Shown here in pieces: positions 1 to 49,131 of a DNA stretch of 49,131 nucleotides. This DNA is from Candidatus Zixiibacteriota bacterium (GTDB taxonomy: Bacteria > Zixibacteria > MSB-5A5 > GN15 > FEB-12), in assembly GCA_019038695.1 (NCBI GenBank), contig JAHOYZ010000043.1, forward strand, positions 1 to 49,131. The letters run 5' to 3'. Numbering within the stretch: the first letter of the stretch is position 1; each line of letters starts with the position of its first letter. The translations under genes were made by a program, and so were the position numbers. The notes beneath the pieces are model-generated. The model saw only the letters and a list, made by a program, of their open reading frames with translations, ran no database searches and was not told where the DNA came from.

Positions 1-600
1 CATCGCCGGCCCCGTAGTTGACCGCCGAGGCAAAGGTGCCGTCGCCGTTGTTTTTCAGGATGGAGACGTTGTCGGAACCATAGTTGGCCACGGCCAGGTC
101 ATCATCGCCATCACCATCAAGATCAGCAGCATAGACAGAATAAGGAGCATCACCGGCCCCGTAGTTGGCTGCCGAGTCAAAGGTGCCGTCGCCGTTGTTT
201 TTCAGGATGGAGACGTAATCGGTAGGCAAGTTGGTCACGGCCAGGTCATCATCGCCATCACCATCAAGATCAGACGCATAGACAGAACGAGGATAACTGC
301 CAGCATAGTAGTTGACCGCCGAGGCAAAGGTGCCGTTACCGTTGTTTTTCAGGATGGAGACGTTGTGGGAACCATAGTTGGACACGGCCAGGTCATCATC
401 CCCATCACCATCAAGATCAGCAGCATAGACAGATTGAGGACCATCGCCGGTCCCGTAGCTGACCGCCGAGGCAAAGGTGCCGTCACCGTTGTTTATCAGG
501 ATGGAGACATTGTCGGAATTCCAGTTGGCCACGGCCAGGTCATCATCGCCATCACCATCCAGATCAGCAACATAGACTGAATTAGGATAATCACCGGCCC
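1..600. repeat. 147-bp tandem coding repeats
   Basis: The same landmark (catcgccgg or a close variant) recurs at about 1, 148, 295, 442 and 589, an exact 147-bp period, with very high nucleotide identity between units. The period is 49 codons, so the frame is kept. Units encode the FG-GAP-like repeats of the gene starting at 706. Confidence 0.9.
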
Positions 601-706
601 CGTAGTCAATTCTCGCATAAAACATAGGATCATTGGCGAAAGCGCCGGCAGACATCACTAAACAAAGTATAATTACTGCAACTGATAGAAGACGGTGATT
701 ATTCAT
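1..706 (-). CDS. Secreted FG-GAP/VCBS repeat protein, N-terminal part (runs off the left edge)
   Basis: Reading the minus strand from the ATG at 704-706 gives an open frame to the window edge. It starts with a typical signal peptide (MNNHRLLSVAV, hydrophobic core, cleavage probably after AGAFA) and continues as tandem 49-residue repeats. Each repeat has a calcium-binding-like core D-L-D-G-D-G-D-D-D-L-A-V followed by S-I-L-x-N-N-G-D-G-T-F. These are the hallmarks of FG-GAP/VCBS repeats, which build beta-propellers on exported proteins. The signal peptide and 5' leader closely match those of the next gene (start 6316), so the two are paralogous at their front ends. GGAG lies 8 nt before the ATG. 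The C-terminus and true length are outside the window, and function beyond an exported, probably surface, protein cannot be told. Confidence 0.85.
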   Translation of the reverse strand, partial: MNNHRLLSVAVIILCLVMSAGAFANDPMFYARIDYGAGDYPNSVYVADLDGDGDDDLAVANWNSDNVSILINNGDGTFASAVSYGTGDGPQSVYAADLDGDGDDDLAVSNYGSHNVSILKNNGNGTFASAVNYYAGSYPRSVYASDLDGDGDDDLAVTNLPTDYVSILKNNGDGTFDSAANYGAGDAPYSVYAADLDGDGDDDLAVANYGSDNVSILKNNGDGTFASAVNYGAGD

Positions 707-743
707 CAGAGACACTCCGGACTAAAAATTGTCATTTCAAGTC

Positions 744-770
744 GGTGGCACTTAGGACCGCATTACCACC
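744..770 (-). promoter_or_regulatory. Leader hairpin of the FG-GAP gene
   Basis: In the minus-strand transcript GGTGGTA (770-764) can pair with TGCCACC (750-744) around a 13-nt loop, a few nucleotides after the predicted transcription start. The same 7-bp stem with a 13-nt loop occurs at 6351-6377, where one U-G pair is a C-G pair instead. Its role is unknown. Confidence 0.5.
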
Positions 771-783
771 CTGCTATGGAAGA

Positions 784-812
784 AGTATACACCAAAACAG
801 CACAAAAGTCAA
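784..812 (-). promoter_or_regulatory. Sigma-70 type promoter of the FG-GAP gene
   Basis: On the minus strand TTGACT (812-807), a 17-bp spacer and TATACT (789-784) form a near-consensus promoter about 78 bp upstream of the ATG at 706. It is nearly identical to the promoter at 6390-6418. Confidence 0.75.
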
Positions 813-840
813 TGTGTAGGAAATCATATCTGGTGTAGAC

Positions 841-859
841 GTGGGCGTCTGCCGCCCAC
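841..859. repeat. Perfect short inverted repeat (GTGGGCG / CGCCCAC)
   Basis: GTGGGCG (841-847) and CGCCCAC (853-859) flank a 5-nt loop between the two secreted-protein genes. It could be an extragenic palindrome or part of a terminator for the minus-strand gene upstream; there is no T-run. No second copy was seen in the window. Confidence 0.4.
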
Positions 860-874
860 AAAACTGCAGCGTAT

Positions 875-889
875 TACCCCCGGCAGGAC
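875..889 (+). repeat. Candidate distal attachment site (copy of tRNA-Arg 3' end)
   Basis: The 15 bases TACCCCCGGCAGGAC are identical, in the same orientation, to 17907-17921, the 3' end of the tRNA-Arg gene. No gene or tRNA covers this copy. Its position, 17 kb from the tRNA with two site-specific recombinase genes at the tRNA end, is what an integrated element would leave. A chance match cannot be excluded. Confidence 0.5.
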
Positions 890-955
890 GTAATTAGAAC
901 TTACAAAGCCTTGTTACAGCACTTTCGATCAGTGGCATAGGGGTGTTTCCAAGGA

Positions 956-970
956 CCACCCGATGGGTGG
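956..970 (-). terminator. Possible terminator hairpin after the 5.3-kb gene
   Basis: CCACCC (956-961) and GGGTGG (965-970) form a 6-bp stem with a 3-nt loop, 13 bp beyond the stop codon of the minus-strand gene ending at 983. There is no U-tract, so intrinsic termination is only a possibility. Confidence 0.3.
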
Positions 971-982
971 AGGTAGTTCTCA

Positions 983-3900
983 TTACGGGCACGCCGCCGG
1001 AGCCGGACCTCCAGTAAACAAGTACGAAACGAGATAGGTCAGATCGGCGATATTGATCTCGCCATTACCGTCAACGTCACTTTCTTCCATGCACGGCGGA
1101 GGCGACCCTCCAGTGAATAGATAGGCCACGAGGTAGGTCAAGTCTGCGATGTTGATTTCATCGACCAAATCGTAGTCAACATTGGCGCGGATTGGGGGAA
1201 CGCAGCAGCCAAAAGGAATAGCTAACGAGAATGGTGATAAGGATGTCGTATAACCACAGATTGTGTTGGTTGCTGTATCCAAAGAATATGTAATATCTAC
1301 CCAATCAGGATCAACGAAGTGCATCAATCTCAGGTTTGCTTCTTCCTCTTGAGCAACTATGGCAGAATCATAAGTTATGCAAATTAGGATTGAGTCTTCA
1401 AAGGTAGCATCCGTAGTAATATTGTAGTACTCGGGATTGCCAGTCGGAACAATCTCAAAAGTCCCTTCACCCGGGTCCGGCCCACTGTCTGTTATGGTCA
1501 TTTCCGTTGTCCCTGGTGTTGAGACACTGTCAAAAGTAATATCAACATCATCCCCCAGATCTACTACTACACTATCACCAACGGATGTCTCAGCTTCAAA
1601 ACTGCACGAATCTCCTATACCATCCCCATCAAAATCTTCCTGTAGTGGGTTATATCTGGTTGGACAGTTGTCATCAGGACATGTGTTATAGGCGAACCCG
1701 GGATTGCCATATCCGTCATCATCAGTATCAGTACATTCATCACAAGCATCACCGATGCCATCATTGTCTGTATCTAATTGGTCATCGTTTGCTATACTTG
1801 GGCAGTTGTCACAAATATCACCTGTACCATCAAAGTCGGTGTCTTCCTGCTCCGGGTTGCTATCAGTTGGGCAATTGTCACAGCTGTCACCAGCGCCATC
1901 AGAATCAGTGTCCTCCTGAGCAGGATTGTAATGCGATAGACAGTTGTCGTCGTCGTCCGCGATTCCGTCACCATCGGTGTCAGGTTGTACTGTCAGGTTT
2001 ATCGCGATATACTGCGGCGAATTTGCGGCGCTTGCCGAGGTAATGGTCACAGTGTCGATATAGAAACCGGAGCCCAGTACCGTGATATCAACTGCACAGT
2101 CTACGACAGAGGGAGTCGTTGTGACACTTGGTGTCGGTGTCAGCCATGCTTCGCTGTTGGAAACGGAGAACGCAAGTGGATCACCGTCGGAATTGACTGA
2201 GAAACTCTGAGTGTTGGGGTTGGCGCCGCCTTCAATGGCGTTGAAATTCAGCATTATAGGATCGACAAATAGATTTGGAGGGGGAGGTTCGAGTTCTCTG
2301 ACAGTAAGTGCCCCTTCAAAATGGGGATAGATAAAGACCTGAGAATCATTCACGAACATCCATTCCGTTGCTATGCTGTAAGCCATCGTGTCAAACGTGA
2401 CGCTGTCACTTTCCGTCCAACCTGTAGCTGTGAAATAGTAACTTGCCCAGAGCCTGCGACCACTGGAATCCGCCGGTATGCAATGAGATATCCCTGCTGC
2501 ACCAAGCAAGAAACGCTGATTGGTGTTGGTAAGATCAATATCGTCATCTTCGAAAAAGTATGGACCAAACTCAAAGGGGGCAATGAGCGACGAAGCTTCG
2601 GTACTGTCCATCTGAAACTTGGGATTGTCCCAGGTGATACCCATAGAGAAACCTTTCAGATTCTCGTTCGAAAAAACATAGATGTCAAATCGTAATCCAC
2701 CGGGAATGGCCGATGGCACAAAGGCAACCGTGTCTGGTGCATTGAACAAACTATCGCAAGCATCACCGATGCCATCACCGTCAGCATCTTCCTGTCCCGG
2801 GTTGTTAACATCAGGGCAGTTGTCGCAGACATTCCCGACGCTGTCGCTGTCAGAATCCGCCTGGTTGGTGTTAGGATAGGTCGGGCAATTGTCGCAAAGA
2901 TCTCCAACACCGTCAGCGTCGATATCCTCTTGTTCTGGATTGTAATCATCGGGACAATTATCGCAGGCATCTCCTATACCATCAGAATCAGAGTCAGGAG
3001 TGGGATCACATCCGATCGGAAAACAATGAGGGCCATCCCAGCCCGGTACATACGGATCAATTCCGGTACTCCAGAGCCATTCGTTGGCTGAAGGATACCA
3101 GCACGAATCTATACAGAGGTATTTGCCGTCTGCGGCCTCATCAACACGAGTATGTAGAACATATACCTCAGAATCAAAGCCGACAGGTATACCGACATAT
3201 TGATCAACACCTCCAAACCCAATAGTGTCCGCGCCTTGGCCGCTGACACCAAATGAATTGATAAAGAACCAATACCAGCAATCCTGGACAGGTGATATTG
3301 AATCCCATGTAACTGGCTCCCATGTTACTGATGGATCTTCTGTGAGACCAGATTCATCGGTGGCACCATAGATCCTGAAACCATTCGTTCCTCCACGTAT
3401 GGGGCTATCATCTGCATTCGTAAGACGAAGATTAAAACTTATATCTGCATGAAGTGGAATCCAGTTACCAACAAGCCCGTCTACATTGTCTAATGACATT
3501 CCGCCCCTGGTGTTAGGGGCACATGGAAGTGTATCAAGACAATCTGTTAGTTCAGGTCCTCCCGCAAATAGATAATATGTAAGATATGCTAAGTCATGGA
3601 TATTTACCCCTTTACACCCACCAGCATTTGCCGCAAGCGGAACAACTGGTTCAGGACCTTCGCCCCAAAACCAGTCAGTCAGATAGGTCACATCCCCAAT
3701 ATTGATTCCTCCATCATTCCGTGCATCACCACAGATAAAGTCACAATGGTCACCGATGCCATCACCGTCAGCATCTTCCTGTCCCGGGTTGTTAACATCA
3801 AGACAATTGTCGCACAGATCGCCTACGCCATCACTATCAGCATCCTCTTGGGCGGGGTTGTCAACACCGGGACAGTTGTCACAGGCATCTCCCACAGTGT

Positions 3901-6316
3901 CACTGTCGGTGTCCGCTTGATTGGTGTTGGAATCGTCGGGGCAGTTATCTTCTGGGCATGTGTTAGCAGTAAATCCCGGATTTCCGAAGCCATCACCATC
4001 AGTATCAGTACAACTATCGCAGACATCACCAATGCCATCACTATCAGCATCCTCTTGACCTGCATTGGCAATTGTCGGACAGTTATCACATAAATCTCCG
4101 ACTCCATCATAGTCGCTGTCGATCTGGTTAGGGTTATAAACTGTCGGGCAGTTATCGTCATCATCAGCTACGCCATCGTCATCAAAATCACCCACAACAA
4201 CCAACTTGGTCACAAAGACATCGGCCATACCCCGAAAGGTCTGGTATGCTCCCTCGATTGGGAAATCGGTGGAATAAGTATAGCCGGTAATATAAGCACT
4301 ACCAACGTCGTTCAGTGAGATGCCACGACCTCCATCTTCACTACTCCCGCCAAGGTAAGTGCTGTAAACCAAAACATTGCCGGAAGAATTTAGTTTGGTT
4401 ACGAAGACATCATCACTACCCTGATCTGTTTGGTATTCTCCCTCTGTTGGGAAATCGGTGGAATTAGTAACGCCGGTAATATAAGCCTTGCCGGAACCAT
4501 CCACCGCGATGTCATCGCTGGTATCATAACCACTTCCCCCCAAGTAAGTGCTGTAAACCAATGTATCGCCGGAAGAGTTTAGTTTGGTGACAAAGACATC
4601 CCAGCTACCCTGATTGGTGGTTTGGTATGCTCCCTCAATTGGGAAATCGCCGGAATTAGAATAGCCGCTAATATAAGCGCTACCAGAGTCGTCCAGTGCG
4701 ATGTCGGGGCACCAATCATAACCACCTCCCCCCAAATAAGTGCTGTAAACCAAGGCATTACCTGAAGAACTTAGTTTGGTCACAAAGACATCCCAGCCAC
4801 CCTGATAGGTTTGGTATTCTCCCTCAGTTGGGAAATTGTTAGAGTAAGTACTACCGGTAATATATGTATTGCCAAAACCGTCCACTGCAATACCAGAACC
4901 CTGATCAATACCATCTCCCCCCAGATAGGTGCTGTAAACCAAAGCATTGCCGGAGGAATTTAGTTTGGTTACGAAGGCATCTTCACCACCCTGAAAGGTT
5001 TGGTATTCTCCTTCGGTTGGGAAATCCATGGACTGAGTTATGCCGGTAATATATGTATTGCCAAAACCGTCCACTGCAATACCAGAACCCTGATCAATAC
5101 CATCTCCCCCCAGATAGGTGCTGTAAACCAAGGTATTGCCGGAACTATTTAGTTTGGTCACGAAGACATCCCAGCTACCCTGATTGGCTTGGTATGCTCC
5201 CTCGATTGGGAAATCGGTGGAATGAGTAGAGCCAGTAACATACGCATTGCCGAAATTGTCCACTGAGATGGCATTGCCTCTATCTTCGTCACTGCCCCCC
5301 AGGAAAGTGCTGTACACCAAAGTATTGCCGGAACTATTTAGTTTGGTCACAAAGACATCGCTCTCACCCTGAAAGGTTTGGTATTCTCCCTCAGTTGGGA
5401 AATCAGGAGATACAGTCTCGCCGATAATATAAACATTACCGTTTCCGTCCACTGCGATGCTCCAACCTTTATCAGCAGCACTTCCTCCCAGGTAAGTGCT
5501 GTAAGATAATACCGGGTCAATGACCAGGGGTAGTGCCGGATCGTAGCTACTACTGAGTTCAAACCCAAAAGAATTATCACCTTGTAGTCTATAGATACCC
5601 TCTACCGGAACACGGCTGCTATTTTCTACTTGATAAATTACAGGGCGTTGTTCAACAACCTCACCCCATTTAGTTTCAATGACCAAATCTCCATTATCAT
5701 TTATTGAGATAGATTCTGCACCTTCATACTGTATCTCTATTTGCGAATAGTCAGCACCCGGGGATACAATAAAGTCATACTCCATCTGTTTGCCATTGCC
5801 GTAGTATTTCAGGTCAATACCGGTATAGATTTCTTCATAGACAATGGCATTGTAGTTGGGGATGTCGGTGTGCCATTCGTTAGGGTCGTTGCCGATGAAG
5901 TAGTTGCATTTGTACTCCATTATGTCAGCACTCACCATTCGAAGATTGGGATTTGCTCCTATGAATGACGCCTTGATGGCGATGGACTCGATGCTGTCGG
6001 GTTGTCTATCCATCATATCATCTGGCATCATACCATACCGCTTGTCTACAACAGAAATGGGATCACTATCTTCTGATTTGATTGTTCGAGTAAACTGGTA
6101 GACAGCACCATCGGATGTAAACCACATCGTGGCTCCACCGGCATTGGCGCGATAGAGGACCTGTTCATCCCACTGCCCTTGATTCTCGGTGAAGGCAAGC
6201 GGCATGGATGTAAGATTTCTTGTCACCGTGACTGACTGGTCATTGGCGGTCGCACCGGCGCACATTATGAGACATATTGCGACTACTGCAAGTGGGAGAA
6301 GGCGGTGGTTCTTCAT
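983..6316 (-). CDS. Giant secreted multidomain protein: SBBP propeller, thrombospondin type 3 and dockerin-like repeats
   Basis: This is a 1777-residue exported protein. The start is ATG at 6316, not the GTG at 6325, because GGAG lies 8 nt upstream and the region aligns with the start of the paralogue at 706. Rough order: signal peptide (1-27); a beta-rich N-terminal domain like those preceding SBBP repeats (30-260); seven SBBP repeats of about 63 residues (LVYSTYLGG ... ITG ... DFPTEG, 268-705); calcium-binding thrombospondin type 3 repeats ([13 protein letters not shown] type, 709-862, 1105-1187, 1445-1569); an internal dockerin-like pair (860-929); a cohesin-like beta region (1190-1340); a BACON-like domain (1345-1442); a C-terminal dockerin-like pair ([10 protein letters not shown], 1705-1776). 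It probably sits on the surface or in a matrix. No catalytic motif is visible. The dockerin-like end closely resembles that of the C25 peptidase at 34725-37244. Confidence 0.9.
4854..5131. repeat. Perfect 89-bp direct repeat inside the SBBP array
   Basis: Bases 4854-4942 and 5043-5131 are identical over 89 bp, offset by 189 bp, which is one 63-codon SBBP unit. The other SBBP units have diverged more, so this pair looks like a recent duplication or gene conversion. Confidence 0.85.
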
Positions 6317-6350
6317 CGAAGACACTCCTCATAATAGGTCTGTCAGAGTC

Positions 6351-6377
6351 GGTGGCACACAAGACCAGATTGCCACC
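6351..6377 (-). promoter_or_regulatory. Leader hairpin of the 5.3-kb gene
   Basis: In the minus-strand transcript GGTGGCA (6377-6371) pairs perfectly with TGCCACC (6357-6351) around a 13-nt loop that contains GGTC. It starts about 7 nt after the predicted transcription start. The matching structure at 744-770 keeps stem and loop length and also has GGTC in the loop. Confidence 0.5.
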
Positions 6378-6389
6378 CTGCTGTGGTGA

Positions 6390-6418
6390 AGTATACGCCG
6401 AAAAGACGAAAAAGTCAA
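6390..6418 (-). promoter_or_regulatory. Sigma-70 type promoter of the 5.3-kb gene
   Basis: TTGACT (6418-6413), 17-bp spacer, TATACT (6395-6390) on the minus strand, about 74 bp upstream of the ATG at 6316. Confidence 0.75.
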
Positions 6419-6452
6419 TGTGTAGGGTGTTTCGGTCCTGATGATCCACCTG

Positions 6453-6481
6453 TTGACTACGACGCGCTAAACTGCTATCAT
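6453..6481 (+). promoter_or_regulatory. Sigma-70 type promoter of the hsd operon
   Basis: TTGACT (6453-6458), 17-bp spacer, TATCAT (6476-6481), ending 33 bp before the chosen hsdR start. It diverges from the promoter at 6390-6418. Confidence 0.7.
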
Positions 6482-6514
6482 TCCCTCCAAACTAACAGCA
6501 GCAGTGCGGAGAAT

Positions 6515-9271
6515 ATGTCAGGGCCAGAAGACAAAGCGCGTGAACAGATAGACCAGCTACTGCAAGCGGCAGGGTGGCAAGTCCAGGATCGCGACAAGGT
6601 CAATCTGGGAGCTTCGCTCGGTGTGGCCGTTCGCTATTTTCAGATGAAAGAGAAGAACGAAGCTGACTATGTTCTGTTCGTTGACAGAAAGGCGGCTGGA
6701 GTTCTTGAAGCCAAAGCGGTCGGGATTCCTCTCGGCGGGGTGGCCGTCCAGACCGATAACTACCTTCGGCTGCTGCCTGATGGAATCCCCTCCTATGGCA
6801 CGCCACTGCCTTTTGCATATGAGAGCACCGGAGTCGAGACGATGTTTCGGGATGAGCGTGATCCGGAACCTTGCTCCCGGTCTCTGTTCGCATTCCACAC
6901 GCCGAGTCAACTTAAGAAATGGCTTGAGGAAGAAGGTACGCTCAGAGGGCGTCTGAGGGAGATGCCAGATATTGCCGATCCTCGCCTCTATGACTGCCAG
7001 GAAGAGGCTCTCGACGGCTTGGAGGAGTCTCTGAGACACTTCAAACCACGAGCCTTGATCCAGATGGCGACCGGCTCCGGGAAGACCTTCACAGCCATTT
7101 CGCAAATCTACCGACTCATCAAATTCGCCGGAGCCAAGCGGATTCTCTTTCTGGTTGATCGCAGGACGCTCGGTAAACAGGCAAGAAGGGAGTTCGAGGA
7201 CTACACGACACCCGATGATGGCAGGAAGTTCAAGCAGATATACAACATCCAGCATCTGACCTCTAACGTGCTTGACGATGTGAGCCGGGTTCACATCTGC
7301 ACTATCCAGCGGCTGTTTTCTATGCTCAAGGGTGATGCGGAGCTTGCTGAGGACCTTGACGAGAAGTCACCATGGGAGCTGGAGACCGGAACCAAACAAG
7401 CTGAGGTCAGATACAATCCGAGAATACCAATTGGCTATTACGATTTCATCATAACCGATGAGTGCCATCGCTCAATCTATCATCTCTGGCGACAAGTGCT
7501 TGAGTACTTCGATGCCTTCCTCATCGGCCTCACCGCCACCCCTTCCAAACAGACAATCGGTTTCTTCAATCAGAATTTGGTTACCGAGTACAGCCATGAG
7601 CGAGCCGTCGCCGATGGTATCAATGTCGGCTACGAAGTCTATCGCATCAAGACTGAGATAGGGGAAAAAGGCAGCCATGTCGATGCCGGAGTGTACATCG
7701 ACCGTCGGGACAAACTCACGCGCGAGAAGAGGTGGGAGTTGCTCGACGAAGACCTTGACTATAATCGCAATCAACTGGATCGGGATGTTGTCGCCGTAGA
7801 CCAGATTCGCACCGTTATCCAGACCTTCAGGGATAGAGCTTTACCCGAGATGTTTCCCGGACGGGGCGAGGTGCCCAAGACACTGGTGTTTGCTAAGGAT
7901 GATTCGCACGCAGAAGATATAACCGGTATCATCAAAGAGGAATTCGGCAAAGGTAACGACTTCTGTAAGAAAATCACCTATCGCACAACCGGCGAGTCGA
8001 CCGAGAGTCTGATAGCCAGCTTCCGCAACTCCTACAATCCTCGAATTGCCGTCACAGTCGATATGATCTCTACCGGGACCGACATCAAACCTCTGGAGTG
8101 TCTTCTCTTCATGCGGGATATCAAGTCCCGAACCTACTTTGAGCAGATGAAAGGTCGCGGCACACGCACTATCAATAAGGACGACCTTCAGCGGATCACT
8201 CCCGGTGCGAGGTTCAAAACTCATTTTGTCATTGTCGATGCAGTCGGAGTGTGCGAGTCAGACAAGACCGACTCCCGTCCGCTGGAACGTAAACGGACTA
8301 TTCCTTTTGAGAAGCTGCTCAACTCTATCGCCTTTGGAAACCGGGAGGATGATGTCATCAGTTCGTTGGCCGGTCGTCTGGCGCGACTGGATCAAACGAT
8401 TGAATCCAAAGACAGGAAGAAACTGACAGAAGCTGCCGACGGCACCGAGCTAAACACAATCATCCATGGGATGCTTGGCTCGATAGATGCCGACGCTCAG
8501 ATCGAACACGCCAAAAAGAAGTTTGCCGCCAAGACGCCGACCGAAGAGCAAATCACTGAGGCTGCGATTGATCTCAAAAACGATGCCTGCTCGGTGTTTG
8601 ACGATCCGACTTTTCGCGAGACGATTCTTGATGTCAAAAAGAAGTCCGAACAGACTATCGACAACCTGAGTAAGGACACTGTTACCTTCGCCGGGTTCGA
8701 CGAACAGGCACGGCAAAAGGCGGAGTCGATCATCACCAGTTTCAAGGAATTCATAGCGCAGAACCGCGACGAGATCACGGCATTGCAGATTCTCTATTCC
8801 CGGCCCTATGGTCAGCGGAAACTGACCGTCGAGACAATCAAGGCGCTTGCTGATTTACTCTCAGGTCAGGACCGTCTTATGACACCGGAAATCATCTGGC
8901 AGGCGTACGACCGTCTTGAGAGAGGGAGAGTTCGTGGGGTATCGGTACCCCGGCTGCTGACTGATATGGTCTCGTTGGTGCGGCATGCCATGGGGCACGA
9001 AGATATCCTTGAGCCGTTTGCGGAGTATGTCAACCAACGTTTCGATCAATGGCTGGGTCTGCAGAAGGAGAACGGCGTCGAGTTCACTGAAGAGCAGATG
9101 AAATGGCTCTTGATGATAAGGGACCACATTGCTACTTCCGCCAGTATCTCTAAGGATGATTTTGAGCGAGTGCCATTTAGTCAGCAGGGTGGACTGATGA
9201 AGGTCTTTCGTTTGTTTGGTGATGAGTACGAGAAGCTTGTTGATGAGCTAAACGAGGTGCTGGTGGCGTGA
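6515..9271 (+). CDS. hsdR: Type I restriction enzyme, R (motor/nuclease) subunit
   Basis: 918 residues. HsdR is the ATP-dependent translocase and endonuclease of type I restriction complexes. The N-terminal nuclease domain shows the D ... E-x-K pattern (EADYVLF ... GVLEAKA, about residues 48-66). Helicase motifs follow: Walker A MATGSGKT (about 185), DEAH-type box TDECH, motif III GLTATPS, and a motif VI-like segment GRGTR. Next comes a helical C-terminal region of the EcoEI-R type. The frame is open from 6383, but I start at ATG 6515: it follows a GGAG and the promoter at 6453-6481, and the usual N-terminal sequence begins there. The stop codon overlaps the GTG start of hsdS by 4 nt. No truncation or frameshift is seen. 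Confidence 0.95.
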   Translation: MSGPEDKAREQIDQLLQAAGWQVQDRDKVNLGASLGVAVRYFQMKEKNEADYVLFVDRKAAGVLEAKAVGIPLGGVAVQTDNYLRLLPDGIPSYGTPLPFAYESTGVETMFRDERDPEPCSRSLFAFHTPSQLKKWLEEEGTLRGRLREMPDIADPRLYDCQEEALDGLEESLRHFKPRALIQMATGSGKTFTAISQIYRLIKFAGAKRILFLVDRRTLGKQARREFEDYTTPDDGRKFKQIYNIQHLTSNVLDDVSRVHICTIQRLFSMLKGDAELAEDLDEKSPWELETGTKQAEVRYNPRIPIGYYDFIITDECHRSIYHLWRQVLEYFDAFLIGLTATPSKQTIGFFNQNLVTEYSHERAVADGINVGYEVYRIKTEIGEKGSHVDAGVYIDRRDKLTREKRWELLDEDLDYNRNQLDRDVVAVDQIRTVIQTFRDRALPEMFPGRGEVPKTLVFAKDDSHAEDITGIIKEEFGKGNDFCKKITYRTTGESTESLIASFRNSYNPRIAVTVDMISTGTDIKPLECLLFMRDIKSRTYFEQMKGRGTRTINKDDLQRITPGARFKTHFVIVDAVGVCESDKTDSRPLERKRTIPFEKLLNSIAFGNREDDVISSLAGRLARLDQTIESKDRKKLTEAADGTELNTIIHGMLGSIDADAQIEHAKKKFAAKTPTEEQITEAAIDLKNDACSVFDDPTFRETILDVKKKSEQTIDNLSKDTVTFAGFDEQARQKAESIITSFKEFIAQNRDEITALQILYSRPYGQRKLTVETIKALADLLSGQDRLMTPEIIWQAYDRLERGRVRGVSVPRLLTDMVSLVRHAMGHEDILEPFAEYVNQRFDQWLGLQKENGVEFTEEQMKWLLMIRDHIATSASISKDDFERVPFSQQGGLMKVFRLFGDEYEKLVDELNEVLVA

Positions 9272-10755
9272 GTAGGGTAGAAATTGTCCAGCATGTCTTG
9301 CCTTCCAATTGGGCATGGTCCCAAATTGGCGCGCTACTATCAATCAGGAATGGTTCTGCCTTCAAGAGTAAGGACTATGTTGATCATGGGGTGCCGCTTA
9401 TTCGTCAAACGAACCTCAAATCTAAGAGCGTTGATGTTGAAGCTGCAGTCTGCCTACCGGAGCACTACATTGAGGACAATGCCGAGTTCTTGATCAGAAG
9501 GGGTGACTATCTTGTGGGAATGTCAGGTTCGCTTGGCAAGATCAGTTGCTACCGAGAGGATATGCCAGCTTTGCAGAATCAACGGACAGGCTTGCTGACG
9601 CTACGCGAGAAATCAGTGAGTGGATATCTGTTTCGTTACTTCGAGTTCTTGGAACACCAAATCGCCTTGGCTGGTAAAGGAGTAGGAGTACAGAACATAA
9701 GCTCCAAAGAGTTGGAGATGATACCCATTCCAGTACCACCTCAAGCTGAAGCTCAACGTATTTCGGCAAAGACAGACGAACTTCTCAGTCACCTTGATGC
9801 TGGGATGGAGGGGTTGAAAAAGGCAAAGGCTCTGCTCAAGCGATACCGGCAGTCAGTTCTCAAGGCGGCGATGGAAGGCAAGCTCACGACCGAGTGGCGA
9901 GAGAAGAACAAGGACAAGATCGAACCAGCGTCCGAACTGCTCAAACGGATTCTGGTTGAACGTCGAGAGAAATGGGAAACCGAGCAACTTGCCAAGATGA
10001 AGGCCAAGGGCAAGCTACCGAAGAACGACGATTGGAAGAAGAAATACAAAGAGCCGAACCGGCCCGACACTACCGACCTCCGCGAACTGCCAGGGGGGTG
10101 GGTGTGGGCTACCGTCGAGCAGGTTGCTGACAGTGTCGTCTATGGCAGTTCCAAAAAAACCTCTGTCACAGCAGGAGGTGTGCCAGTCTTGCGGATGGGA
10201 AATATCGTTGATGGTGAACTGAATTGGGAAAAACTCAAGTACCTTCCAAAAGACCACGATGAATTCCCTGCACTCCTTCTGAGTAAAGGCGACCTTCTAT
10301 TCAATCGCACAAATAGTGCTGAATTAGTAGGCAAATCGGCCGTCTATGAAAGCAGCCCAGGATTCGCGTCATTCGCATCCTATCTCATTCGGTGTCGATT
10401 CGGAAACGGAGTTGATTCGTACTTCGTATCCTCCTGCATCAACTCGGTTCTGGGTCGCAAGTGGATCAAGTCAGTTGTGTCTCAGCAAGTAGGGCAGGCC
10501 AACGTAAACGGGACCAAACTGAAGAGTTTCGCCTTTCCAATGCCATCCGTCCAGGAGCAAGCAGAGGTGTCGAACAGACTGCGCCAGATACGCGCGGCTG
10601 AGTCCAATTTGTTGAGTGTTTTTGACACGGAGAGAAAGCGAGCTGAAGCACTCCGTCGCTCCATTCTCAGCCACGCCTTCACCGGCAAGCTCGTTCCGCA
10701 GGACCCTGATGACGAACCGGCTTCAAAGCTGTTAGAAAGGATTAAGAGTCAATAA
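9268..10755 (+). CDS. hsdS: Type I restriction enzyme, S (specificity) subunit
   Basis: 495 residues, starting at GTG 9268 and overlapping hsdR by 4 nt, so probably translationally coupled. Two target-recognition domains (about residues 10-150 and 270-420) alternate with conserved helical spacers. The central spacer follows IPVPPQAEAQRI and contains the long charged helix LLKRYRQSVLKAAMEGKL; the C-terminal one follows MPSVQEQAEV and ends in a similar helix, RRSILSHAFTGKLVP. The two halves therefore show the usual pseudo-repeat. HsdS sets the bipartite DNA sequence recognised by both methylase and nuclease; that sequence cannot be predicted here. Lying between hsdR and hsdM is less usual than the common M-S adjacency with R first or last. 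Confidence 0.95.
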   Translation: MSRVEIVQHVLPSNWAWSQIGALLSIRNGSAFKSKDYVDHGVPLIRQTNLKSKSVDVEAAVCLPEHYIEDNAEFLIRRGDYLVGMSGSLGKISCYREDMPALQNQRTGLLTLREKSVSGYLFRYFEFLEHQIALAGKGVGVQNISSKELEMIPIPVPPQAEAQRISAKTDELLSHLDAGMEGLKKAKALLKRYRQSVLKAAMEGKLTTEWREKNKDKIEPASELLKRILVERREKWETEQLAKMKAKGKLPKNDDWKKKYKEPNRPDTTDLRELPGGWVWATVEQVADSVVYGSSKKTSVTAGGVPVLRMGNIVDGELNWEKLKYLPKDHDEFPALLLSKGDLLFNRTNSAELVGKSAVYESSPGFASFASYLIRCRFGNGVDSYFVSSCINSVLGRKWIKSVVSQQVGQANVNGTKLKSFAFPMPSVQEQAEVSNRLRQIRAAESNLLSVFDTERKRAEALRRSILSHAFTGKLVPQDPDDEPASKLLERIKSQ

Positions 10756-12212
10756 TGCCGAATAGCTCAAATGCAATTGTAGACAAACTCTGGAATTTCT
10801 GCACTGTTCTGCGCGATGACGGTCTGAGCTATGGTGACTATGTTGAGCAGCTTACATATCTGCTGTTTCTTAAAATGGCGGACGAACGGACTAAACAGCC
10901 ATACGAAGAAAAATCAACAGTTCCGGCCGGACTTGATTGGGCTACGCTTGCGAGTCTGGACGGCGATGAGCTTGAAGTTCACTACCGCCACACTCTTGAG
11001 GTTCTGGCCAAAGCCAAGGGCATGCTTGGGGTAATTTTCAGGAAGTCTCAGAACAAGATACAGGACCCCGCCAAGCTGAGGCGGTTGATCTCACTCATTG
11101 GAGAAGAAACCTGGATGGGGGTTGATGCCGATGTCAAGGGGGAAATATACGAGGGGCTGCTTGAGAAGAACGCTGCTGATGTGAAGAGCGGCTCGGGACA
11201 GTATTTTACACCTCGTCAACTCATCAAGGCGATGGTCGAGGTTGTTCGACCCAAACCGAGAGAGGCGATCTGTGATCCCTGCTGTGGAACGGGCGGGTTC
11301 TTCTTGTCGGCGTTTGATTATGTCTCGCACAATTACAGGCTGAACAAGAGCCAGAAAGAGTTTCTTGAGGCGGAAACTTTCCGTGGCAAGGACATTGTTG
11401 ATGGGGTAGTCAGGCTCTGTGTGATGAATCTCTTTCTTCACGGCATCAAGAGTGATGAGAGTATTGTGGAGACTGGCGATGCGCTCATTGCCGATCCCGG
11501 CAACCGATTTGATATCGTTCTGACCAATCCGCCATTTGGCAAGAAAAGCAGTGTTACTGTGGCTAATGGGGACAAGAAGACAGGCAAAGATTCTTTGACC
11601 TATGAGCGGGAGGATTTCTGGGCAACAACCTCCAACAAACAACTAAATTTCCTGCAGCATGTCAAAACGCTCCTGAAGATCGACGGTCGGTGTGCGATAG
11701 TAGTGCCGGACAACGTGCTCTTTGAGGGTGGGGCCGGTGAGATAGTCAGAAAGAAACTGCTGCATGGATGTGATGTTCATACTTTGCTGCGGCTGCCTAC
11801 GGGTATTTTCTATGCTCAGGGAGTGAAGGCAAACGTGTTGTTCTTTGACATGCGACCGGGAGGCGAAGCAGCGTCAACCGAAAATCTCTGGATATACGAC
11901 CTCAGAACCAACAAGCACTTTACTCGTAAAACGAATCCTCTCAAGTTTGAGGACTTGGCTGATTTTATCGAGTGCTACAACGCCGATAATCGGCACGAGC
12001 GGAAGGAATCGGAGCGGTTCAGGTGCTTCTCGTATGATGAGTTGGCGGAGCGCGACAAGACGAGTCTTGACATATTCTGGCTGAAGGATGACAGTCTTGA
12101 GGATGCGGCCAATCTTCCGAAACCAGACGTAATAGCCCGGCAGATTCAGGAGAACCTCGAAGCGGCACTGGAGCAATTCGCTGGCATCTATCAAGACTTG
12201 CAGGGTAAGTGA
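10755..12212 (+). CDS. hsdM: Type I restriction enzyme, M (N6-adenine methyltransferase) subunit
   Basis: 485 residues. It starts at ATG 10755, sharing one base with the hsdS stop (TAATG). The helical HsdM N-terminal domain (IVDKLWNFCTVLRDDGLSY ... LLFLKMADER) precedes the Rossmann methyltransferase fold, with SAM-binding motif I CDPCCGTGGFF (about 173-183) and catalytic motif IV NPPFG (about 258). With HsdS it forms the methyltransferase protecting host DNA; with HsdR as well, the restriction complex. All three subunits look intact, so the system is probably functional. A 171-bp gap before the next gene holds only a weak hairpin (GCTTC AGT GAAGC, near 12238). Confidence 0.95.
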   Translation: MPNSSNAIVDKLWNFCTVLRDDGLSYGDYVEQLTYLLFLKMADERTKQPYEEKSTVPAGLDWATLASLDGDELEVHYRHTLEVLAKAKGMLGVIFRKSQNKIQDPAKLRRLISLIGEETWMGVDADVKGEIYEGLLEKNAADVKSGSGQYFTPRQLIKAMVEVVRPKPREAICDPCCGTGGFFLSAFDYVSHNYRLNKSQKEFLEAETFRGKDIVDGVVRLCVMNLFLHGIKSDESIVETGDALIADPGNRFDIVLTNPPFGKKSSVTVANGDKKTGKDSLTYEREDFWATTSNKQLNFLQHVKTLLKIDGRCAIVVPDNVLFEGGAGEIVRKKLLHGCDVHTLLRLPTGIFYAQGVKANVLFFDMRPGGEAASTENLWIYDLRTNKHFTRKTNPLKFEDLADFIECYNADNRHERKESERFRCFSYDELAERDKTSLDIFWLKDDSLEDAANLPKPDVIARQIQENLEAALEQFAGIYQDLQGK

Positions 12213-12383
12213 TATGGCGAGGGATTGTATTTCGTTTGCTTCAGTGAAGCGACAGTGATGACATTGATGGTTTAGAGTTGAATACTGGACGTAAACCAGA
12301 TCACACAGTGAGTACCATGCACGCAGCATTACCCGGGAAACGAGATAGTTGCCAGAACGCATCCTCCGCAAGGAATGATACCT

Positions 12384-14186
12384 ATGTCAGATGAGCCAGA
12401 AAGCACAAATCTCAATGCCATTTCCGCTCAAACGTGGGCGACTCTCTTGTCGAAACGCTATGGCTTCGACTACGACTCGACTGTCGAGTATCTGAACGTA
12501 ATAGAAAAGGCTAACGACGAACTTGATGAGCGTGCTCCGCATATGCCTTACCGAGCCCAATCGGATGCAATGATGGCTGTTCTTGCAACCGAGCTGGGAT
12601 CTGTCGCGGCGCAGTTGCCAGAAAACTTGCGGTCAAAGACCCTACATCCTCGTGACATGCGCGAATACATGGAACTAAGTGCGATAGTCCAACACCTCAG
12701 TAAATATCCCATGCCACTCGGAGACACATCGTTCATGTGCGAAGTAACTGATGTCCTCATAGAGTGTATTAATGGGGACAGAAACAAGTTGGTTAACACA
12801 GGACTGCCATCCGTTGTTCCAGTAAATGGAAGTTATGTAAGTGTTCTAGGCTCCTTAGTCTATCCCTCGAAGCTCCCGTTAATGACCAAGGAACGGCCCA
12901 GAGACGGTCGTGTATCTACCATCCGCTATTTCTGGGATCGATGTCCAGATGTTCCAGCCAGGATTGTCACAGGACCCTTCGGAAGTCACATTCGAGTGAC
13001 AGGTAGGGCCATCCAGTACTCGCAGGACGGTACGGGTTACGACTTGGATGGAAAGAAGATAATCGCCCCCACATATGAAGAGGCCTTTTGTAACACCGAG
13101 CTATCACCATGCCAGGTTGGAATTCTTCCAGCACTCCGGGAACAACTGATTCCATTGAAGCTGGCTGTATTGACAATCCTGCGTGATTGTCTATCGCGAC
13201 AAAGTGTCTCTGAACTCTGGCCTCGCTGCCTCGACGTTTTGACAAGTACCCTCTGCGCAAATAGGATAGACTTTTTGCTGATGGTAGACTCCCATTACCT
13301 AAAACTGGAAACACGCCTGACCCTCAGAAATATGTGGTATCCTGAGCCAGTCAACTGGGGCGGCCTAAGAGAGCTTCTACAGATCATCGGACTTTATGAA
13401 AGAGAGCTGAAGCTCGATCATTCGCTTTCCAAAGAGAAATATCTAATGAAGTACATTGCCGAAGATCGCAATGGTCGACGCTTCTTTTCATTCAACACAC
13501 TAGGTGATGTCCTAAGACACCCTGAAGCGGAGCGCCTCAAGCCGGCTTTGCTGAGTCTGCACAGGATGTTCGGTGAGGAACTCTTGTTTTGGGAAGAGTT
13601 TGACAAGCGGGCGGAGGCAGCTCTCAACTCAGAATTCTATGAGCCAATCGCTCTGACTCACATGGTTAAGCGCGGTGTATCGGAAGAATTTAGGAACTCC
13701 ATGGAGAGATACGGTAGCGCACTGCAAAACAACCTTGAATCGGACTTGGAACTCAAGAAGCTCGATCCTACCAGAATGAATTCTGAAGCTTCAGCATCTA
13801 AATCCCCATTTCACGAAATTCGCGACCTCAAGTGGGAAGAGATTACTATCACGTTCGTATCACATCATTCGGTGTCCATTGCGGCGCGTTCGGTTAGTGA
13901 GACCTACACATATGCTGAGTTGGGCTTTGCGGACGGCCGTAGTGTCGATAAACCTAACACGCGGTGGGTCGTACTGAAAACCATGGCTAAGCGGGGAGAG
14001 ATATCATATTCAGTGGATATTGAACAGACTACCCGCGATACGGCCAAGGCTGCCATGAAGGACATCAGAAAACTTCTCAGAGTAGCTATCGGCCTTGAGG
14101 ATGACCCGTTCCATAAATACAGAAAGGTCAACGCCTATCGGCCGAAATTCCAGCTTGTCGACGCATCCTACAGCAACGGTGCGTGA
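12384..14186 (+). CDS. Unrecognised 600-residue protein next to the type I R-M operon
   Basis: I do not recognise the family. The start is ATG 12384 because AGGA (12371-12374) is 9 nt upstream; ATG 12375 would be only 1 nt from it. The product looks soluble, with no signal peptide or membrane segments. The N-terminal 500 residues are mostly helical and mixed in charge. The last 110 residues (from WEEITITFVSHHSVSI) look like a separate alpha/beta domain with a YAELGFADGR ... RWVVLKTMAKRGEI stretch that could be a winged-helix-like DNA-binding fold; that is a guess from sequence pattern. Same strand as hsdRSM, 171 bp downstream, within the candidate island, so a defence or island-maintenance role is possible but unsupported by any motif. 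Confidence 0.8.
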   Translation: MSDEPESTNLNAISAQTWATLLSKRYGFDYDSTVEYLNVIEKANDELDERAPHMPYRAQSDAMMAVLATELGSVAAQLPENLRSKTLHPRDMREYMELSAIVQHLSKYPMPLGDTSFMCEVTDVLIECINGDRNKLVNTGLPSVVPVNGSYVSVLGSLVYPSKLPLMTKERPRDGRVSTIRYFWDRCPDVPARIVTGPFGSHIRVTGRAIQYSQDGTGYDLDGKKIIAPTYEEAFCNTELSPCQVGILPALREQLIPLKLAVLTILRDCLSRQSVSELWPRCLDVLTSTLCANRIDFLLMVDSHYLKLETRLTLRNMWYPEPVNWGGLRELLQIIGLYERELKLDHSLSKEKYLMKYIAEDRNGRRFFSFNTLGDVLRHPEAERLKPALLSLHRMFGEELLFWEEFDKRAEAALNSEFYEPIALTHMVKRGVSEEFRNSMERYGSALQNNLESDLELKKLDPTRMNSEASASKSPFHEIRDLKWEEITITFVSHHSVSIAARSVSETYTYAELGFADGRSVDKPNTRWVVLKTMAKRGEISYSVDIEQTTRDTAKAAMKDIRKLLRVAIGLEDDPFHKYRKVNAYRPKFQLVDASYSNGA

Positions 14187-14343
14187 TAATTCACCGACCC
14201 GCTCTGAAAAATCTCACGAAATCTTCAAATTGATATAGGTTGATTCATAGTCACTTAGGTGTGTTGCTTCTGCCCTGGACTTACTTTCCTGGGCATAATC
14301 CTCTATCCCCCGTGTTTTTTCGCCATTAGCCATGAAGACCGCA

Positions 14344-14424
14344 AGGTTTGGCGACTAATCAGGCTATAGACCCCTGAGGTCGAGAACCAGGAAGGTGACT
14401 TCATTGCCAAACCTGCCTTCCTGG
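14344..14424. repeat. Interlocked pair of perfect 9-bp inverted repeats
   Basis: AGGTTTGGC (14344-14352) pairs with GCCAAACCT (14406-14414), and CCAGGAAGG (14387-14395) pairs with CCTTCCTGG (14416-14424). The order is a-b-a'-b', which in RNA could form a pseudoknot and in DNA could be paired recombinase or regulator binding sites. The gap 14187-14447 also holds a weaker hairpin (TGCCC ... GGGCA, about 14272-14294) and a T-run near 14314; no other gene is seen in it. Confidence 0.6.
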
Positions 14425-14447
14425 CTCTTCTGTAATGTGGCACGTCA

Positions 14448-14693
14448 ATGGCGAGAGTTGACTTACACGAAGATTCCACCAATCGGGCCGATCCGACGAC
14501 CGAGCCAGTCCGTAAGGACGGTGGCTCTTGTCGGAAGGAACCCGGCATTGCGTTTCTCGGACAGTCTCTTTCTGCAGACGAGTACCGGGAAGCTTGCGAA
14601 AATCTTCAGACGTTCTTCCAACTTCTCCGTGATTGGCGTGAGCAGGAGTCCAATGGCGACACGAAAACGACACTTTCAGGCGAGCAGGGTTAG
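14448..14693 (+). CDS. Small hypothetical protein of the integration module
   Basis: 81 residues, family not recognised. The N-terminal half is polar and probably disordered. The C-terminal half (SADEYREACENLQTFFQLLRDWREQE) looks like an authentic amphipathic helical segment, as found in small genes next to integrases. It overlaps the start of the next gene by 41 nt, suggesting coupling. No good ribosome-binding site precedes the ATG, so the start is uncertain. The longer overlapping frame from 14395 is less likely here: its N-terminal sequence is unlike protein, and it crosses the inverted repeats. Confidence 0.5.
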   Translation: MARVDLHEDSTNRADPTTEPVRKDGGSCRKEPGIAFLGQSLSADEYREACENLQTFFQLLRDWREQESNGDTKTTLSGEQG

Positions 14694-15153
14694 GCGTCGG
14701 CACTGCTATACCATGGCAGAGTTGGCCGATCTCCTTGGAGCATACATACGAACCATACAGAACTGGCACAAGGCCGGGATGACCCCAATCGACGAGACCC
14801 AGCGACCGATGCTATTCCTCGGCAGCGCAGTCCGCTCTTTTCTGGAAAACAGGCGAAAGAGCCGAAGGCATACTCTCCAACCAGGCCAGATGTTCTGCCT
14901 CAGGTGTCAATCTGGACGGTGGTCTGAAGCCGAAAGTTTAGGTTTTGAGTTCACCGGGAAGGTTGTCGGCAAGGACGATGAGCAGGTTCTGGTTACTGGA
15001 AAGTGCGACTCTTGTGGAGCGAAACTGGTGCAATTCGGTACGCATCGGAGTCTGTTACAGGGGATTTGGACCGTGCAATTCCAACAAGCAAGAAAGGGAT
15101 TATATGGTACTAACCAACCCCCTTGTAATACTGACTTAACGGAAGGATGTTAG
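14653..15153 (+). CDS. HTH and zinc-ribbon accessory protein of the integration module
   Basis: 166 residues from ATG 14653, preceded by AGGAG at 4 nt. A basic N-terminus leads into a MerR/excisionase-like helix-turn-helix (YTMAELADLLGAYIRTIQNWHKAGM, about 19-43), then a C-x2-C ... C-x2-C zinc ribbon (Cys82, 85, 118, 121). Proteins of this build are often found just upstream of tyrosine recombinases, and a role in recombination directionality or in regulating the integrase is plausible. The frame is open upstream to 14395, but that extension lacks a start signal and lies over structured non-coding DNA. The stop is directly before the integrase start. Confidence 0.75.
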   Translation: MATRKRHFQASRVRRRHCYTMAELADLLGAYIRTIQNWHKAGMTPIDETQRPMLFLGSAVRSFLENRRKSRRHTLQPGQMFCLRCQSGRWSEAESLGFEFTGKVVGKDDEQVLVTGKCDSCGAKLVQFGTHRSLLQGIWTVQFQQARKGLYGTNQPPCNTDLTEGC

Positions 15154-15154
15154 C

Positions 15155-16255
15155 ATGAGAGCCAATCCATCAAACGAGAAGACGAAGCGACGCTATTTTC
15201 GATGGCTGAAAGAGGCGGAAGGGTGCACCGAATCGACGATACGATCAGTTGAACGTGCGATCTGTGTCTTCGAAGACTATACTGAGTCTGCAGATTTCAA
15301 GATATTCTGTGAGCGGCAGGCGACTGGCTTCAAGCGGTGGCTGAACGAGAAACGCCGCAGTGGAAAACCGCTGTCCACCGCTACGGTGTACCAAACGATC
15401 AGACACCTCAAAGTCTATTTCAAGTGGTTAGCCGGTCAACCTGGGTACAAGTCCCAGATCAGTCTTGATGCGGTTTCCTATCTGTCACTCGACAAGAAGA
15501 CGGTGAGAGCTGCTTTGGCTCCCCGTCCTCGCAAGTTCCCTGATTTGGATTATGTGATCGGATTGACAGGTTCCATTGATGTTCAGAACGACATTGACCA
15601 GCGTGACCGTGCTCTTGTGGCGTTTCTGCTATTGGCTGGTATGCGATATACTGCGATCTGCACATTGACGCTCGCGTGTGTTGAGCTTGACAGCCTGACC
15701 GTTCACCAGGACCCAAGGCTGGGAGTAAAGACGAAGTTTGGTGAGTCGATTACGACCCGTCTTTTTGGATTTAGCGATACGCTCACTGAATATGTCGTGA
15801 GTTGGGTAGAGTATCTATCGGAAACGAAGGGCTTTCAGCCAACTGATCCGCTTTTCCCCAAAACAAAGACGGGTCAGGTGGAGGGAGGATACACCTTTGT
15901 AGCCTCTGGTGTAGAGCCAGTGCAGTGGTCTGGCGGCAACGCGATCCGGGAGATTCTTCGGCGACGATCATTGGCAGCTGGACTACCCTACTTCGCTCCG
16001 CACGCATTCAGGCGTGCTGCGATTCAGTTAGCTGGTAGACACTGCATAACACCGGAACAATACAAAGCTGTCAGTCAGAATCTGGGACATAAGGATGTGG
16101 CGACTACACTATTGACCTATGGTATGCTGGATAGCCACAAAGTGGGAGAAGTTCTTGGGGAAATCGATTTCGCTAACAAGCCTGGCTTCAAAGGCGAGGG
16201 CATTCCTCCAGGCGAGGTTGCACAATTCCTGAAGAAATACCAAAGTAAGGCTTGA
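15155..16255 (+). CDS. Tyrosine recombinase / phage-type integrase
   Basis: 366 residues, with GGAAGGA 8 nt before ATG 15155. The N-terminal SAM-like core-binding domain (about 1-100) is followed by the catalytic domain. Active-site residues can be placed at Arg164 (GMRYTAI), His283 and Arg286 (HAFRRA), His312 (GHKDVATTLLTY) and the nucleophile Tyr322, so the set looks complete; the beta-hairpin lysine is probably near residue 193. It belongs to the XerC/D-phage integrase superfamily, which breaks and rejoins DNA at attachment sites, often tRNA 3' ends. It lies 1.65 kb from tRNA-Arg(CCU) and is a plausible integrase for the island bounded by the 15-bp repeats. The promoter of the next gene overlaps its stop codon. 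Confidence 0.93.
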   Translation: MRANPSNEKTKRRYFRWLKEAEGCTESTIRSVERAICVFEDYTESADFKIFCERQATGFKRWLNEKRRSGKPLSTATVYQTIRHLKVYFKWLAGQPGYKSQISLDAVSYLSLDKKTVRAALAPRPRKFPDLDYVIGLTGSIDVQNDIDQRDRALVAFLLLAGMRYTAICTLTLACVELDSLTVHQDPRLGVKTKFGESITTRLFGFSDTLTEYVVSWVEYLSETKGFQPTDPLFPKTKTGQVEGGYTFVASGVEPVQWSGGNAIREILRRRSLAAGLPYFAPHAFRRAAIQLAGRHCITPEQYKAVSQNLGHKDVATTLLTYGMLDSHKVGEVLGEIDFANKPGFKGEGIPPGEVAQFLKKYQSKA

Positions 16256-16280
16256 CTTGAGGGATATACGACGATATATT
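16252..16280 (+). promoter_or_regulatory. Promoter of the XRE/serine recombinase pair, leaderless type
   Basis: TTGACT (16252-16257), 17-bp spacer, TATATT (16275-16280), then only 7 nt to the ATG at 16288. Transcription would start at or within a few nucleotides of the start codon. Confidence 0.65.
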
Positions 16281-16287
16281 GTGAGGT

Positions 16288-16476
16288 ATGAACGATTTGA
16301 TCTCAGAACTTGAGAGCTATCGATTGGAGAATCGGATTACGCAGAAGGAGCTTGCGGAGCTGCTGGGAGTGGCTTTCGTGACAGTTAGCCGTTGGCTCAA
16401 TGGCCATGCGCTGCCCAGTAAGATACACGAGTACCACATCCGGAAGCTACTCAAGTCTGGAGGCAAGAAGCGATGA
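16288..16476 (+). CDS. Small XRE-family HTH regulator
   Basis: 62 residues, almost entirely one Cro/CI-type helix-turn-helix (ITQKELAELLGVAFVTVSRWLNG, about 18-40). It overlaps the serine recombinase start by 4 nt (ATGA), so the two are a coupled pair. It may repress its own promoter, which sits directly in front of the ATG, and so keep the recombinase silent; that is inferred from context. Confidence 0.85.
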   Translation: MNDLISELESYRLENRITQKELAELLGVAFVTVSRWLNGHALPSKIHEYHIRKLLKSGGKKR

Positions 16477-17945
16477 AAGCCGTTATCTATGCGCGTGTAT
16501 CCTCCAAGGAGCAGGAGCGAGAGGGCTTTTCGATTCCAGCCCAACACAAGCTACTGATCGAATATGCCAACAAGCATGATTTTCAGGTCACTCAGGAATT
16601 CACGGAAGTAGAGACGGCGAAATCATCCGGCCGCACTGAGTTTGGCAGGATGGTAGAATACCTCAACGCACAGAGCGACGTGCGCTGCATTCTGGTTGAG
16701 AAGACCGACCGACTATATCGTAACTTCAGAGACTATGTACTTCTCGAAGCGTTGGACCTTGAACTCCATCTGGTCAAGGAAAACGAGGTTATAAGCAAGA
16801 ACAGTCAGTCGCACGCAAAGTTTGTTCATGGGATAAAGGTCTTACTGGCCAAGAGCTTCATCGACAACCTCTCGGAAGAAGTGAAGAAGGGGATGCGTGA
16901 GAAAGCTGAGCAAGGCGAATATCCAGGCAAAGCTCCCTTCGGCTACTGCAACGATCCAATAGGCAAGTCTATTGTCCCTGATGAGAAATACGCGCCACTA
17001 ATCAAGCGGCTCTATCAGCTGTACTCGAGTGGCAACTACTCGCTGGCCAGTTTGAGAGACAAGGTTTATGAGGAAGGATGGCGGACGGCCAAAGGGAGGA
17101 AGTTAGCAAAAAGCATGGTTGAAGCTGCTCTTAAGCGCCGATTCTATTTGGGAGAGTTCGTCTGGAAGGGAACGACGTACCCCGGTCAGCACGAACCTCT
17201 CATATCAAAGAGCTTGTTCGATAGCGTCCAGGCCGTACTCACATCTGCTCCCAGACAGCAGTCAGGCAGGAGAGAGTTCTTGTTCCGAGGACTTCTGAAA
17301 TGCGAGCACTGTGGATGTGCCCTTGTCGGAGAACTCAAGAAGGGGAAATATATCTACTACCACTGCACTCAGGCACGTGGTCCATGCAATCATCCCTGGG
17401 TTCGTGAGGAAGTCCTCGACCAGCGCATGATGGATGTGCTCAAGGCTGTTGAAATAGATGATGGGACTGTTGGAGATATTGTTCAGGCGCTGAAGGACAG
17501 CCATCAAGATGAGACAACTTTTCGGGACTCGGAGTTGTTACGTCTGCGAAAGCGTGATAGAGAACTGCAATCCCGTCTTGATCGGGCTTACGAAGACCGA
17601 CTTGATGGAGTGATCGACGAGGAATACTGGCGGCGTGTCTCCGCCTCTTGGCGAGATGAGCAGAACGGAATTGCCCATCAGATTCAGAAACTCGGTCAGT
17701 CAGACAGGAATTATATCGATCAAGCCGTCGAGATATTAGAACTCTCAAAGATGGCGCATTCACTGTACTTAGAGCGCAAGACGGCTGAGAAGCGACAGTT
17801 GTTGCAGTCTCTACTATCGAACTGCTCGTCGGATGGTATAAACCTTTGTCCCACATACCAGACACCCTTCAACTTGATAGCTGAAGGGCGTCAGAATCAA
17901 TTTAAGTACCCCCGGCAGGACTCGAACCTGCTACCCTCGGTTTAG
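16473..17945 (+). CDS. Large serine recombinase
   Basis: 490 residues. The resolvase N-terminal domain has the catalytic Ser10 in YARVSSKEQ and further conserved arginines (EKTDRLYRN). The recombinase domain follows (YPGKAPFGYC), then a zinc ribbon (LKCEHCGCAL ... YHCTQARGPC) and a coiled coil, the layout of large serine integrases. The last 13 residues (KYPRQDSNLLPSV) are encoded by the reverse strand of the tRNA-Arg gene, so the present C-terminus depends on the integration junction. Serine integrases do not usually use tRNA genes, so either this enzyme or the tyrosine recombinase may have placed the element here. Confidence 0.93.
   Translation: MKAVIYARVSSKEQEREGFSIPAQHKLLIEYANKHDFQVTQEFTEVETAKSSGRTEFGRMVEYLNAQSDVRCILVEKTDRLYRNFRDYVLLEALDLELHLVKENEVISKNSQSHAKFVHGIKVLLAKSFIDNLSEEVKKGMREKAEQGEYPGKAPFGYCNDPIGKSIVPDEKYAPLIKRLYQLYSSGNYSLASLRDKVYEEGWRTAKGRKLAKSMVEAALKRRFYLGEFVWKGTTYPGQHEPLISKSLFDSVQAVLTSAPRQQSGRREFLFRGLLKCEHCGCALVGELKKGKYIYYHCTQARGPCNHPWVREEVLDQRMMDVLKAVEIDDGTVGDIVQALKDSHQDETTFRDSELLRLRKRDRELQSRLDRAYEDRLDGVIDEEYWRRVSASWRDEQNGIAHQIQKLGQSDRNYIDQAVEILELSKMAHSLYLERKTAEKRQLLQSLLSNCSSDGINLCPTYQTPFNLIAEGRQNQFKYPRQDSNLLPSV
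17907..17921 (+). repeat. Attachment-site copy at the tRNA-Arg 3' end
   Basis: TACCCCCGGCAGGAC covers the discriminator base, the 3' acceptor strand and part of the T arm. It is repeated exactly at 875-889 in direct orientation. Confidence 0.5.
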
Positions 17946-17980
17946 GAAACCGATGCTCTATCCAGATGAGCTACGGGGGC
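17907..17980 (-). tRNA. tRNA-Arg (anticodon CCU)
   Basis: The minus strand from 17980 folds as a full cloverleaf: acceptor GCCCCCG / CGGGGGT (with G1-U72), D arm GCTC ... GAGC, anticodon stem TCGGT / ACCGA with loop TTCCTAA (anticodon CCT), and T arm GCAGG-TTCGAGT-CCTGC. CCA is not encoded. The 3' half overlaps the end of the serine recombinase gene on the other strand. Confidence 0.95.
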
Positions 17981-18096
17981 ATCTACACTTTCCACTGCCT
18001 GTATTAAACCGGCCATTATGGTTCTTGTCAATCAGGAATTACGGGGGGAATGCGGGTACAGGGCAATTCTTGTCTGGCCTACGGATCCCACCTCAA

Positions 18097-18115
18097 GGGG
18101 TTTGTTGAAAACCCC
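18097..18115 (-). terminator. Possible terminator hairpin after the S41 peptidase gene
   Basis: GGGGTTT (18097-18103) and AAACCCC (18109-18115) form a 7-bp stem with a 5-nt loop, 46 bp beyond the stop of the minus-strand gene ending at 18161. No T-run follows. The rest of 17981-18160 shows nothing recognisable. Confidence 0.35.
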
Positions 18116-18160
18116 AAGCGGGGGACCACTCAACCTTTGAGAGACTATAGCGTAGAACTC

Positions 18161-19519
18161 TTAATCGCGTGGATTGCGATCAACGCGACCATTGTCGTAA
18201 AGACCGTTGACCTCTACTACCTGCCCAGCTTCGTCACGAATAAACTTCATGCGAAAGTAATCCAATTTCTCAAACCAAAAAGTGTCCTCGGTCATCGGAG
18301 TCATCTTGAACTTCGGGCGTTCGTCCCGTTGGTAGTAAAGGACACCGTCTTCGAGAGTAATGTGTCGGGGGCCATAATCACCAACGAACTCCAACAATAT
18401 GGCCTCGTCTACTTCAATGGGATTCAGTTGCGCATCGAGTCCTGCGATGTGCCAATCAAGGATTGGTAACGTTCGTTCGTCGCGAGGGTTCTCTTTAATC
18501 TTATTCATCGCTTCGACACGTGCGGTCATCAGGGCGTCATCGGCGGCAACGGCAATATGCGGTTCGACTCCGGTGCCTTCCCAGTTGGTGCCGGTGATTG
18601 GATTAATGGCACGCCCGAAGGGAACCTTAAGCTGCACATTGAGGTTGGCGTACAGCTCATTATTACAAGGATGTGCGCCACCGCCGGTTGTTTCCCCTAT
18701 TAGAGTGGCACGTTCCAGATTTTTAAGGTTAAACGAAAATTCCTCTGCGCCGGAGAATGTGTAGCTACTCGTCAGCACATATAGTGGGATATCGGTCATC
18801 CTCTTGCCGGGAACCCAGTTGTGTGTCCAGAACTGATGGATAGAGTCAGACTTACGAATGTAGAAACTGTTGAGATGGACCGGCTCATTGAAGAAATAGC
18901 TCGTGAGCAATTGAATCATGACCGGATGACCACCTCCATTTTCCCGCAAATCAATTATCAGCGCATCGCAGTTTGCCACAAAGGCCATAGCCGCAATGGC
19001 CGTTTCCCCCGCCTCAGGGTAACCACTGAAACCGTCGAGCCTGAGATAGCCAACGTTCCCAGGTAGACGCTCGACTTTGACAAAATCGAAATTATTGTAC
19101 TCCGAGTACATAAAATCCAGTCGTTCGTTTTCTGCTTTGTTGGTATCCGACTCGATTTGCGCCAGTCGTTCCGGACTGACATAGAAAACACTCAAGTGCC
19201 TGTCATGGCATACTTCGCGCAGATCGGTGGTCAGAGCCTCGGTGAATTCACCGAGATTGCTTATGTCCTTATACGCTTTATTCTTGTACTGCTTGCGAAT
19301 GTATTGCTCCATCTCCGCGGCTACTTCAGGAAAAACATAGGTAGAGTTAAGTGTGGCCGTAATGCTGTCGATGATCTCCGCCTGGGACTTGGCATCGACA
19401 GTGATGTCCTGAGCCAGAGCCGATTGACCCGGGGTAAGACATACCAGTACCAGGGCAACAACGAACCAGCAGGAGAGCACTCCGACACCATTTCCGTTTT
19501 CGTTATAGACATGATTCAC
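18161..19519 (-). CDS. Exported S41-family peptidase
   Basis: 452 residues. GTG 19519 is chosen as start because GGAGG lies 8-9 nt upstream. A signal peptide (hydrophobic about 14-32, cleavage after SALAQ or nearby) is followed by an IRBP/tail-specific-protease-like helical region (about 40-130), then the S41 catalytic core. Core hallmarks are VGYLRLDGFSG, the oxyanion strand ALIIDLRENGGGHP, and YTFSGAEEFSF with the probable nucleophile Ser. The C-terminal 70 residues resemble the small trailing domain seen in secreted S41 proteins. There is no clear PDZ domain. It probably acts in the periplasm or outside the cell; the substrate is unknown. An ECF-like promoter may drive it. Confidence 0.88.
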   Translation of the reverse strand: MNHVYNENGNGVGVLSCWFVVALVLVCLTPGQSALAQDITVDAKSQAEIIDSITATLNSTYVFPEVAAEMEQYIRKQYKNKAYKDISNLGEFTEALTTDLREVCHDRHLSVFYVSPERLAQIESDTNKAENERLDFMYSEYNNFDFVKVERLPGNVGYLRLDGFSGYPEAGETAIAAMAFVANCDALIIDLRENGGGHPVMIQLLTSYFFNEPVHLNSFYIRKSDSIHQFWTHNWVPGKRMTDIPLYVLTSSYTFSGAEEFSFNLKNLERATLIGETTGGGAHPCNNELYANLNVQLKVPFGRAINPITGTNWEGTGVEPHIAVAADDALMTARVEAMNKIKENPRDERTLPILDWHIAGLDAQLNPIEVDEAILLEFVGDYGPRHITLEDGVLYYQRDERPKFKMTPMTEDTFWFEKLDYFRMKFIRDEAGQVVEVNGLYDNGRVDRNPRD

Positions 19520-19573
19520 AATGGTTTCCTCCGTTGAAACAGATTGTCCTTTATGAGTTGGCTACCTTGCATT

Positions 19574-19600
19574 TACGTAGTTCTTCGCATAGATGTTTCA
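19574..19600 (-). promoter_or_regulatory. Possible ECF-sigma promoter of the S41 peptidase gene
   Basis: TGAAAC (19600-19595), 17 bp, CGTA (19577-19574) on the minus strand, 54 bp upstream of the start codon. It resembles the Bacillus sigma-W consensus, but with one extra spacer base. Confidence 0.3.
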
Positions 19601-19617
19601 CTCATCGTGATCAGGAC

Positions 19618-19651
19618 AAAAAAGAAAAACCGCGACCCTCTCGGGTCACGG
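19618..19651 (-). terminator. Rho-independent terminator of the fumarate reductase/Hdr operon
   Basis: On the minus strand CCGTGACCC (19651-19643), loop GAGA and GGGTCGCGG (19638-19630) form a 9-bp stem with one mismatch, followed by TTTTTCTTTTTT (19629-19618). It lies 32 bp after the stop codon of the flavoprotein gene. Confidence 0.85.
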
Positions 19652-19682
19652 CCTTCATAGTGTGCAATTGTCTATCGGCGGT

Positions 19683-21353
19683 CTATCGCATCGTCCCCAC
19701 ATAATGGGATGTAAGCTGCTTCTCGCGCACCGCCGGATCGGTGTAGTCTGGTAATAGCATCGGCGCCACACGTCCATCAGCTACTCCGGCCTTGTCTACT
19801 TCCGCGTTGTACTTCACAGCATGATCGAGACTCAGCTTGCCGTCTTTGGCATCACCCTGGATATATTTACCAGCGCTTTCTCCGGCAATACGGCCATAGA
19901 CCATAATATCGAGCAACGAGTTACCCATCAGGCGATTCTCGCCGTGGGTGCCGCCACCAGCTTCACCGGCAACAAATAGTCCCGGGACACAGGTGTCCGC
20001 TGTTGGTTTGAATTCCAAGCCACCATTCTGGTAGTGCAGAGTCGGATAGATAAGCATCGGTTCTTTAGCGATGTCGATACCGAAACGTTCATACAGAATA
20101 TGTTTGCCAGGGAATTCGCGTTCGACCGTACCCTCACCGGAAAGCATTTCAATCATCGGCGAATCAAGCCAGATACCGAGCTTGCCGGTCGGAGTCGGTA
20201 CGCCTTTGCCGCTGCCAAGACATTCCTTGATGATGGCGGAAGCCTCAACATCACGCGGCTCACGCTCGTTAACAAACTGGTTACCCTCGATATTAACCAG
20301 GTTCGCACCCGAGCCACGGAACTTTTCAGTAATCAAAATACCTTCCGCCTGCTCCGGGAAAACGATTCCGGTCGGATGGTACTGCACTGTGTGCAGGAAA
20401 CAAATCGGTATGCCCGCTCGGTAGCCCATGACGATGCCATCAGCGGTAGCGCCATAATGGTTGGTGGTCATGAAACCCTGAATGTGCAGACGGCCACACC
20501 CTCCGGTAGCCATAATGACCGCCTTGGCCTTGGCAACCATATACTCTTCCGTTTCGAGATTGTACAGGACAGCGCCAGCACAATGACCGTGTTCGTTGAG
20601 AATCAACTCGACGGCAGGAGCGAACTCGATAACTCTGATATCGGCCGAACGGTTACGAGCTTCGTCTCGCACGGTGCGCATCATCTCTGCGCCGGTGATG
20701 TCGGCCGCATAATGCATCCGTTTTCGTGACGTACCACCACCATGAATAGTCTTGAGGGTGCCATCATCAGTTTTCGAGAACCCACAACCCAATCCTTCCA
20801 GCCATTTGATCACGCTGGGAGCCTTTTGGGACAGGGTTTCGACCAATTCGGGCGTGTTCTTAAAATGACCGCCACCCATGATATCGAGATAATGAAAATA
20901 CGGTGAATCCTTGTGGCCCTTTGTAGCGGCTTGGATGCCGCCTTCAGCCATCATCGTATTGGCATCGCCGTGACGCAGCTTAGTAGCGATAACGACCTTG
21001 GCGCCATGCTCCTGCGCCAGCAGAGCGGCCGATGTTCCGGCTCCGCCGCCACCAATGATAAGCACATCCGTCTCGATGTCAACTTTGCCCAGATCCACCT
21101 TAGCCGGATCGACCCGACTGGTAGCTTCGAGCAGGTCAGCTATTTCATGGGCAATACGGTACCCTTTACTGGGACCAACCTGGACTTCCCGACGACCTTC
21201 TTCTTTGACGTCGGGATGATTCTTGAGCATCTCATGGCGCTCATCAAGGCTCAGAAATGGCACTTCCTCGTTGGCCTTCTTGCGCTCCACGCGCTCAGCG
21301 CGAGTGCTCTCGACAACCTTGATAAGCTTCTTTAGTTCTTCTGGATATGGCAT
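19683..21353 (-). CDS. Fumarate reductase/succinate dehydrogenase-type flavoprotein subunit
   Basis: 556 residues, with AAGGA 6 nt before the ATG. An extra N-terminal segment of about 95 residues precedes the FAD-binding GGGGAG (101-106). Family hallmarks follow: AEGGIQAA, the substrate-domain HPTG, EREPRD with the presumed proton-transfer arginine, LHYQNGG, and the C-terminal GENRLMGNSLLD. In SdhA/FrdA the motif S-H-T carries the histidine that binds FAD covalently; here it is A-N-T (131-133), so FAD is probably not covalently bound, as in soluble thiol:fumarate reductase or L-aspartate oxidase. The capping C-terminal domain is short. As last gene of the HdrC-HdrB-FrdB-FrdA operon it is most likely the fumarate-reducing or succinate-oxidising subunit of a soluble complex. 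Confidence 0.9.
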   Translation of the reverse strand: MPYPEELKKLIKVVESTRAERVERKKANEEVPFLSLDERHEMLKNHPDVKEEGRREVQVGPSKGYRIAHEIADLLEATSRVDPAKVDLGKVDIETDVLIIGGGGAGTSAALLAQEHGAKVVIATKLRHGDANTMMAEGGIQAATKGHKDSPYFHYLDIMGGGHFKNTPELVETLSQKAPSVIKWLEGLGCGFSKTDDGTLKTIHGGGTSRKRMHYAADITGAEMMRTVRDEARNRSADIRVIEFAPAVELILNEHGHCAGAVLYNLETEEYMVAKAKAVIMATGGCGRLHIQGFMTTNHYGATADGIVMGYRAGIPICFLHTVQYHPTGIVFPEQAEGILITEKFRGSGANLVNIEGNQFVNEREPRDVEASAIIKECLGSGKGVPTPTGKLGIWLDSPMIEMLSGEGTVEREFPGKHILYERFGIDIAKEPMLIYPTLHYQNGGLEFKPTADTCVPGLFVAGEAGGGTHGENRLMGNSLLDIMVYGRIAGESAGKYIQGDAKDGKLSLDHAVKYNAEVDKAGVADGRVAPMLLPDYTDPAVREKQLTSHYVGTMR

Positions 21354-21385
21354 TACAGTCCTTCTTTCACATCACGGTTGTTGGC

Positions 21386-22141
21386 TCACAGGTACGTATT
21401 ATCCTGTGGCGCCCACTCTTCTTCCCCGGTAGCCGGTTCCATCTCGCGCTCAGTGTAAACCTTCTTGAGCGTGTCTTCATCCATCCCCTTAAGCTCATCA
21501 AGCCCTTTCTGGAAATGTCCGGTCTCAATCTTAGCGACCATATTGACCAGATGTTCGGCGCGAGGAGCTAGAAGCGCACCATTGATACGACGAGCCAGTT
21601 GAGCGATGTGGTACTGGGGAAGTTCCCCCATGCACCGACTGGCACACAAACCACACTGGATGCAGTCGAACGAAATCTGGGCCGCAGCGGCGATATCGCC
21701 TCGTTTCAAGGTGGCGATGTAGTCCATCACCTGCACGTCCATCGGACAGACCTTGGTGCAGGCATTGCAGGCCACACAGCGGAACAGCTCCGGATAGAGA
21801 GAGAAGATTTCTTCGGCCTTGCCTTCAAGTACGCTGAAATCATACATAGCGCGGTTAGCCGGGTAGAATGGCAATTGGGTCAGATACATATCCGGCTCGA
21901 CTACCGTCTGACAAGCCAGCCCGACCCGAATCTTGTAGTCACCGGGAACGCGATACACTGTAGCACAGGCACCGCAAATGCCGCCGCGACACCCGCAACC
22001 GCGGATGTACTTGTAACCGGCATACTCCATCGCCTTCATGATCGTCAGCGACTCGGGCACCTCGTACCGTTTTCCCATGATGTAAATGGGAATCATCTTC
22101 GTCTCGGCTTTTGCCGAGGAAACTTGGGTTGCCGTACTCAT
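21386..22141 (-). CDS. Fumarate reductase-type iron-sulfur subunit (2Fe-2S plus two 4Fe-4S motifs)
   Basis: 251 residues, GAGG upstream of the ATG. A plant-type ferredoxin region carries C-x-C-x4-C-x2-C (Cys49, 51, 56, 59) and Cys77 for a 2Fe-2S cluster. Then come two C-x2-C-x2-C-x3-C motifs (Cys122-132 and Cys160-170) for 4Fe-4S clusters. Classical SdhB/FrdB has 2Fe-2S, 4Fe-4S and 3Fe-4S centres; here the last motif looks like a full 4Fe-4S site, closer to TfrB-type subunits. It should wire the flavoprotein to the HdrBC-like subunits. It has no membrane segment. The gap to the flavoprotein gene is 32 bp. Confidence 0.9.
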   Translation of the reverse strand: MSTATQVSSAKAETKMIPIYIMGKRYEVPESLTIMKAMEYAGYKYIRGCGCRGGICGACATVYRVPGDYKIRVGLACQTVVEPDMYLTQLPFYPANRAMYDFSVLEGKAEEIFSLYPELFRCVACNACTKVCPMDVQVMDYIATLKRGDIAAAAQISFDCIQCGLCASRCMGELPQYHIAQLARRINGALLAPRAEHLVNMVAKIETGHFQKGLDELKGMDEDTLKKVYTEREMEPATGEEEWAPQDNTYL

Positions 22142-22201
22142 TTGATCCTCATGATATCTATGTCAATTATTGTTCTTGTCGTACTCATGATTTCCACCCC
22201 A

Positions 22202-23077
22202 TCACACCAGTTGTTTCTCTTTGAGGAGGTTCAACGAAACATCCCGATTAAGTTTGAACTGGTCTTCATCGGCAGGCACTCCAAGCGCCACCGCCAGCAA
22301 CTGCGTGAAATAGTAAATCGGGACTTCAGTCGCATCCTCGATAGAGCTGAGCATCTTCTCCTGACGATGTCCGAGGTTGTAGTCACATAACGGACAGGTC
22401 AACGCCAGTGCTTCAGCACCATTGGTTGTCGCATCACTCAGGATATCGTGTGAGAGTTTCAACGCCACCTCCGGACTGCCCAACACCTGGTATGATCCGC
22501 AGCATTCGGTCGCCGAAGGAAAATCAACCACTTTGGCACCTATTGCCTCAAGGAACTCGTGGAAAACACTGGGACGATCCGGGCGGTCAAGTGCGACTTC
22601 TTTCGGACGAAGCAACGTACAACCGTAATACGGCGCAACCGCCAAGTCATCGAGCGGTTTCTTCAGAGCCGCCTTGACCTTGTCCCAACCAATTTCGTCT
22701 CGAAGGAAATCCAGCATGTGAACTACCTTCACTTCACCGGCGTAGTCGGGTTCTTCATCCATGAAGTCATTGATCGTGCCACGTTTTACCTCGTCTTCTT
22801 TCATCAGACGATTGGCTCGCGCCAGCGTGTTGTAACACATAGAGCACAGGGTCAGCACGGTGTCATGACCGCTCTCTTTGACGCGAATCAAATCACGCAC
22901 CGGAGCAATCAGATGAATCAAATCGTCATCAGCCAACGAATATACAGCACCGCAACAATTCCACCGCTCCAGTTCCTCGACCTCAACTCCGAGTGCCTTC
23001 AATGAGGCCAGCGCGGAATGTTCGAGGTTGGCAGCTTTGGTCTTGAGCGTGCATCCAGGATAATAGCTTATCTTCAT
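22202..23077 (-). CDS. HdrB-like subunit with two CCG domains
   Basis: 291 residues, GAGGT before the ATG. Two cysteine-rich CCG repeats are complete: Cys9, Cys41-42, Cys78 and Cys81; and Cys153, Cys192-193, Cys228 and Cys231. In heterodisulfide reductase HdrB such motifs hold non-cubane 4Fe-4S clusters that cleave CoM-S-S-CoB. In bacteria the same fold appears in SdhE/MfrE subunits of quinone-linked fumarate reductases and in other thiol/disulfide or electron-transfer enzymes. Here it lies between the HdrC-like and FrdB-like genes, so it probably supplies the electron-donor site of the complex. There are no transmembrane helices. Donor identity (thiol, menaquinol through an unseen anchor, or ferredoxin) is not shown. 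Confidence 0.9.
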   Translation of the reverse strand: MKISYYPGCTLKTKAANLEHSALASLKALGVEVEELERWNCCGAVYSLADDDLIHLIAPVRDLIRVKESGHDTVLTLCSMCYNTLARANRLMKEDEVKRGTINDFMDEEPDYAGEVKVVHMLDFLRDEIGWDKVKAALKKPLDDLAVAPYYGCTLLRPKEVALDRPDRPSVFHEFLEAIGAKVVDFPSATECCGSYQVLGSPEVALKLSHDILSDATTNGAEALALTCPLCDYNLGHRQEKMLSSIEDATEVPIYYFTQLLAVALGVPADEDQFKLNRDVSLNLLKEKQLV

Positions 23078-23139
23078 ATTTTACCTCAATCTACTTGCAG
23101 TCACACCAAACAAATCGTTCTCACCGATAACCGGATGGC

Positions 23140-23547
23140 TCATGAAGAAAGCTTACGAAAACCGGCCACCATCGCAATCGTCGGCAGGTCTATGGTATCC
23201 TCGGGCTTCATTTCAGCCGGTCCAACCTTGTCGACATTGTCGCGCAACTGAACCTGCCGGAGAGCTTCCATTACCGCCGGGATATCAATACCGCGCGGGC
23301 AGCGAACCTCGCAGGTGTGACAGGAAGCACACAGCCAGGCCATGTTGCTCTTCTTTAGTTCCTCGGCCTGACCAAACTGGATGAGGTGCATTACATGGCG
23401 CGGAGCAGATGTGGCCTGCGTGTTCATCGGACACGAGGCCGAACAGGTGCCGCATTGCATACATCGGGCCACAGCATCACCAGCTATCTCATCGATCTTG
23501 TGGCGCAGTTGGTCATTCATCGTCTTAGCGGAAATCTTCAGGGGCAT
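23140..23547 (-). CDS. HdrC-like iron-sulfur protein
   Basis: 135 residues from ATG 23547. That start is chosen because GAGGAAGG lies 5 nt upstream; the frame is open to 23601 without another good site. Two C-x2-C-x2-C-x3-C motifs (Cys29-39 and Cys73-83) bind two 4Fe-4S clusters, as in heterodisulfide reductase HdrC, and the length fits. It is the first gene of the operon and follows the promoter and Rex-type palindrome. It should pass electrons to the HdrB-like subunit encoded 62 bp downstream. Confidence 0.9.
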   Translation of the reverse strand: MPLKISAKTMNDQLRHKIDEIAGDAVARCMQCGTCSASCPMNTQATSAPRHVMHLIQFGQAEELKKSNMAWLCASCHTCEVRCPRGIDIPAVMEALRQVQLRDNVDKVGPAEMKPEDTIDLPTIAMVAGFRKLSS

Positions 23548-23633
23548 CGAAACCTTCCTCCGCATAGGTGTCGTCTTCGCCATCGTCCGGCAAACCAACA
23601 AAACTTATCACCAAGACTGATGTCGAAGACCCA

Positions 23634-23653
23634 TTTGTGAATCGCTTCACAAA
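23634..23653. promoter_or_regulatory. Perfect Rex-type operator palindrome
   Basis: TTTGTGAATCGCTTCACAAA is an 8+8 perfect palindrome with a 4-bp centre. It matches the Rex consensus TTGTGAA-N4-TTCACAA exactly, and also fits the CRP core TGTGA-N6-TCACA. It lies just downstream of the promoter of the HdrC-HdrB-FrdB-FrdA operon, at about +17 to +36, a good place for repression. No Rex gene is in the window. Confidence 0.7.
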
Positions 23654-23676
23654 CGGCTCATTAATATATGAGGCTG

Positions 23677-23705
23677 ATAGTATGCTATTGTGCCCCAAAA
23701 CGCAA
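23677..23705 (-). promoter_or_regulatory. Promoter of the fumarate reductase/Hdr operon
   Basis: TTGCGT (23705-23700), 17-bp spacer, TACTAT (23682-23677) on the minus strand; the predicted start is near 23670, about 120 nt before the first ATG. Confidence 0.5.
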
Positions 23706-23811
23706 CCCTTTGGACGGAGAATTATAGGAAATTGTGGGTGTTGTCCCGTTTTCTCAAATACCTTATCCTTCAATAAGCATCGCCTGTTCTCTGGCAGTGG
23801 GTCAGCGTGCT

Positions 23812-23819
23812 TTCAGCCT
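23812..23819. repeat. Target site duplication, left copy
   Basis: TTCAGCCT directly abuts the left inverted repeat and is repeated at 27080-27087. Confidence 0.85.
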
Positions 23820-23837
23820 GGTAGTGGGTCAGTTTGA
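23820..23837 (+). repeat. Left terminal inverted repeat of the IS1-family transposon
   Basis: GGTAGTGGGTCAGTTTGA, perfect over 18 bp with the right end. A related 13-mer, GGCAGTGGGTCAG, lies just outside at 23793-23805. Confidence 0.92.
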
Positions 23838-23859
23838 ATTACCCATTTGAGTTCTAACC

Positions 23860-23888
23860 TTGACAAATCTTCCCGCACTGGCTATACT
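23860..23888 (+). promoter_or_regulatory. Promoter of the small basic-protein gene, leaderless type
   Basis: TTGACA (23860-23865), 17-bp spacer, TATACT (23883-23888), then only 5 nt to ATG 23894, so the transcript should begin at about the start codon. Confidence 0.7.
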
Positions 23889-23893
23889 TCAGC

Positions 23894-24148
23894 ATGCAAA
23901 AGCGGTCACGCAAAAAGAAGAAGCCAGACGTTAACGAACTGGCAGCAGGGATCGTTGACCAAGCGACCAACGAAGACCCGCCAGAGGAAGAGCCAGAGGT
24001 TGACGACGGCAAGAATCCAGCGGCTGTTGCACTCGGTCGATTAGGTGGCCTCAAGGGCGGTAAAGCCAGAGCTAAGAAGCTGACTGCCGAAGAACGTCGT
24101 CGAAGCGCTCGGAAGGCCGCTTTGGCGCGCTGGCGGAAGTCCCCTTGA
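23894..24148 (+). CDS. Small basic GGKARA-type protein, transposon passenger
   Basis: 84 residues. A Lys/Arg-rich start and an acidic middle (PPEEEPEVDD) precede a conserved-looking C-terminal block, ALGRLGGLKGGKARAKKLT, followed by EERRRSARKAALARWRK. I have seen this block in short bacterial proteins near toxin-antitoxin or mobile genes, but I know no demonstrated function; nucleic-acid binding is plausible from the charge. It has its own promoter next to the left inverted repeat and no Shine-Dalgarno, consistent with leaderless translation. The end overlaps the convergent gene at 24072-24605 by 77 bp. Confidence 0.7.
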   Translation: MQKRSRKKKKPDVNELAAGIVDQATNEDPPEEEPEVDDGKNPAAVALGRLGGLKGGKARAKKLTAEERRRSARKAALARWRKSP

Positions 24149-24605
24149 CGGTAACCTTGGAGTCAAGTTCTCTTAGATCATCCGTGAAATCAAATACTAT
24201 GTCAATCTGCTCACCGGTATTGTAATTCTGGTTATAACTATCCAAGTCGGTCTTTATTTGTTTGCACTCTCCTACGACCTGACGCCGCCGCTGCTGCAAT
24301 GCCAAGTGAATCTGACTTGGTGTTGCACGTCGTATGTCCACCCAGAGGGTGTATTGAGATTTTCCTTTCTTCTCAGTTAGTGCATGTTTCACACGGGGTC
24401 TGCGACCTTGGGGGTCTGTCATGTACTGTTCACGTAGAGCGTCAGCTAAATCATCAGCACAACGTTTTATGAGAACGGTGTCCTGTGCCCTCCATTTCCC
24501 GTTCTCAATTGCCCATCGCGCAACCTCCTTGGTCGTATATTCGAGTTTCCCCGTCTGTTGTTCAAACTCGCGTGCGATTCTCCGCATTTGTTTTTTGTAG
24601 CTCAC
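24072..24605 (-). CDS. Hypothetical protein, third gene of the higBA operon
   Basis: 177 residues from GTG 24605, with AGGAG 8 nt upstream. Family not named. The N-terminal 70 residues are helical and basic (QMRRIAREFEQQTGKLEYTTKEVARWAIENGKW), looking like a winged-helix-type fold. A beta segment (SQYTLWVDIRRATPSQI) and a helical region of about 40 residues follow, then a disordered tail. It starts 12 bp after the higA stop, so the three genes appear co-transcribed. It may help in toxin or antitoxin control; that is inferred only from the operon. It overlaps the convergent small basic-protein gene at its 3' end. Confidence 0.75.
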   Translation of the reverse strand: MSYKKQMRRIAREFEQQTGKLEYTTKEVARWAIENGKWRAQDTVLIKRCADDLADALREQYMTDPQGRRPRVKHALTEKKGKSQYTLWVDIRRATPSQIHLALQQRRRQVVGECKQIKTDLDSYNQNYNTGEQIDIVFDFTDDLRELDSKVTVKGTSASAPKRPSERFDDVLRQSAS

Positions 24606-24617
24606 TTCGGCATCTCC

Positions 24618-25757
24618 TCATTCCGTTAGAACGCAACCCCAACCATCTGTTAGAGCCGATTCAGTTACTATGTCTCTGACATTAATCAACATATCTTTGC
24701 CCTGACTATATCTGATTATTCCCTTGTGCTGCAATTGCCCGACAACAATCCCAGGGTGAACGCCCAACCCCCTTGCAAAACTCGAAATAGATGCATTAGT
24801 AAAGATCGGTGCCACGCGCTTGACGAAGCCCGCGAGTTCTTCTTGGTCCACAAGCCAATTCTCTGCAAACTTGTCGGCTCTTTTTTCATCCTCCTGCTTT
24901 TCATCTGTGTGCTGTGCACCAGTGCCAACCAATGATATGTCTACGTTCGCCTCCGATTCTTGCCCGTCACCATACAAGATGTGGGCAAGTTCATGGCAGA
25001 GCGTAAACCAGAACCAATCAATCCGATTATATCTCATTGTCAATGCGATGACGGGATCTCGCTTTGATAGCCAGAAGCAGACACCATCAATCTTAGAACT
25101 CGGCAAATACTCAACGACTAAAAATCGTATCCCGTATCGAGCCAGGATTTCAGGTATTCGCCTTATCTCTTCGGGTTCATGGAATAAGAGCGTGATTTCC
25201 TCAAATAGTCGCTTAAACGACTTCTGCGAATATCGTTTCTCTATGGGGATGGCCTCTGCTATATTCCATGTTCTTTGGAGCCAGGCTTCTTGCTCCTTAG
25301 TAAGTTCCCCATAGTCTGTTGATTTCCGGGAAGCGCAGGAGATTGTCATCTTCTCTCCCAAAGCATCTTTCTTATAGAATTGCTTAATCTGGGCTTCAAT
25401 AAACTCGATGTTTGGCGTTTCAACAATCCACCCCCTGTTTATCATGTGCCTTATTGGGGCAAGGTGCCATAATCGTGAGCGCCTCTTTCGGACGTCGTTT
25501 TTAGGGAGCCGCTCTTTCGCCAGTTCATATACAGCCTGCAAGTTCAGCCATTCTTCTGCACGGATATTAAATGCGTCTCCAAGCTCCTGGGCTGTCTTGG
25601 GAGTGATCTTCCGCTTCCCGTTAACCAATTCGCTAACGACACGAGTGGCTACACCCATTATCTGGGCTAAGTCCACTTGTTTCCATCCGCGAGCGTCAAG
25701 TTCACGCTGGATGAACCTGCCGGGCGGAAATGCTTCTGGTACGACACTATGGGGCAT
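24618..25757 (-). CDS. higA: HigA-type antitoxin with XRE HTH and ImmA/IrrE-like metallopeptidase domain
   Basis: 379 residues. The start is the ATG at 25757, which shares its A with the higB stop (TAATG); the frame is open 33 nt further upstream. The XRE helix-turn-helix lies at about 12-66 (GWKQVDLAQIMGVATRVVSELVNG). The C-terminal half is a zinc-peptidase-like domain with HELAH (255-259) and a downstream EKRADKFAENWL helix that could give the third ligand. Typical HigA antitoxins are about 100 residues; this is the long HTH-plus-ImmA form. Expected roles are neutralising HigB and repressing the operon through the palindrome at 26090-26112. Whether the peptidase is active, and on what, is unknown. 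Confidence 0.88.
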   Translation of the reverse strand: MPHSVVPEAFPPGRFIQRELDARGWKQVDLAQIMGVATRVVSELVNGKRKITPKTAQELGDAFNIRAEEWLNLQAVYELAKERLPKNDVRKRRSRLWHLAPIRHMINRGWIVETPNIEFIEAQIKQFYKKDALGEKMTISCASRKSTDYGELTKEQEAWLQRTWNIAEAIPIEKRYSQKSFKRLFEEITLLFHEPEEIRRIPEILARYGIRFLVVEYLPSSKIDGVCFWLSKRDPVIALTMRYNRIDWFWFTLCHELAHILYGDGQESEANVDISLVGTGAQHTDEKQEDEKRADKFAENWLVDQEELAGFVKRVAPIFTNASISSFARGLGVHPGIVVGQLQHKGIIRYSQGKDMLINVRDIVTESALTDGWGCVLTE

Positions 25758-26047
25758 TAGTGTTTCCCTATCTTTAGAATGACTACACATTCTGCCTTTT
25801 CAATTTTCTTTACTGCAAAGTAGACTCGCCATCTCCGATCCAATCTCACTGAGTGGCGATTCTTCTCACCTTTGAGTTTCTCACACTGAAGACCTTTCCA
25901 GTCATATAAGGAACGTCGGTCTCTCATGATCTGTAGGTACAAAATCACCTCACGGTACTTCTGTATCACCGCCGGATGCCATTTCCCGAGATAGCTGGCA
26001 TCAGTTGCAAGGCGCTCCCACTCAGGATCTGCGTAGTCCACTCTCAT
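25757..26047 (-). CDS. higB: HigB/RelE-superfamily toxin
   Basis: 96 residues from ATG 26047. A GTG at 26068 would add seven residues, but it lies upstream of the promoter's -10 box (26062-26057) and so cannot be on the main transcript. The sequence has the host-killer/HigB pattern: LGKWHPAVIQKYREVI helices, WKGLQCEKLKGEKNRHSVRL, RRWRVYF and the ending VVILKIGKH, which fits mRNA interferases that cut translated mRNA on the ribosome. The toxin-first order and the 1-nt overlap with higA are typical. The next gene outwards is the IS1-family transposase, on the opposite strand, so both share a 160-bp divergent control region. Confidence 0.88.
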   Translation of the reverse strand: MRVDYADPEWERLATDASYLGKWHPAVIQKYREVILYLQIMRDRRSLYDWKGLQCEKLKGEKNRHSVRLDRRWRVYFAVKKIEKAECVVILKIGKH

Positions 26048-26056
26048 GTTATCGAC

Positions 26057-26085
26057 AATATACGCCACTTGACCGCGTCTGTCAA
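26057..26085 (-). promoter_or_regulatory. higBA promoter, leaderless type
   Basis: TTGACA (26085-26080), 17-bp spacer, TATATT (26062-26057) on the minus strand; 9 nt then separate the -10 box from ATG 26047. Confidence 0.75.
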
Positions 26086-26089
26086 TAAC

Positions 26090-26112
26090 AACTTTACACT
26101 ACATGTAAAGTT
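26090..26112. promoter_or_regulatory. Palindromic operator in the higBA/transposase divergent region
   Basis: AACTTTACA (26090-26098) and TGTAAAGTT (26104-26112) are perfect inverted repeats around 5 bp, starting 5 bp upstream of the higB -35 box. This is the expected place for HigA autorepression. Confidence 0.6.
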
Positions 26113-26193
26113 TTCTCACGGTATTTGTCGTAAATCCGCTTAACCCATTGTACCACAATACACAAGCGCCAGAGCGGAAGTCCAAGAAAACAC

Positions 26194-26222
26194 TTGACAT
26201 TGCTTGACCGCTCACGTATATT
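26194..26222 (+). promoter_or_regulatory. Transposase promoter, leaderless type
   Basis: TTGACA (26194-26199), 17-bp spacer, TATATT (26217-26222), then 8 nt to ATG 26231. No Shine-Dalgarno lies between. Confidence 0.75.
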
Positions 26223-26230
26223 AGGTCAGT

Positions 26231-27070
26231 ATGAATAAGCTAAACAGACAGAAAAGAGTTCAGGTCATCGCGGCCTTAGTGGAGGGAAACTCCATCCGCT
26301 CGACCGTACGTATGACCGGCGTGGCTAAGAACACGGTTACAAAGCTTCTTGTCGAAATCGGCTCAGTATGTGCCGAGTATCAGGACAAGGCGCTCCGCAA
26401 TCTAACCTGCAACCGGATCGAGTGTGACGAGATTTGGTCGTTCTGCTATGCCAAGAAGAAGAACGTACCCGAAGACAAGAAAGACGTTTTCGGTTATGGC
26501 GACATCTGGACTTGGACCGCCATTGATCCAGAGTCCAAGCTGATAGTATCTTGGTTAGTAGGTCTACGCAATGCTGAGTATGCCAACATCTTTATGAACG
26601 ATCTGGCCGACCGCTTGAGCCATAGGGTGCAGCTGACCACAGACGGCCTTAAGGCTTATCTGGAAGCCGTAGAGGGTGCCTTTGGAGCCAACATTGACTA
26701 TGCAAGTCTTGTCAAGATGTACGGTAAAGAAGACTCGGGGGCGGGCAGGTACAGCCCACCAGTGGTCACAAAGACAAAACGGCAAAAGATCACGGGCAAG
26801 CCTATCAAAGAGCATATCTCAACCTCTTATGTCGAGCGACAGAATCTAACAATGAGAATGTCTATGCGTCGGTTTACTCGGTTGACCAATGCCTTTAGTA
26901 AGAAGGTCGAGAATCTTGAACACGCCGTTGCCCTACACTTCATGCACTATAACTTTGCTCGTGTTCACAAGAGCCTGAGAGTATCGCCAGCTATGGAAGC
27001 CGGAGTAACCGATCATCTTTGGAGTATTGAGGACATCGTGAAGTTGCTGGAGCAAAAAGAATCAAACTGA
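26231..27070 (+). CDS. IS1-family DDE transposase
   Basis: 279 residues. An N-terminal helix-turn-helix (NSIRSTVRMTGVAKNTVTKLL, about 20-40) precedes the DDE catalytic domain. The acidic residues are likely the Asp in RIECDEIWSF, the Asp in TTDGLKAY and the Glu in SYVERQN, and the C-terminal EHAVALHFMHYNFARVHKSL is characteristic. A single uninterrupted frame, with no programmed frameshift, marks the ISMhu11-type branch rather than classical IS1. The stop codon lies inside the right inverted repeat. Everything needed for transposition appears intact. Confidence 0.92.
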   Translation: MNKLNRQKRVQVIAALVEGNSIRSTVRMTGVAKNTVTKLLVEIGSVCAEYQDKALRNLTCNRIECDEIWSFCYAKKKNVPEDKKDVFGYGDIWTWTAIDPESKLIVSWLVGLRNAEYANIFMNDLADRLSHRVQLTTDGLKAYLEAVEGAFGANIDYASLVKMYGKEDSGAGRYSPPVVTKTKRQKITGKPIKEHISTSYVERQNLTMRMSMRRFTRLTNAFSKKVENLEHAVALHFMHYNFARVHKSLRVSPAMEAGVTDHLWSIEDIVKLLEQKESN

Positions 27071-27079
27071 CCCACTACC
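27062..27079 (-). repeat. Right terminal inverted repeat of the IS1-family transposon
   Basis: The complement reads GGTAGTGGGTCAGTTTGA, identical to the left end over all 18 bp. Confidence 0.92.
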
Positions 27080-27087
27080 TTCAGCCT
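27080..27087. repeat. Target site duplication, right copy
   Basis: TTCAGCCT abuts the right inverted repeat. Confidence 0.85.
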
Positions 27088-27157
27088 TGCTCAATAGGAA
27101 TCTCGGGGCTATATTTTGAGAGGAGTGTGATGGACACTTGCGCAAGGAGATTCCGAT

Positions 27158-28213
27158 ATGTGTAGATTTGTTCTGCTATTTCTTACACTGCTAACCCTAT
27201 GTCTATGGCTGGCCGCATGTGGAGACGACGACAATCCAGTCGATACCGACACAACTCCTCCTGTTATTTCTGAGGTAACACCGCCCGACGGCGTTTCGGT
27301 TCTGGATTGGGTGAGCATAATGGTCTATGTTTCTGATAACGAGGGTGTGACGCAAGTGGAGTTCATAATTGACGACTCGTTGTACTTCACAGACACACTC
27401 GAACCGTGGTTGTACAATTGGATTTGTGACTCGGTTGACGACAGCACGATGCATCAGATACAGTGTGTGGCTTATGATGCCGCCGGGAATTCCGACAGTT
27501 CAGAAGTTCATTCAATGCTGGTTCGGGTCACCGACAGGACTCCACCATCTATCTTGGAAGTAATGCCCACCGACGGAACCTCTACCCAAGATTCGGTTAT
27601 CATTACAGTAGATGTAACTGATAACAAGGGCATCACGCAAGTGGGATTCTATATAGATGACTCGCTTCACTTCACTGATTTCATTACGCCTTGGTCGTAC
27701 ACCTGGATATGTGACTCGGTTGACGACAGCACGACGCACCAGATACAGTGTGTGGCTTATGATGCCGCCGGGAATTCCGACACATCAGACGTGCACTCTG
27801 TTTTGGTCCGAATCACGGTAATTGAACCACCCCCATCCTTGGCCGGTTACTATTATGGTTGGTATTCGAGAACAGACGAAGGCGGCAGTGGCGTTAAGCA
27901 GGAACAGCGGATACTGTGGGTATTCACAGATCAGAAGTGGATTCTGGATGTTGATACCGATAACATGACGGATTTCTGTATCTGCGAATCTTCGGGTCGG
28001 TACGTACTCGAAGATAGAATACGGCTGACAGTTGATGCCTCTGATCCATTGGGAGAATTGTGTGTAGCGTGTATTGAGAGTCAGAATCCGTCGGGACTTT
28101 TTGCTCTGGATCGGTCCACCGATACCTTGATTATGTCTCAATTGCTCACCGATAATGGCGCCGGTATGTCGATTCTTGTGGAAGTTAAACTTCTCCCTGT
28201 TGACGTTCCATAG
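27158..28213 (+). CDS. Exported lipoprotein with two tandem Ig-like domains
   Basis: 351 residues; AGGAG lies 7-8 nt before the ATG. The signal peptide ends in the lipobox LAAC (about residues 18-21), so the protein should be lipid-anchored. Two Ig-like domains of 95 residues (TPPVISEVTPPDG ... and TPPSILEVMPTDG ..., each ending in YDAAGNSD) are near copies: 27425-27497 and 27710-27782 match at 71 of 73 bases. A C-terminal domain of about 120 residues (from GYYYGWYSRTDEGG) may be a beta barrel-like fold of unknown role. The two VTQVEFIIDDSLYF/ITQVGFYIDDSLHF strands show recent internal duplication. Function is unknown. Confidence 0.88.
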   Translation: MCRFVLLFLTLLTLCLWLAACGDDDNPVDTDTTPPVISEVTPPDGVSVLDWVSIMVYVSDNEGVTQVEFIIDDSLYFTDTLEPWLYNWICDSVDDSTMHQIQCVAYDAAGNSDSSEVHSMLVRVTDRTPPSILEVMPTDGTSTQDSVIITVDVTDNKGITQVGFYIDDSLHFTDFITPWSYTWICDSVDDSTTHQIQCVAYDAAGNSDTSDVHSVLVRITVIEPPPSLAGYYYGWYSRTDEGGSGVKQEQRILWVFTDQKWILDVDTDNMTDFCICESSGRYVLEDRIRLTVDASDPLGELCVACIESQNPSGLFALDRSTDTLIMSQLLTDNGAGMSILVEVKLLPVDVP

Positions 28214-28359
28214 TCAAGGCTGACCAGTATCAGTCTCAAATCTATGAACCAGATTGCACCCCCCAGTTGAGATAGCGCCTGCCATCCTCATAACTCCTTG
28301 TCCCGCAATGTCTAATTTCTGAACAGGGGAAGGGCACAGACGTTGCATCAGAGCCCGGC

Positions 28360-28743
28360 ATGGAATGTTACTTTGGTTCACATGACCTGCCCGATAACCA
28401 CGACTGCCCCGACAAGACGATGGTCGTGTCGTTTCATATCCCTGAAGTAGGGATCAAATTCAAAGCTCCCTTTGCCGCCGTAGACAATGACCATGGCGAT
28501 CTGGCGGCGTTGCTGGCACTGCTTGAGTTCATCGACGGCAACCAGAAGTACTTTCCCAACCAAACCTATCAGATATTTGGTTGCAACCTGCGCATTGTAA
28601 ACGGCGTTAACCTGCGTGATGATCTCCCGGACAAGTTCGCTGATCTATTGGACAAAGCCAAGGACTACCGCGAGAAATATCGTTTTTCTCTCGACTGGAC
28701 ACCATCTGCAGGTAACTCAGACTTCGAAGCCCTTTTTGATTGA
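28360..28743 (+). CDS. Hypothetical protein, possibly RNase H-like
   Basis: 127 residues, no signal peptide, acidic. Not firmly recognised. A strand (TMVVSFHIPEVGIKFKAPFAAVDNDHGDLAALLALLEFI) followed by a helix and YQIFGCNLRIVNGVN has the pattern of the RNase H-like fold in ribonuclease HI relatives, but the catalytic acids cannot be assigned with confidence. The ATG lacks a clear Shine-Dalgarno and the frame is open upstream, so the start is uncertain. It ends 34 bp before holA, on the same strand, so it may be co-transcribed with it. The gap 28214-28359 shows nothing else. Confidence 0.65.
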   Translation: MECYFGSHDLPDNHDCPDKTMVVSFHIPEVGIKFKAPFAAVDNDHGDLAALLALLEFIDGNQKYFPNQTYQIFGCNLRIVNGVNLRDDLPDKFADLLDKAKDYREKYRFSLDWTPSAGNSDFEALFD

Positions 28744-28777
28744 CCGACCTGTGGCGACGGCTTTATCTTAAGTTGCC

Positions 28778-29764
28778 ATGCTCAAACCCCCTGACCTAGC
28801 TCGTGCCATAGACGCTGGAAAATTCAAGCCAGCCTACTATCTTTTTGGCGTGGAAGATTTCCGGATTATTGAGGCCGAGAAATATATCTCCCGCAGTTTC
28901 CTGCCTGATCGTCAACTCAGTACTAACTATCGCAAGATTAACGGGCGACGAACCCGATGTGTCGATCTGATCGCCGAGTTGTCCAATCTACCTATGCTCG
29001 GTGAACGGCAGGTGTTCGGTATCTCAGAATTTCAGAGTTTCAAGCCGACCGAGGTTGACCGTATCTTGAAACTACTCGACCCGCCTGACCCGAATAGAGT
29101 AGTGATATTCAGTTCTCCGTCGGCGAGGATGCCCAGGAAAAGCTCTGCATTTATCAAAAAGATCACCAAAGTGACAGAGGTTGTAGAGTTTGGTCGTCTT
29201 TCGGTTCGGGCTGTTGCAACGCGAATAAAATCGGGGCTCAAAAAGGAAGACATCGACATCGAACCGGAAGCTCTAAAGCTGCTGGTGGAATTGATTGGCG
29301 GCCACAGTGGTGGAGCTGAGGCGGAACTGGCCAAGTTGCGTGATTTCAAGAATCCCGGCGAGACAGTGACAACGGACGATGTTCGAGCTATTACAACCGG
29401 CTACGAAGTATACAATATTTTCGAACTGGCTGACCAGGTGGTAGCAGGGCGAACACCCCGAGCTTTGAAGATGCTTGACACTCTGGTTACTGAGGGAAAA
29501 TCCCCGGTGGCAATATGTTCTCTGGTAATGAGCCATTTCCTGTTCCTATATCTTGTCAAGAATGGTCATCCATTGCCAGGCAACCGGAGGTTCCTGACGA
29601 CTCGTTTCCGCCAGCAGGCGGGGTTCTTTGACAACGACTATCTGGAGCAAATTCTGATCGACATGGCGACTTGCGATGCTGACCTCAGGGGGGGAACGAT
29701 GAAACCCAAGATGGCGTTGGAAATCCTGCTGTTGCGTCTGCTTGGTGAAAGAAATCGTCCGTGA
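28778..29764 (+). CDS. holA: DNA polymerase III delta subunit
   Basis: 328 residues, the usual HolA length. HolA is the clamp-loader subunit that opens the beta sliding clamp. Recognisable features are the N-terminal AYYLFGVEDFRIIEAEKYI, the degenerate AAA+ region (NLPMLGERQVFGISEFQSF ... RVVIFSSPSARMPRKSSAFIKK) and the helical collar region (YNIFELADQVVAGRTPRALKMLDTLVTEGKSPVAICSLV). The stop overlaps the GTG start of the sigma factor gene by 4 nt, so the sigma factor is co-expressed with a housekeeping gene. Confidence 0.92.
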   Translation: MLKPPDLARAIDAGKFKPAYYLFGVEDFRIIEAEKYISRSFLPDRQLSTNYRKINGRRTRCVDLIAELSNLPMLGERQVFGISEFQSFKPTEVDRILKLLDPPDPNRVVIFSSPSARMPRKSSAFIKKITKVTEVVEFGRLSVRAVATRIKSGLKKEDIDIEPEALKLLVELIGGHSGGAEAELAKLRDFKNPGETVTTDDVRAITTGYEVYNIFELADQVVAGRTPRALKMLDTLVTEGKSPVAICSLVMSHFLFLYLVKNGHPLPGNRRFLTTRFRQQAGFFDNDYLEQILIDMATCDADLRGGTMKPKMALEILLLRLLGERNRP

Positions 29765-30363
29765 GTGAAAGAACCGGGGAAGAAAACAGCCCTTCGTCTG
29801 TAATACGTTTGGAGGAGAAAAAAGCCGAACAGACCCTGATAGAAGCGGCCCAGGATGGCGATCAGGTTGCTTTCGGACAGTTGATTCGACGTCATCAGAA
29901 GCGGCTGTTTCGGTTTGTCTACGGATTGGTCGGGTCTTTTGATGCCACGGAGGATGTTGTGCAGGAAGCGTTTGTTAAAGCTTATCGGGCGCTGGGAAAG
30001 TTCGAAATCGGGTACGATTTCTACCCCTGGCTGGCAACTATCGCCCGCAACACCGCCTACAACGTCATCAAGCGCGAGGAACGCAAAGAGTCGCTGGACT
30101 CGTTGCAGGAGAAAGGCTACGATCCAGAGGCGGTTGATCTCGGGCCGTTGGAGCAGCTGCTTGATTCGGAAGGACAGCGCCGGTTTCAGAAGGCCGTGAA
30201 AGCTCTGCCGGTGAAATATCGAACTGTCTTTGTGTTGCGACACATTGAAGAAATGAGCTATACCGACATTGCCGTTGCGCTGAAAATACCACCCGGGACG
30301 GTCGATTCACGGCTCTATCGTGCCCGGCAACTTTTGTTGGATGAACTTAAGGATCTGTTGTAG
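29761..30363 (+). CDS. ECF (RpoE-type) sigma factor
   Basis: 200 residues from GTG 29761. Region 2 (LIRRHQKRLFRFVYGLVGSFDATEDVVQEAFVKAYRAL ... FYPWLATIARNTAYNVIKR, about 40-105) and region 4 (LPVKYRTVFVLRHIEEMSYTDIAVALKIPPGTVDSRLYRARQLL, about 145-190) are present; region 3 is missing, as in ECF sigmas. The downstream zinc-finger membrane protein is its likely anti-sigma factor. A likely target is the promoter at 31765-31786, ahead of the PspC/LiaF-like pair, which points to envelope stress. Confidence 0.92.
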   Translation: MSERTGEENSPSSVIRLEEKKAEQTLIEAAQDGDQVAFGQLIRRHQKRLFRFVYGLVGSFDATEDVVQEAFVKAYRALGKFEIGYDFYPWLATIARNTAYNVIKREERKESLDSLQEKGYDPEAVDLGPLEQLLDSEGQRRFQKAVKALPVKYRTVFVLRHIEEMSYTDIAVALKIPPGTVDSRLYRARQLLLDELKDLL

Positions 30364-30403
30364 TATGGAGTGAGAAAGCTCGCTTCTCAAATTGGGAATT
30401 GAT

Positions 30404-31738
30404 ATGGATCACGGTTACTATCACGACCGAATCTCAGCCTATCACGACCGCGAACTGCCTCCCTATGAGGAGCAGGCAATGCGCGAGCATCTCGAACAAT
30501 GCGAGAAATGCCGAGATTTACTTGCCCAGTTGGATAAACTGGATGTTGTGGTCGAGGAGCATTCGAGATTGAGTGACGATGAATACTGGGAGCAGTCGGT
30601 CCGTCGAATTCAGGAACGAGTTGAAGCAGACTCTCGCGATGAGAAAACATCCACGGAAAAGTCGTCGGATTGGTTCGGACTGAGCTGGAAAATCACTGCT
30701 GCTGCTGCGTCTATTGCGGTGCTTACCTTCATTGGGTTGCACCAGACAGATATCTATGGCCCGGATAAGGACGGTTTTATCTACAAACCGTCAATTGAAA
30801 CGTTGTCCGACAAAAAGGGTCCGGGGACCAATGAACCCCCAACTGCAATTGAGGATGGGGCAGATGATATCGGTCGCAGTGACGAGGTTGCCGATCAGGT
30901 TCCGGAAACGAAGACTCCACAGGAAGAGACTATCCAGCGTTCTGCTCCCAAGAAGGCGGAAGAGTCAGAGTCACAACCGGCAACGGTAGATGAATTGCTT
31001 ACCGAGGTTTCGGGGGTTGTGACTAACAGTCAGGGCGAGGTTTTCATCCGGGGTGGCCGTGCTGCTGAGGTGTCCTATGTGGTTGACGGTGTTCCGGTAG
31101 CTGACCCACAGCGTGGGCTGGATGACCCACAGCGTAGGCTGGATGACCCTCCCGGTGGCCGGGATCAGGCTGAAGATCAGTCTAAACAGGAAAAGTCCCC
31201 TGTTGTCGAAGACCGCGCAGACCAATTAGCTCCTTCGAAGATAGGGGAAGCTTCGACGCCTTCGGTTGAAGTCGGAGCTAGCCAGAAAACGATAGCCAGA
31301 GAAAAGGCCACCCGACCCGCAACGGCGGCGGGATTGGAAACTCAAACAGCAGTACCGATGAATCTGGACAGTGATGCAGAAACTACTGACAAGAGCGTTG
31401 CCTCCAAGGGAACTTTTGACGATGTGGATGAACTTGATCTTGAGGGTTGGATACTACGACGTGATTCGCTGGAGGCCCGGTGGAAGGACTTGGACCAGAA
31501 GGAAAGATCTCTGACTTTTTCGCTCAATTCTCAGACGAAGAGCTTGGACCGTGCCCGAGGAGTTGAACGAAAACTCCTTGAGAGTCACTACAATGTTGCC
31601 CGTCTGGCTCGTGGGCAGGATCAAGAGACCTTCGATAAGGCAGTCGATTCTCTGCAGGAATATCTGAACCGTGATGGTTCGAGGCATCCGCGAATGGCCC
31701 GGGATTATCTGCGTCGGCTGGGAATCGACCCCAAATAG
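30404..31738 (+). CDS. Zinc-finger anti-sigma factor with a TonB-plug-like segment in its extracytoplasmic part
   Basis: 444 residues from ATG 30404, preceded by a weak GGGA; a TTG at 30392 is possible. The N-terminal anti-sigma zinc finger (HDRISAYHDRELPPYE ... HLEQCEKC, H-x3-C-x2-C type) is followed by one membrane helix (ITAAAASIAVLTFIGL, about 105-120). The long outer part is acidic and disordered. Within it lies ELLTEVSGVV, then GEVFIRGGRAAEVSYVVDGV and PVADP, a close match to the signature of TonB-dependent receptor plug domains. A 7-residue tandem repeat and C-terminal coiled-coil helices (RRDSLEARWKDLDQKERSL) complete it. It probably holds the upstream sigma factor at the membrane. 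The plug-like piece may be a signal-sensing or receptor-mimic element; that is speculation. Confidence 0.85.
   Translation: MDHGYYHDRISAYHDRELPPYEEQAMREHLEQCEKCRDLLAQLDKLDVVVEEHSRLSDDEYWEQSVRRIQERVEADSRDEKTSTEKSSDWFGLSWKITAAAASIAVLTFIGLHQTDIYGPDKDGFIYKPSIETLSDKKGPGTNEPPTAIEDGADDIGRSDEVADQVPETKTPQEETIQRSAPKKAEESESQPATVDELLTEVSGVVTNSQGEVFIRGGRAAEVSYVVDGVPVADPQRGLDDPQRRLDDPPGGRDQAEDQSKQEKSPVVEDRADQLAPSKIGEASTPSVEVGASQKTIAREKATRPATAAGLETQTAVPMNLDSDAETTDKSVASKGTFDDVDELDLEGWILRRDSLEARWKDLDQKERSLTFSLNSQTKSLDRARGVERKLLESHYNVARLARGQDQETFDKAVDSLQEYLNRDGSRHPRMARDYLRRLGIDPK
31104..31145. repeat. Two 21-bp tandem repeats
   Basis: 31104-31124 and 31125-31145 differ at one base and encode DPQRGLD DPQRRLD in the anti-sigma protein. 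Confidence 0.8.
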
Positions 31739-31764
31739 CCCATATTTCGGTAGCAGGACTGCAC

Positions 31765-31786
31765 AACTTTTTATGTCGAGGGCCGT
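31765..31786 (+). promoter_or_regulatory. ECF-sigma type promoter before pspC
   Basis: AACTTTTT (31765-31772) and CGTATA (31784-31789) give AAC-N16-CGT, the spacing of sigma-W-like ECF promoters, 42 bp before ATG 31828. Confidence 0.55.
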
Positions 31787-31827
31787 ATATTAAACCAGAG
31801 AAGAAAGAGCGTTACTGAGGAATGGTT

Positions 31828-32271
31828 ATGAGCAAGCGACTGTATCGATCAACGGAACACAAGGTCATCGGCGGCGTGTGTGGTGGATTGGGTGATTACT
31901 TTGATCTCGATCCGGCCCTTCTGCGCATCTTTGCCGTATTGCTATTTTTCGCCTCCGGGGTTGGCTTTTTCGCCTATCTCATCGCCTGGGTGATTATCCC
32001 CGTTCGTCCCTACGATGTTGAAGTAGTCAACGCCGAACGCGAATCAGCGTCATGGCACAAATATCTACCGGGACTTTTCCTGATCGGTATCGGGCTGGTC
32101 CTGTTACTTCGGGAAAGCTGGTACTGGTTCGACATGGGCATATTCTGGCCGGGGCTTCTGGTTGTAGGCGGACTGTGGTTGATATTCTCGGGTCGCAAGA
32201 AAACTACTCTTGAGGAACCACATGGGGCCGCAGGGGAAAAAATCAATGGCACCAATGGAGGGACGATCTAA
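31828..32271 (+). CDS. PspC-domain envelope stress protein
   Basis: 147 residues. ATG 31828 is preferred over 31822 because GAGGA (31817-31821) is then 6 nt away. The PspC domain starts at once (LYRSTEHKVIGGVCGGLGDYFDLDPALLRIFAVLLFF, about 4-60) with a membrane helix pair (LLFFASGVGFFAYLIAWVIIP). Two further hydrophobic segments (about 80-125) form a DUF5668-like membrane module. PspC proteins sense or respond to membrane damage. The stop overlaps the next start (TAATG). In Bacillus, PspC and toastrack genes (yvl) are under sigma-W, which agrees with the ECF-like promoter here. Confidence 0.9.
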   Translation: MSKRLYRSTEHKVIGGVCGGLGDYFDLDPALLRIFAVLLFFASGVGFFAYLIAWVIIPVRPYDVEVVNAERESASWHKYLPGLFLIGIGLVLLLRESWYWFDMGIFWPGLLVVGGLWLIFSGRKKTTLEEPHGAAGEKINGTNGGTI

Positions 32272-33170
32272 TGTCACCGGCACGTTTCAGATGGGGTCTG
32301 TTTCTGGTATTGCTCGGTGTATTGCTGTTGCTGCAAAACGCCGGAACCATCAACTCGAATTTCTGGGCTGATCTGTTATTGTGGTTCCCGGTAGTGTTGA
32401 TTGCTGTCGGGCTGGAGAAGATTTTCGCCAAGTCACGGGTTAAGCTGATTTCCTATCTAACCTCAGTAGGGCTGTTTGTAGGGGGATTGGCCATCGCTCT
32501 GTCTGGCAGTTATGGTGGCGAGGACACAAGTTTCTTCGGTGAATCATCATTTGAACTGGAAAACGACTCCGACGTAAAGTTACTTAACGTGACGCTCGAT
32601 CTGGATGGTACTGACCTGACTATTCGCGATTCAGGCCGCGATCTGGTCTACGGCGAGTTTGACAAGTTCACACGTAAACCAAGAATCAATTCTGAGATCA
32701 CCGCCGATGTCGCCAATGTCAAAATGGTAAGCCGAAGCGGCGGCTATCTGGGTGGCGCTATTCAATTTGATACTGGTGATCCACAGGACTGGTCATTGCG
32801 GTTTTCAAATGATGTCCCTCTTGAGCTTGAATGTCGGGGCGACGAGTCCGATTTGCATATGAACTTCTCTACAACGCCTTTGCAAAAACTGACTCTGGAT
32901 GCCAACGATGCCAAGGTTTATCTTAAACTGGGTGATCTATTGCCGGCAGTTAGTATTAGTATTCTGGGGGAAGATTCCGACTTGCGACTGCGTATTCCTC
33001 AGACAGTAGGGGTTCGTATTTCCGGTGATGATTACAAATCCTATTTATCCCGACAGGGATTCCTGGAGGATGACGGGCGGTTCGTTTCCGATGGATTTGA
33101 CAGTGTGGACATCAGGATTGACATCAAACTCGACGATCAATTAGGATCCTTCTCCATAGATTTCTTTTAG
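32271..33170 (+). CDS. LiaF/toastrack-like membrane protein
   Basis: 299 residues. Three to four N-terminal hydrophobic segments (RWGLFLVLLGVLLLLQ, LLLWFPVVLIAVGLE, LTSVGLFVGGLAIAL) are followed by an extracytoplasmic beta-helical domain of about 200 residues rich in alternating D/L strands (NVTLDLDGTDLTIRDSG ..., FSTTPLQKLTLDANDAKVYLKLGD). This is the LiaI/LiaF plus toastrack arrangement that accompanies PspC in envelope stress modules. Translation is coupled to the pspC-like gene. Probably the partner that senses or scaffolds at the membrane. Confidence 0.85.
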   Translation: MSPARFRWGLFLVLLGVLLLLQNAGTINSNFWADLLLWFPVVLIAVGLEKIFAKSRVKLISYLTSVGLFVGGLAIALSGSYGGEDTSFFGESSFELENDSDVKLLNVTLDLDGTDLTIRDSGRDLVYGEFDKFTRKPRINSEITADVANVKMVSRSGGYLGGAIQFDTGDPQDWSLRFSNDVPLELECRGDESDLHMNFSTTPLQKLTLDANDAKVYLKLGDLLPAVSISILGEDSDLRLRIPQTVGVRISGDDYKSYLSRQGFLEDDGRFVSDGFDSVDIRIDIKLDDQLGSFSIDFF

Positions 33171-33197
33171 CAGCAATAGGTATGGCACACGTTTTCA

Positions 33198-33219
33198 GGG
33201 TGGTCAGGTTTGACCGCCC
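33198..33219 (+). terminator. Hairpin after the PspC/LiaF-like pair
   Basis: GGG-T-GGTCA (33198-33206) and TGACC-G-CCC (33211-33219) pair across a 4-nt loop with one T-G wobble, 28 bp after the stop. No strong T-run follows. The rest of 33171-33423 has no gene I can support. Confidence 0.45.
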
Positions 33220-33423
33220 TTCGTACTTGTGGAGCAGGCATCGAATTGTTTTTTGCAGGCATCAATCCATGATCCACGTGGTCTTGCAGGTCGAGACTGT
33301 CTTTAGTTTCGATAATCCATCGAACGGAAACGTACTTCCCAATTGGCAAAGATCATTGCATATTGAGTGTATTGAACGGGACAAACCGTGACACTGACGC
33401 CTCAATTTAGGAGATATTGGACT

Positions 33424-34560
33424 ATGACAACTAACATCTTATTCAGATCGATCCGATCATATCAGTTTCTAATGATCATGGCAATATTGGCAGTGATCGC
33501 AGCCGGGGCCTGGTGCTCAGAGGAACAAGGTAAACCGCCAATTGACCTGACATCCCTACAAGCAATCGACAACCATTGGGAAGTTGTGCATTCATCGTGC
33601 GACGCCAGCAAAAGTTCAATGACACTTCAGAACAAGAAGTGGCTCATGTATTTCCTGCATTGGCGACCATTGACCGATTCTAATCGTACCGTGACGATTG
33701 ACTACGTGAAAAATCATCTGCTCAATTTCTGGGGACCATCTATGCCGTTCACCTTGTCCGGCATTGAGGGAGAGTTGGAAATTGGCGGTCATCGTGCTTT
33801 CTATGTGGAGGCGACCCTCAATCCTGGTATGGTGCGAACTCGATTCGTCGTATGGAACTGCGAGGAGACCAATCGCCAATTCACTGCCGACTGCAATATC
33901 AATCTAAGAATGAATACGCCAGACGAGTTTTTCGACATCCAGGAAGACATCACCCGCACTATCTGCTGCCATGGTCAGGAATCCAAACACGACAATCCAT
34001 CATTGCCCTGGGTGTATCAGAATGACAGCCTGAACATTTCTTTCTCCAAACCAGCCAACTGGCACACTTCCACTTTCGCCGCAAGCGCCTGGTTTCCAGA
34101 GGGTCACACTTCTACCAATGCCACTCTGTGGACACTCATCTCCGATTCCGACAAGAGAGCACAACTTTGGTGGCAGCCATCCACCATTCCGATCTCAGAG
34201 ACGTACCTTGACAGCATCCTGCTTTTGCTTCCGATGGATACCACCTTTGCACCGGCTGCTCCAGCCACTGTCACTATCAGCGTCGAGTCATCTGCCACAG
34301 GGAACGGGATGATCGAAGGGAACGGTTATTATCTCATAACCGAAGTGGAGAACGATCAATCATACATTGACAAATATCTGTTCCGGTCCTTGCTTTGGCA
34401 GCGGGACGGGACCACCTACTTGCTCTTGACATCCATGCTGGCCTACGAAGAGATAATGATGCGCCCCATCGACCTCGTGCCGTCAGACAGTTTGATGGAG
34501 TACTTGCTGTGGCAGGAAATCGCACCTCATGTAACACCATTGCCTGAGCAGTACCGATAG
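33424..34560 (+). CDS. Hypothetical exported protein
   Basis: 378 residues. ATG 33424 is preferred because AGGAG lies 9 nt upstream; a GTG at 33388 is in frame. The N-terminus is a signal peptide or anchor (FLMIMAILAVIAAGAWCSEE), probably cleaved near residue 31. The remainder is polar with many Trp and Thr residues and no repeat or catalytic motif I recognise. Two similar halves may exist: LMYFLHWRPLTDSNRTVTIDYVKNHL resembles ATLWTLISDSDKRAQLWWQPSTIPISETYLDSIL. It converges on the C25 peptidase gene. Family and function are unknown. Confidence 0.75.
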   Translation: MTTNILFRSIRSYQFLMIMAILAVIAAGAWCSEEQGKPPIDLTSLQAIDNHWEVVHSSCDASKSSMTLQNKKWLMYFLHWRPLTDSNRTVTIDYVKNHLLNFWGPSMPFTLSGIEGELEIGGHRAFYVEATLNPGMVRTRFVVWNCEETNRQFTADCNINLRMNTPDEFFDIQEDITRTICCHGQESKHDNPSLPWVYQNDSLNISFSKPANWHTSTFAASAWFPEGHTSTNATLWTLISDSDKRAQLWWQPSTIPISETYLDSILLLLPMDTTFAPAAPATVTISVESSATGNGMIEGNGYYLITEVENDQSYIDKYLFRSLLWQRDGTTYLLLTSMLAYEEIMMRPIDLVPSDSLMEYLLWQEIAPHVTPLPEQYR

Positions 34561-34671
34561 TCGTAGGTCAGGTGCTAATCAACCTGACACATAACGGGGA
34601 AGGTCACCCAATCTGAGGGGGATAATAGCAAGCTTGAAAACAGACCTGCCTTTGCTGAGTAGTGATATTCG

Positions 34672-34696
34672 GCCACCCCTCCCAGGGAGAGGTGGC
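34672..34696. terminator. Strong hairpin between convergent genes
   Basis: GCCACC-C-CTCC (34672-34682) pairs with GGAG-A-GGTGGC (34686-34696) around a 3-nt loop with one mismatch, followed on the plus strand by ATTATTTTA. It could terminate transcription from both sides. Confidence 0.6.
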
Positions 34697-34724
34697 TGAA
34701 GATTATTTTACTGCCTCGTAGCGA

Positions 34725-37244
34725 CTAACACACTGGTGCCGGTCCACCAGTGAAGAGGTATGCCACAAGGTACGTAAGATCAGCAATATCTATTGGCCCA
34801 CCGGAACCAACAACGCCGTCGATATTGGCAGCTTCAATAACAGGCGGAGGAGGACCGGAAGTGAACAGGTATGCGACTAAGTAAGTAAGATCGGCGATGT
34901 TTGGCTGCGAACCGTCGTCGTCAACGTCACCGCAGATAAATGTGACAACAACTTCCTGCTGAGATGTGTCACAAACGCCAAGGTTGTCTTCCACTATCAG
35001 TGTTACCATATATGATGCGTGATTTCCATAGACGTGTGTTACCTGCTCGCCCGTAGCTGTCGAATCATCACCGAAATCCCATTGCCAATCAGTAAGCCAG
35101 CCATCAGTATCATACGAGGAACTGGTGAACTGGATAGTGTCGTGGTGCGTAGGAGTCGGTGGCTCCCAGGTAAAATCAGACACCGGCGGCATATTGCCGG
35201 TACATTCCGATAACCCCTGATAGGGGAGATAGTTCTGCAAGGTAACGGTAACAAACATATCACCGAGTGTCGGAGAGTTTACATCCAGACTAAGATTGCC
35301 TGACGCATCAGTATAGTCCCTTGCATATACCTCATCTCCCTTCCAAAGGCAGACGTAGGCGGAACTGAGAGGAATACTTCCCTCATCCTCAACATGAACC
35401 GCAAACGATGATGCTCCGATCGGGAAACTTCCGGAGTGGGTCACGACCATGGTTCTGATGGAGTCAGTCCAGAGTGGCATCTCCGGTTCTCCCAGCAGAT
35501 TGAGCGTCCAATGGCAGTAGGTCATATCGCCGGTATGGGAGCAGTTGTTTTTCGTCCAGGCCAGCGCTTCGCCTAAGCGGTACTTATTGTATGTGAAAAG
35601 ACCACGCCACCAGTATAAATCCAGTTCTCCGCTCAGAGAAACAGGATAGCCTACATAGAACCAACCACTCCGCGTGTTCCCGGTAAAGGATACGGCGCCT
35701 TGTAGTGGATTATTGATCACAAAAGCCTCCGCGATACAGTCATTATGGTCCAACTCCATCGGATGACACCCCAGGGAGAAGATATTGCACATCTTGTTGT
35801 TGTTAGTCAGACTATTGACATCGGAACTATAAATTGCAGAGTTATGGTTCAAGTCGCCGGTGCCCATGCAGAAGTAATTGCTGTGATCGCTGTGGTTAAC
35901 CAAGTTCTGTCCCGCGCTGAGAGCGTTGAGAAACTTCGTTTTGTGGTTAGTGGACTCAGTGTCGTAGACTGTCGTGACATGAAACCGAGAGGGAATGTAG
36001 GTTGCATCAATCGATTCTTTCAGATCCTCACTTCGGGTGAGCGTGTAATGGGGAGGTTCCGATGCCAGCGTTAGATCCATTCCAAGAAGACAGGCATTGA
36101 GCGCATAGTCATCTGTGGGTGGGTCGATCTCATATTTGAGTACTTTATCGATAAAACAATTAATCTGTGTGGAGCCCTCCGCCGTGGTTCGTCCCACGTA
36201 AACCTCATATGTCCAGTCGTCATCAAAATCGCCATAGTACTCGTCGCTGGGAATGTTATCACTGTTATAAATACGGTACTCGAAGGGAACAGTGTTGTGT
36301 TCACCTCCGATGAGAATATACTGGGTACTCCAATTAGCATGGGCGTCGATAACAAAGTTTCGGATTTTCTCCTGGTTGTCCGATCCGGAGTACACGGCAT
36401 AGATGTAGTTGGTTGTGACCACAGTATCCTTCACACCCTTCTTGATGTGCCAATCCACCAGCGGTTGGTACAGCGCGGCATAGGAACCGGACGTAATGAT
36501 AACATGCTCATATGGTCCATCATCCAGAAGCATCCCTTTGGACGTCCCACCCGGGAAAGTCATTAACTCCACGGCCTCCCGGTTGACGACCATCTCAGTT
36601 GCCATTTGTTCGTAGGTACGACGGACATTCTCGGAAGCGTTAGCCGGTAGATAATCGTTACAGACATAGCCATCGACACCTTCAACCGAGAGCGTAAGCG
36701 AGGTGTAGATGTATAGTTTTCTCTCGGCTGGAATGTACTTCAGCGGGCAAACCTGAACAATGGCCATCGCTTGCCCGGCTAAGTCGGTCTGGGAGACAAT
36801 ACTCACCGGCTGGGAGGGAAAGTGATCAGGAGACGAATAGACGGCTGAAATCGGATCAATAAATGGTTGATTGCTATCCTGTCCGATTCTTACCGGAGGT
36901 TGAGCTGGATACACATAATAATCGCCGCTGATTTCCTCAAGTTCCGAAGCCACAACGCTAACCGACAGAGCCTTCATGCCTGCCGGCAATGCGATCCTAA
37001 TTTCTTTGAATGGTAGCATCGGATGGCCGCGTTCGGAGAGGTAGCCACAATCCACAAACCTCACCATGTCATATTCCAAATGCTTTGTGAAGGAAATATC
37101 TTGCTGTGTGAAGTTAATCGTGTGCTGGACGGGGTCAACAATCGCACCTTGAACACCCGACAGAAAACCGCCAAGCATAATGCCGAGTACAACGAGAGCT
37201 ACTCCCACCCCCACACGCTTAATAGCCATAGTTGATTCATTCAT
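34725..37244 (-). CDS. Secreted gingipain-like C25 cysteine peptidase with PKD and dockerin-like modules
   Basis: 839 residues. ATG 37244 is chosen (AAGGGA 8 nt upstream) over a TTG at 37262. Order: signal peptide (about 8-33); C25 propeptide (about 40-215); catalytic domain (about 235-580) with likely His451 or His454 in NHSDHSNYF and Cys493 in FSLGCHPMELD; an Ig-like segment; a PKD domain (about 665-745, WDFGDDSTATGEQVTHVYG); and a C-terminal dockerin-like pair ([14 protein letters not shown] ... [17 protein letters not shown]). It should be an extracellular protease held by its dockerin-like tail or by a secretion signal within it. The tail matches that of the giant protein at 983-6316, so both may use the same anchor or export route. 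Confidence 0.9.
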   Translation of the reverse strand: MNESTMAIKRVGVGVALVVLGIMLGGFLSGVQGAIVDPVQHTINFTQQDISFTKHLEYDMVRFVDCGYLSERGHPMLPFKEIRIALPAGMKALSVSVVASELEEISGDYYVYPAQPPVRIGQDSNQPFIDPISAVYSSPDHFPSQPVSIVSQTDLAGQAMAIVQVCPLKYIPAERKLYIYTSLTLSVEGVDGYVCNDYLPANASENVRRTYEQMATEMVVNREAVELMTFPGGTSKGMLLDDGPYEHVIITSGSYAALYQPLVDWHIKKGVKDTVVTTNYIYAVYSGSDNQEKIRNFVIDAHANWSTQYILIGGEHNTVPFEYRIYNSDNIPSDEYYGDFDDDWTYEVYVGRTTAEGSTQINCFIDKVLKYEIDPPTDDYALNACLLGMDLTLASEPPHYTLTRSEDLKESIDATYIPSRFHVTTVYDTESTNHKTKFLNALSAGQNLVNHSDHSNYFCMGTGDLNHNSAIYSSDVNSLTNNNKMCNIFSLGCHPMELDHNDCIAEAFVINNPLQGAVSFTGNTRSGWFYVGYPVSLSGELDLYWWRGLFTYNKYRLGEALAWTKNNCSHTGDMTYCHWTLNLLGEPEMPLWTDSIRTMVVTHSGSFPIGASSFAVHVEDEGSIPLSSAYVCLWKGDEVYARDYTDASGNLSLDVNSPTLGDMFVTVTLQNYLPYQGLSECTGNMPPVSDFTWEPPTPTHHDTIQFTSSSYDTDGWLTDWQWDFGDDSTATGEQVTHVYGNHASYMVTLIVEDNLGVCDTSQQEVVVTFICGDVDDDGSQPNIADLTYLVAYLFTSGPPPPVIEAANIDGVVGSGGPIDIADLTYLVAYLFTGGPAPVC

Positions 37245-37419
37245 TAGTCGATTCCCTTTCAATCAGGATTATCAATAAAACCAAGTTTCTTCTTTATATC
37301 CGCGAGAACCGGAGTGTATGAGTATGATGCACTTATCGAGTCTCGGAGTATGTCTCTTTGAACAGCCGACCCGTTTCCGTAGAAAGCAGGACGATAGACT
37401 TGCTCTGTAATCTAATCAT

Positions 37420-37447
37420 ATAATACACATTTTGATCCGAATGTCAA
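37420..37447 (-). promoter_or_regulatory. Possible promoter of the C25 peptidase gene
   Basis: TTGACA (37447-37442), 16-bp spacer, TATTAT (37425-37420) on the minus strand. It implies a 5' leader of about 170 nt (37245-37413), in which I see no known element. Confidence 0.5.
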
Positions 37448-37470
37448 ACTTGAACTTGGTACGACTTGCC

Positions 37471-37500
37471 TTGACAATACATCTCTAACTCGACTAACTA
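37471..37500 (+). promoter_or_regulatory. Possible promoter of the EamA gene, near-leaderless
   Basis: TTGACA (37471-37476), 18-bp spacer, TAACTA (37495-37500), 10 nt before ATG 37511; no Shine-Dalgarno is visible. Confidence 0.45.
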
Positions 37501-37510
37501 TCTACAACTT

Positions 37511-38404
37511 ATGGCCGCTTCACTTTCAAAACCACGGATGCTGCTGGCTGACGCCGGCCTGTTCTACGCCGCTGTCATCTGGGGTTCAACTTTCTTCGTA
37601 GTCAAGGGTGTGTTGGACGACGTTGATCCAGTCATCCTGGTGGCCTATCGCTTCCTGCTGGCGGGGCTCGGTATGCTAGCTTATTTGCTGGCTACCGGCA
37701 GACCGGTTTTCGCCGGTATCAAACGAGCCATTCTCCTGGCGATAATTCTCTGGCTGTTGTATATACCCCAGACAATCGGCCTGCAGTACACCACTGCCTC
37801 CAACTCAGGTTTCATCACCGGCCTCTTTGTAGCCTTTGTTCCCGTATTCCTGCGAGTTATTTTCAAGCGTAAACCGACCCTAATGGAGGTTGTAGCCTCG
37901 GTTGTATCGCTGATAGGCCTGTGGGTCCTGACCGGCGGACTAAGAGATATTAATATCGGAGACATCCTCACGTTGGTGGCGGCGATGACTTATGCTCTCC
38001 ACCTGCTGTACACCGATAAGTATATGAAGGCAGGCGTTGATCCATTAGTAATAACCTGCCAGCAGTTTCTTCTGGTCGGTCTGATGAGTCTGGCAACCGG
38101 GTTGATTTGCGATCTGCCTTTTGGGATTGGATCCACTCAGGCAGGTTGGATAATTGTTTTCCTGGCTCTGTTTCCGACCCTGTCCGCATTCGTAATCCAG
38201 GCGATAGCTCAGAAATACACATCCCCCTTGAAAGTTTCTCTGATATTCGCCCTGGAGCCGGTTTTTGCCGCCATTTTTGCCTGGTCACTGGGTGGGGAAC
38301 AGATCGTGCGCCATCGTGCCCTGGGAGGGCTGCTCATTTTCGCCGCGCTTGTTATTTCTGGTCTACGAAGATCAGGAAAGCGAGCGCAAGATACATCAGC
38401 ATGA
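37511..38404 (+). CDS. EamA/DMT-superfamily transporter
   Basis: 297 residues with ten predicted membrane helices in two EamA halves. The first starts AGLFYAAVIWGSTFFVVKGVL, the second GDILTLVAAMTYALHLLYTDKYM. The conserved family pattern WGS/TFF...L and the closing LEPVFAAIFAWSLGGEQ are clear. Members export or import small metabolites; the substrate is unknown. The gene ends one base before the end of the convergent ABC permease gene. Confidence 0.92.
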   Translation: MAASLSKPRMLLADAGLFYAAVIWGSTFFVVKGVLDDVDPVILVAYRFLLAGLGMLAYLLATGRPVFAGIKRAILLAIILWLLYIPQTIGLQYTTASNSGFITGLFVAFVPVFLRVIFKRKPTLMEVVASVVSLIGLWVLTGGLRDINIGDILTLVAAMTYALHLLYTDKYMKAGVDPLVITCQQFLLVGLMSLATGLICDLPFGIGSTQAGWIIVFLALFPTLSAFVIQAIAQKYTSPLKVSLIFALEPVFAAIFAWSLGGEQIVRHRALGGLLIFAALVISGLRRSGKRAQDTSA

Positions 38405-38405
38405 C

Positions 38406-39860
38406 CTAGTTGCCTCGTAACGCTTCAACTGGATCAACGCGTGCCGCTCGTGCTGCCGGATACCAACCGGCTGCAAGGCTCACCAGAAAACCAAACAAGA
38501 ACGCTGTTCCGACCAACCATACCGGCATTGCGAAAAGTTCCATTCCGTCAATTCCCTGACGTTCCATTATTATCCTGGCGATCAATGATGCTGCTCGTGT
38601 AATTAGCCAGCCAAAGACAATGCCAACGACCGCCCCGATCGCTCCAATTACACCGGACTCTACGAGAAATAAGAGCTTAATATCCCGTTCATCGGCACCG
38701 AGCGCCTTAAGAATCCCGATCTCACGAATCCGCTCAGTAATCGACATAACCATTGTATTTACAATCCCCAGTGATGCCGTCACCAAAGCAATAAAACCAA
38801 CTACTCCCAATGCCAAATAGAAGTAGAAAAAGGCTTTCTGGATTTCGTCAAATTGCACCGCGAAACTAAACGCCCGGTACCCCAACGCCTCCACCGTATC
38901 AATGACCGGCTGATGAGGCATTCCCGGTTCCAGGTCAAGTGTTGCTCGTGAGAAGCTTTTCGTGCTGGCAACATCTTCGCCGGAGAACAACGATCCATCC
39001 CTCACGGTTGAGAATAAATCGGTTGGATCGCCGGAGAACCCGGCTGCATCAAAACGGGTAGCGGTAGCGATGGGGAAAATGACATACTTGGTTCGAAGAC
39101 GACGTCCCCGGTGCGATTCTATCACACCTGTTACCACCAGCGTGTCGCTCACTCGGTCACGCGCATTCATGAACCCGTCGACGAATCGTCCCGCCGCCGA
39201 ACCCAACTCACGACGAACGATTCGTACACCGTAATCGGACCGCATCAGAGAATCAAAACGGATATCCGACAGGCGCTCACGAATGATCCCGTCCGGATCC
39301 TGGAACACGTGAGCAAGGCCGCTGTCCAGACTGGCAACCAGCACGGACACTATCAGCGTCTCCCCTATGATTGAGTCCGGTTCGGTCAACCCCAAGAGAT
39401 CCACTAACTCTTCCGTCACCACTGCCCCCTTGGAGCTATCGTGCTCAAACATTGCTCCCGCCACAAGCCGGGAAAACAGACGAGTCTGTGCGGCCGTCAC
39501 CGGAAGAGCCTGCGCGCCGGTTGTTATCTGAGAATCATCGTGCTTGACTTCAAGGTCGAAATCATTGAAGGGATAAGCCAATCGTACGCTCGGGAGCGAC
39601 CCCAAAATTCTTAGCGCCTCAACGTCAATCACCGTTGCCTCGGTTGAATCAGTGGCAAGTCGAGGAGAAACCTGCATCGTGGTCATCAGTCCCAGCTTGC
39701 TGAACTGGTCGTTGACCATCTTTTGATTACCCGCCCCAAACGATAGCATAGAGACAAAGGCCGCGATGGCAATCACTACGCCGGATATAGTCAGCACTGC
39801 CCGTAGCTTCATCCGCCACATGTTACCCACAGAGAGTGTCACCAAATCATGCAGGGTCAT
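38406..39860 (-). CDS. MacB/FtsX-type ABC transporter permease
   Basis: 484 residues. An N-terminal membrane helix (LRAVLTISGVVIAIAAFVSMLSFGAG) is followed by a large extracytoplasmic domain (about 45-340) and three C-terminal helices (YLALGVVGFIALVTASLGIVNTMVMSITERIREIGILKALGA ..., GVIGAIGAVVGIVFGWLI, VWLVGTAFLFGFLVSLAAGWYPAARAARVDPVEALR), the layout of MacB_PCD/FtsX permeases. It overlaps the ATPase gene by 4 nt. Together they likely form a mechanotransmission-type exporter or lipoprotein/peptide extrusion machine; no membrane fusion protein is next to them. Confidence 0.92.
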   Translation of the reverse strand: MTLHDLVTLSVGNMWRMKLRAVLTISGVVIAIAAFVSMLSFGAGNQKMVNDQFSKLGLMTTMQVSPRLATDSTEATVIDVEALRILGSLPSVRLAYPFNDFDLEVKHDDSQITTGAQALPVTAAQTRLFSRLVAGAMFEHDSSKGAVVTEELVDLLGLTEPDSIIGETLIVSVLVASLDSGLAHVFQDPDGIIRERLSDIRFDSLMRSDYGVRIVRRELGSAAGRFVDGFMNARDRVSDTLVVTGVIESHRGRRLRTKYVIFPIATATRFDAAGFSGDPTDLFSTVRDGSLFSGEDVASTKSFSRATLDLEPGMPHQPVIDTVEALGYRAFSFAVQFDEIQKAFFYFYLALGVVGFIALVTASLGIVNTMVMSITERIREIGILKALGADERDIKLLFLVESGVIGAIGAVVGIVFGWLITRAASLIARIIMERQGIDGMELFAMPVWLVGTAFLFGFLVSLAAGWYPAARAARVDPVEALRGN

Positions 39861-40555
39861 GATTCCCCCTCCTGATCTTCGGTAACGACGCAGCCATAAC
39901 TCATGAGAATTGTCCGTTCGGCAACCTGCTGAGCAAGGTCAAGATCATGTGTTACCAGCACAATCGATAACCCGCCAGCATTTAGTTCGGTCAATAGTTC
40001 GGCGATTGATTGCGTGTTATCCTTATCTAGATTGCCGGTGGCTTCGTCCGCCAGAAGGATCTCCGGTTTTTTGACCAGCGCCCGAGCCAGCGCTACCCGC
40101 TGCTGCTCACCGCCGGAAAGATCGGATGGTTTGTGATCCATGCGGTCCGCCAGACCCAGTCGGATCAGGATCGCCTCTGCCAGATCTCGTCGTTGATCGC
40201 GTGGCGTGTGGTTGAAATACAACGCCAGTTCCACATTCTCAATGGCTGTGCGATGAGGCAACAGATTGAACGACTGAAAGACCATTCCAATTCGTTTGGC
40301 GCGATAGGCGGACAGTTCCCGACGCGAGAGATCAGATAAGACTTCACCCGCAACCTCCACCTGGCCCGAGGTGGGGCTATCCAACCCGGCTATTAGATTC
40401 ATCAGCGTTGATTTGCCTGAACCTGATGAACCCACTACAGCCAGGAATTCTCCCTGAGACAAAGATAGGTTCACTCTATCGATGGCGCGTACCTCGTGTA
40501 TCCCTCGTTGGTAGTACCGACACAGATCAAATGTCTGCAGCCATGATTTGTTCAC
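39857..40555 (-). CDS. MacB/LolD-type ABC transporter ATPase
   Basis: 232 residues from GTG 40555 (AAGGGA 9 nt upstream). Walker A GSSGSGKST, Q-loop MVFQSFNLLPH, signature LSGGEQQRVALARAL, Walker B EILLADEATGNLD and H-loop VTHD are all intact. It powers the permease encoded directly downstream. An imperfect palindrome overlaps its promoter at 40655-40675. Confidence 0.94.
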   Translation of the reverse strand: MNKSWLQTFDLCRYYQRGIHEVRAIDRVNLSLSQGEFLAVVGSSGSGKSTLMNLIAGLDSPTSGQVEVAGEVLSDLSRRELSAYRAKRIGMVFQSFNLLPHRTAIENVELALYFNHTPRDQRRDLAEAILIRLGLADRMDHKPSDLSGGEQQRVALARALVKKPEILLADEATGNLDKDNTQSIAELLTELNAGGLSIVLVTHDLDLAQQVAERTILMSYGCVVTEDQEGES

Positions 40556-40654
40556 GAGTCGTTGTCCCTTTCACAGACGTCACACTTATCGTATCAACAT
40601 CACTCCCGGATCAACCACAGGCAACCAATTATTGGAAGGTCGGGATTCATGAAT

Positions 40655-40675
40655 AGTATACGAACACTTGTCCGT
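40655..40675 (-). promoter_or_regulatory. -10 box and imperfect palindrome upstream of the ABC exporter genes
   Basis: TATACT (40660-40655) on the minus strand adjoins ACGGACA-AG-TGTTCGT (40675-40660), whose 7-bp arms pair at 6 positions. This resembles a repressor operator over the promoter spacer. No regulator gene is adjacent. The rest of 40556-40757 shows nothing clear. Confidence 0.35.
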
Positions 40676-40757
40676 AACAAGTTGCAATTGTATTTTGTGT
40701 TATACTACCCCCACCCCGGGAGTCTCAAACTATCCTGATCGAGTTGCGCAAGTCAGA

Positions 40758-40794
40758 CCGGCCATCAATGCATCATCATGTCATTGATAGCCGG
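40758..40794 (-). terminator. Long hairpin after the kinase-transporter operon
   Basis: On the minus strand CCGGC-T-ATCAATG (40794-40782) pairs with CATTGAT-G-GCCGG (40770-40758) to make a 13-bp stem with one wobble and an 11-nt loop, 41 bp after the last stop codon of the operon. It has no U-tract, so it may be a terminator, an attenuator or an mRNA 3'-end stabiliser. Confidence 0.5.
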
Positions 40795-40834
40795 GTTGTC
40801 AGCTATATTTTGCTTCAACCGCTTATGCCAGGCG

Positions 40835-41323
40835 CTACTTTTCCTCGTCGTCAAGATCGCGCATAGCTCGCAGAATTCCGAGCGCACTGGATCCGGTAGC
40901 GATCTCAGTCAATTTCTGCATCCGGCTTTCATCCGCACTGAATTTCTTCTTCAGTCTTTCCTCGTATGCCTGCATGAGCACTTCCAGGAGCTTTTCCAAT
41001 TCGTATGGTTTCGGCAGGTAACTGAAAGCACCCAGTTTAGTGCATTCTATCGCAGTGTCGACAGAGCCGTGGCCGGTGAGGATAATAACCTCAAGGAATT
41101 TGTGCTCGTCCTTGAGAATCTTCAGTACTTCCTGTCCGTCAATGCCGGGCATTTTCAAATCGAGGAGGGCAATATCGAATTTCTCATTACGCGCAATCTC
41201 GACAGCTTCCGCTCCGCGGGCGGCTGTCCGCACATTGAAGTCCCTCATCTCCAATCTTTTGGCGATTGATTCGAGGAACTCCACTTCGTCGTCAACAATC
41301 AGCAATCTAATCTTATTTGACAT
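40835..41323 (-). CDS. Stand-alone response regulator receiver protein
   Basis: 162 residues. A CheY-like receiver occupies about 1-125 with all key residues: Asp11/Asp12, phospho-acceptor Asp55 (LLDLKMPG), Thr83 (LTGHGS) and Lys105 (LPKP). A short helical tail (RLKKKFSADESRMQKLTEIATG) carries no DNA-binding domain, so it acts through protein contact or as a phosphate sink. It is last in the four-gene operon, 19 bp after the receiver-transporter gene. Its receiver resembles the one fused to the transporter (both have LLDLKMPG and LTGHGS), so both are probably served by the same kinase. Confidence 0.93.
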   Translation of the reverse strand: MSNKIRLLIVDDEVEFLESIAKRLEMRDFNVRTAARGAEAVEIARNEKFDIALLDLKMPGIDGQEVLKILKDEHKFLEVIILTGHGSVDTAIECTKLGAFSYLPKPYELEKLLEVLMQAYEERLKKKFSADESRMQKLTEIATGSSALGILRAMRDLDDEEK

Positions 41324-41342
41324 GGGTTGTGCCTTTCATTCT

Positions 41343-43376
41343 CTAGAACCCAATGAATCTCCAATATCCAAAAATTGTCCATCCCCAAAGAACAGCAAAC
41401 GACAGCAATAGTACTGCGGCGCCATGCTTGAGAAAATCGGCGAGAGTTACCAACTGCTCACCTGTCACCGGATCTTTTGCCATAGCATAGGCAATTGCAT
41501 TTGAGGGAGTACCAATTATAAGCATGTGGGCAAATGACGAAGCGAAGGCGGTAGCAAAGCCAATCATCCAGGGGTGAGTATTGCTTATAGTCGCCATCGG
41601 CACAGTAATCGGACCAATAGCAGAAACTGTGGCCCCGTCGCTCATGAAGTTAGTACATATTCCAGTGAACAGACTGGCCGCCATAGCTAACCCGGCTCCG
41701 TCGCTCATGAAGTCCGGCAGAATACTGAGGAAACTGTCGGCCAGGAACAACGCTCCACCGGTTTCTGCCAGGCCTTTACCAAGGGCGCTGGCACTGGCGT
41801 AGAGGGCGATCACCTCCCAGTGGATGGTGGTAATGTCGCGCCATTTGAGTATTCGCATTATGTTCAAAACCACCAAGCCGAGGATGATCGGACCACCCAT
41901 GCCGAAAGTATCGCTCGCCCCGATCCAGAGAGCTATGACGCCCACCAGAACTGCGCCAGTAAGATACTCGTTTTTATTCATTGGTCCGATCTGGTCGGAA
42001 GCCTGACGCACTATTGCTGAAACATTAAGCGATTTAATCTTAATTTTTTTGCGGAAGGTAAAGTAGAAATAGGCTGCGATGACCAGGGCCATGACCGGCA
42101 CAAAGGGCATTCCGTAGGTCATCCACTCGCCGAAGGTCGGGGCTATATCGTAATCCTGTAAAATACCCATCATGATTGCATTCCGACCTCCGGCAGCGGG
42201 CGAACCAGGACCACCCGAGTTGGCCGTGTAGCAGAGAGCCAAGGCAAACATGACGGCCAGCGCACGATCCGTCTTGACCCCAGCGGCACGAATCGAGGTG
42301 GCATAGACCATCATGAACAGCGGCATGATAAATGCTACCAACGCATGTTCTGAGATCACCGAACAAGCCATAGCCAGCAAAGGGAGAAAGAGAAACAGAA
42401 GTCGCGGCAGAGTCTTTGCCGGTCCTAGTAGCAGTAACCCTATACGTCGATCCAATCCCGTTTTGGAAATCGCCACCGCTATGGCCAACACTCCGAATAT
42501 GAATATGACCGCATCCTTGGCGTAGGCTTTGGCAATGTCATCGGGTCGAAGAACGCCTGTGAAGTACATCAATACCCCGACAAGCAAAGCCGTGATCCCT
42601 ACCGGCACAGCTCCTGAAGCCCAGAATAACGCCGCCACGACCAACGTAGCAAGCATCACACGGGCCTTAGTTGATAATTCCTCGGCGGTCTGCACCACTT
42701 TGACAGTGTTACCGTCGGTATCCTGGGTCTTTTTGTACATTTTATTTTTATGACTGTAATAGTCAGCGATAGTCTCATTTTCACTCATCATGCGATAACC
42801 GGCAAAGCCCATATTGATATCGGTTATCTCCCCGGTCTTGGGGGCGTCGAGAATGTCAATCAAACGCTGCGGCGAGGGAGCCAACAACGCCAGAGCAAAG
42901 AGTAAGGCACCGAGGATTATTACGCCCGGGCGGGAATTATGAGATCCGATCAACCATTTCTTCACCGATCCCTTCTCTACAAGTGGGATCTCATGGCGAG
43001 CCATAACGTGGGGTCGGTCCTCGCGGGCTGCTTCAATCGTTTCAAGAAGCTTATCCAATTCGCATGGCTTCTCAAGATAAGCATATGCTTCCAATCGTCC
43101 AGTTTCCATCGCCGAGGCCATTGAGCCATGTCCTGTCAGTAGAATGATCTGAACGGCAGGACGGAATTTCTTCAACTCTACGAGCGTCTGCTCACCGCTC
43201 AAGCCCGGCATTTTCAGGTCCAGGAGAACAATATCAATATCATAATCGTTCCTGGCAATCTTGATTGCATCTTCTCCATTATCGGTCTCAATGGTCTCAT
43301 AGCCACGCAAGTTGAGTCGTTCGGCAATATCCGATCGAAACTGATCCTCATCATCTACAAGCAGTATCTTGGCCAT
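41343..43376 (-). CDS. Receiver domain fused to a DASS/SLC13-type anion symporter
   Basis: 677 residues in one frame. Residues 1-125 are a CheY-like receiver with Asp8/Asp9, phospho-acceptor Asp53, Thr81 and Lys103 all in place. After a linker and a first membrane helix (about 150-167) comes a polar loop (170-235), then about ten hydrophobic segments of DASS-type. The re-entrant hairpin signatures that normally read S-N-T are S-E-H (342-344) and S-D-G (579-581), while GTPSNAIAY (622-630) is close to the family's GTPPNA. DASS proteins move dicarboxylates, citrate or sulfate with sodium; the altered tips make the substrate uncertain. Operon position next to a kinase suggests phosphorylation directly controls transport. 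The start follows the CBS gene stop by 4 bp. Confidence 0.92.
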   Translation of the reverse strand: MAKILLVDDEDQFRSDIAERLNLRGYETIETDNGEDAIKIARNDYDIDIVLLDLKMPGLSGEQTLVELKKFRPAVQIILLTGHGSMASAMETGRLEAYAYLEKPCELDKLLETIEAAREDRPHVMARHEIPLVEKGSVKKWLIGSHNSRPGVIILGALLFALALLAPSPQRLIDILDAPKTGEITDINMGFAGYRMMSENETIADYYSHKNKMYKKTQDTDGNTVKVVQTAEELSTKARVMLATLVVAALFWASGAVPVGITALLVGVLMYFTGVLRPDDIAKAYAKDAVIFIFGVLAIAVAISKTGLDRRIGLLLLGPAKTLPRLLFLFLPLLAMACSVISEHALVAFIMPLFMMVYATSIRAAGVKTDRALAVMFALALCYTANSGGPGSPAAGGRNAIMMGILQDYDIAPTFGEWMTYGMPFVPVMALVIAAYFYFTFRKKIKIKSLNVSAIVRQASDQIGPMNKNEYLTGAVLVGVIALWIGASDTFGMGGPIILGLVVLNIMRILKWRDITTIHWEVIALYASASALGKGLAETGGALFLADSFLSILPDFMSDGAGLAMAASLFTGICTNFMSDGATVSAIGPITVPMATISNTHPWMIGFATAFASSFAHMLIIGTPSNAIAYAMAKDPVTGEQLVTLADFLKHGAAVLLLSFAVLWGWTIFGYWRFIGF

Positions 43377-43380
43377 TCAA

Positions 43381-43947
43381 TCAATCCTTGCTGTCAGTAC
43401 TGGTGGTTGCCTGTCGCATCTGTTCCATTACTTCATCGCAAAGGTCGGACAATCGAATCAGTCCGACAGGGCGGTCCTGTTGTGTTACCAGAACCGATAA
43501 TGTTTGCCAGGTCACCATCTGATGAATAACATCACAGATCGGAGCATCTACATCGATGTGCTCTCTCAAGGGGCGCATAACACTTCGGACCGGCACCGCA
43601 ACCGCCCCCTGGCACATTTCCGAAAGCCTTCGCTGAAGAACACTGAAGTGATCCAGTGCCGTTTGCAGGATCGCATCGCTCACACCTGCTTTGTTGAGCG
43701 TGTCCTGATCTGCTACGACATGGCTTCGTGGTTCCAGGGCTTTCAGAAGAGCCAGTTGACCCAGTTTACCTATAATTCTACCATTGTTGTCGGCAATCAA
43801 TACGGCTTGATATGGCTGTCTGCCCTGGTCCGAATTGAACCGGGACTCCGCTAAGCGAATGACAGCATCCAGAATTGTGGCCGAGGAATCAACTGTCGGG
43901 TACTGATCAATGGGCACCATCAGGTCCCCGGCCTTGTTTGCACTCAT
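43381..43947 (-). CDS. CBS-domain pair protein
   Basis: 188 residues, soluble. Two CBS motifs flank an insert: the first about 5-75 (DLMVPIDQYPTVDSSATILDAVIRLAESRF ... AVLIADNNGRIIGKLGQLALLKAL), the second about 120-180 (VRSVMRPLREHIDVDAPICDVIHQMV ... SVLVTQQDRPVGLIRLSDLCDEVM). CBS pairs bind adenine nucleotides and gate transporters or enzymes. It lies between the sensor kinase and the receiver-transporter genes, so it may add an energy-state input to the same transporter. No other domain is seen. Confidence 0.9.
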   Translation of the reverse strand: MSANKAGDLMVPIDQYPTVDSSATILDAVIRLAESRFNSDQGRQPYQAVLIADNNGRIIGKLGQLALLKALEPRSHVVADQDTLNKAGVSDAILQTALDHFSVLQRRLSEMCQGAVAVPVRSVMRPLREHIDVDAPICDVIHQMVTWQTLSVLVTQQDRPVGLIRLSDLCDEVMEQMRQATTSTDSKD

Positions 43948-43971
43948 GTTACAAATGGCTCCTATGTTGAG

Positions 43972-45729
43972 TTACCGTTTCTGCTTAACCGGTAAAACAA
44001 GGGTGAAAGTAGTTCCAACGCCCTTAGTACTTTCTACCTCAATCTCACCGCCGAGACCACGTACAATTCCATAACTTACCGACAGGCCAAGTCCAGTGCC
44101 TTTACCCACTTCTTTGGTCGTGAAGAAAGGCATAAACACCTTGTCGAGCTGTTCTTGTATCATTCCACATCCGGTATCTTTAATAGATATTCGAACCCTG
44201 TTGCCGTGACTGGATGTTGTGATAGTAATCGTTCCCTGTTCGTCACCTATGGCATCGCTGGCATTATTGACAATATTCAGGATTACCTGCTGAAGCTGAT
44301 TAGAGTCGGTTGTTAGTTTTGGCAACGAGCGATCGTAATTACGTTCAACCGCAATACTTGAGACCTCAATTTCCGGTCCCAGGAGATCGTCGATGACGCC
44401 ATTTATGATGTCATGCACGTCGTGTTCCTGCAGGTCAAAGTCGGTTCTTCTGACAAATCGAAGAAGCTTACGAGTAATATCCCGGCAACGAAAAGCGGAT
44501 TCCTGGATTGTACTCAACCGTTTGTGAAGGTCATTCTCGTCCAGCGTGTGGCCGAACTGGGGATCCATATAGTCCATTAGGAGACCGGATTCCTCGGTTA
44601 TCACGGCCAGCGGATTGTTGATTTCATGAGCGATACCGGAAGCGAGTTCGCCAACCGACGCCAATTTGGCCGCATGACCCAACTGTGCTCGAGTCCGATC
44701 CGATTCCATTTGCATATCTACGAGTTTGCGGGCACGAATCACCGCTACAACAAAACCGAACAGAACGAAAAGCACACTGATTATTATTATCCGCAGTCTG
44801 AACCCGGACAGGAAAGCTTGCGTGTCAGTTGAGGCCGGTTGTACAATAACTGCCCAGTTGGCCATCTGAAGCCAGGAGTAGCCGTACAATAGGTATCTAC
44901 CATCAATGCGAGCCTCCCCTGCCCCGACGTCAGGTTTTTGTGGAGGTACAAATGAGGATGCCTCCAGGGGAGTTCCCAGACGAGGCGTCGCCAATTGATA
45001 GTTTCCGGTCTGATTGACAATCGATGTGATGGCTTCAGCGGAACCGGTTTGAGATCTCAGATAGTTATATATTTCCTCAGGTGCCAAGGTAGCTCGCAGT
45101 ACGACGAAAGCTCCATCGATAGTACGACTGACCGCGATAGTGAAGTGAGGACGCTGACGAAAACCGAGGTAGATATCGGTGATGATAAAACCAGTTTGAT
45201 CATCGTACAATGTCTTATACCATGATTCCTGTCGGTAATTGCGTTTTTCGAGAGAAGGATACGGGCCTGCATAGGACGTCTGTACTCCGGTTGAATCAAA
45301 AAAACCAATATCGACAAAAGCGTTACTGTTCTTCCTGAGTCCGTCGAGATCGTCTTCCATCACTTCCGACGTCGGCGGGAATTCGTGCCGGGGATCGTCG
45401 ATTAGATTCGAGAGATTAACCAACCTTTCCGACAGGAAAAGTTCCAGAGTATTGGCCTGACTTTCGGCAATCGCCTGCAGATGCAATCGCTTGCTTTCCC
45501 GTACAATTGCATCATACTGAATGAGGAAAAAGGCGGCCAGGATGGCTACAGGGGCTACATACATCAGGAGAAGCCGGACAACCTGTTTGCGTCTCATTAC
45601 ACGATAGTGTTCCTCACTAAACGGAAGGAACTCAGCAAACGATACCGTCTTCTTTTTCTCGGCCGCAGGCACAATAGTGTCTTTCTCGTTTCGCCTTAAG
45701 TGCAGCCGGACCCGAGTATTCGCGAACAC
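43972..45729 (-). CDS. Membrane sensor histidine kinase with dCache-like sensor
   Basis: 585 residues from GTG 45729; this start is uncertain, since another in-frame GTG at codon 20 and the ATG at codon 45 are possible. A membrane helix (about 51-70), an extracytoplasmic dCache-like domain (about 75-305, with FFDSTGVQTSYAGPYPSLEKRNYRQESWY) and a second helix (313-331) precede the kinase core. HisKA carries His368 (GELASGIAHEINNPL, DctB/NtrB-like). HATPase_c has the N box VILNIVNNASDAI and the glycine boxes DTGCGM and GKGTGLGLSVSYGIV. dCache domains bind small ligands such as carboxylates and amino acids. It is first in the operon and is the likely phosphodonor for both receivers. Confidence 0.92.
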   Translation of the reverse strand: MFANTRVRLHLRRNEKDTIVPAAEKKKTVSFAEFLPFSEEHYRVMRRKQVVRLLLMYVAPVAILAAFFLIQYDAIVRESKRLHLQAIAESQANTLELFLSERLVNLSNLIDDPRHEFPPTSEVMEDDLDGLRKNSNAFVDIGFFDSTGVQTSYAGPYPSLEKRNYRQESWYKTLYDDQTGFIITDIYLGFRQRPHFTIAVSRTIDGAFVVLRATLAPEEIYNYLRSQTGSAEAITSIVNQTGNYQLATPRLGTPLEASSFVPPQKPDVGAGEARIDGRYLLYGYSWLQMANWAVIVQPASTDTQAFLSGFRLRIIIISVLFVLFGFVVAVIRARKLVDMQMESDRTRAQLGHAAKLASVGELASGIAHEINNPLAVITEESGLLMDYMDPQFGHTLDENDLHKRLSTIQESAFRCRDITRKLLRFVRRTDFDLQEHDVHDIINGVIDDLLGPEIEVSSIAVERNYDRSLPKLTTDSNQLQQVILNIVNNASDAIGDEQGTITITTSSHGNRVRISIKDTGCGMIQEQLDKVFMPFFTTKEVGKGTGLGLSVSYGIVRGLGGEIEVESTKGVGTTFTLVLPVKQKR

Positions 45730-45764
45730 CAGCCACCATGTTTCGGCGGAACACGGTCATCCAG

Positions 45765-45792
45765 AATATAGGTTGGACTCCACTATTGTCAA
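45765..45792 (-). promoter_or_regulatory. Promoter of the kinase/CBS/receiver-transporter operon
   Basis: TTGACA (45792-45787), 16-bp spacer, TATATT (45770-45765) on the minus strand; the predicted start is near 45758, about 30 nt before GTG 45729. Confidence 0.65.
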
Positions 45793-45841
45793 TAGAAACC
45801 ATTGCGCTCAAGCGCTATATTTGTGATCATCATACGAGCAC

Positions 45842-45870
45842 TTGCCGTCAACATGTTGCAGCCGTATCTT
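45842..45870 (+). promoter_or_regulatory. Possible promoter of the acetyltransferase gene, leaderless type
   Basis: TTGCCG (45842-45847), 17-bp spacer, TATCTT (45865-45870), 5 nt before ATG 45876. Confidence 0.4.
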
Positions 45871-45875
45871 CTATT

Positions 45876-46433
45876 ATGTCATTACCCACTCTGAAAGGCT
45901 CTTTGATTACCCTGCGTCAGTTGCGTAAATCGGACGCGTCTTCACTGCAGCGCCACGCCAATGATCGCCAGGTTGCCAGAAATCTCCTGTTGCTTCCGCA
46001 CCCATACACTATCGAGAACGCCCTCGTCTGGATCAGGTTCACCCATTCGCTGGTACGCAAAGGCCGCTCCTATCCATTTGGTATCGAAGACAATCAATCT
46101 GGAGAAATCGTTGGGATGATTGACCTTGTCGCTATCAATGATTTCCACAAGATCGCTGAGTTGGGATATTGGCTTGGGCGGCGCTATTGGCGTCGAGGAT
46201 ACACGAGCGAAGCAGTACAACTGATCCTGCGCTTTGGTTTCCGGCAACTACGCTTAAGGCGGATTTATGCTCATACATTCGACAGGAATCAGGCCTCTTA
46301 TGCACTCCTAAAGAAGGCTGGTTTCATCTACGAGGGGACGGAACGCAAATCACGCCGGAAGGGCAATAGATGGCTTGACCTTCACCTGCTGAGTATACTG
46401 CGGGAAGAGTTCAAAATTCGCAAACCAAAGTAG
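45876..46433 (+). CDS. GNAT-family N-acetyltransferase (RimJ/RimL type)
   Basis: 185 residues from ATG 45876, where the typical family N-terminus (LKGSLITLRQLRKSD) begins; the frame is open 138 nt upstream, but that extension is unlike protein and covers the promoter region. The acetyl-CoA motif reads LGYWLGRRYWRRGYTSEAV, followed by FGFRQLRLRRIYAHTFDRNQASYALLKKAGF, as in RimJ/RimL-like enzymes that acetylate ribosomal proteins or small molecules. The substrate is unknown. The gene ends 3 bp before the convergent nfo gene. Confidence 0.9.
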   Translation: MSLPTLKGSLITLRQLRKSDASSLQRHANDRQVARNLLLLPHPYTIENALVWIRFTHSLVRKGRSYPFGIEDNQSGEIVGMIDLVAINDFHKIAELGYWLGRRYWRRGYTSEAVQLILRFGFRQLRLRRIYAHTFDRNQASYALLKKAGFIYEGTERKSRRKGNRWLDLHLLSILREEFKIRKPK

Positions 46434-46436
46434 CCG

Positions 46437-47285
46437 CTACTTCTTCACCAAGTTGCGCAGAACCTTGAGATTCTCAATATCCTCAACCAGATCATCCCCT
46501 TTGGGAGTTTCGAGAATCATTGGGATACTCTCCAGTCGCTTGTCGTTGACAAGATTACGAAACCCTTCAAGACCGATCTCTCCCTGACCAATATGCTCGT
46601 GGCGGTCTTTCTTCTCCCCAAACGGCTTCTTACTATCGTTGACATGAATGATGCGCAGTTGGTTAAGGCCAATAATGTCATCGAAAGCCTTAAACGTCTG
46701 ACGGTAACCATTCGCATCACGCAACTCGTAGCCAGCCGAGAAGATGTGGCAGGTATCGAGACAAACGCCAATGTGATCCTTGTCATCAACCAGATCAATC
46801 ATGTACGCGATCTGTTCAAAGGTGTATCCCAGATTCGTTCCTTGACCGGCAGTACATTCCAGGAGAAGAGTCACCGTGTTGTCGTTCAATTCGTCGAACA
46901 GACGATTGATGCTCCGACCTACGCGCACCATACCATCCTCTTCGCCGCTACCAACATGCGACCCCGGATGTATCACTAGCGATGGTACTTTGAGAACATT
47001 GCACCGTTCCATCTCCTCCTTGAGTGAAAGGAACGATTTCTCAAGGAGAGTATCACTGGGGGAGGCCAGGTTGATCAGGTATGAGGTATGGGAAGTGGCC
47101 GCCGTGACACCGAGTTCCTCTTGAAGACGGAGAAACTCATCGACATCATCCGGTTTGAGCTTGGCTGCGCGCCATTGGTTGTTGGACTTGTTAAATATCT
47201 GAATAGCATCGCAGGTAGCTTTGTGTCCACGCTCAATGGCTTTGTGAACTCCGCCCGCTATTGATTGGTGTGCTCCAAAGATCAT
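46437..47285 (-). CDS. nfo: Endonuclease IV (AP endonuclease)
   Basis: 282 residues, the normal length. It cleaves abasic sites in base excision repair. The TIM-barrel metal ligands can be traced: His in SHTSYLINLASP, His in LVIHPGSHVGSG, Glu in LLLECTAGQG, Asp/His in GVCLDTCHIFSAGYELR, HVNDSK, the D-x-H in DRHEHIGQGEIG, and Glu in MILETPKGD. All are present, so it should be active. It follows a conserved hypothetical gene by 46 bp. Confidence 0.95.
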   Translation of the reverse strand: MIFGAHQSIAGGVHKAIERGHKATCDAIQIFNKSNNQWRAAKLKPDDVDEFLRLQEELGVTAATSHTSYLINLASPSDTLLEKSFLSLKEEMERCNVLKVPSLVIHPGSHVGSGEEDGMVRVGRSINRLFDELNDNTVTLLLECTAGQGTNLGYTFEQIAYMIDLVDDKDHIGVCLDTCHIFSAGYELRDANGYRQTFKAFDDIIGLNQLRIIHVNDSKKPFGEKKDRHEHIGQGEIGLEGFRNLVNDKRLESIPMILETPKGDDLVEDIENLKVLRNLVKK

Positions 47286-47331
47286 ATATCCTCACTACAG
47301 GTTCTTAACATCTGTTGATGCGGAAAACAAG

Positions 47332-47874
47332 TTACGACCTCTTTTGTTCAAAAAAATGCTCACTGCCACGAACTTGTTTCCGATAAGCGGCTATCTCCTG
47401 TCCGGCGAGATCGTCGATGATGTCTTCAATCCAGATAGCGACAAGATGGTCATTTTCGTCGGTTTCAATTACAATATGCTCAGCCGGTCGGTAGGCTCGA
47501 CTGGGATTTGCACAGGCAAACTCCAGCCGAAGTATTGTACGTAGTCGATTGGTGATAAGCTGGGGATCTGTAATGGTCTTGCGGAAATCAAGCCATCGAA
47601 TGTCCGACTCGCGAGCGTTTTCCGGGAAGCAGAGATTGTCTGCGACCTGCCAATGACGTCGGGCAACGTCAACTTCAATAAAGATGAGTCGCCCATGACG
47701 ATCAATGTCCAATCGGACATGATCTCCTTCAAGGTAAGAGAAGAAGCGCCGGGAATTATCGAAAGGACCGACCTGGACGTAAAGCGCGTCCTCTTCCAAC
47801 TGATAAAAACCCCGACCGGTAATAACTGCCTCGGTCGGGGTTTGAAAACGTAACTTAGCTATGGGCGGAGTCAT
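47332..47874 (-). CDS. Conserved-looking hypothetical protein
   Basis: 180 residues, soluble, not recognised. Strands such as GRGFYQLEEDALYVQVGPF, HVRLDIDRHGRLIFIEVDV and HIVIETDENDHLVAIWIEDI suggest a beta-rich fold with two similar D-x-x-G/D-x-L strands. It starts 1 bp after the cpoB stop, so the two are likely translated from one mRNA. The role is unknown. Confidence 0.8.
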   Translation of the reverse strand: MTPPIAKLRFQTPTEAVITGRGFYQLEEDALYVQVGPFDNSRRFFSYLEGDHVRLDIDRHGRLIFIEVDVARRHWQVADNLCFPENARESDIRWLDFRKTITDPQLITNRLRTILRLEFACANPSRAYRPAEHIVIETDENDHLVAIWIEDIIDDLAGQEIAAYRKQVRGSEHFFEQKRS

Positions 47875-47875
47875 C

Positions 47876-48679
47876 TCACTTGAGTTCTTTAAGGCGCTCC
47901 TTGGCCTGTTCAGCCTCTAGTGTACCGCCATGTTCATCAATCAGTTTCTGAAACGCCTCTTTGGCTTCAGCTTTTTTGCCCAACTCCTGTCTGGAGCGGC
48001 CCAACTTGTATAAAGCTCGACTGGTATTAACAGAACTCCCGTAGTTTTCCAGCAGGAATTCAAATTCGCCCACAGCATCATCGAACTGTTCCAGCGAATA
48101 GTATGCTTCACCGATCCAATAGTGAGCATTTTCTACCAGTTCGTGCTTCTCACAGTCGCGAATGAATGCCTTGAAAGCCTCGACGGCTTTCTCGTATTCA
48201 TGGCCGCGAATGATTATGAAAGCATCGTCATAGGCTTTGTAGCAGTCGTCCGAAGTGACAGTTCCAGGCACTTCCGGTGGCTGTCCGGGGGTAGCAGCAG
48301 GAGTGACATTACCTGCACTAGTGGAACCACGCAGAACACGCTTCTCATGGACCGCGCGGTAGATAGCGTCGATCTTCTGCAACATGTCCTGGTATGATTC
48401 CTGTAGCGCCGATATCTGTTGTTCGAGTTGATCAACAGTCATCGAGACATCCGTCCTCAGCCGCCGATTGTTGTCCGACTCCTGAGTGGATAGAGTGTCC
48501 AGCTTAGTCAAAGCCTGAACTACTTGTGTGTTCTGGCGCTGAACCTCTTCAACCTGCATCCGCAGTTCGTCGATATGTCGCGGCGTACAGCATCCAGAGA
48601 GCAACGCACCCACAAACAGAACCGCCATCATAAAGATGGCGGTTACTGGTATTCTATTACGGGTCAGCATGTTTTTCAC
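47876..48679 (-). CDS. cpoB: Tol-Pal system protein CpoB (YbgF), lipoprotein form
   Basis: 267 residues. The start is GTG 48679 or ATG 48670. The signal peptide ends in a lipobox (LLSGC, about residues 26-30), whereas E. coli CpoB is periplasmic and soluble. An N-terminal coiled coil (about 38-110, DELRMQVEEVQRQNTQVVQAL ...) gives trimerisation, and C-terminal TPR repeats start at about 145 (AYDDAFIIIRGHEYEKAVEAFKAFIRDC ...). CpoB links peptidoglycan synthesis with outer-membrane constriction at division. It lies 12 bp after the Pal gene. Confidence 0.9.
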   Translation of the reverse strand: MKNMLTRNRIPVTAIFMMAVLFVGALLSGCCTPRHIDELRMQVEEVQRQNTQVVQALTKLDTLSTQESDNNRRLRTDVSMTVDQLEQQISALQESYQDMLQKIDAIYRAVHEKRVLRGSTSAGNVTPAATPGQPPEVPGTVTSDDCYKAYDDAFIIIRGHEYEKAVEAFKAFIRDCEKHELVENAHYWIGEAYYSLEQFDDAVGEFEFLLENYGSSVNTSRALYKLGRSRQELGKKAEAKEAFQKLIDEHGGTLEAEQAKERLKELK

Positions 48680-48691
48680 GCGTCTTTTCTG

Positions 48692-49131
48692 TTACTGCGA
48701 TACTACGCGGAATTCGCAGCGACGGTTCTTGTCCCAGGCGGCTTCGTTAGAGCCAGGGTTAGCCGGGCGCTCTTTACCATAACTGATGAATGAGAGCCGG
48801 GCTGGTGCAATCCCCAAACCAACCAGATAATCCTTGGCTGCCTTGGCTCGCTTCTCACCCAAAGACAAGTTGTACTCGACCGTGCCACGTTCGTCGCAGT
48901 GACCTTCGATCTTGGCAATTGCCGACGGGAACTCCATCAACAAGTTATAGTTGGCATCAAGAGCAGCCTTGGCTTCGGAATGCAGGTTGAACTTATCAAA
49001 GTCAAAATAGACTGTGACAAACTGCGATTCCTCGATAGTTGCCGGTGGCGGCGGTGGGGGTGGTGGTTGCGGGGCCTGCGGCGGCGGCGGTGCCGGGGCT
49101 TCCGGTGGAGTTTCTACTTTTGGATCTAGTT
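48692..49131 (-). CDS. pal: Peptidoglycan-associated lipoprotein Pal, C-terminal part (runs off the right edge)
   Basis: The minus-strand frame is open from the window edge to the stop at 48692, giving about 146 residues. A proline-rich linker (TPPEAPAPPPPQAP ...) leads into an OmpA_C/Pal domain: VYFDFDKFNLHSEAKAALDAN, IEGHCDERGTVEYNLSLGEKRA, LSFISYGKERP and NRRCEF. The Asp and Arg that bind diaminopimelate in peptidoglycan (DERG, NRR) are present. With cpoB downstream, this is the end of a tol-pal cluster. The signal peptide and lipobox are outside the window. Confidence 0.92.
   Translation of the reverse strand, partial: LDPKVETPPEAPAPPPPQAPQPPPPPPPPATIEESQFVTVYFDFDKFNLHSEAKAALDANYNLLMEFPSAIAKIEGHCDERGTVEYNLSLGEKRAKAAKDYLVGLGIAPARLSFISYGKERPANPGSNEAAWDKNRRCEFRVVSQ

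Follow-up and report, generated by a model that had tools for sequence, protein, structure and literature searches.

A receiver domain fused to a DASS-fold transporter: a candidate two-component output found among apparent sulfate reducers

The window we have analyzed, a whole stretch of 49,131 nucleotides, belongs to a Zixibacteriota genome (3.28 Mb, 96% complete). Its minus strand contains a four-gene operon, in the order histidine kinase, CBS-pair protein, receiver-transporter fusion and stand-alone receiver, as seen in the ORF list of the window. The best explanation we can offer for this operon, with a probability of about one half (0.52), is a self-contained two-component system with a membrane transporter as its output: The kinase would sense an external anion, most likely sulfate, and phosphorylation of D53 in the fused receiver would gate the entry of sulfate. 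The features on which this reading is based are the following.

45765..45792, minus strand: sigma-70-like promoter (TTGACA-16-TATATT) preceding the kinase gene, a consensus match only
43972..45729, minus strand: membrane histidine kinase (585 aa from the start of the first ORF), with the Pfam domains dCache_1, HisKA and HATPase_c
44842..45486, minus strand: dCache_1 sensor domain of the kinase (residues 82-296, Pfam), with invariant W170, R191, H195 and R212
43381..43947, minus strand: CBS-pair protein, 188 aa, Pfam CBS at residues 120-174 (E 3.9e-9)
41343..43376, minus strand: receiver-DASS fusion protein, 677 aa, Pfam Response_reg (4-114) and Na_sulph_symp (231-672) in one frame
43035..43367, minus strand: receiver domain of the fusion (residues 4-114), Pfam PF00072 (E 1.2e-22)
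42930..43034, minus strand: linker from the receiver to the first membrane helix (residues 115-149), with E129 and R149 invariant and W141 in 61/62
42672..42929, minus strand: TM1 and enlarged TM1-TM2 loop (residues 150-235); the loop is predicted to be periplasmic and is the least conserved part
41346..42686, minus strand: DASS transport core (residues 231-677), from Pfam and the structural model
42345..42353, minus strand: S342-E343-H344 in place of the first Ser-Asn-Thr hairpin motif (62/62), aligned to the SNT of VcINDY
41634..41642, minus strand: S579-D580-G581 in place of the second hairpin (S377-N378-V379 of VcINDY), 62/62
40835..41323, minus strand: stand-alone receiver, 162 aa, Pfam Response_reg, no output domain

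The initial annotation had placed the four ORFs on the same strand with gaps of 4-24 bp, and had read a complete set of receiver residues (D8, D9, D53, T81 and K103) in the fusion. Both descriptions are correct. The gaps are 24 bp between the kinase and CBS genes, 4 bp between the CBS gene and the fusion, and 19 bp between the fusion and the stand-alone receiver. The promoter has 11 of 12 consensus matches, the best of 15 candidates in the scanned region. The true start of the kinase is probably the GTG at 45672, downstream of the start of the first ORF, because this codon is preceded by GAGAAAG and the alignment of related kinases begins at about residue 22. A Pfam scan of the four ORFs detected no DNA-binding domain in any protein of the cassette.

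An assembly error at the linker may be ruled out as the origin of the fusion, and so may chance: Dozens of assemblies made independently, some of them genomes in a single contig, contain intact full-length copies with 55-88% identity. Split copies are only due to a scaffold gap, to contig ends or, in one case (G088), to a frameshift. In the single-contig genome G115 the cassette is split between two places by two N gaps (L070, around 6990-7200, and L071, around 6380-6800). We have rejected a genuine rearrangement in this genome, since both breakpoints are runs of N flanked by an identical 140 bp sequence, which indicates a scaffolding artefact.

The initial annotation had also suggested a search for other receiver-DASS fusions and their neighbourhoods. 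In 34 of 132 Zixibacteriota genomes we find the fusion, either whole or as a fragment where a contig ends or is broken, and many genomes of the phylum contain full-length intact copies with 64-88% identity. The search outside the phylum gave 197 candidate stretches encoding a relative, of which the best 80 were used; the fusion continues down to 55% identity in species genomes. Records with the fusion are labelled as Acidobacteriota, Calditrichota, Planctomycetota, Gemmatimonadota, Fibrobacterota, Myxococcota/Deltaproteobacteria, Desulfobacterota and others, some of these labels being binning names of MAGs which may be wrong. The fusion is present in at least seven phyla besides Zixibacteriota. 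Homologous cassettes bearing the fusion are found in Desulfobacteraceae, Desulfobacula and Desulfotignum records.

In a tree of the transport domain, the 84 fusions form one clade (SH-aLRT 99) and the fusion therefore arose once. It is an old fusion. No loss of the fusion within the clade was seen among the sampled sequences. In its sister group, whose transporters have no receiver domain, the operon consists of individual genes for DASS, kinase and receiver, side by side (L216). Such an operon hints, in the Rosetta-stone manner, at a joint function of receiver and transporter.

Two other arrangements of DASS genes lie further out than this sister group. Outside the fusion clade, a CBS protein lies directly before a DASS protein of 532/533 aa without receiver (L075 6341-8526 and L077 4763-7132). 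A second, unfused system consists of a dCache kinase, a receiver or double receiver, a 615-aa DASS and a receiver-CBS protein (L074 2197-7581); systems of this type are also present at L072, L066, L067, L069, L056, L210 and L212. The 615-aa DASS has an enlarged loop after its first hydrophobic segment, and its hairpins are SDH and ADG instead of SNT. We considered whether its N-terminus is a degenerate receiver and rejected this: Its sequence has a hydrophobic segment near residue 30 which is followed by an extended hydrophilic part, and no receiver profile matches it. In Desulfobacula-type genomes (L200-L202 and L209-L211) the region around the fusion is about 30 kb or longer and comprises four DASS genes, several kinases, numerous single receivers and a CBS protein, as in one signalling hub for several transporters.

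The fused receiver is conserved. In an alignment of 62 diverse fusions, D8, D53, T81 and K103 are identical in all sequences and D9 in 61, which supports a receiver competent for phosphorylation. The joining of such a receiver to a transporter, beside its kinase, is ancient and conserved. The linker has a mean conservation of 0.66, compared with 0.69 for the receiver. A stand-alone receiver is found downstream of 69 of 78 fusions, and its residues D11, D12, D55, T83 and K105 are invariant in 54 sequences. A particular case is found in a single lineage, which contains second fusion copies (L055 7620-10293 and L109 8001-10031) accompanied by neither the kinase nor the second receiver. These are the only fusions with a changed acidic pair (VDQD, D9 to Q), and the same two copies are the exceptions to kinase adjacency. 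In this one lineage, loss of the kinase would seem to be followed by decay of the phosphorylation site.

The kinase gene adjoins the fusion on its upstream side in 53 of the 55 loci with enough flanking sequence. H368, N485, D518 and the G-box are invariant in the kinase. A model of its sensor domain, which is a standard dCache (pLDDT 88.9), has the KinD sensor as its best PDB match, in pyruvate-bound and mutant forms, and also matches DctB with succinate or malonate; a sequence search of PDB with the same domain gave zero matches. Its invariant R191, H195 and R212 would suit an anion. The CBS gene is a less constant member of the cassette, present in 41 of 55 and missing from 14. Only the second CBS domain of its product is above the Pfam cut-off.

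The transporter is a divergent branch of the DASS fold which, to judge from its motifs, is distinct from the canonical Na+-coupled members. It passes the Pfam model PF00939 Na_sulph_symp (119.9 bits, cut-off 27) and falls below the NCBIfam DASS model TIGR00785 (168.8 bits, curated cut-off 198.6). An AlphaFold2 model of the fusion has a mean pLDDT of 87 and a pTM of 0.81, with low pLDDT at residues 80-95. When residues 134-677 are compared with DASS structures, the Z scores are 44.3 for NaDC3 (the alignment spans 457 residues), 43.5 for NaCT, 41.7 for Pho90, 39.6 for VcINDY and 39.4 for NaS1. Foldseek places the human sulfate carrier NaS1 first by E-value, although with ranks so near to each other this does not speak for any substrate. 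The two SNT hairpins of VcINDY bind Na+ and the substrate, a carboxylate (PMC9098524). The fusions have SEH and SDG in their place, and also an invariant R398 where VcINDY has a proline. Acidic residues at these positions would be odd in a dianion symporter, and the coupling ion and substrate are uncertain. The transporter had been annotated as a DASS anion symporter: The fold is indeed that of DASS, while the label of Na+-anion symporter appears premature and is doubtful, since the TIGR00785 cut-off is missed and both SNT motifs are replaced.

A link with sulfate respiration is suggested by the genomes in which the fusion is found. All 34 Zixibacteriota genomes with the fusion have dsrA and/or aprA, compared with 21 of the 98 without it (Fisher p 2e-17; by genus 25/25, p 1e-10; both values are uncorrected for kinship). 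A relative of the same genus (G001) has neither the fusion nor dsrA and aprA. Full-length dsrA is found in 30 of 37 fusion genomes, mostly outside the close kin of the window; in the other 7, dsrA hits are absent, weak or partial. On another of its contigs, the host encodes sat, aprBA, dsrAB, dsrC and dsrP. The fusion is not essential, because 21 Zixibacteriota genomes positive for dsr/apr lack it, some of them with a different DASS beside dsrA or aprA (for example G009, G042, G045 and G050). The association could also reflect other needs of the sulfate-reducing lifestyle.

An 81-aa ORF lies right after dsrB (L219 7116-7361, minus strand). The DsrD profile, which was of interest as a sign of the reductive direction, gave no match to it in a Pfam/NCBIfam scan, nor any in a genome search whose controls also gave none; from its place, this ORF is perhaps a diverged DsrD. 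Desulfobacterium autotrophicum HRM2 contains five full DASS loci, whose positions agree with those of HRM2_07790, 38230, 38270, 38300 and 40290, and the sister of the fusion without receiver maps by position to HRM2_38230. According to a 2018 survey, this gene is highly expressed below 100 uM sulfate (PMC5840216). In its sections on the DASS family and on D. autotrophicum, the survey contradicts itself on two other genes: HRM2_38300 is associated with high sulfate in one passage and with low sulfate in another, and the reverse is found for HRM2_40290. TOL2_19410 was considered as a possible instance of the fusion and rejected, as gene spacing points to a 526-aa DASS instead.

Two other regions of the window may be mentioned. 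Positions 6383-17945 contain Type I restriction-modification genes (an EcoEI-type HsdR, with HsdS and HsdM recognized by inspection of the sequence), followed by an ORF resembling an integrase and by a large serine recombinase: This is probably a mobile island. Positions 19683-23601, minus strand, encode in a row a FAD-binding protein, a CCG-domain protein (HdrB-like) and a 4Fe-4S protein (HdrC-like), which may be part of the anaerobic electron transfer of the host.

What we infer from these sequences concerns phosphotransfer, gating and its sign, the ligand, the substrate, and what the second receiver and the CBS protein do. The periplasmic dCache domain of the kinase would sense a small external anion, most likely sulfate, and the kinase would set the phosphorylation of D53 in a receiver placed at the cytoplasmic N-terminus of a DASS-type elevator transporter. 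This receiver would be seated on TM1 through a linker which is conserved and presumably not floppy. TM1 is part of the scaffold domain in known DASS structures, so phosphorylation could alter receiver contacts or dimerization and lock or release the elevator. Sulfate import might in this way be adjusted within seconds, without transcription. The stand-alone receiver would probably compete for the same phosphate, as a return path or as the sink proposed in the initial annotation, and the CBS protein, where present, would probably report adenylate status (AMP/ATP or APS), in line with the energy sensor proposed there; both of these roles are guesses. Since none of the proteins encoded in the cassette has DNA binding as its output, the most parsimonious reading is that transport is controlled directly.

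Four other readings have to be weighed against it. A phospho-gated transporter for something other than sulfate (thiosulfate, sulfite, sulfide export, sulfonates, C4-dicarboxylates, or pyruvate/lactate) seems unlikely to us. It is favoured by the replacement of the substrate-binding SNT motifs with SEH and SDG, by the resemblance of the kinase sensor to KinD (pyruvate) and DctB (C4-dicarboxylates), and by other DASS genes which lie nearer to dsr/apr in relatives. On the other hand, the fusion tracks dsr/apr over many phyla, the sister gene HRM2_38230, as mapped by position, is reported in the 2018 survey to be induced at low sulfate (PMC5840216), and related clusters are assigned to sulfate uptake, by similarity, in a 2025 study (PMC11887813). 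Rather unlikely is the opposite flow of information, that of a transceptor, in which the conformation or flux of the transporter would alter phosphorylation or dephosphorylation of its own receiver, informing the kinase and the second receiver, which would relay the signal to other targets. The second receiver is indeed conserved (69/78) and diffusible, many Desulfobacterota cassettes lie beside further receivers, kinases and sigma-54-type regulators, and sensing coupled to a transporter is known in the SLC5-STAC kinases (PMC9100948). Nevertheless, the Zixibacteriota cassette has no conserved transcription factor, and the transporter is joined to a receiver, the usual position of an output, and not to the kinase.

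The receiver might also govern the location, oligomerization or turnover of the transporter rather than its transport cycle, which we consider improbable. Dimerization is a common mode of receiver action, and the SPX domain of Pho87 and Pho90 is also used in targeting and degradation (PMC7381174). However, a linker nearly as conserved as the receiver, with its invariant E129 and R149, points to mechanical coupling over a tether, and the cassette contains no dedicated protease or adaptor gene. Ordinary transcriptional control, with the kinase and response regulators setting transporter expression and the fusion being incidental, is very improbable: The receivers of the cassette are without DNA-binding domain, and all the phosphorylation residues of the fused receiver are kept across phyla. 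Such control is nevertheless the model drawn for Desulfobacteraceae in the 2025 study (PMC11887813), and sigma-54-type regulators are found near some Desulfobacterota cassettes.

Response regulators are known to act on DNA, RNA, enzymes and proteins. If direct gating is correct, the fused output would be a transporter, and phosphorylation would control membrane flux directly. We can go further only tentatively, at somewhat less than even odds: Direct gating of a secondary transporter by His-Asp phosphorylation would be a new output class of two-component systems. This class would have a single origin, would then have spread through dissimilatory sulfate reducers belonging to many phyla, and would act there as a switch on the entry step of sulfate respiration; the Na+/substrate motifs of the transporter would have been rebuilt (SEH/SDG), perhaps for proton coupling. 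Much of the carbon oxidized in marine sediments is oxidized by sulfate respiration. Should sulfate be the substrate, the fusion would be a candidate for a fast valve at the first step of this process, which might open or close uptake within seconds, as opposed to switching genes on. This would be relevant to the question of how sulfate reducers change from sulfate uptake of high affinity to that of low affinity and back. A further use of the fusion may be as a genomic marker of dissimilatory sulfate reduction.

The initial annotation knew of no described system with this set of genes, which is true only in part. Clusters of DASS genes, cache kinases, regulators and CBS proteins have been published in 2025 as sulfate-uptake clusters of sulfate reducers (Desulfosarcina, Desulfobacteraceae), with transcriptional control by promoter-binding WalR-type regulators proposed in the main text (PMC11887813). 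As in our case, a DASS, a cache histidine kinase, receivers and a CBS protein are found there in one cluster. The difference lies in the regulators described there, which bind DNA, whereas both receivers of our cassette are without DNA-binding domain. The main text of that paper is silent on a receiver covalently fused to the transporter, and the cassette described here reaches Zixibacteriota and at least six further phyla. The fusion adds to this cluster type, possibly as a new output class of two-component systems. The 2018 survey describes a clade Cii of DASS proteins in sulfate reducers, with 474-691 aa, and its main text does not mention the fusion (PMC5840216); the fusion in one Desulfobacula-type genome has 691 aa, the same as the greatest length given there. 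Among open-access papers, we have found none on a receiver-transporter fusion.

More distant systems share parts of this architecture. VcINDY and the SLC13 proteins (NaDC, NaCT, NaS1) have the same fold over residues 134-677 (Z 39-44) and belong to the same Pfam family. They differ from the fusion in sequence (about 22% identity), and the fusion has SEH/SDG, the enlarged TM1-TM2 loop and the receiver. Pho87, Pho90 and Pho91 of yeast are likewise DASS transporters with a regulatory domain at their cytosolic N-terminus (PMC7381174), Pho90 being the fourth-best structural match to our model. In yeast this domain is SPX, which senses inositol pyrophosphates, in a eukaryotic phosphate carrier, while here it is a Response_reg domain with phosphorylatable residues. 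Removal of SPX gives up to eightfold more uptake, and Pho87 and Pho90 are thereby a precedent for the throttling of a DASS transporter by its N-terminal domain (PMC7381174). Finally, in the SLC5-STAC histidine kinases (CbrA, CrbS and RpuS; PMC9100948) a transporter is covalently joined to a two-component protein. Our cassette contains no SLC5 or STAC domain, the kinase being dCache_1-HisKA-HATPase and the transporter a DASS. In those kinases the transporter is on the input side, whereas here a transporter of another fold family, DASS, is joined to the receiver, on the output side.
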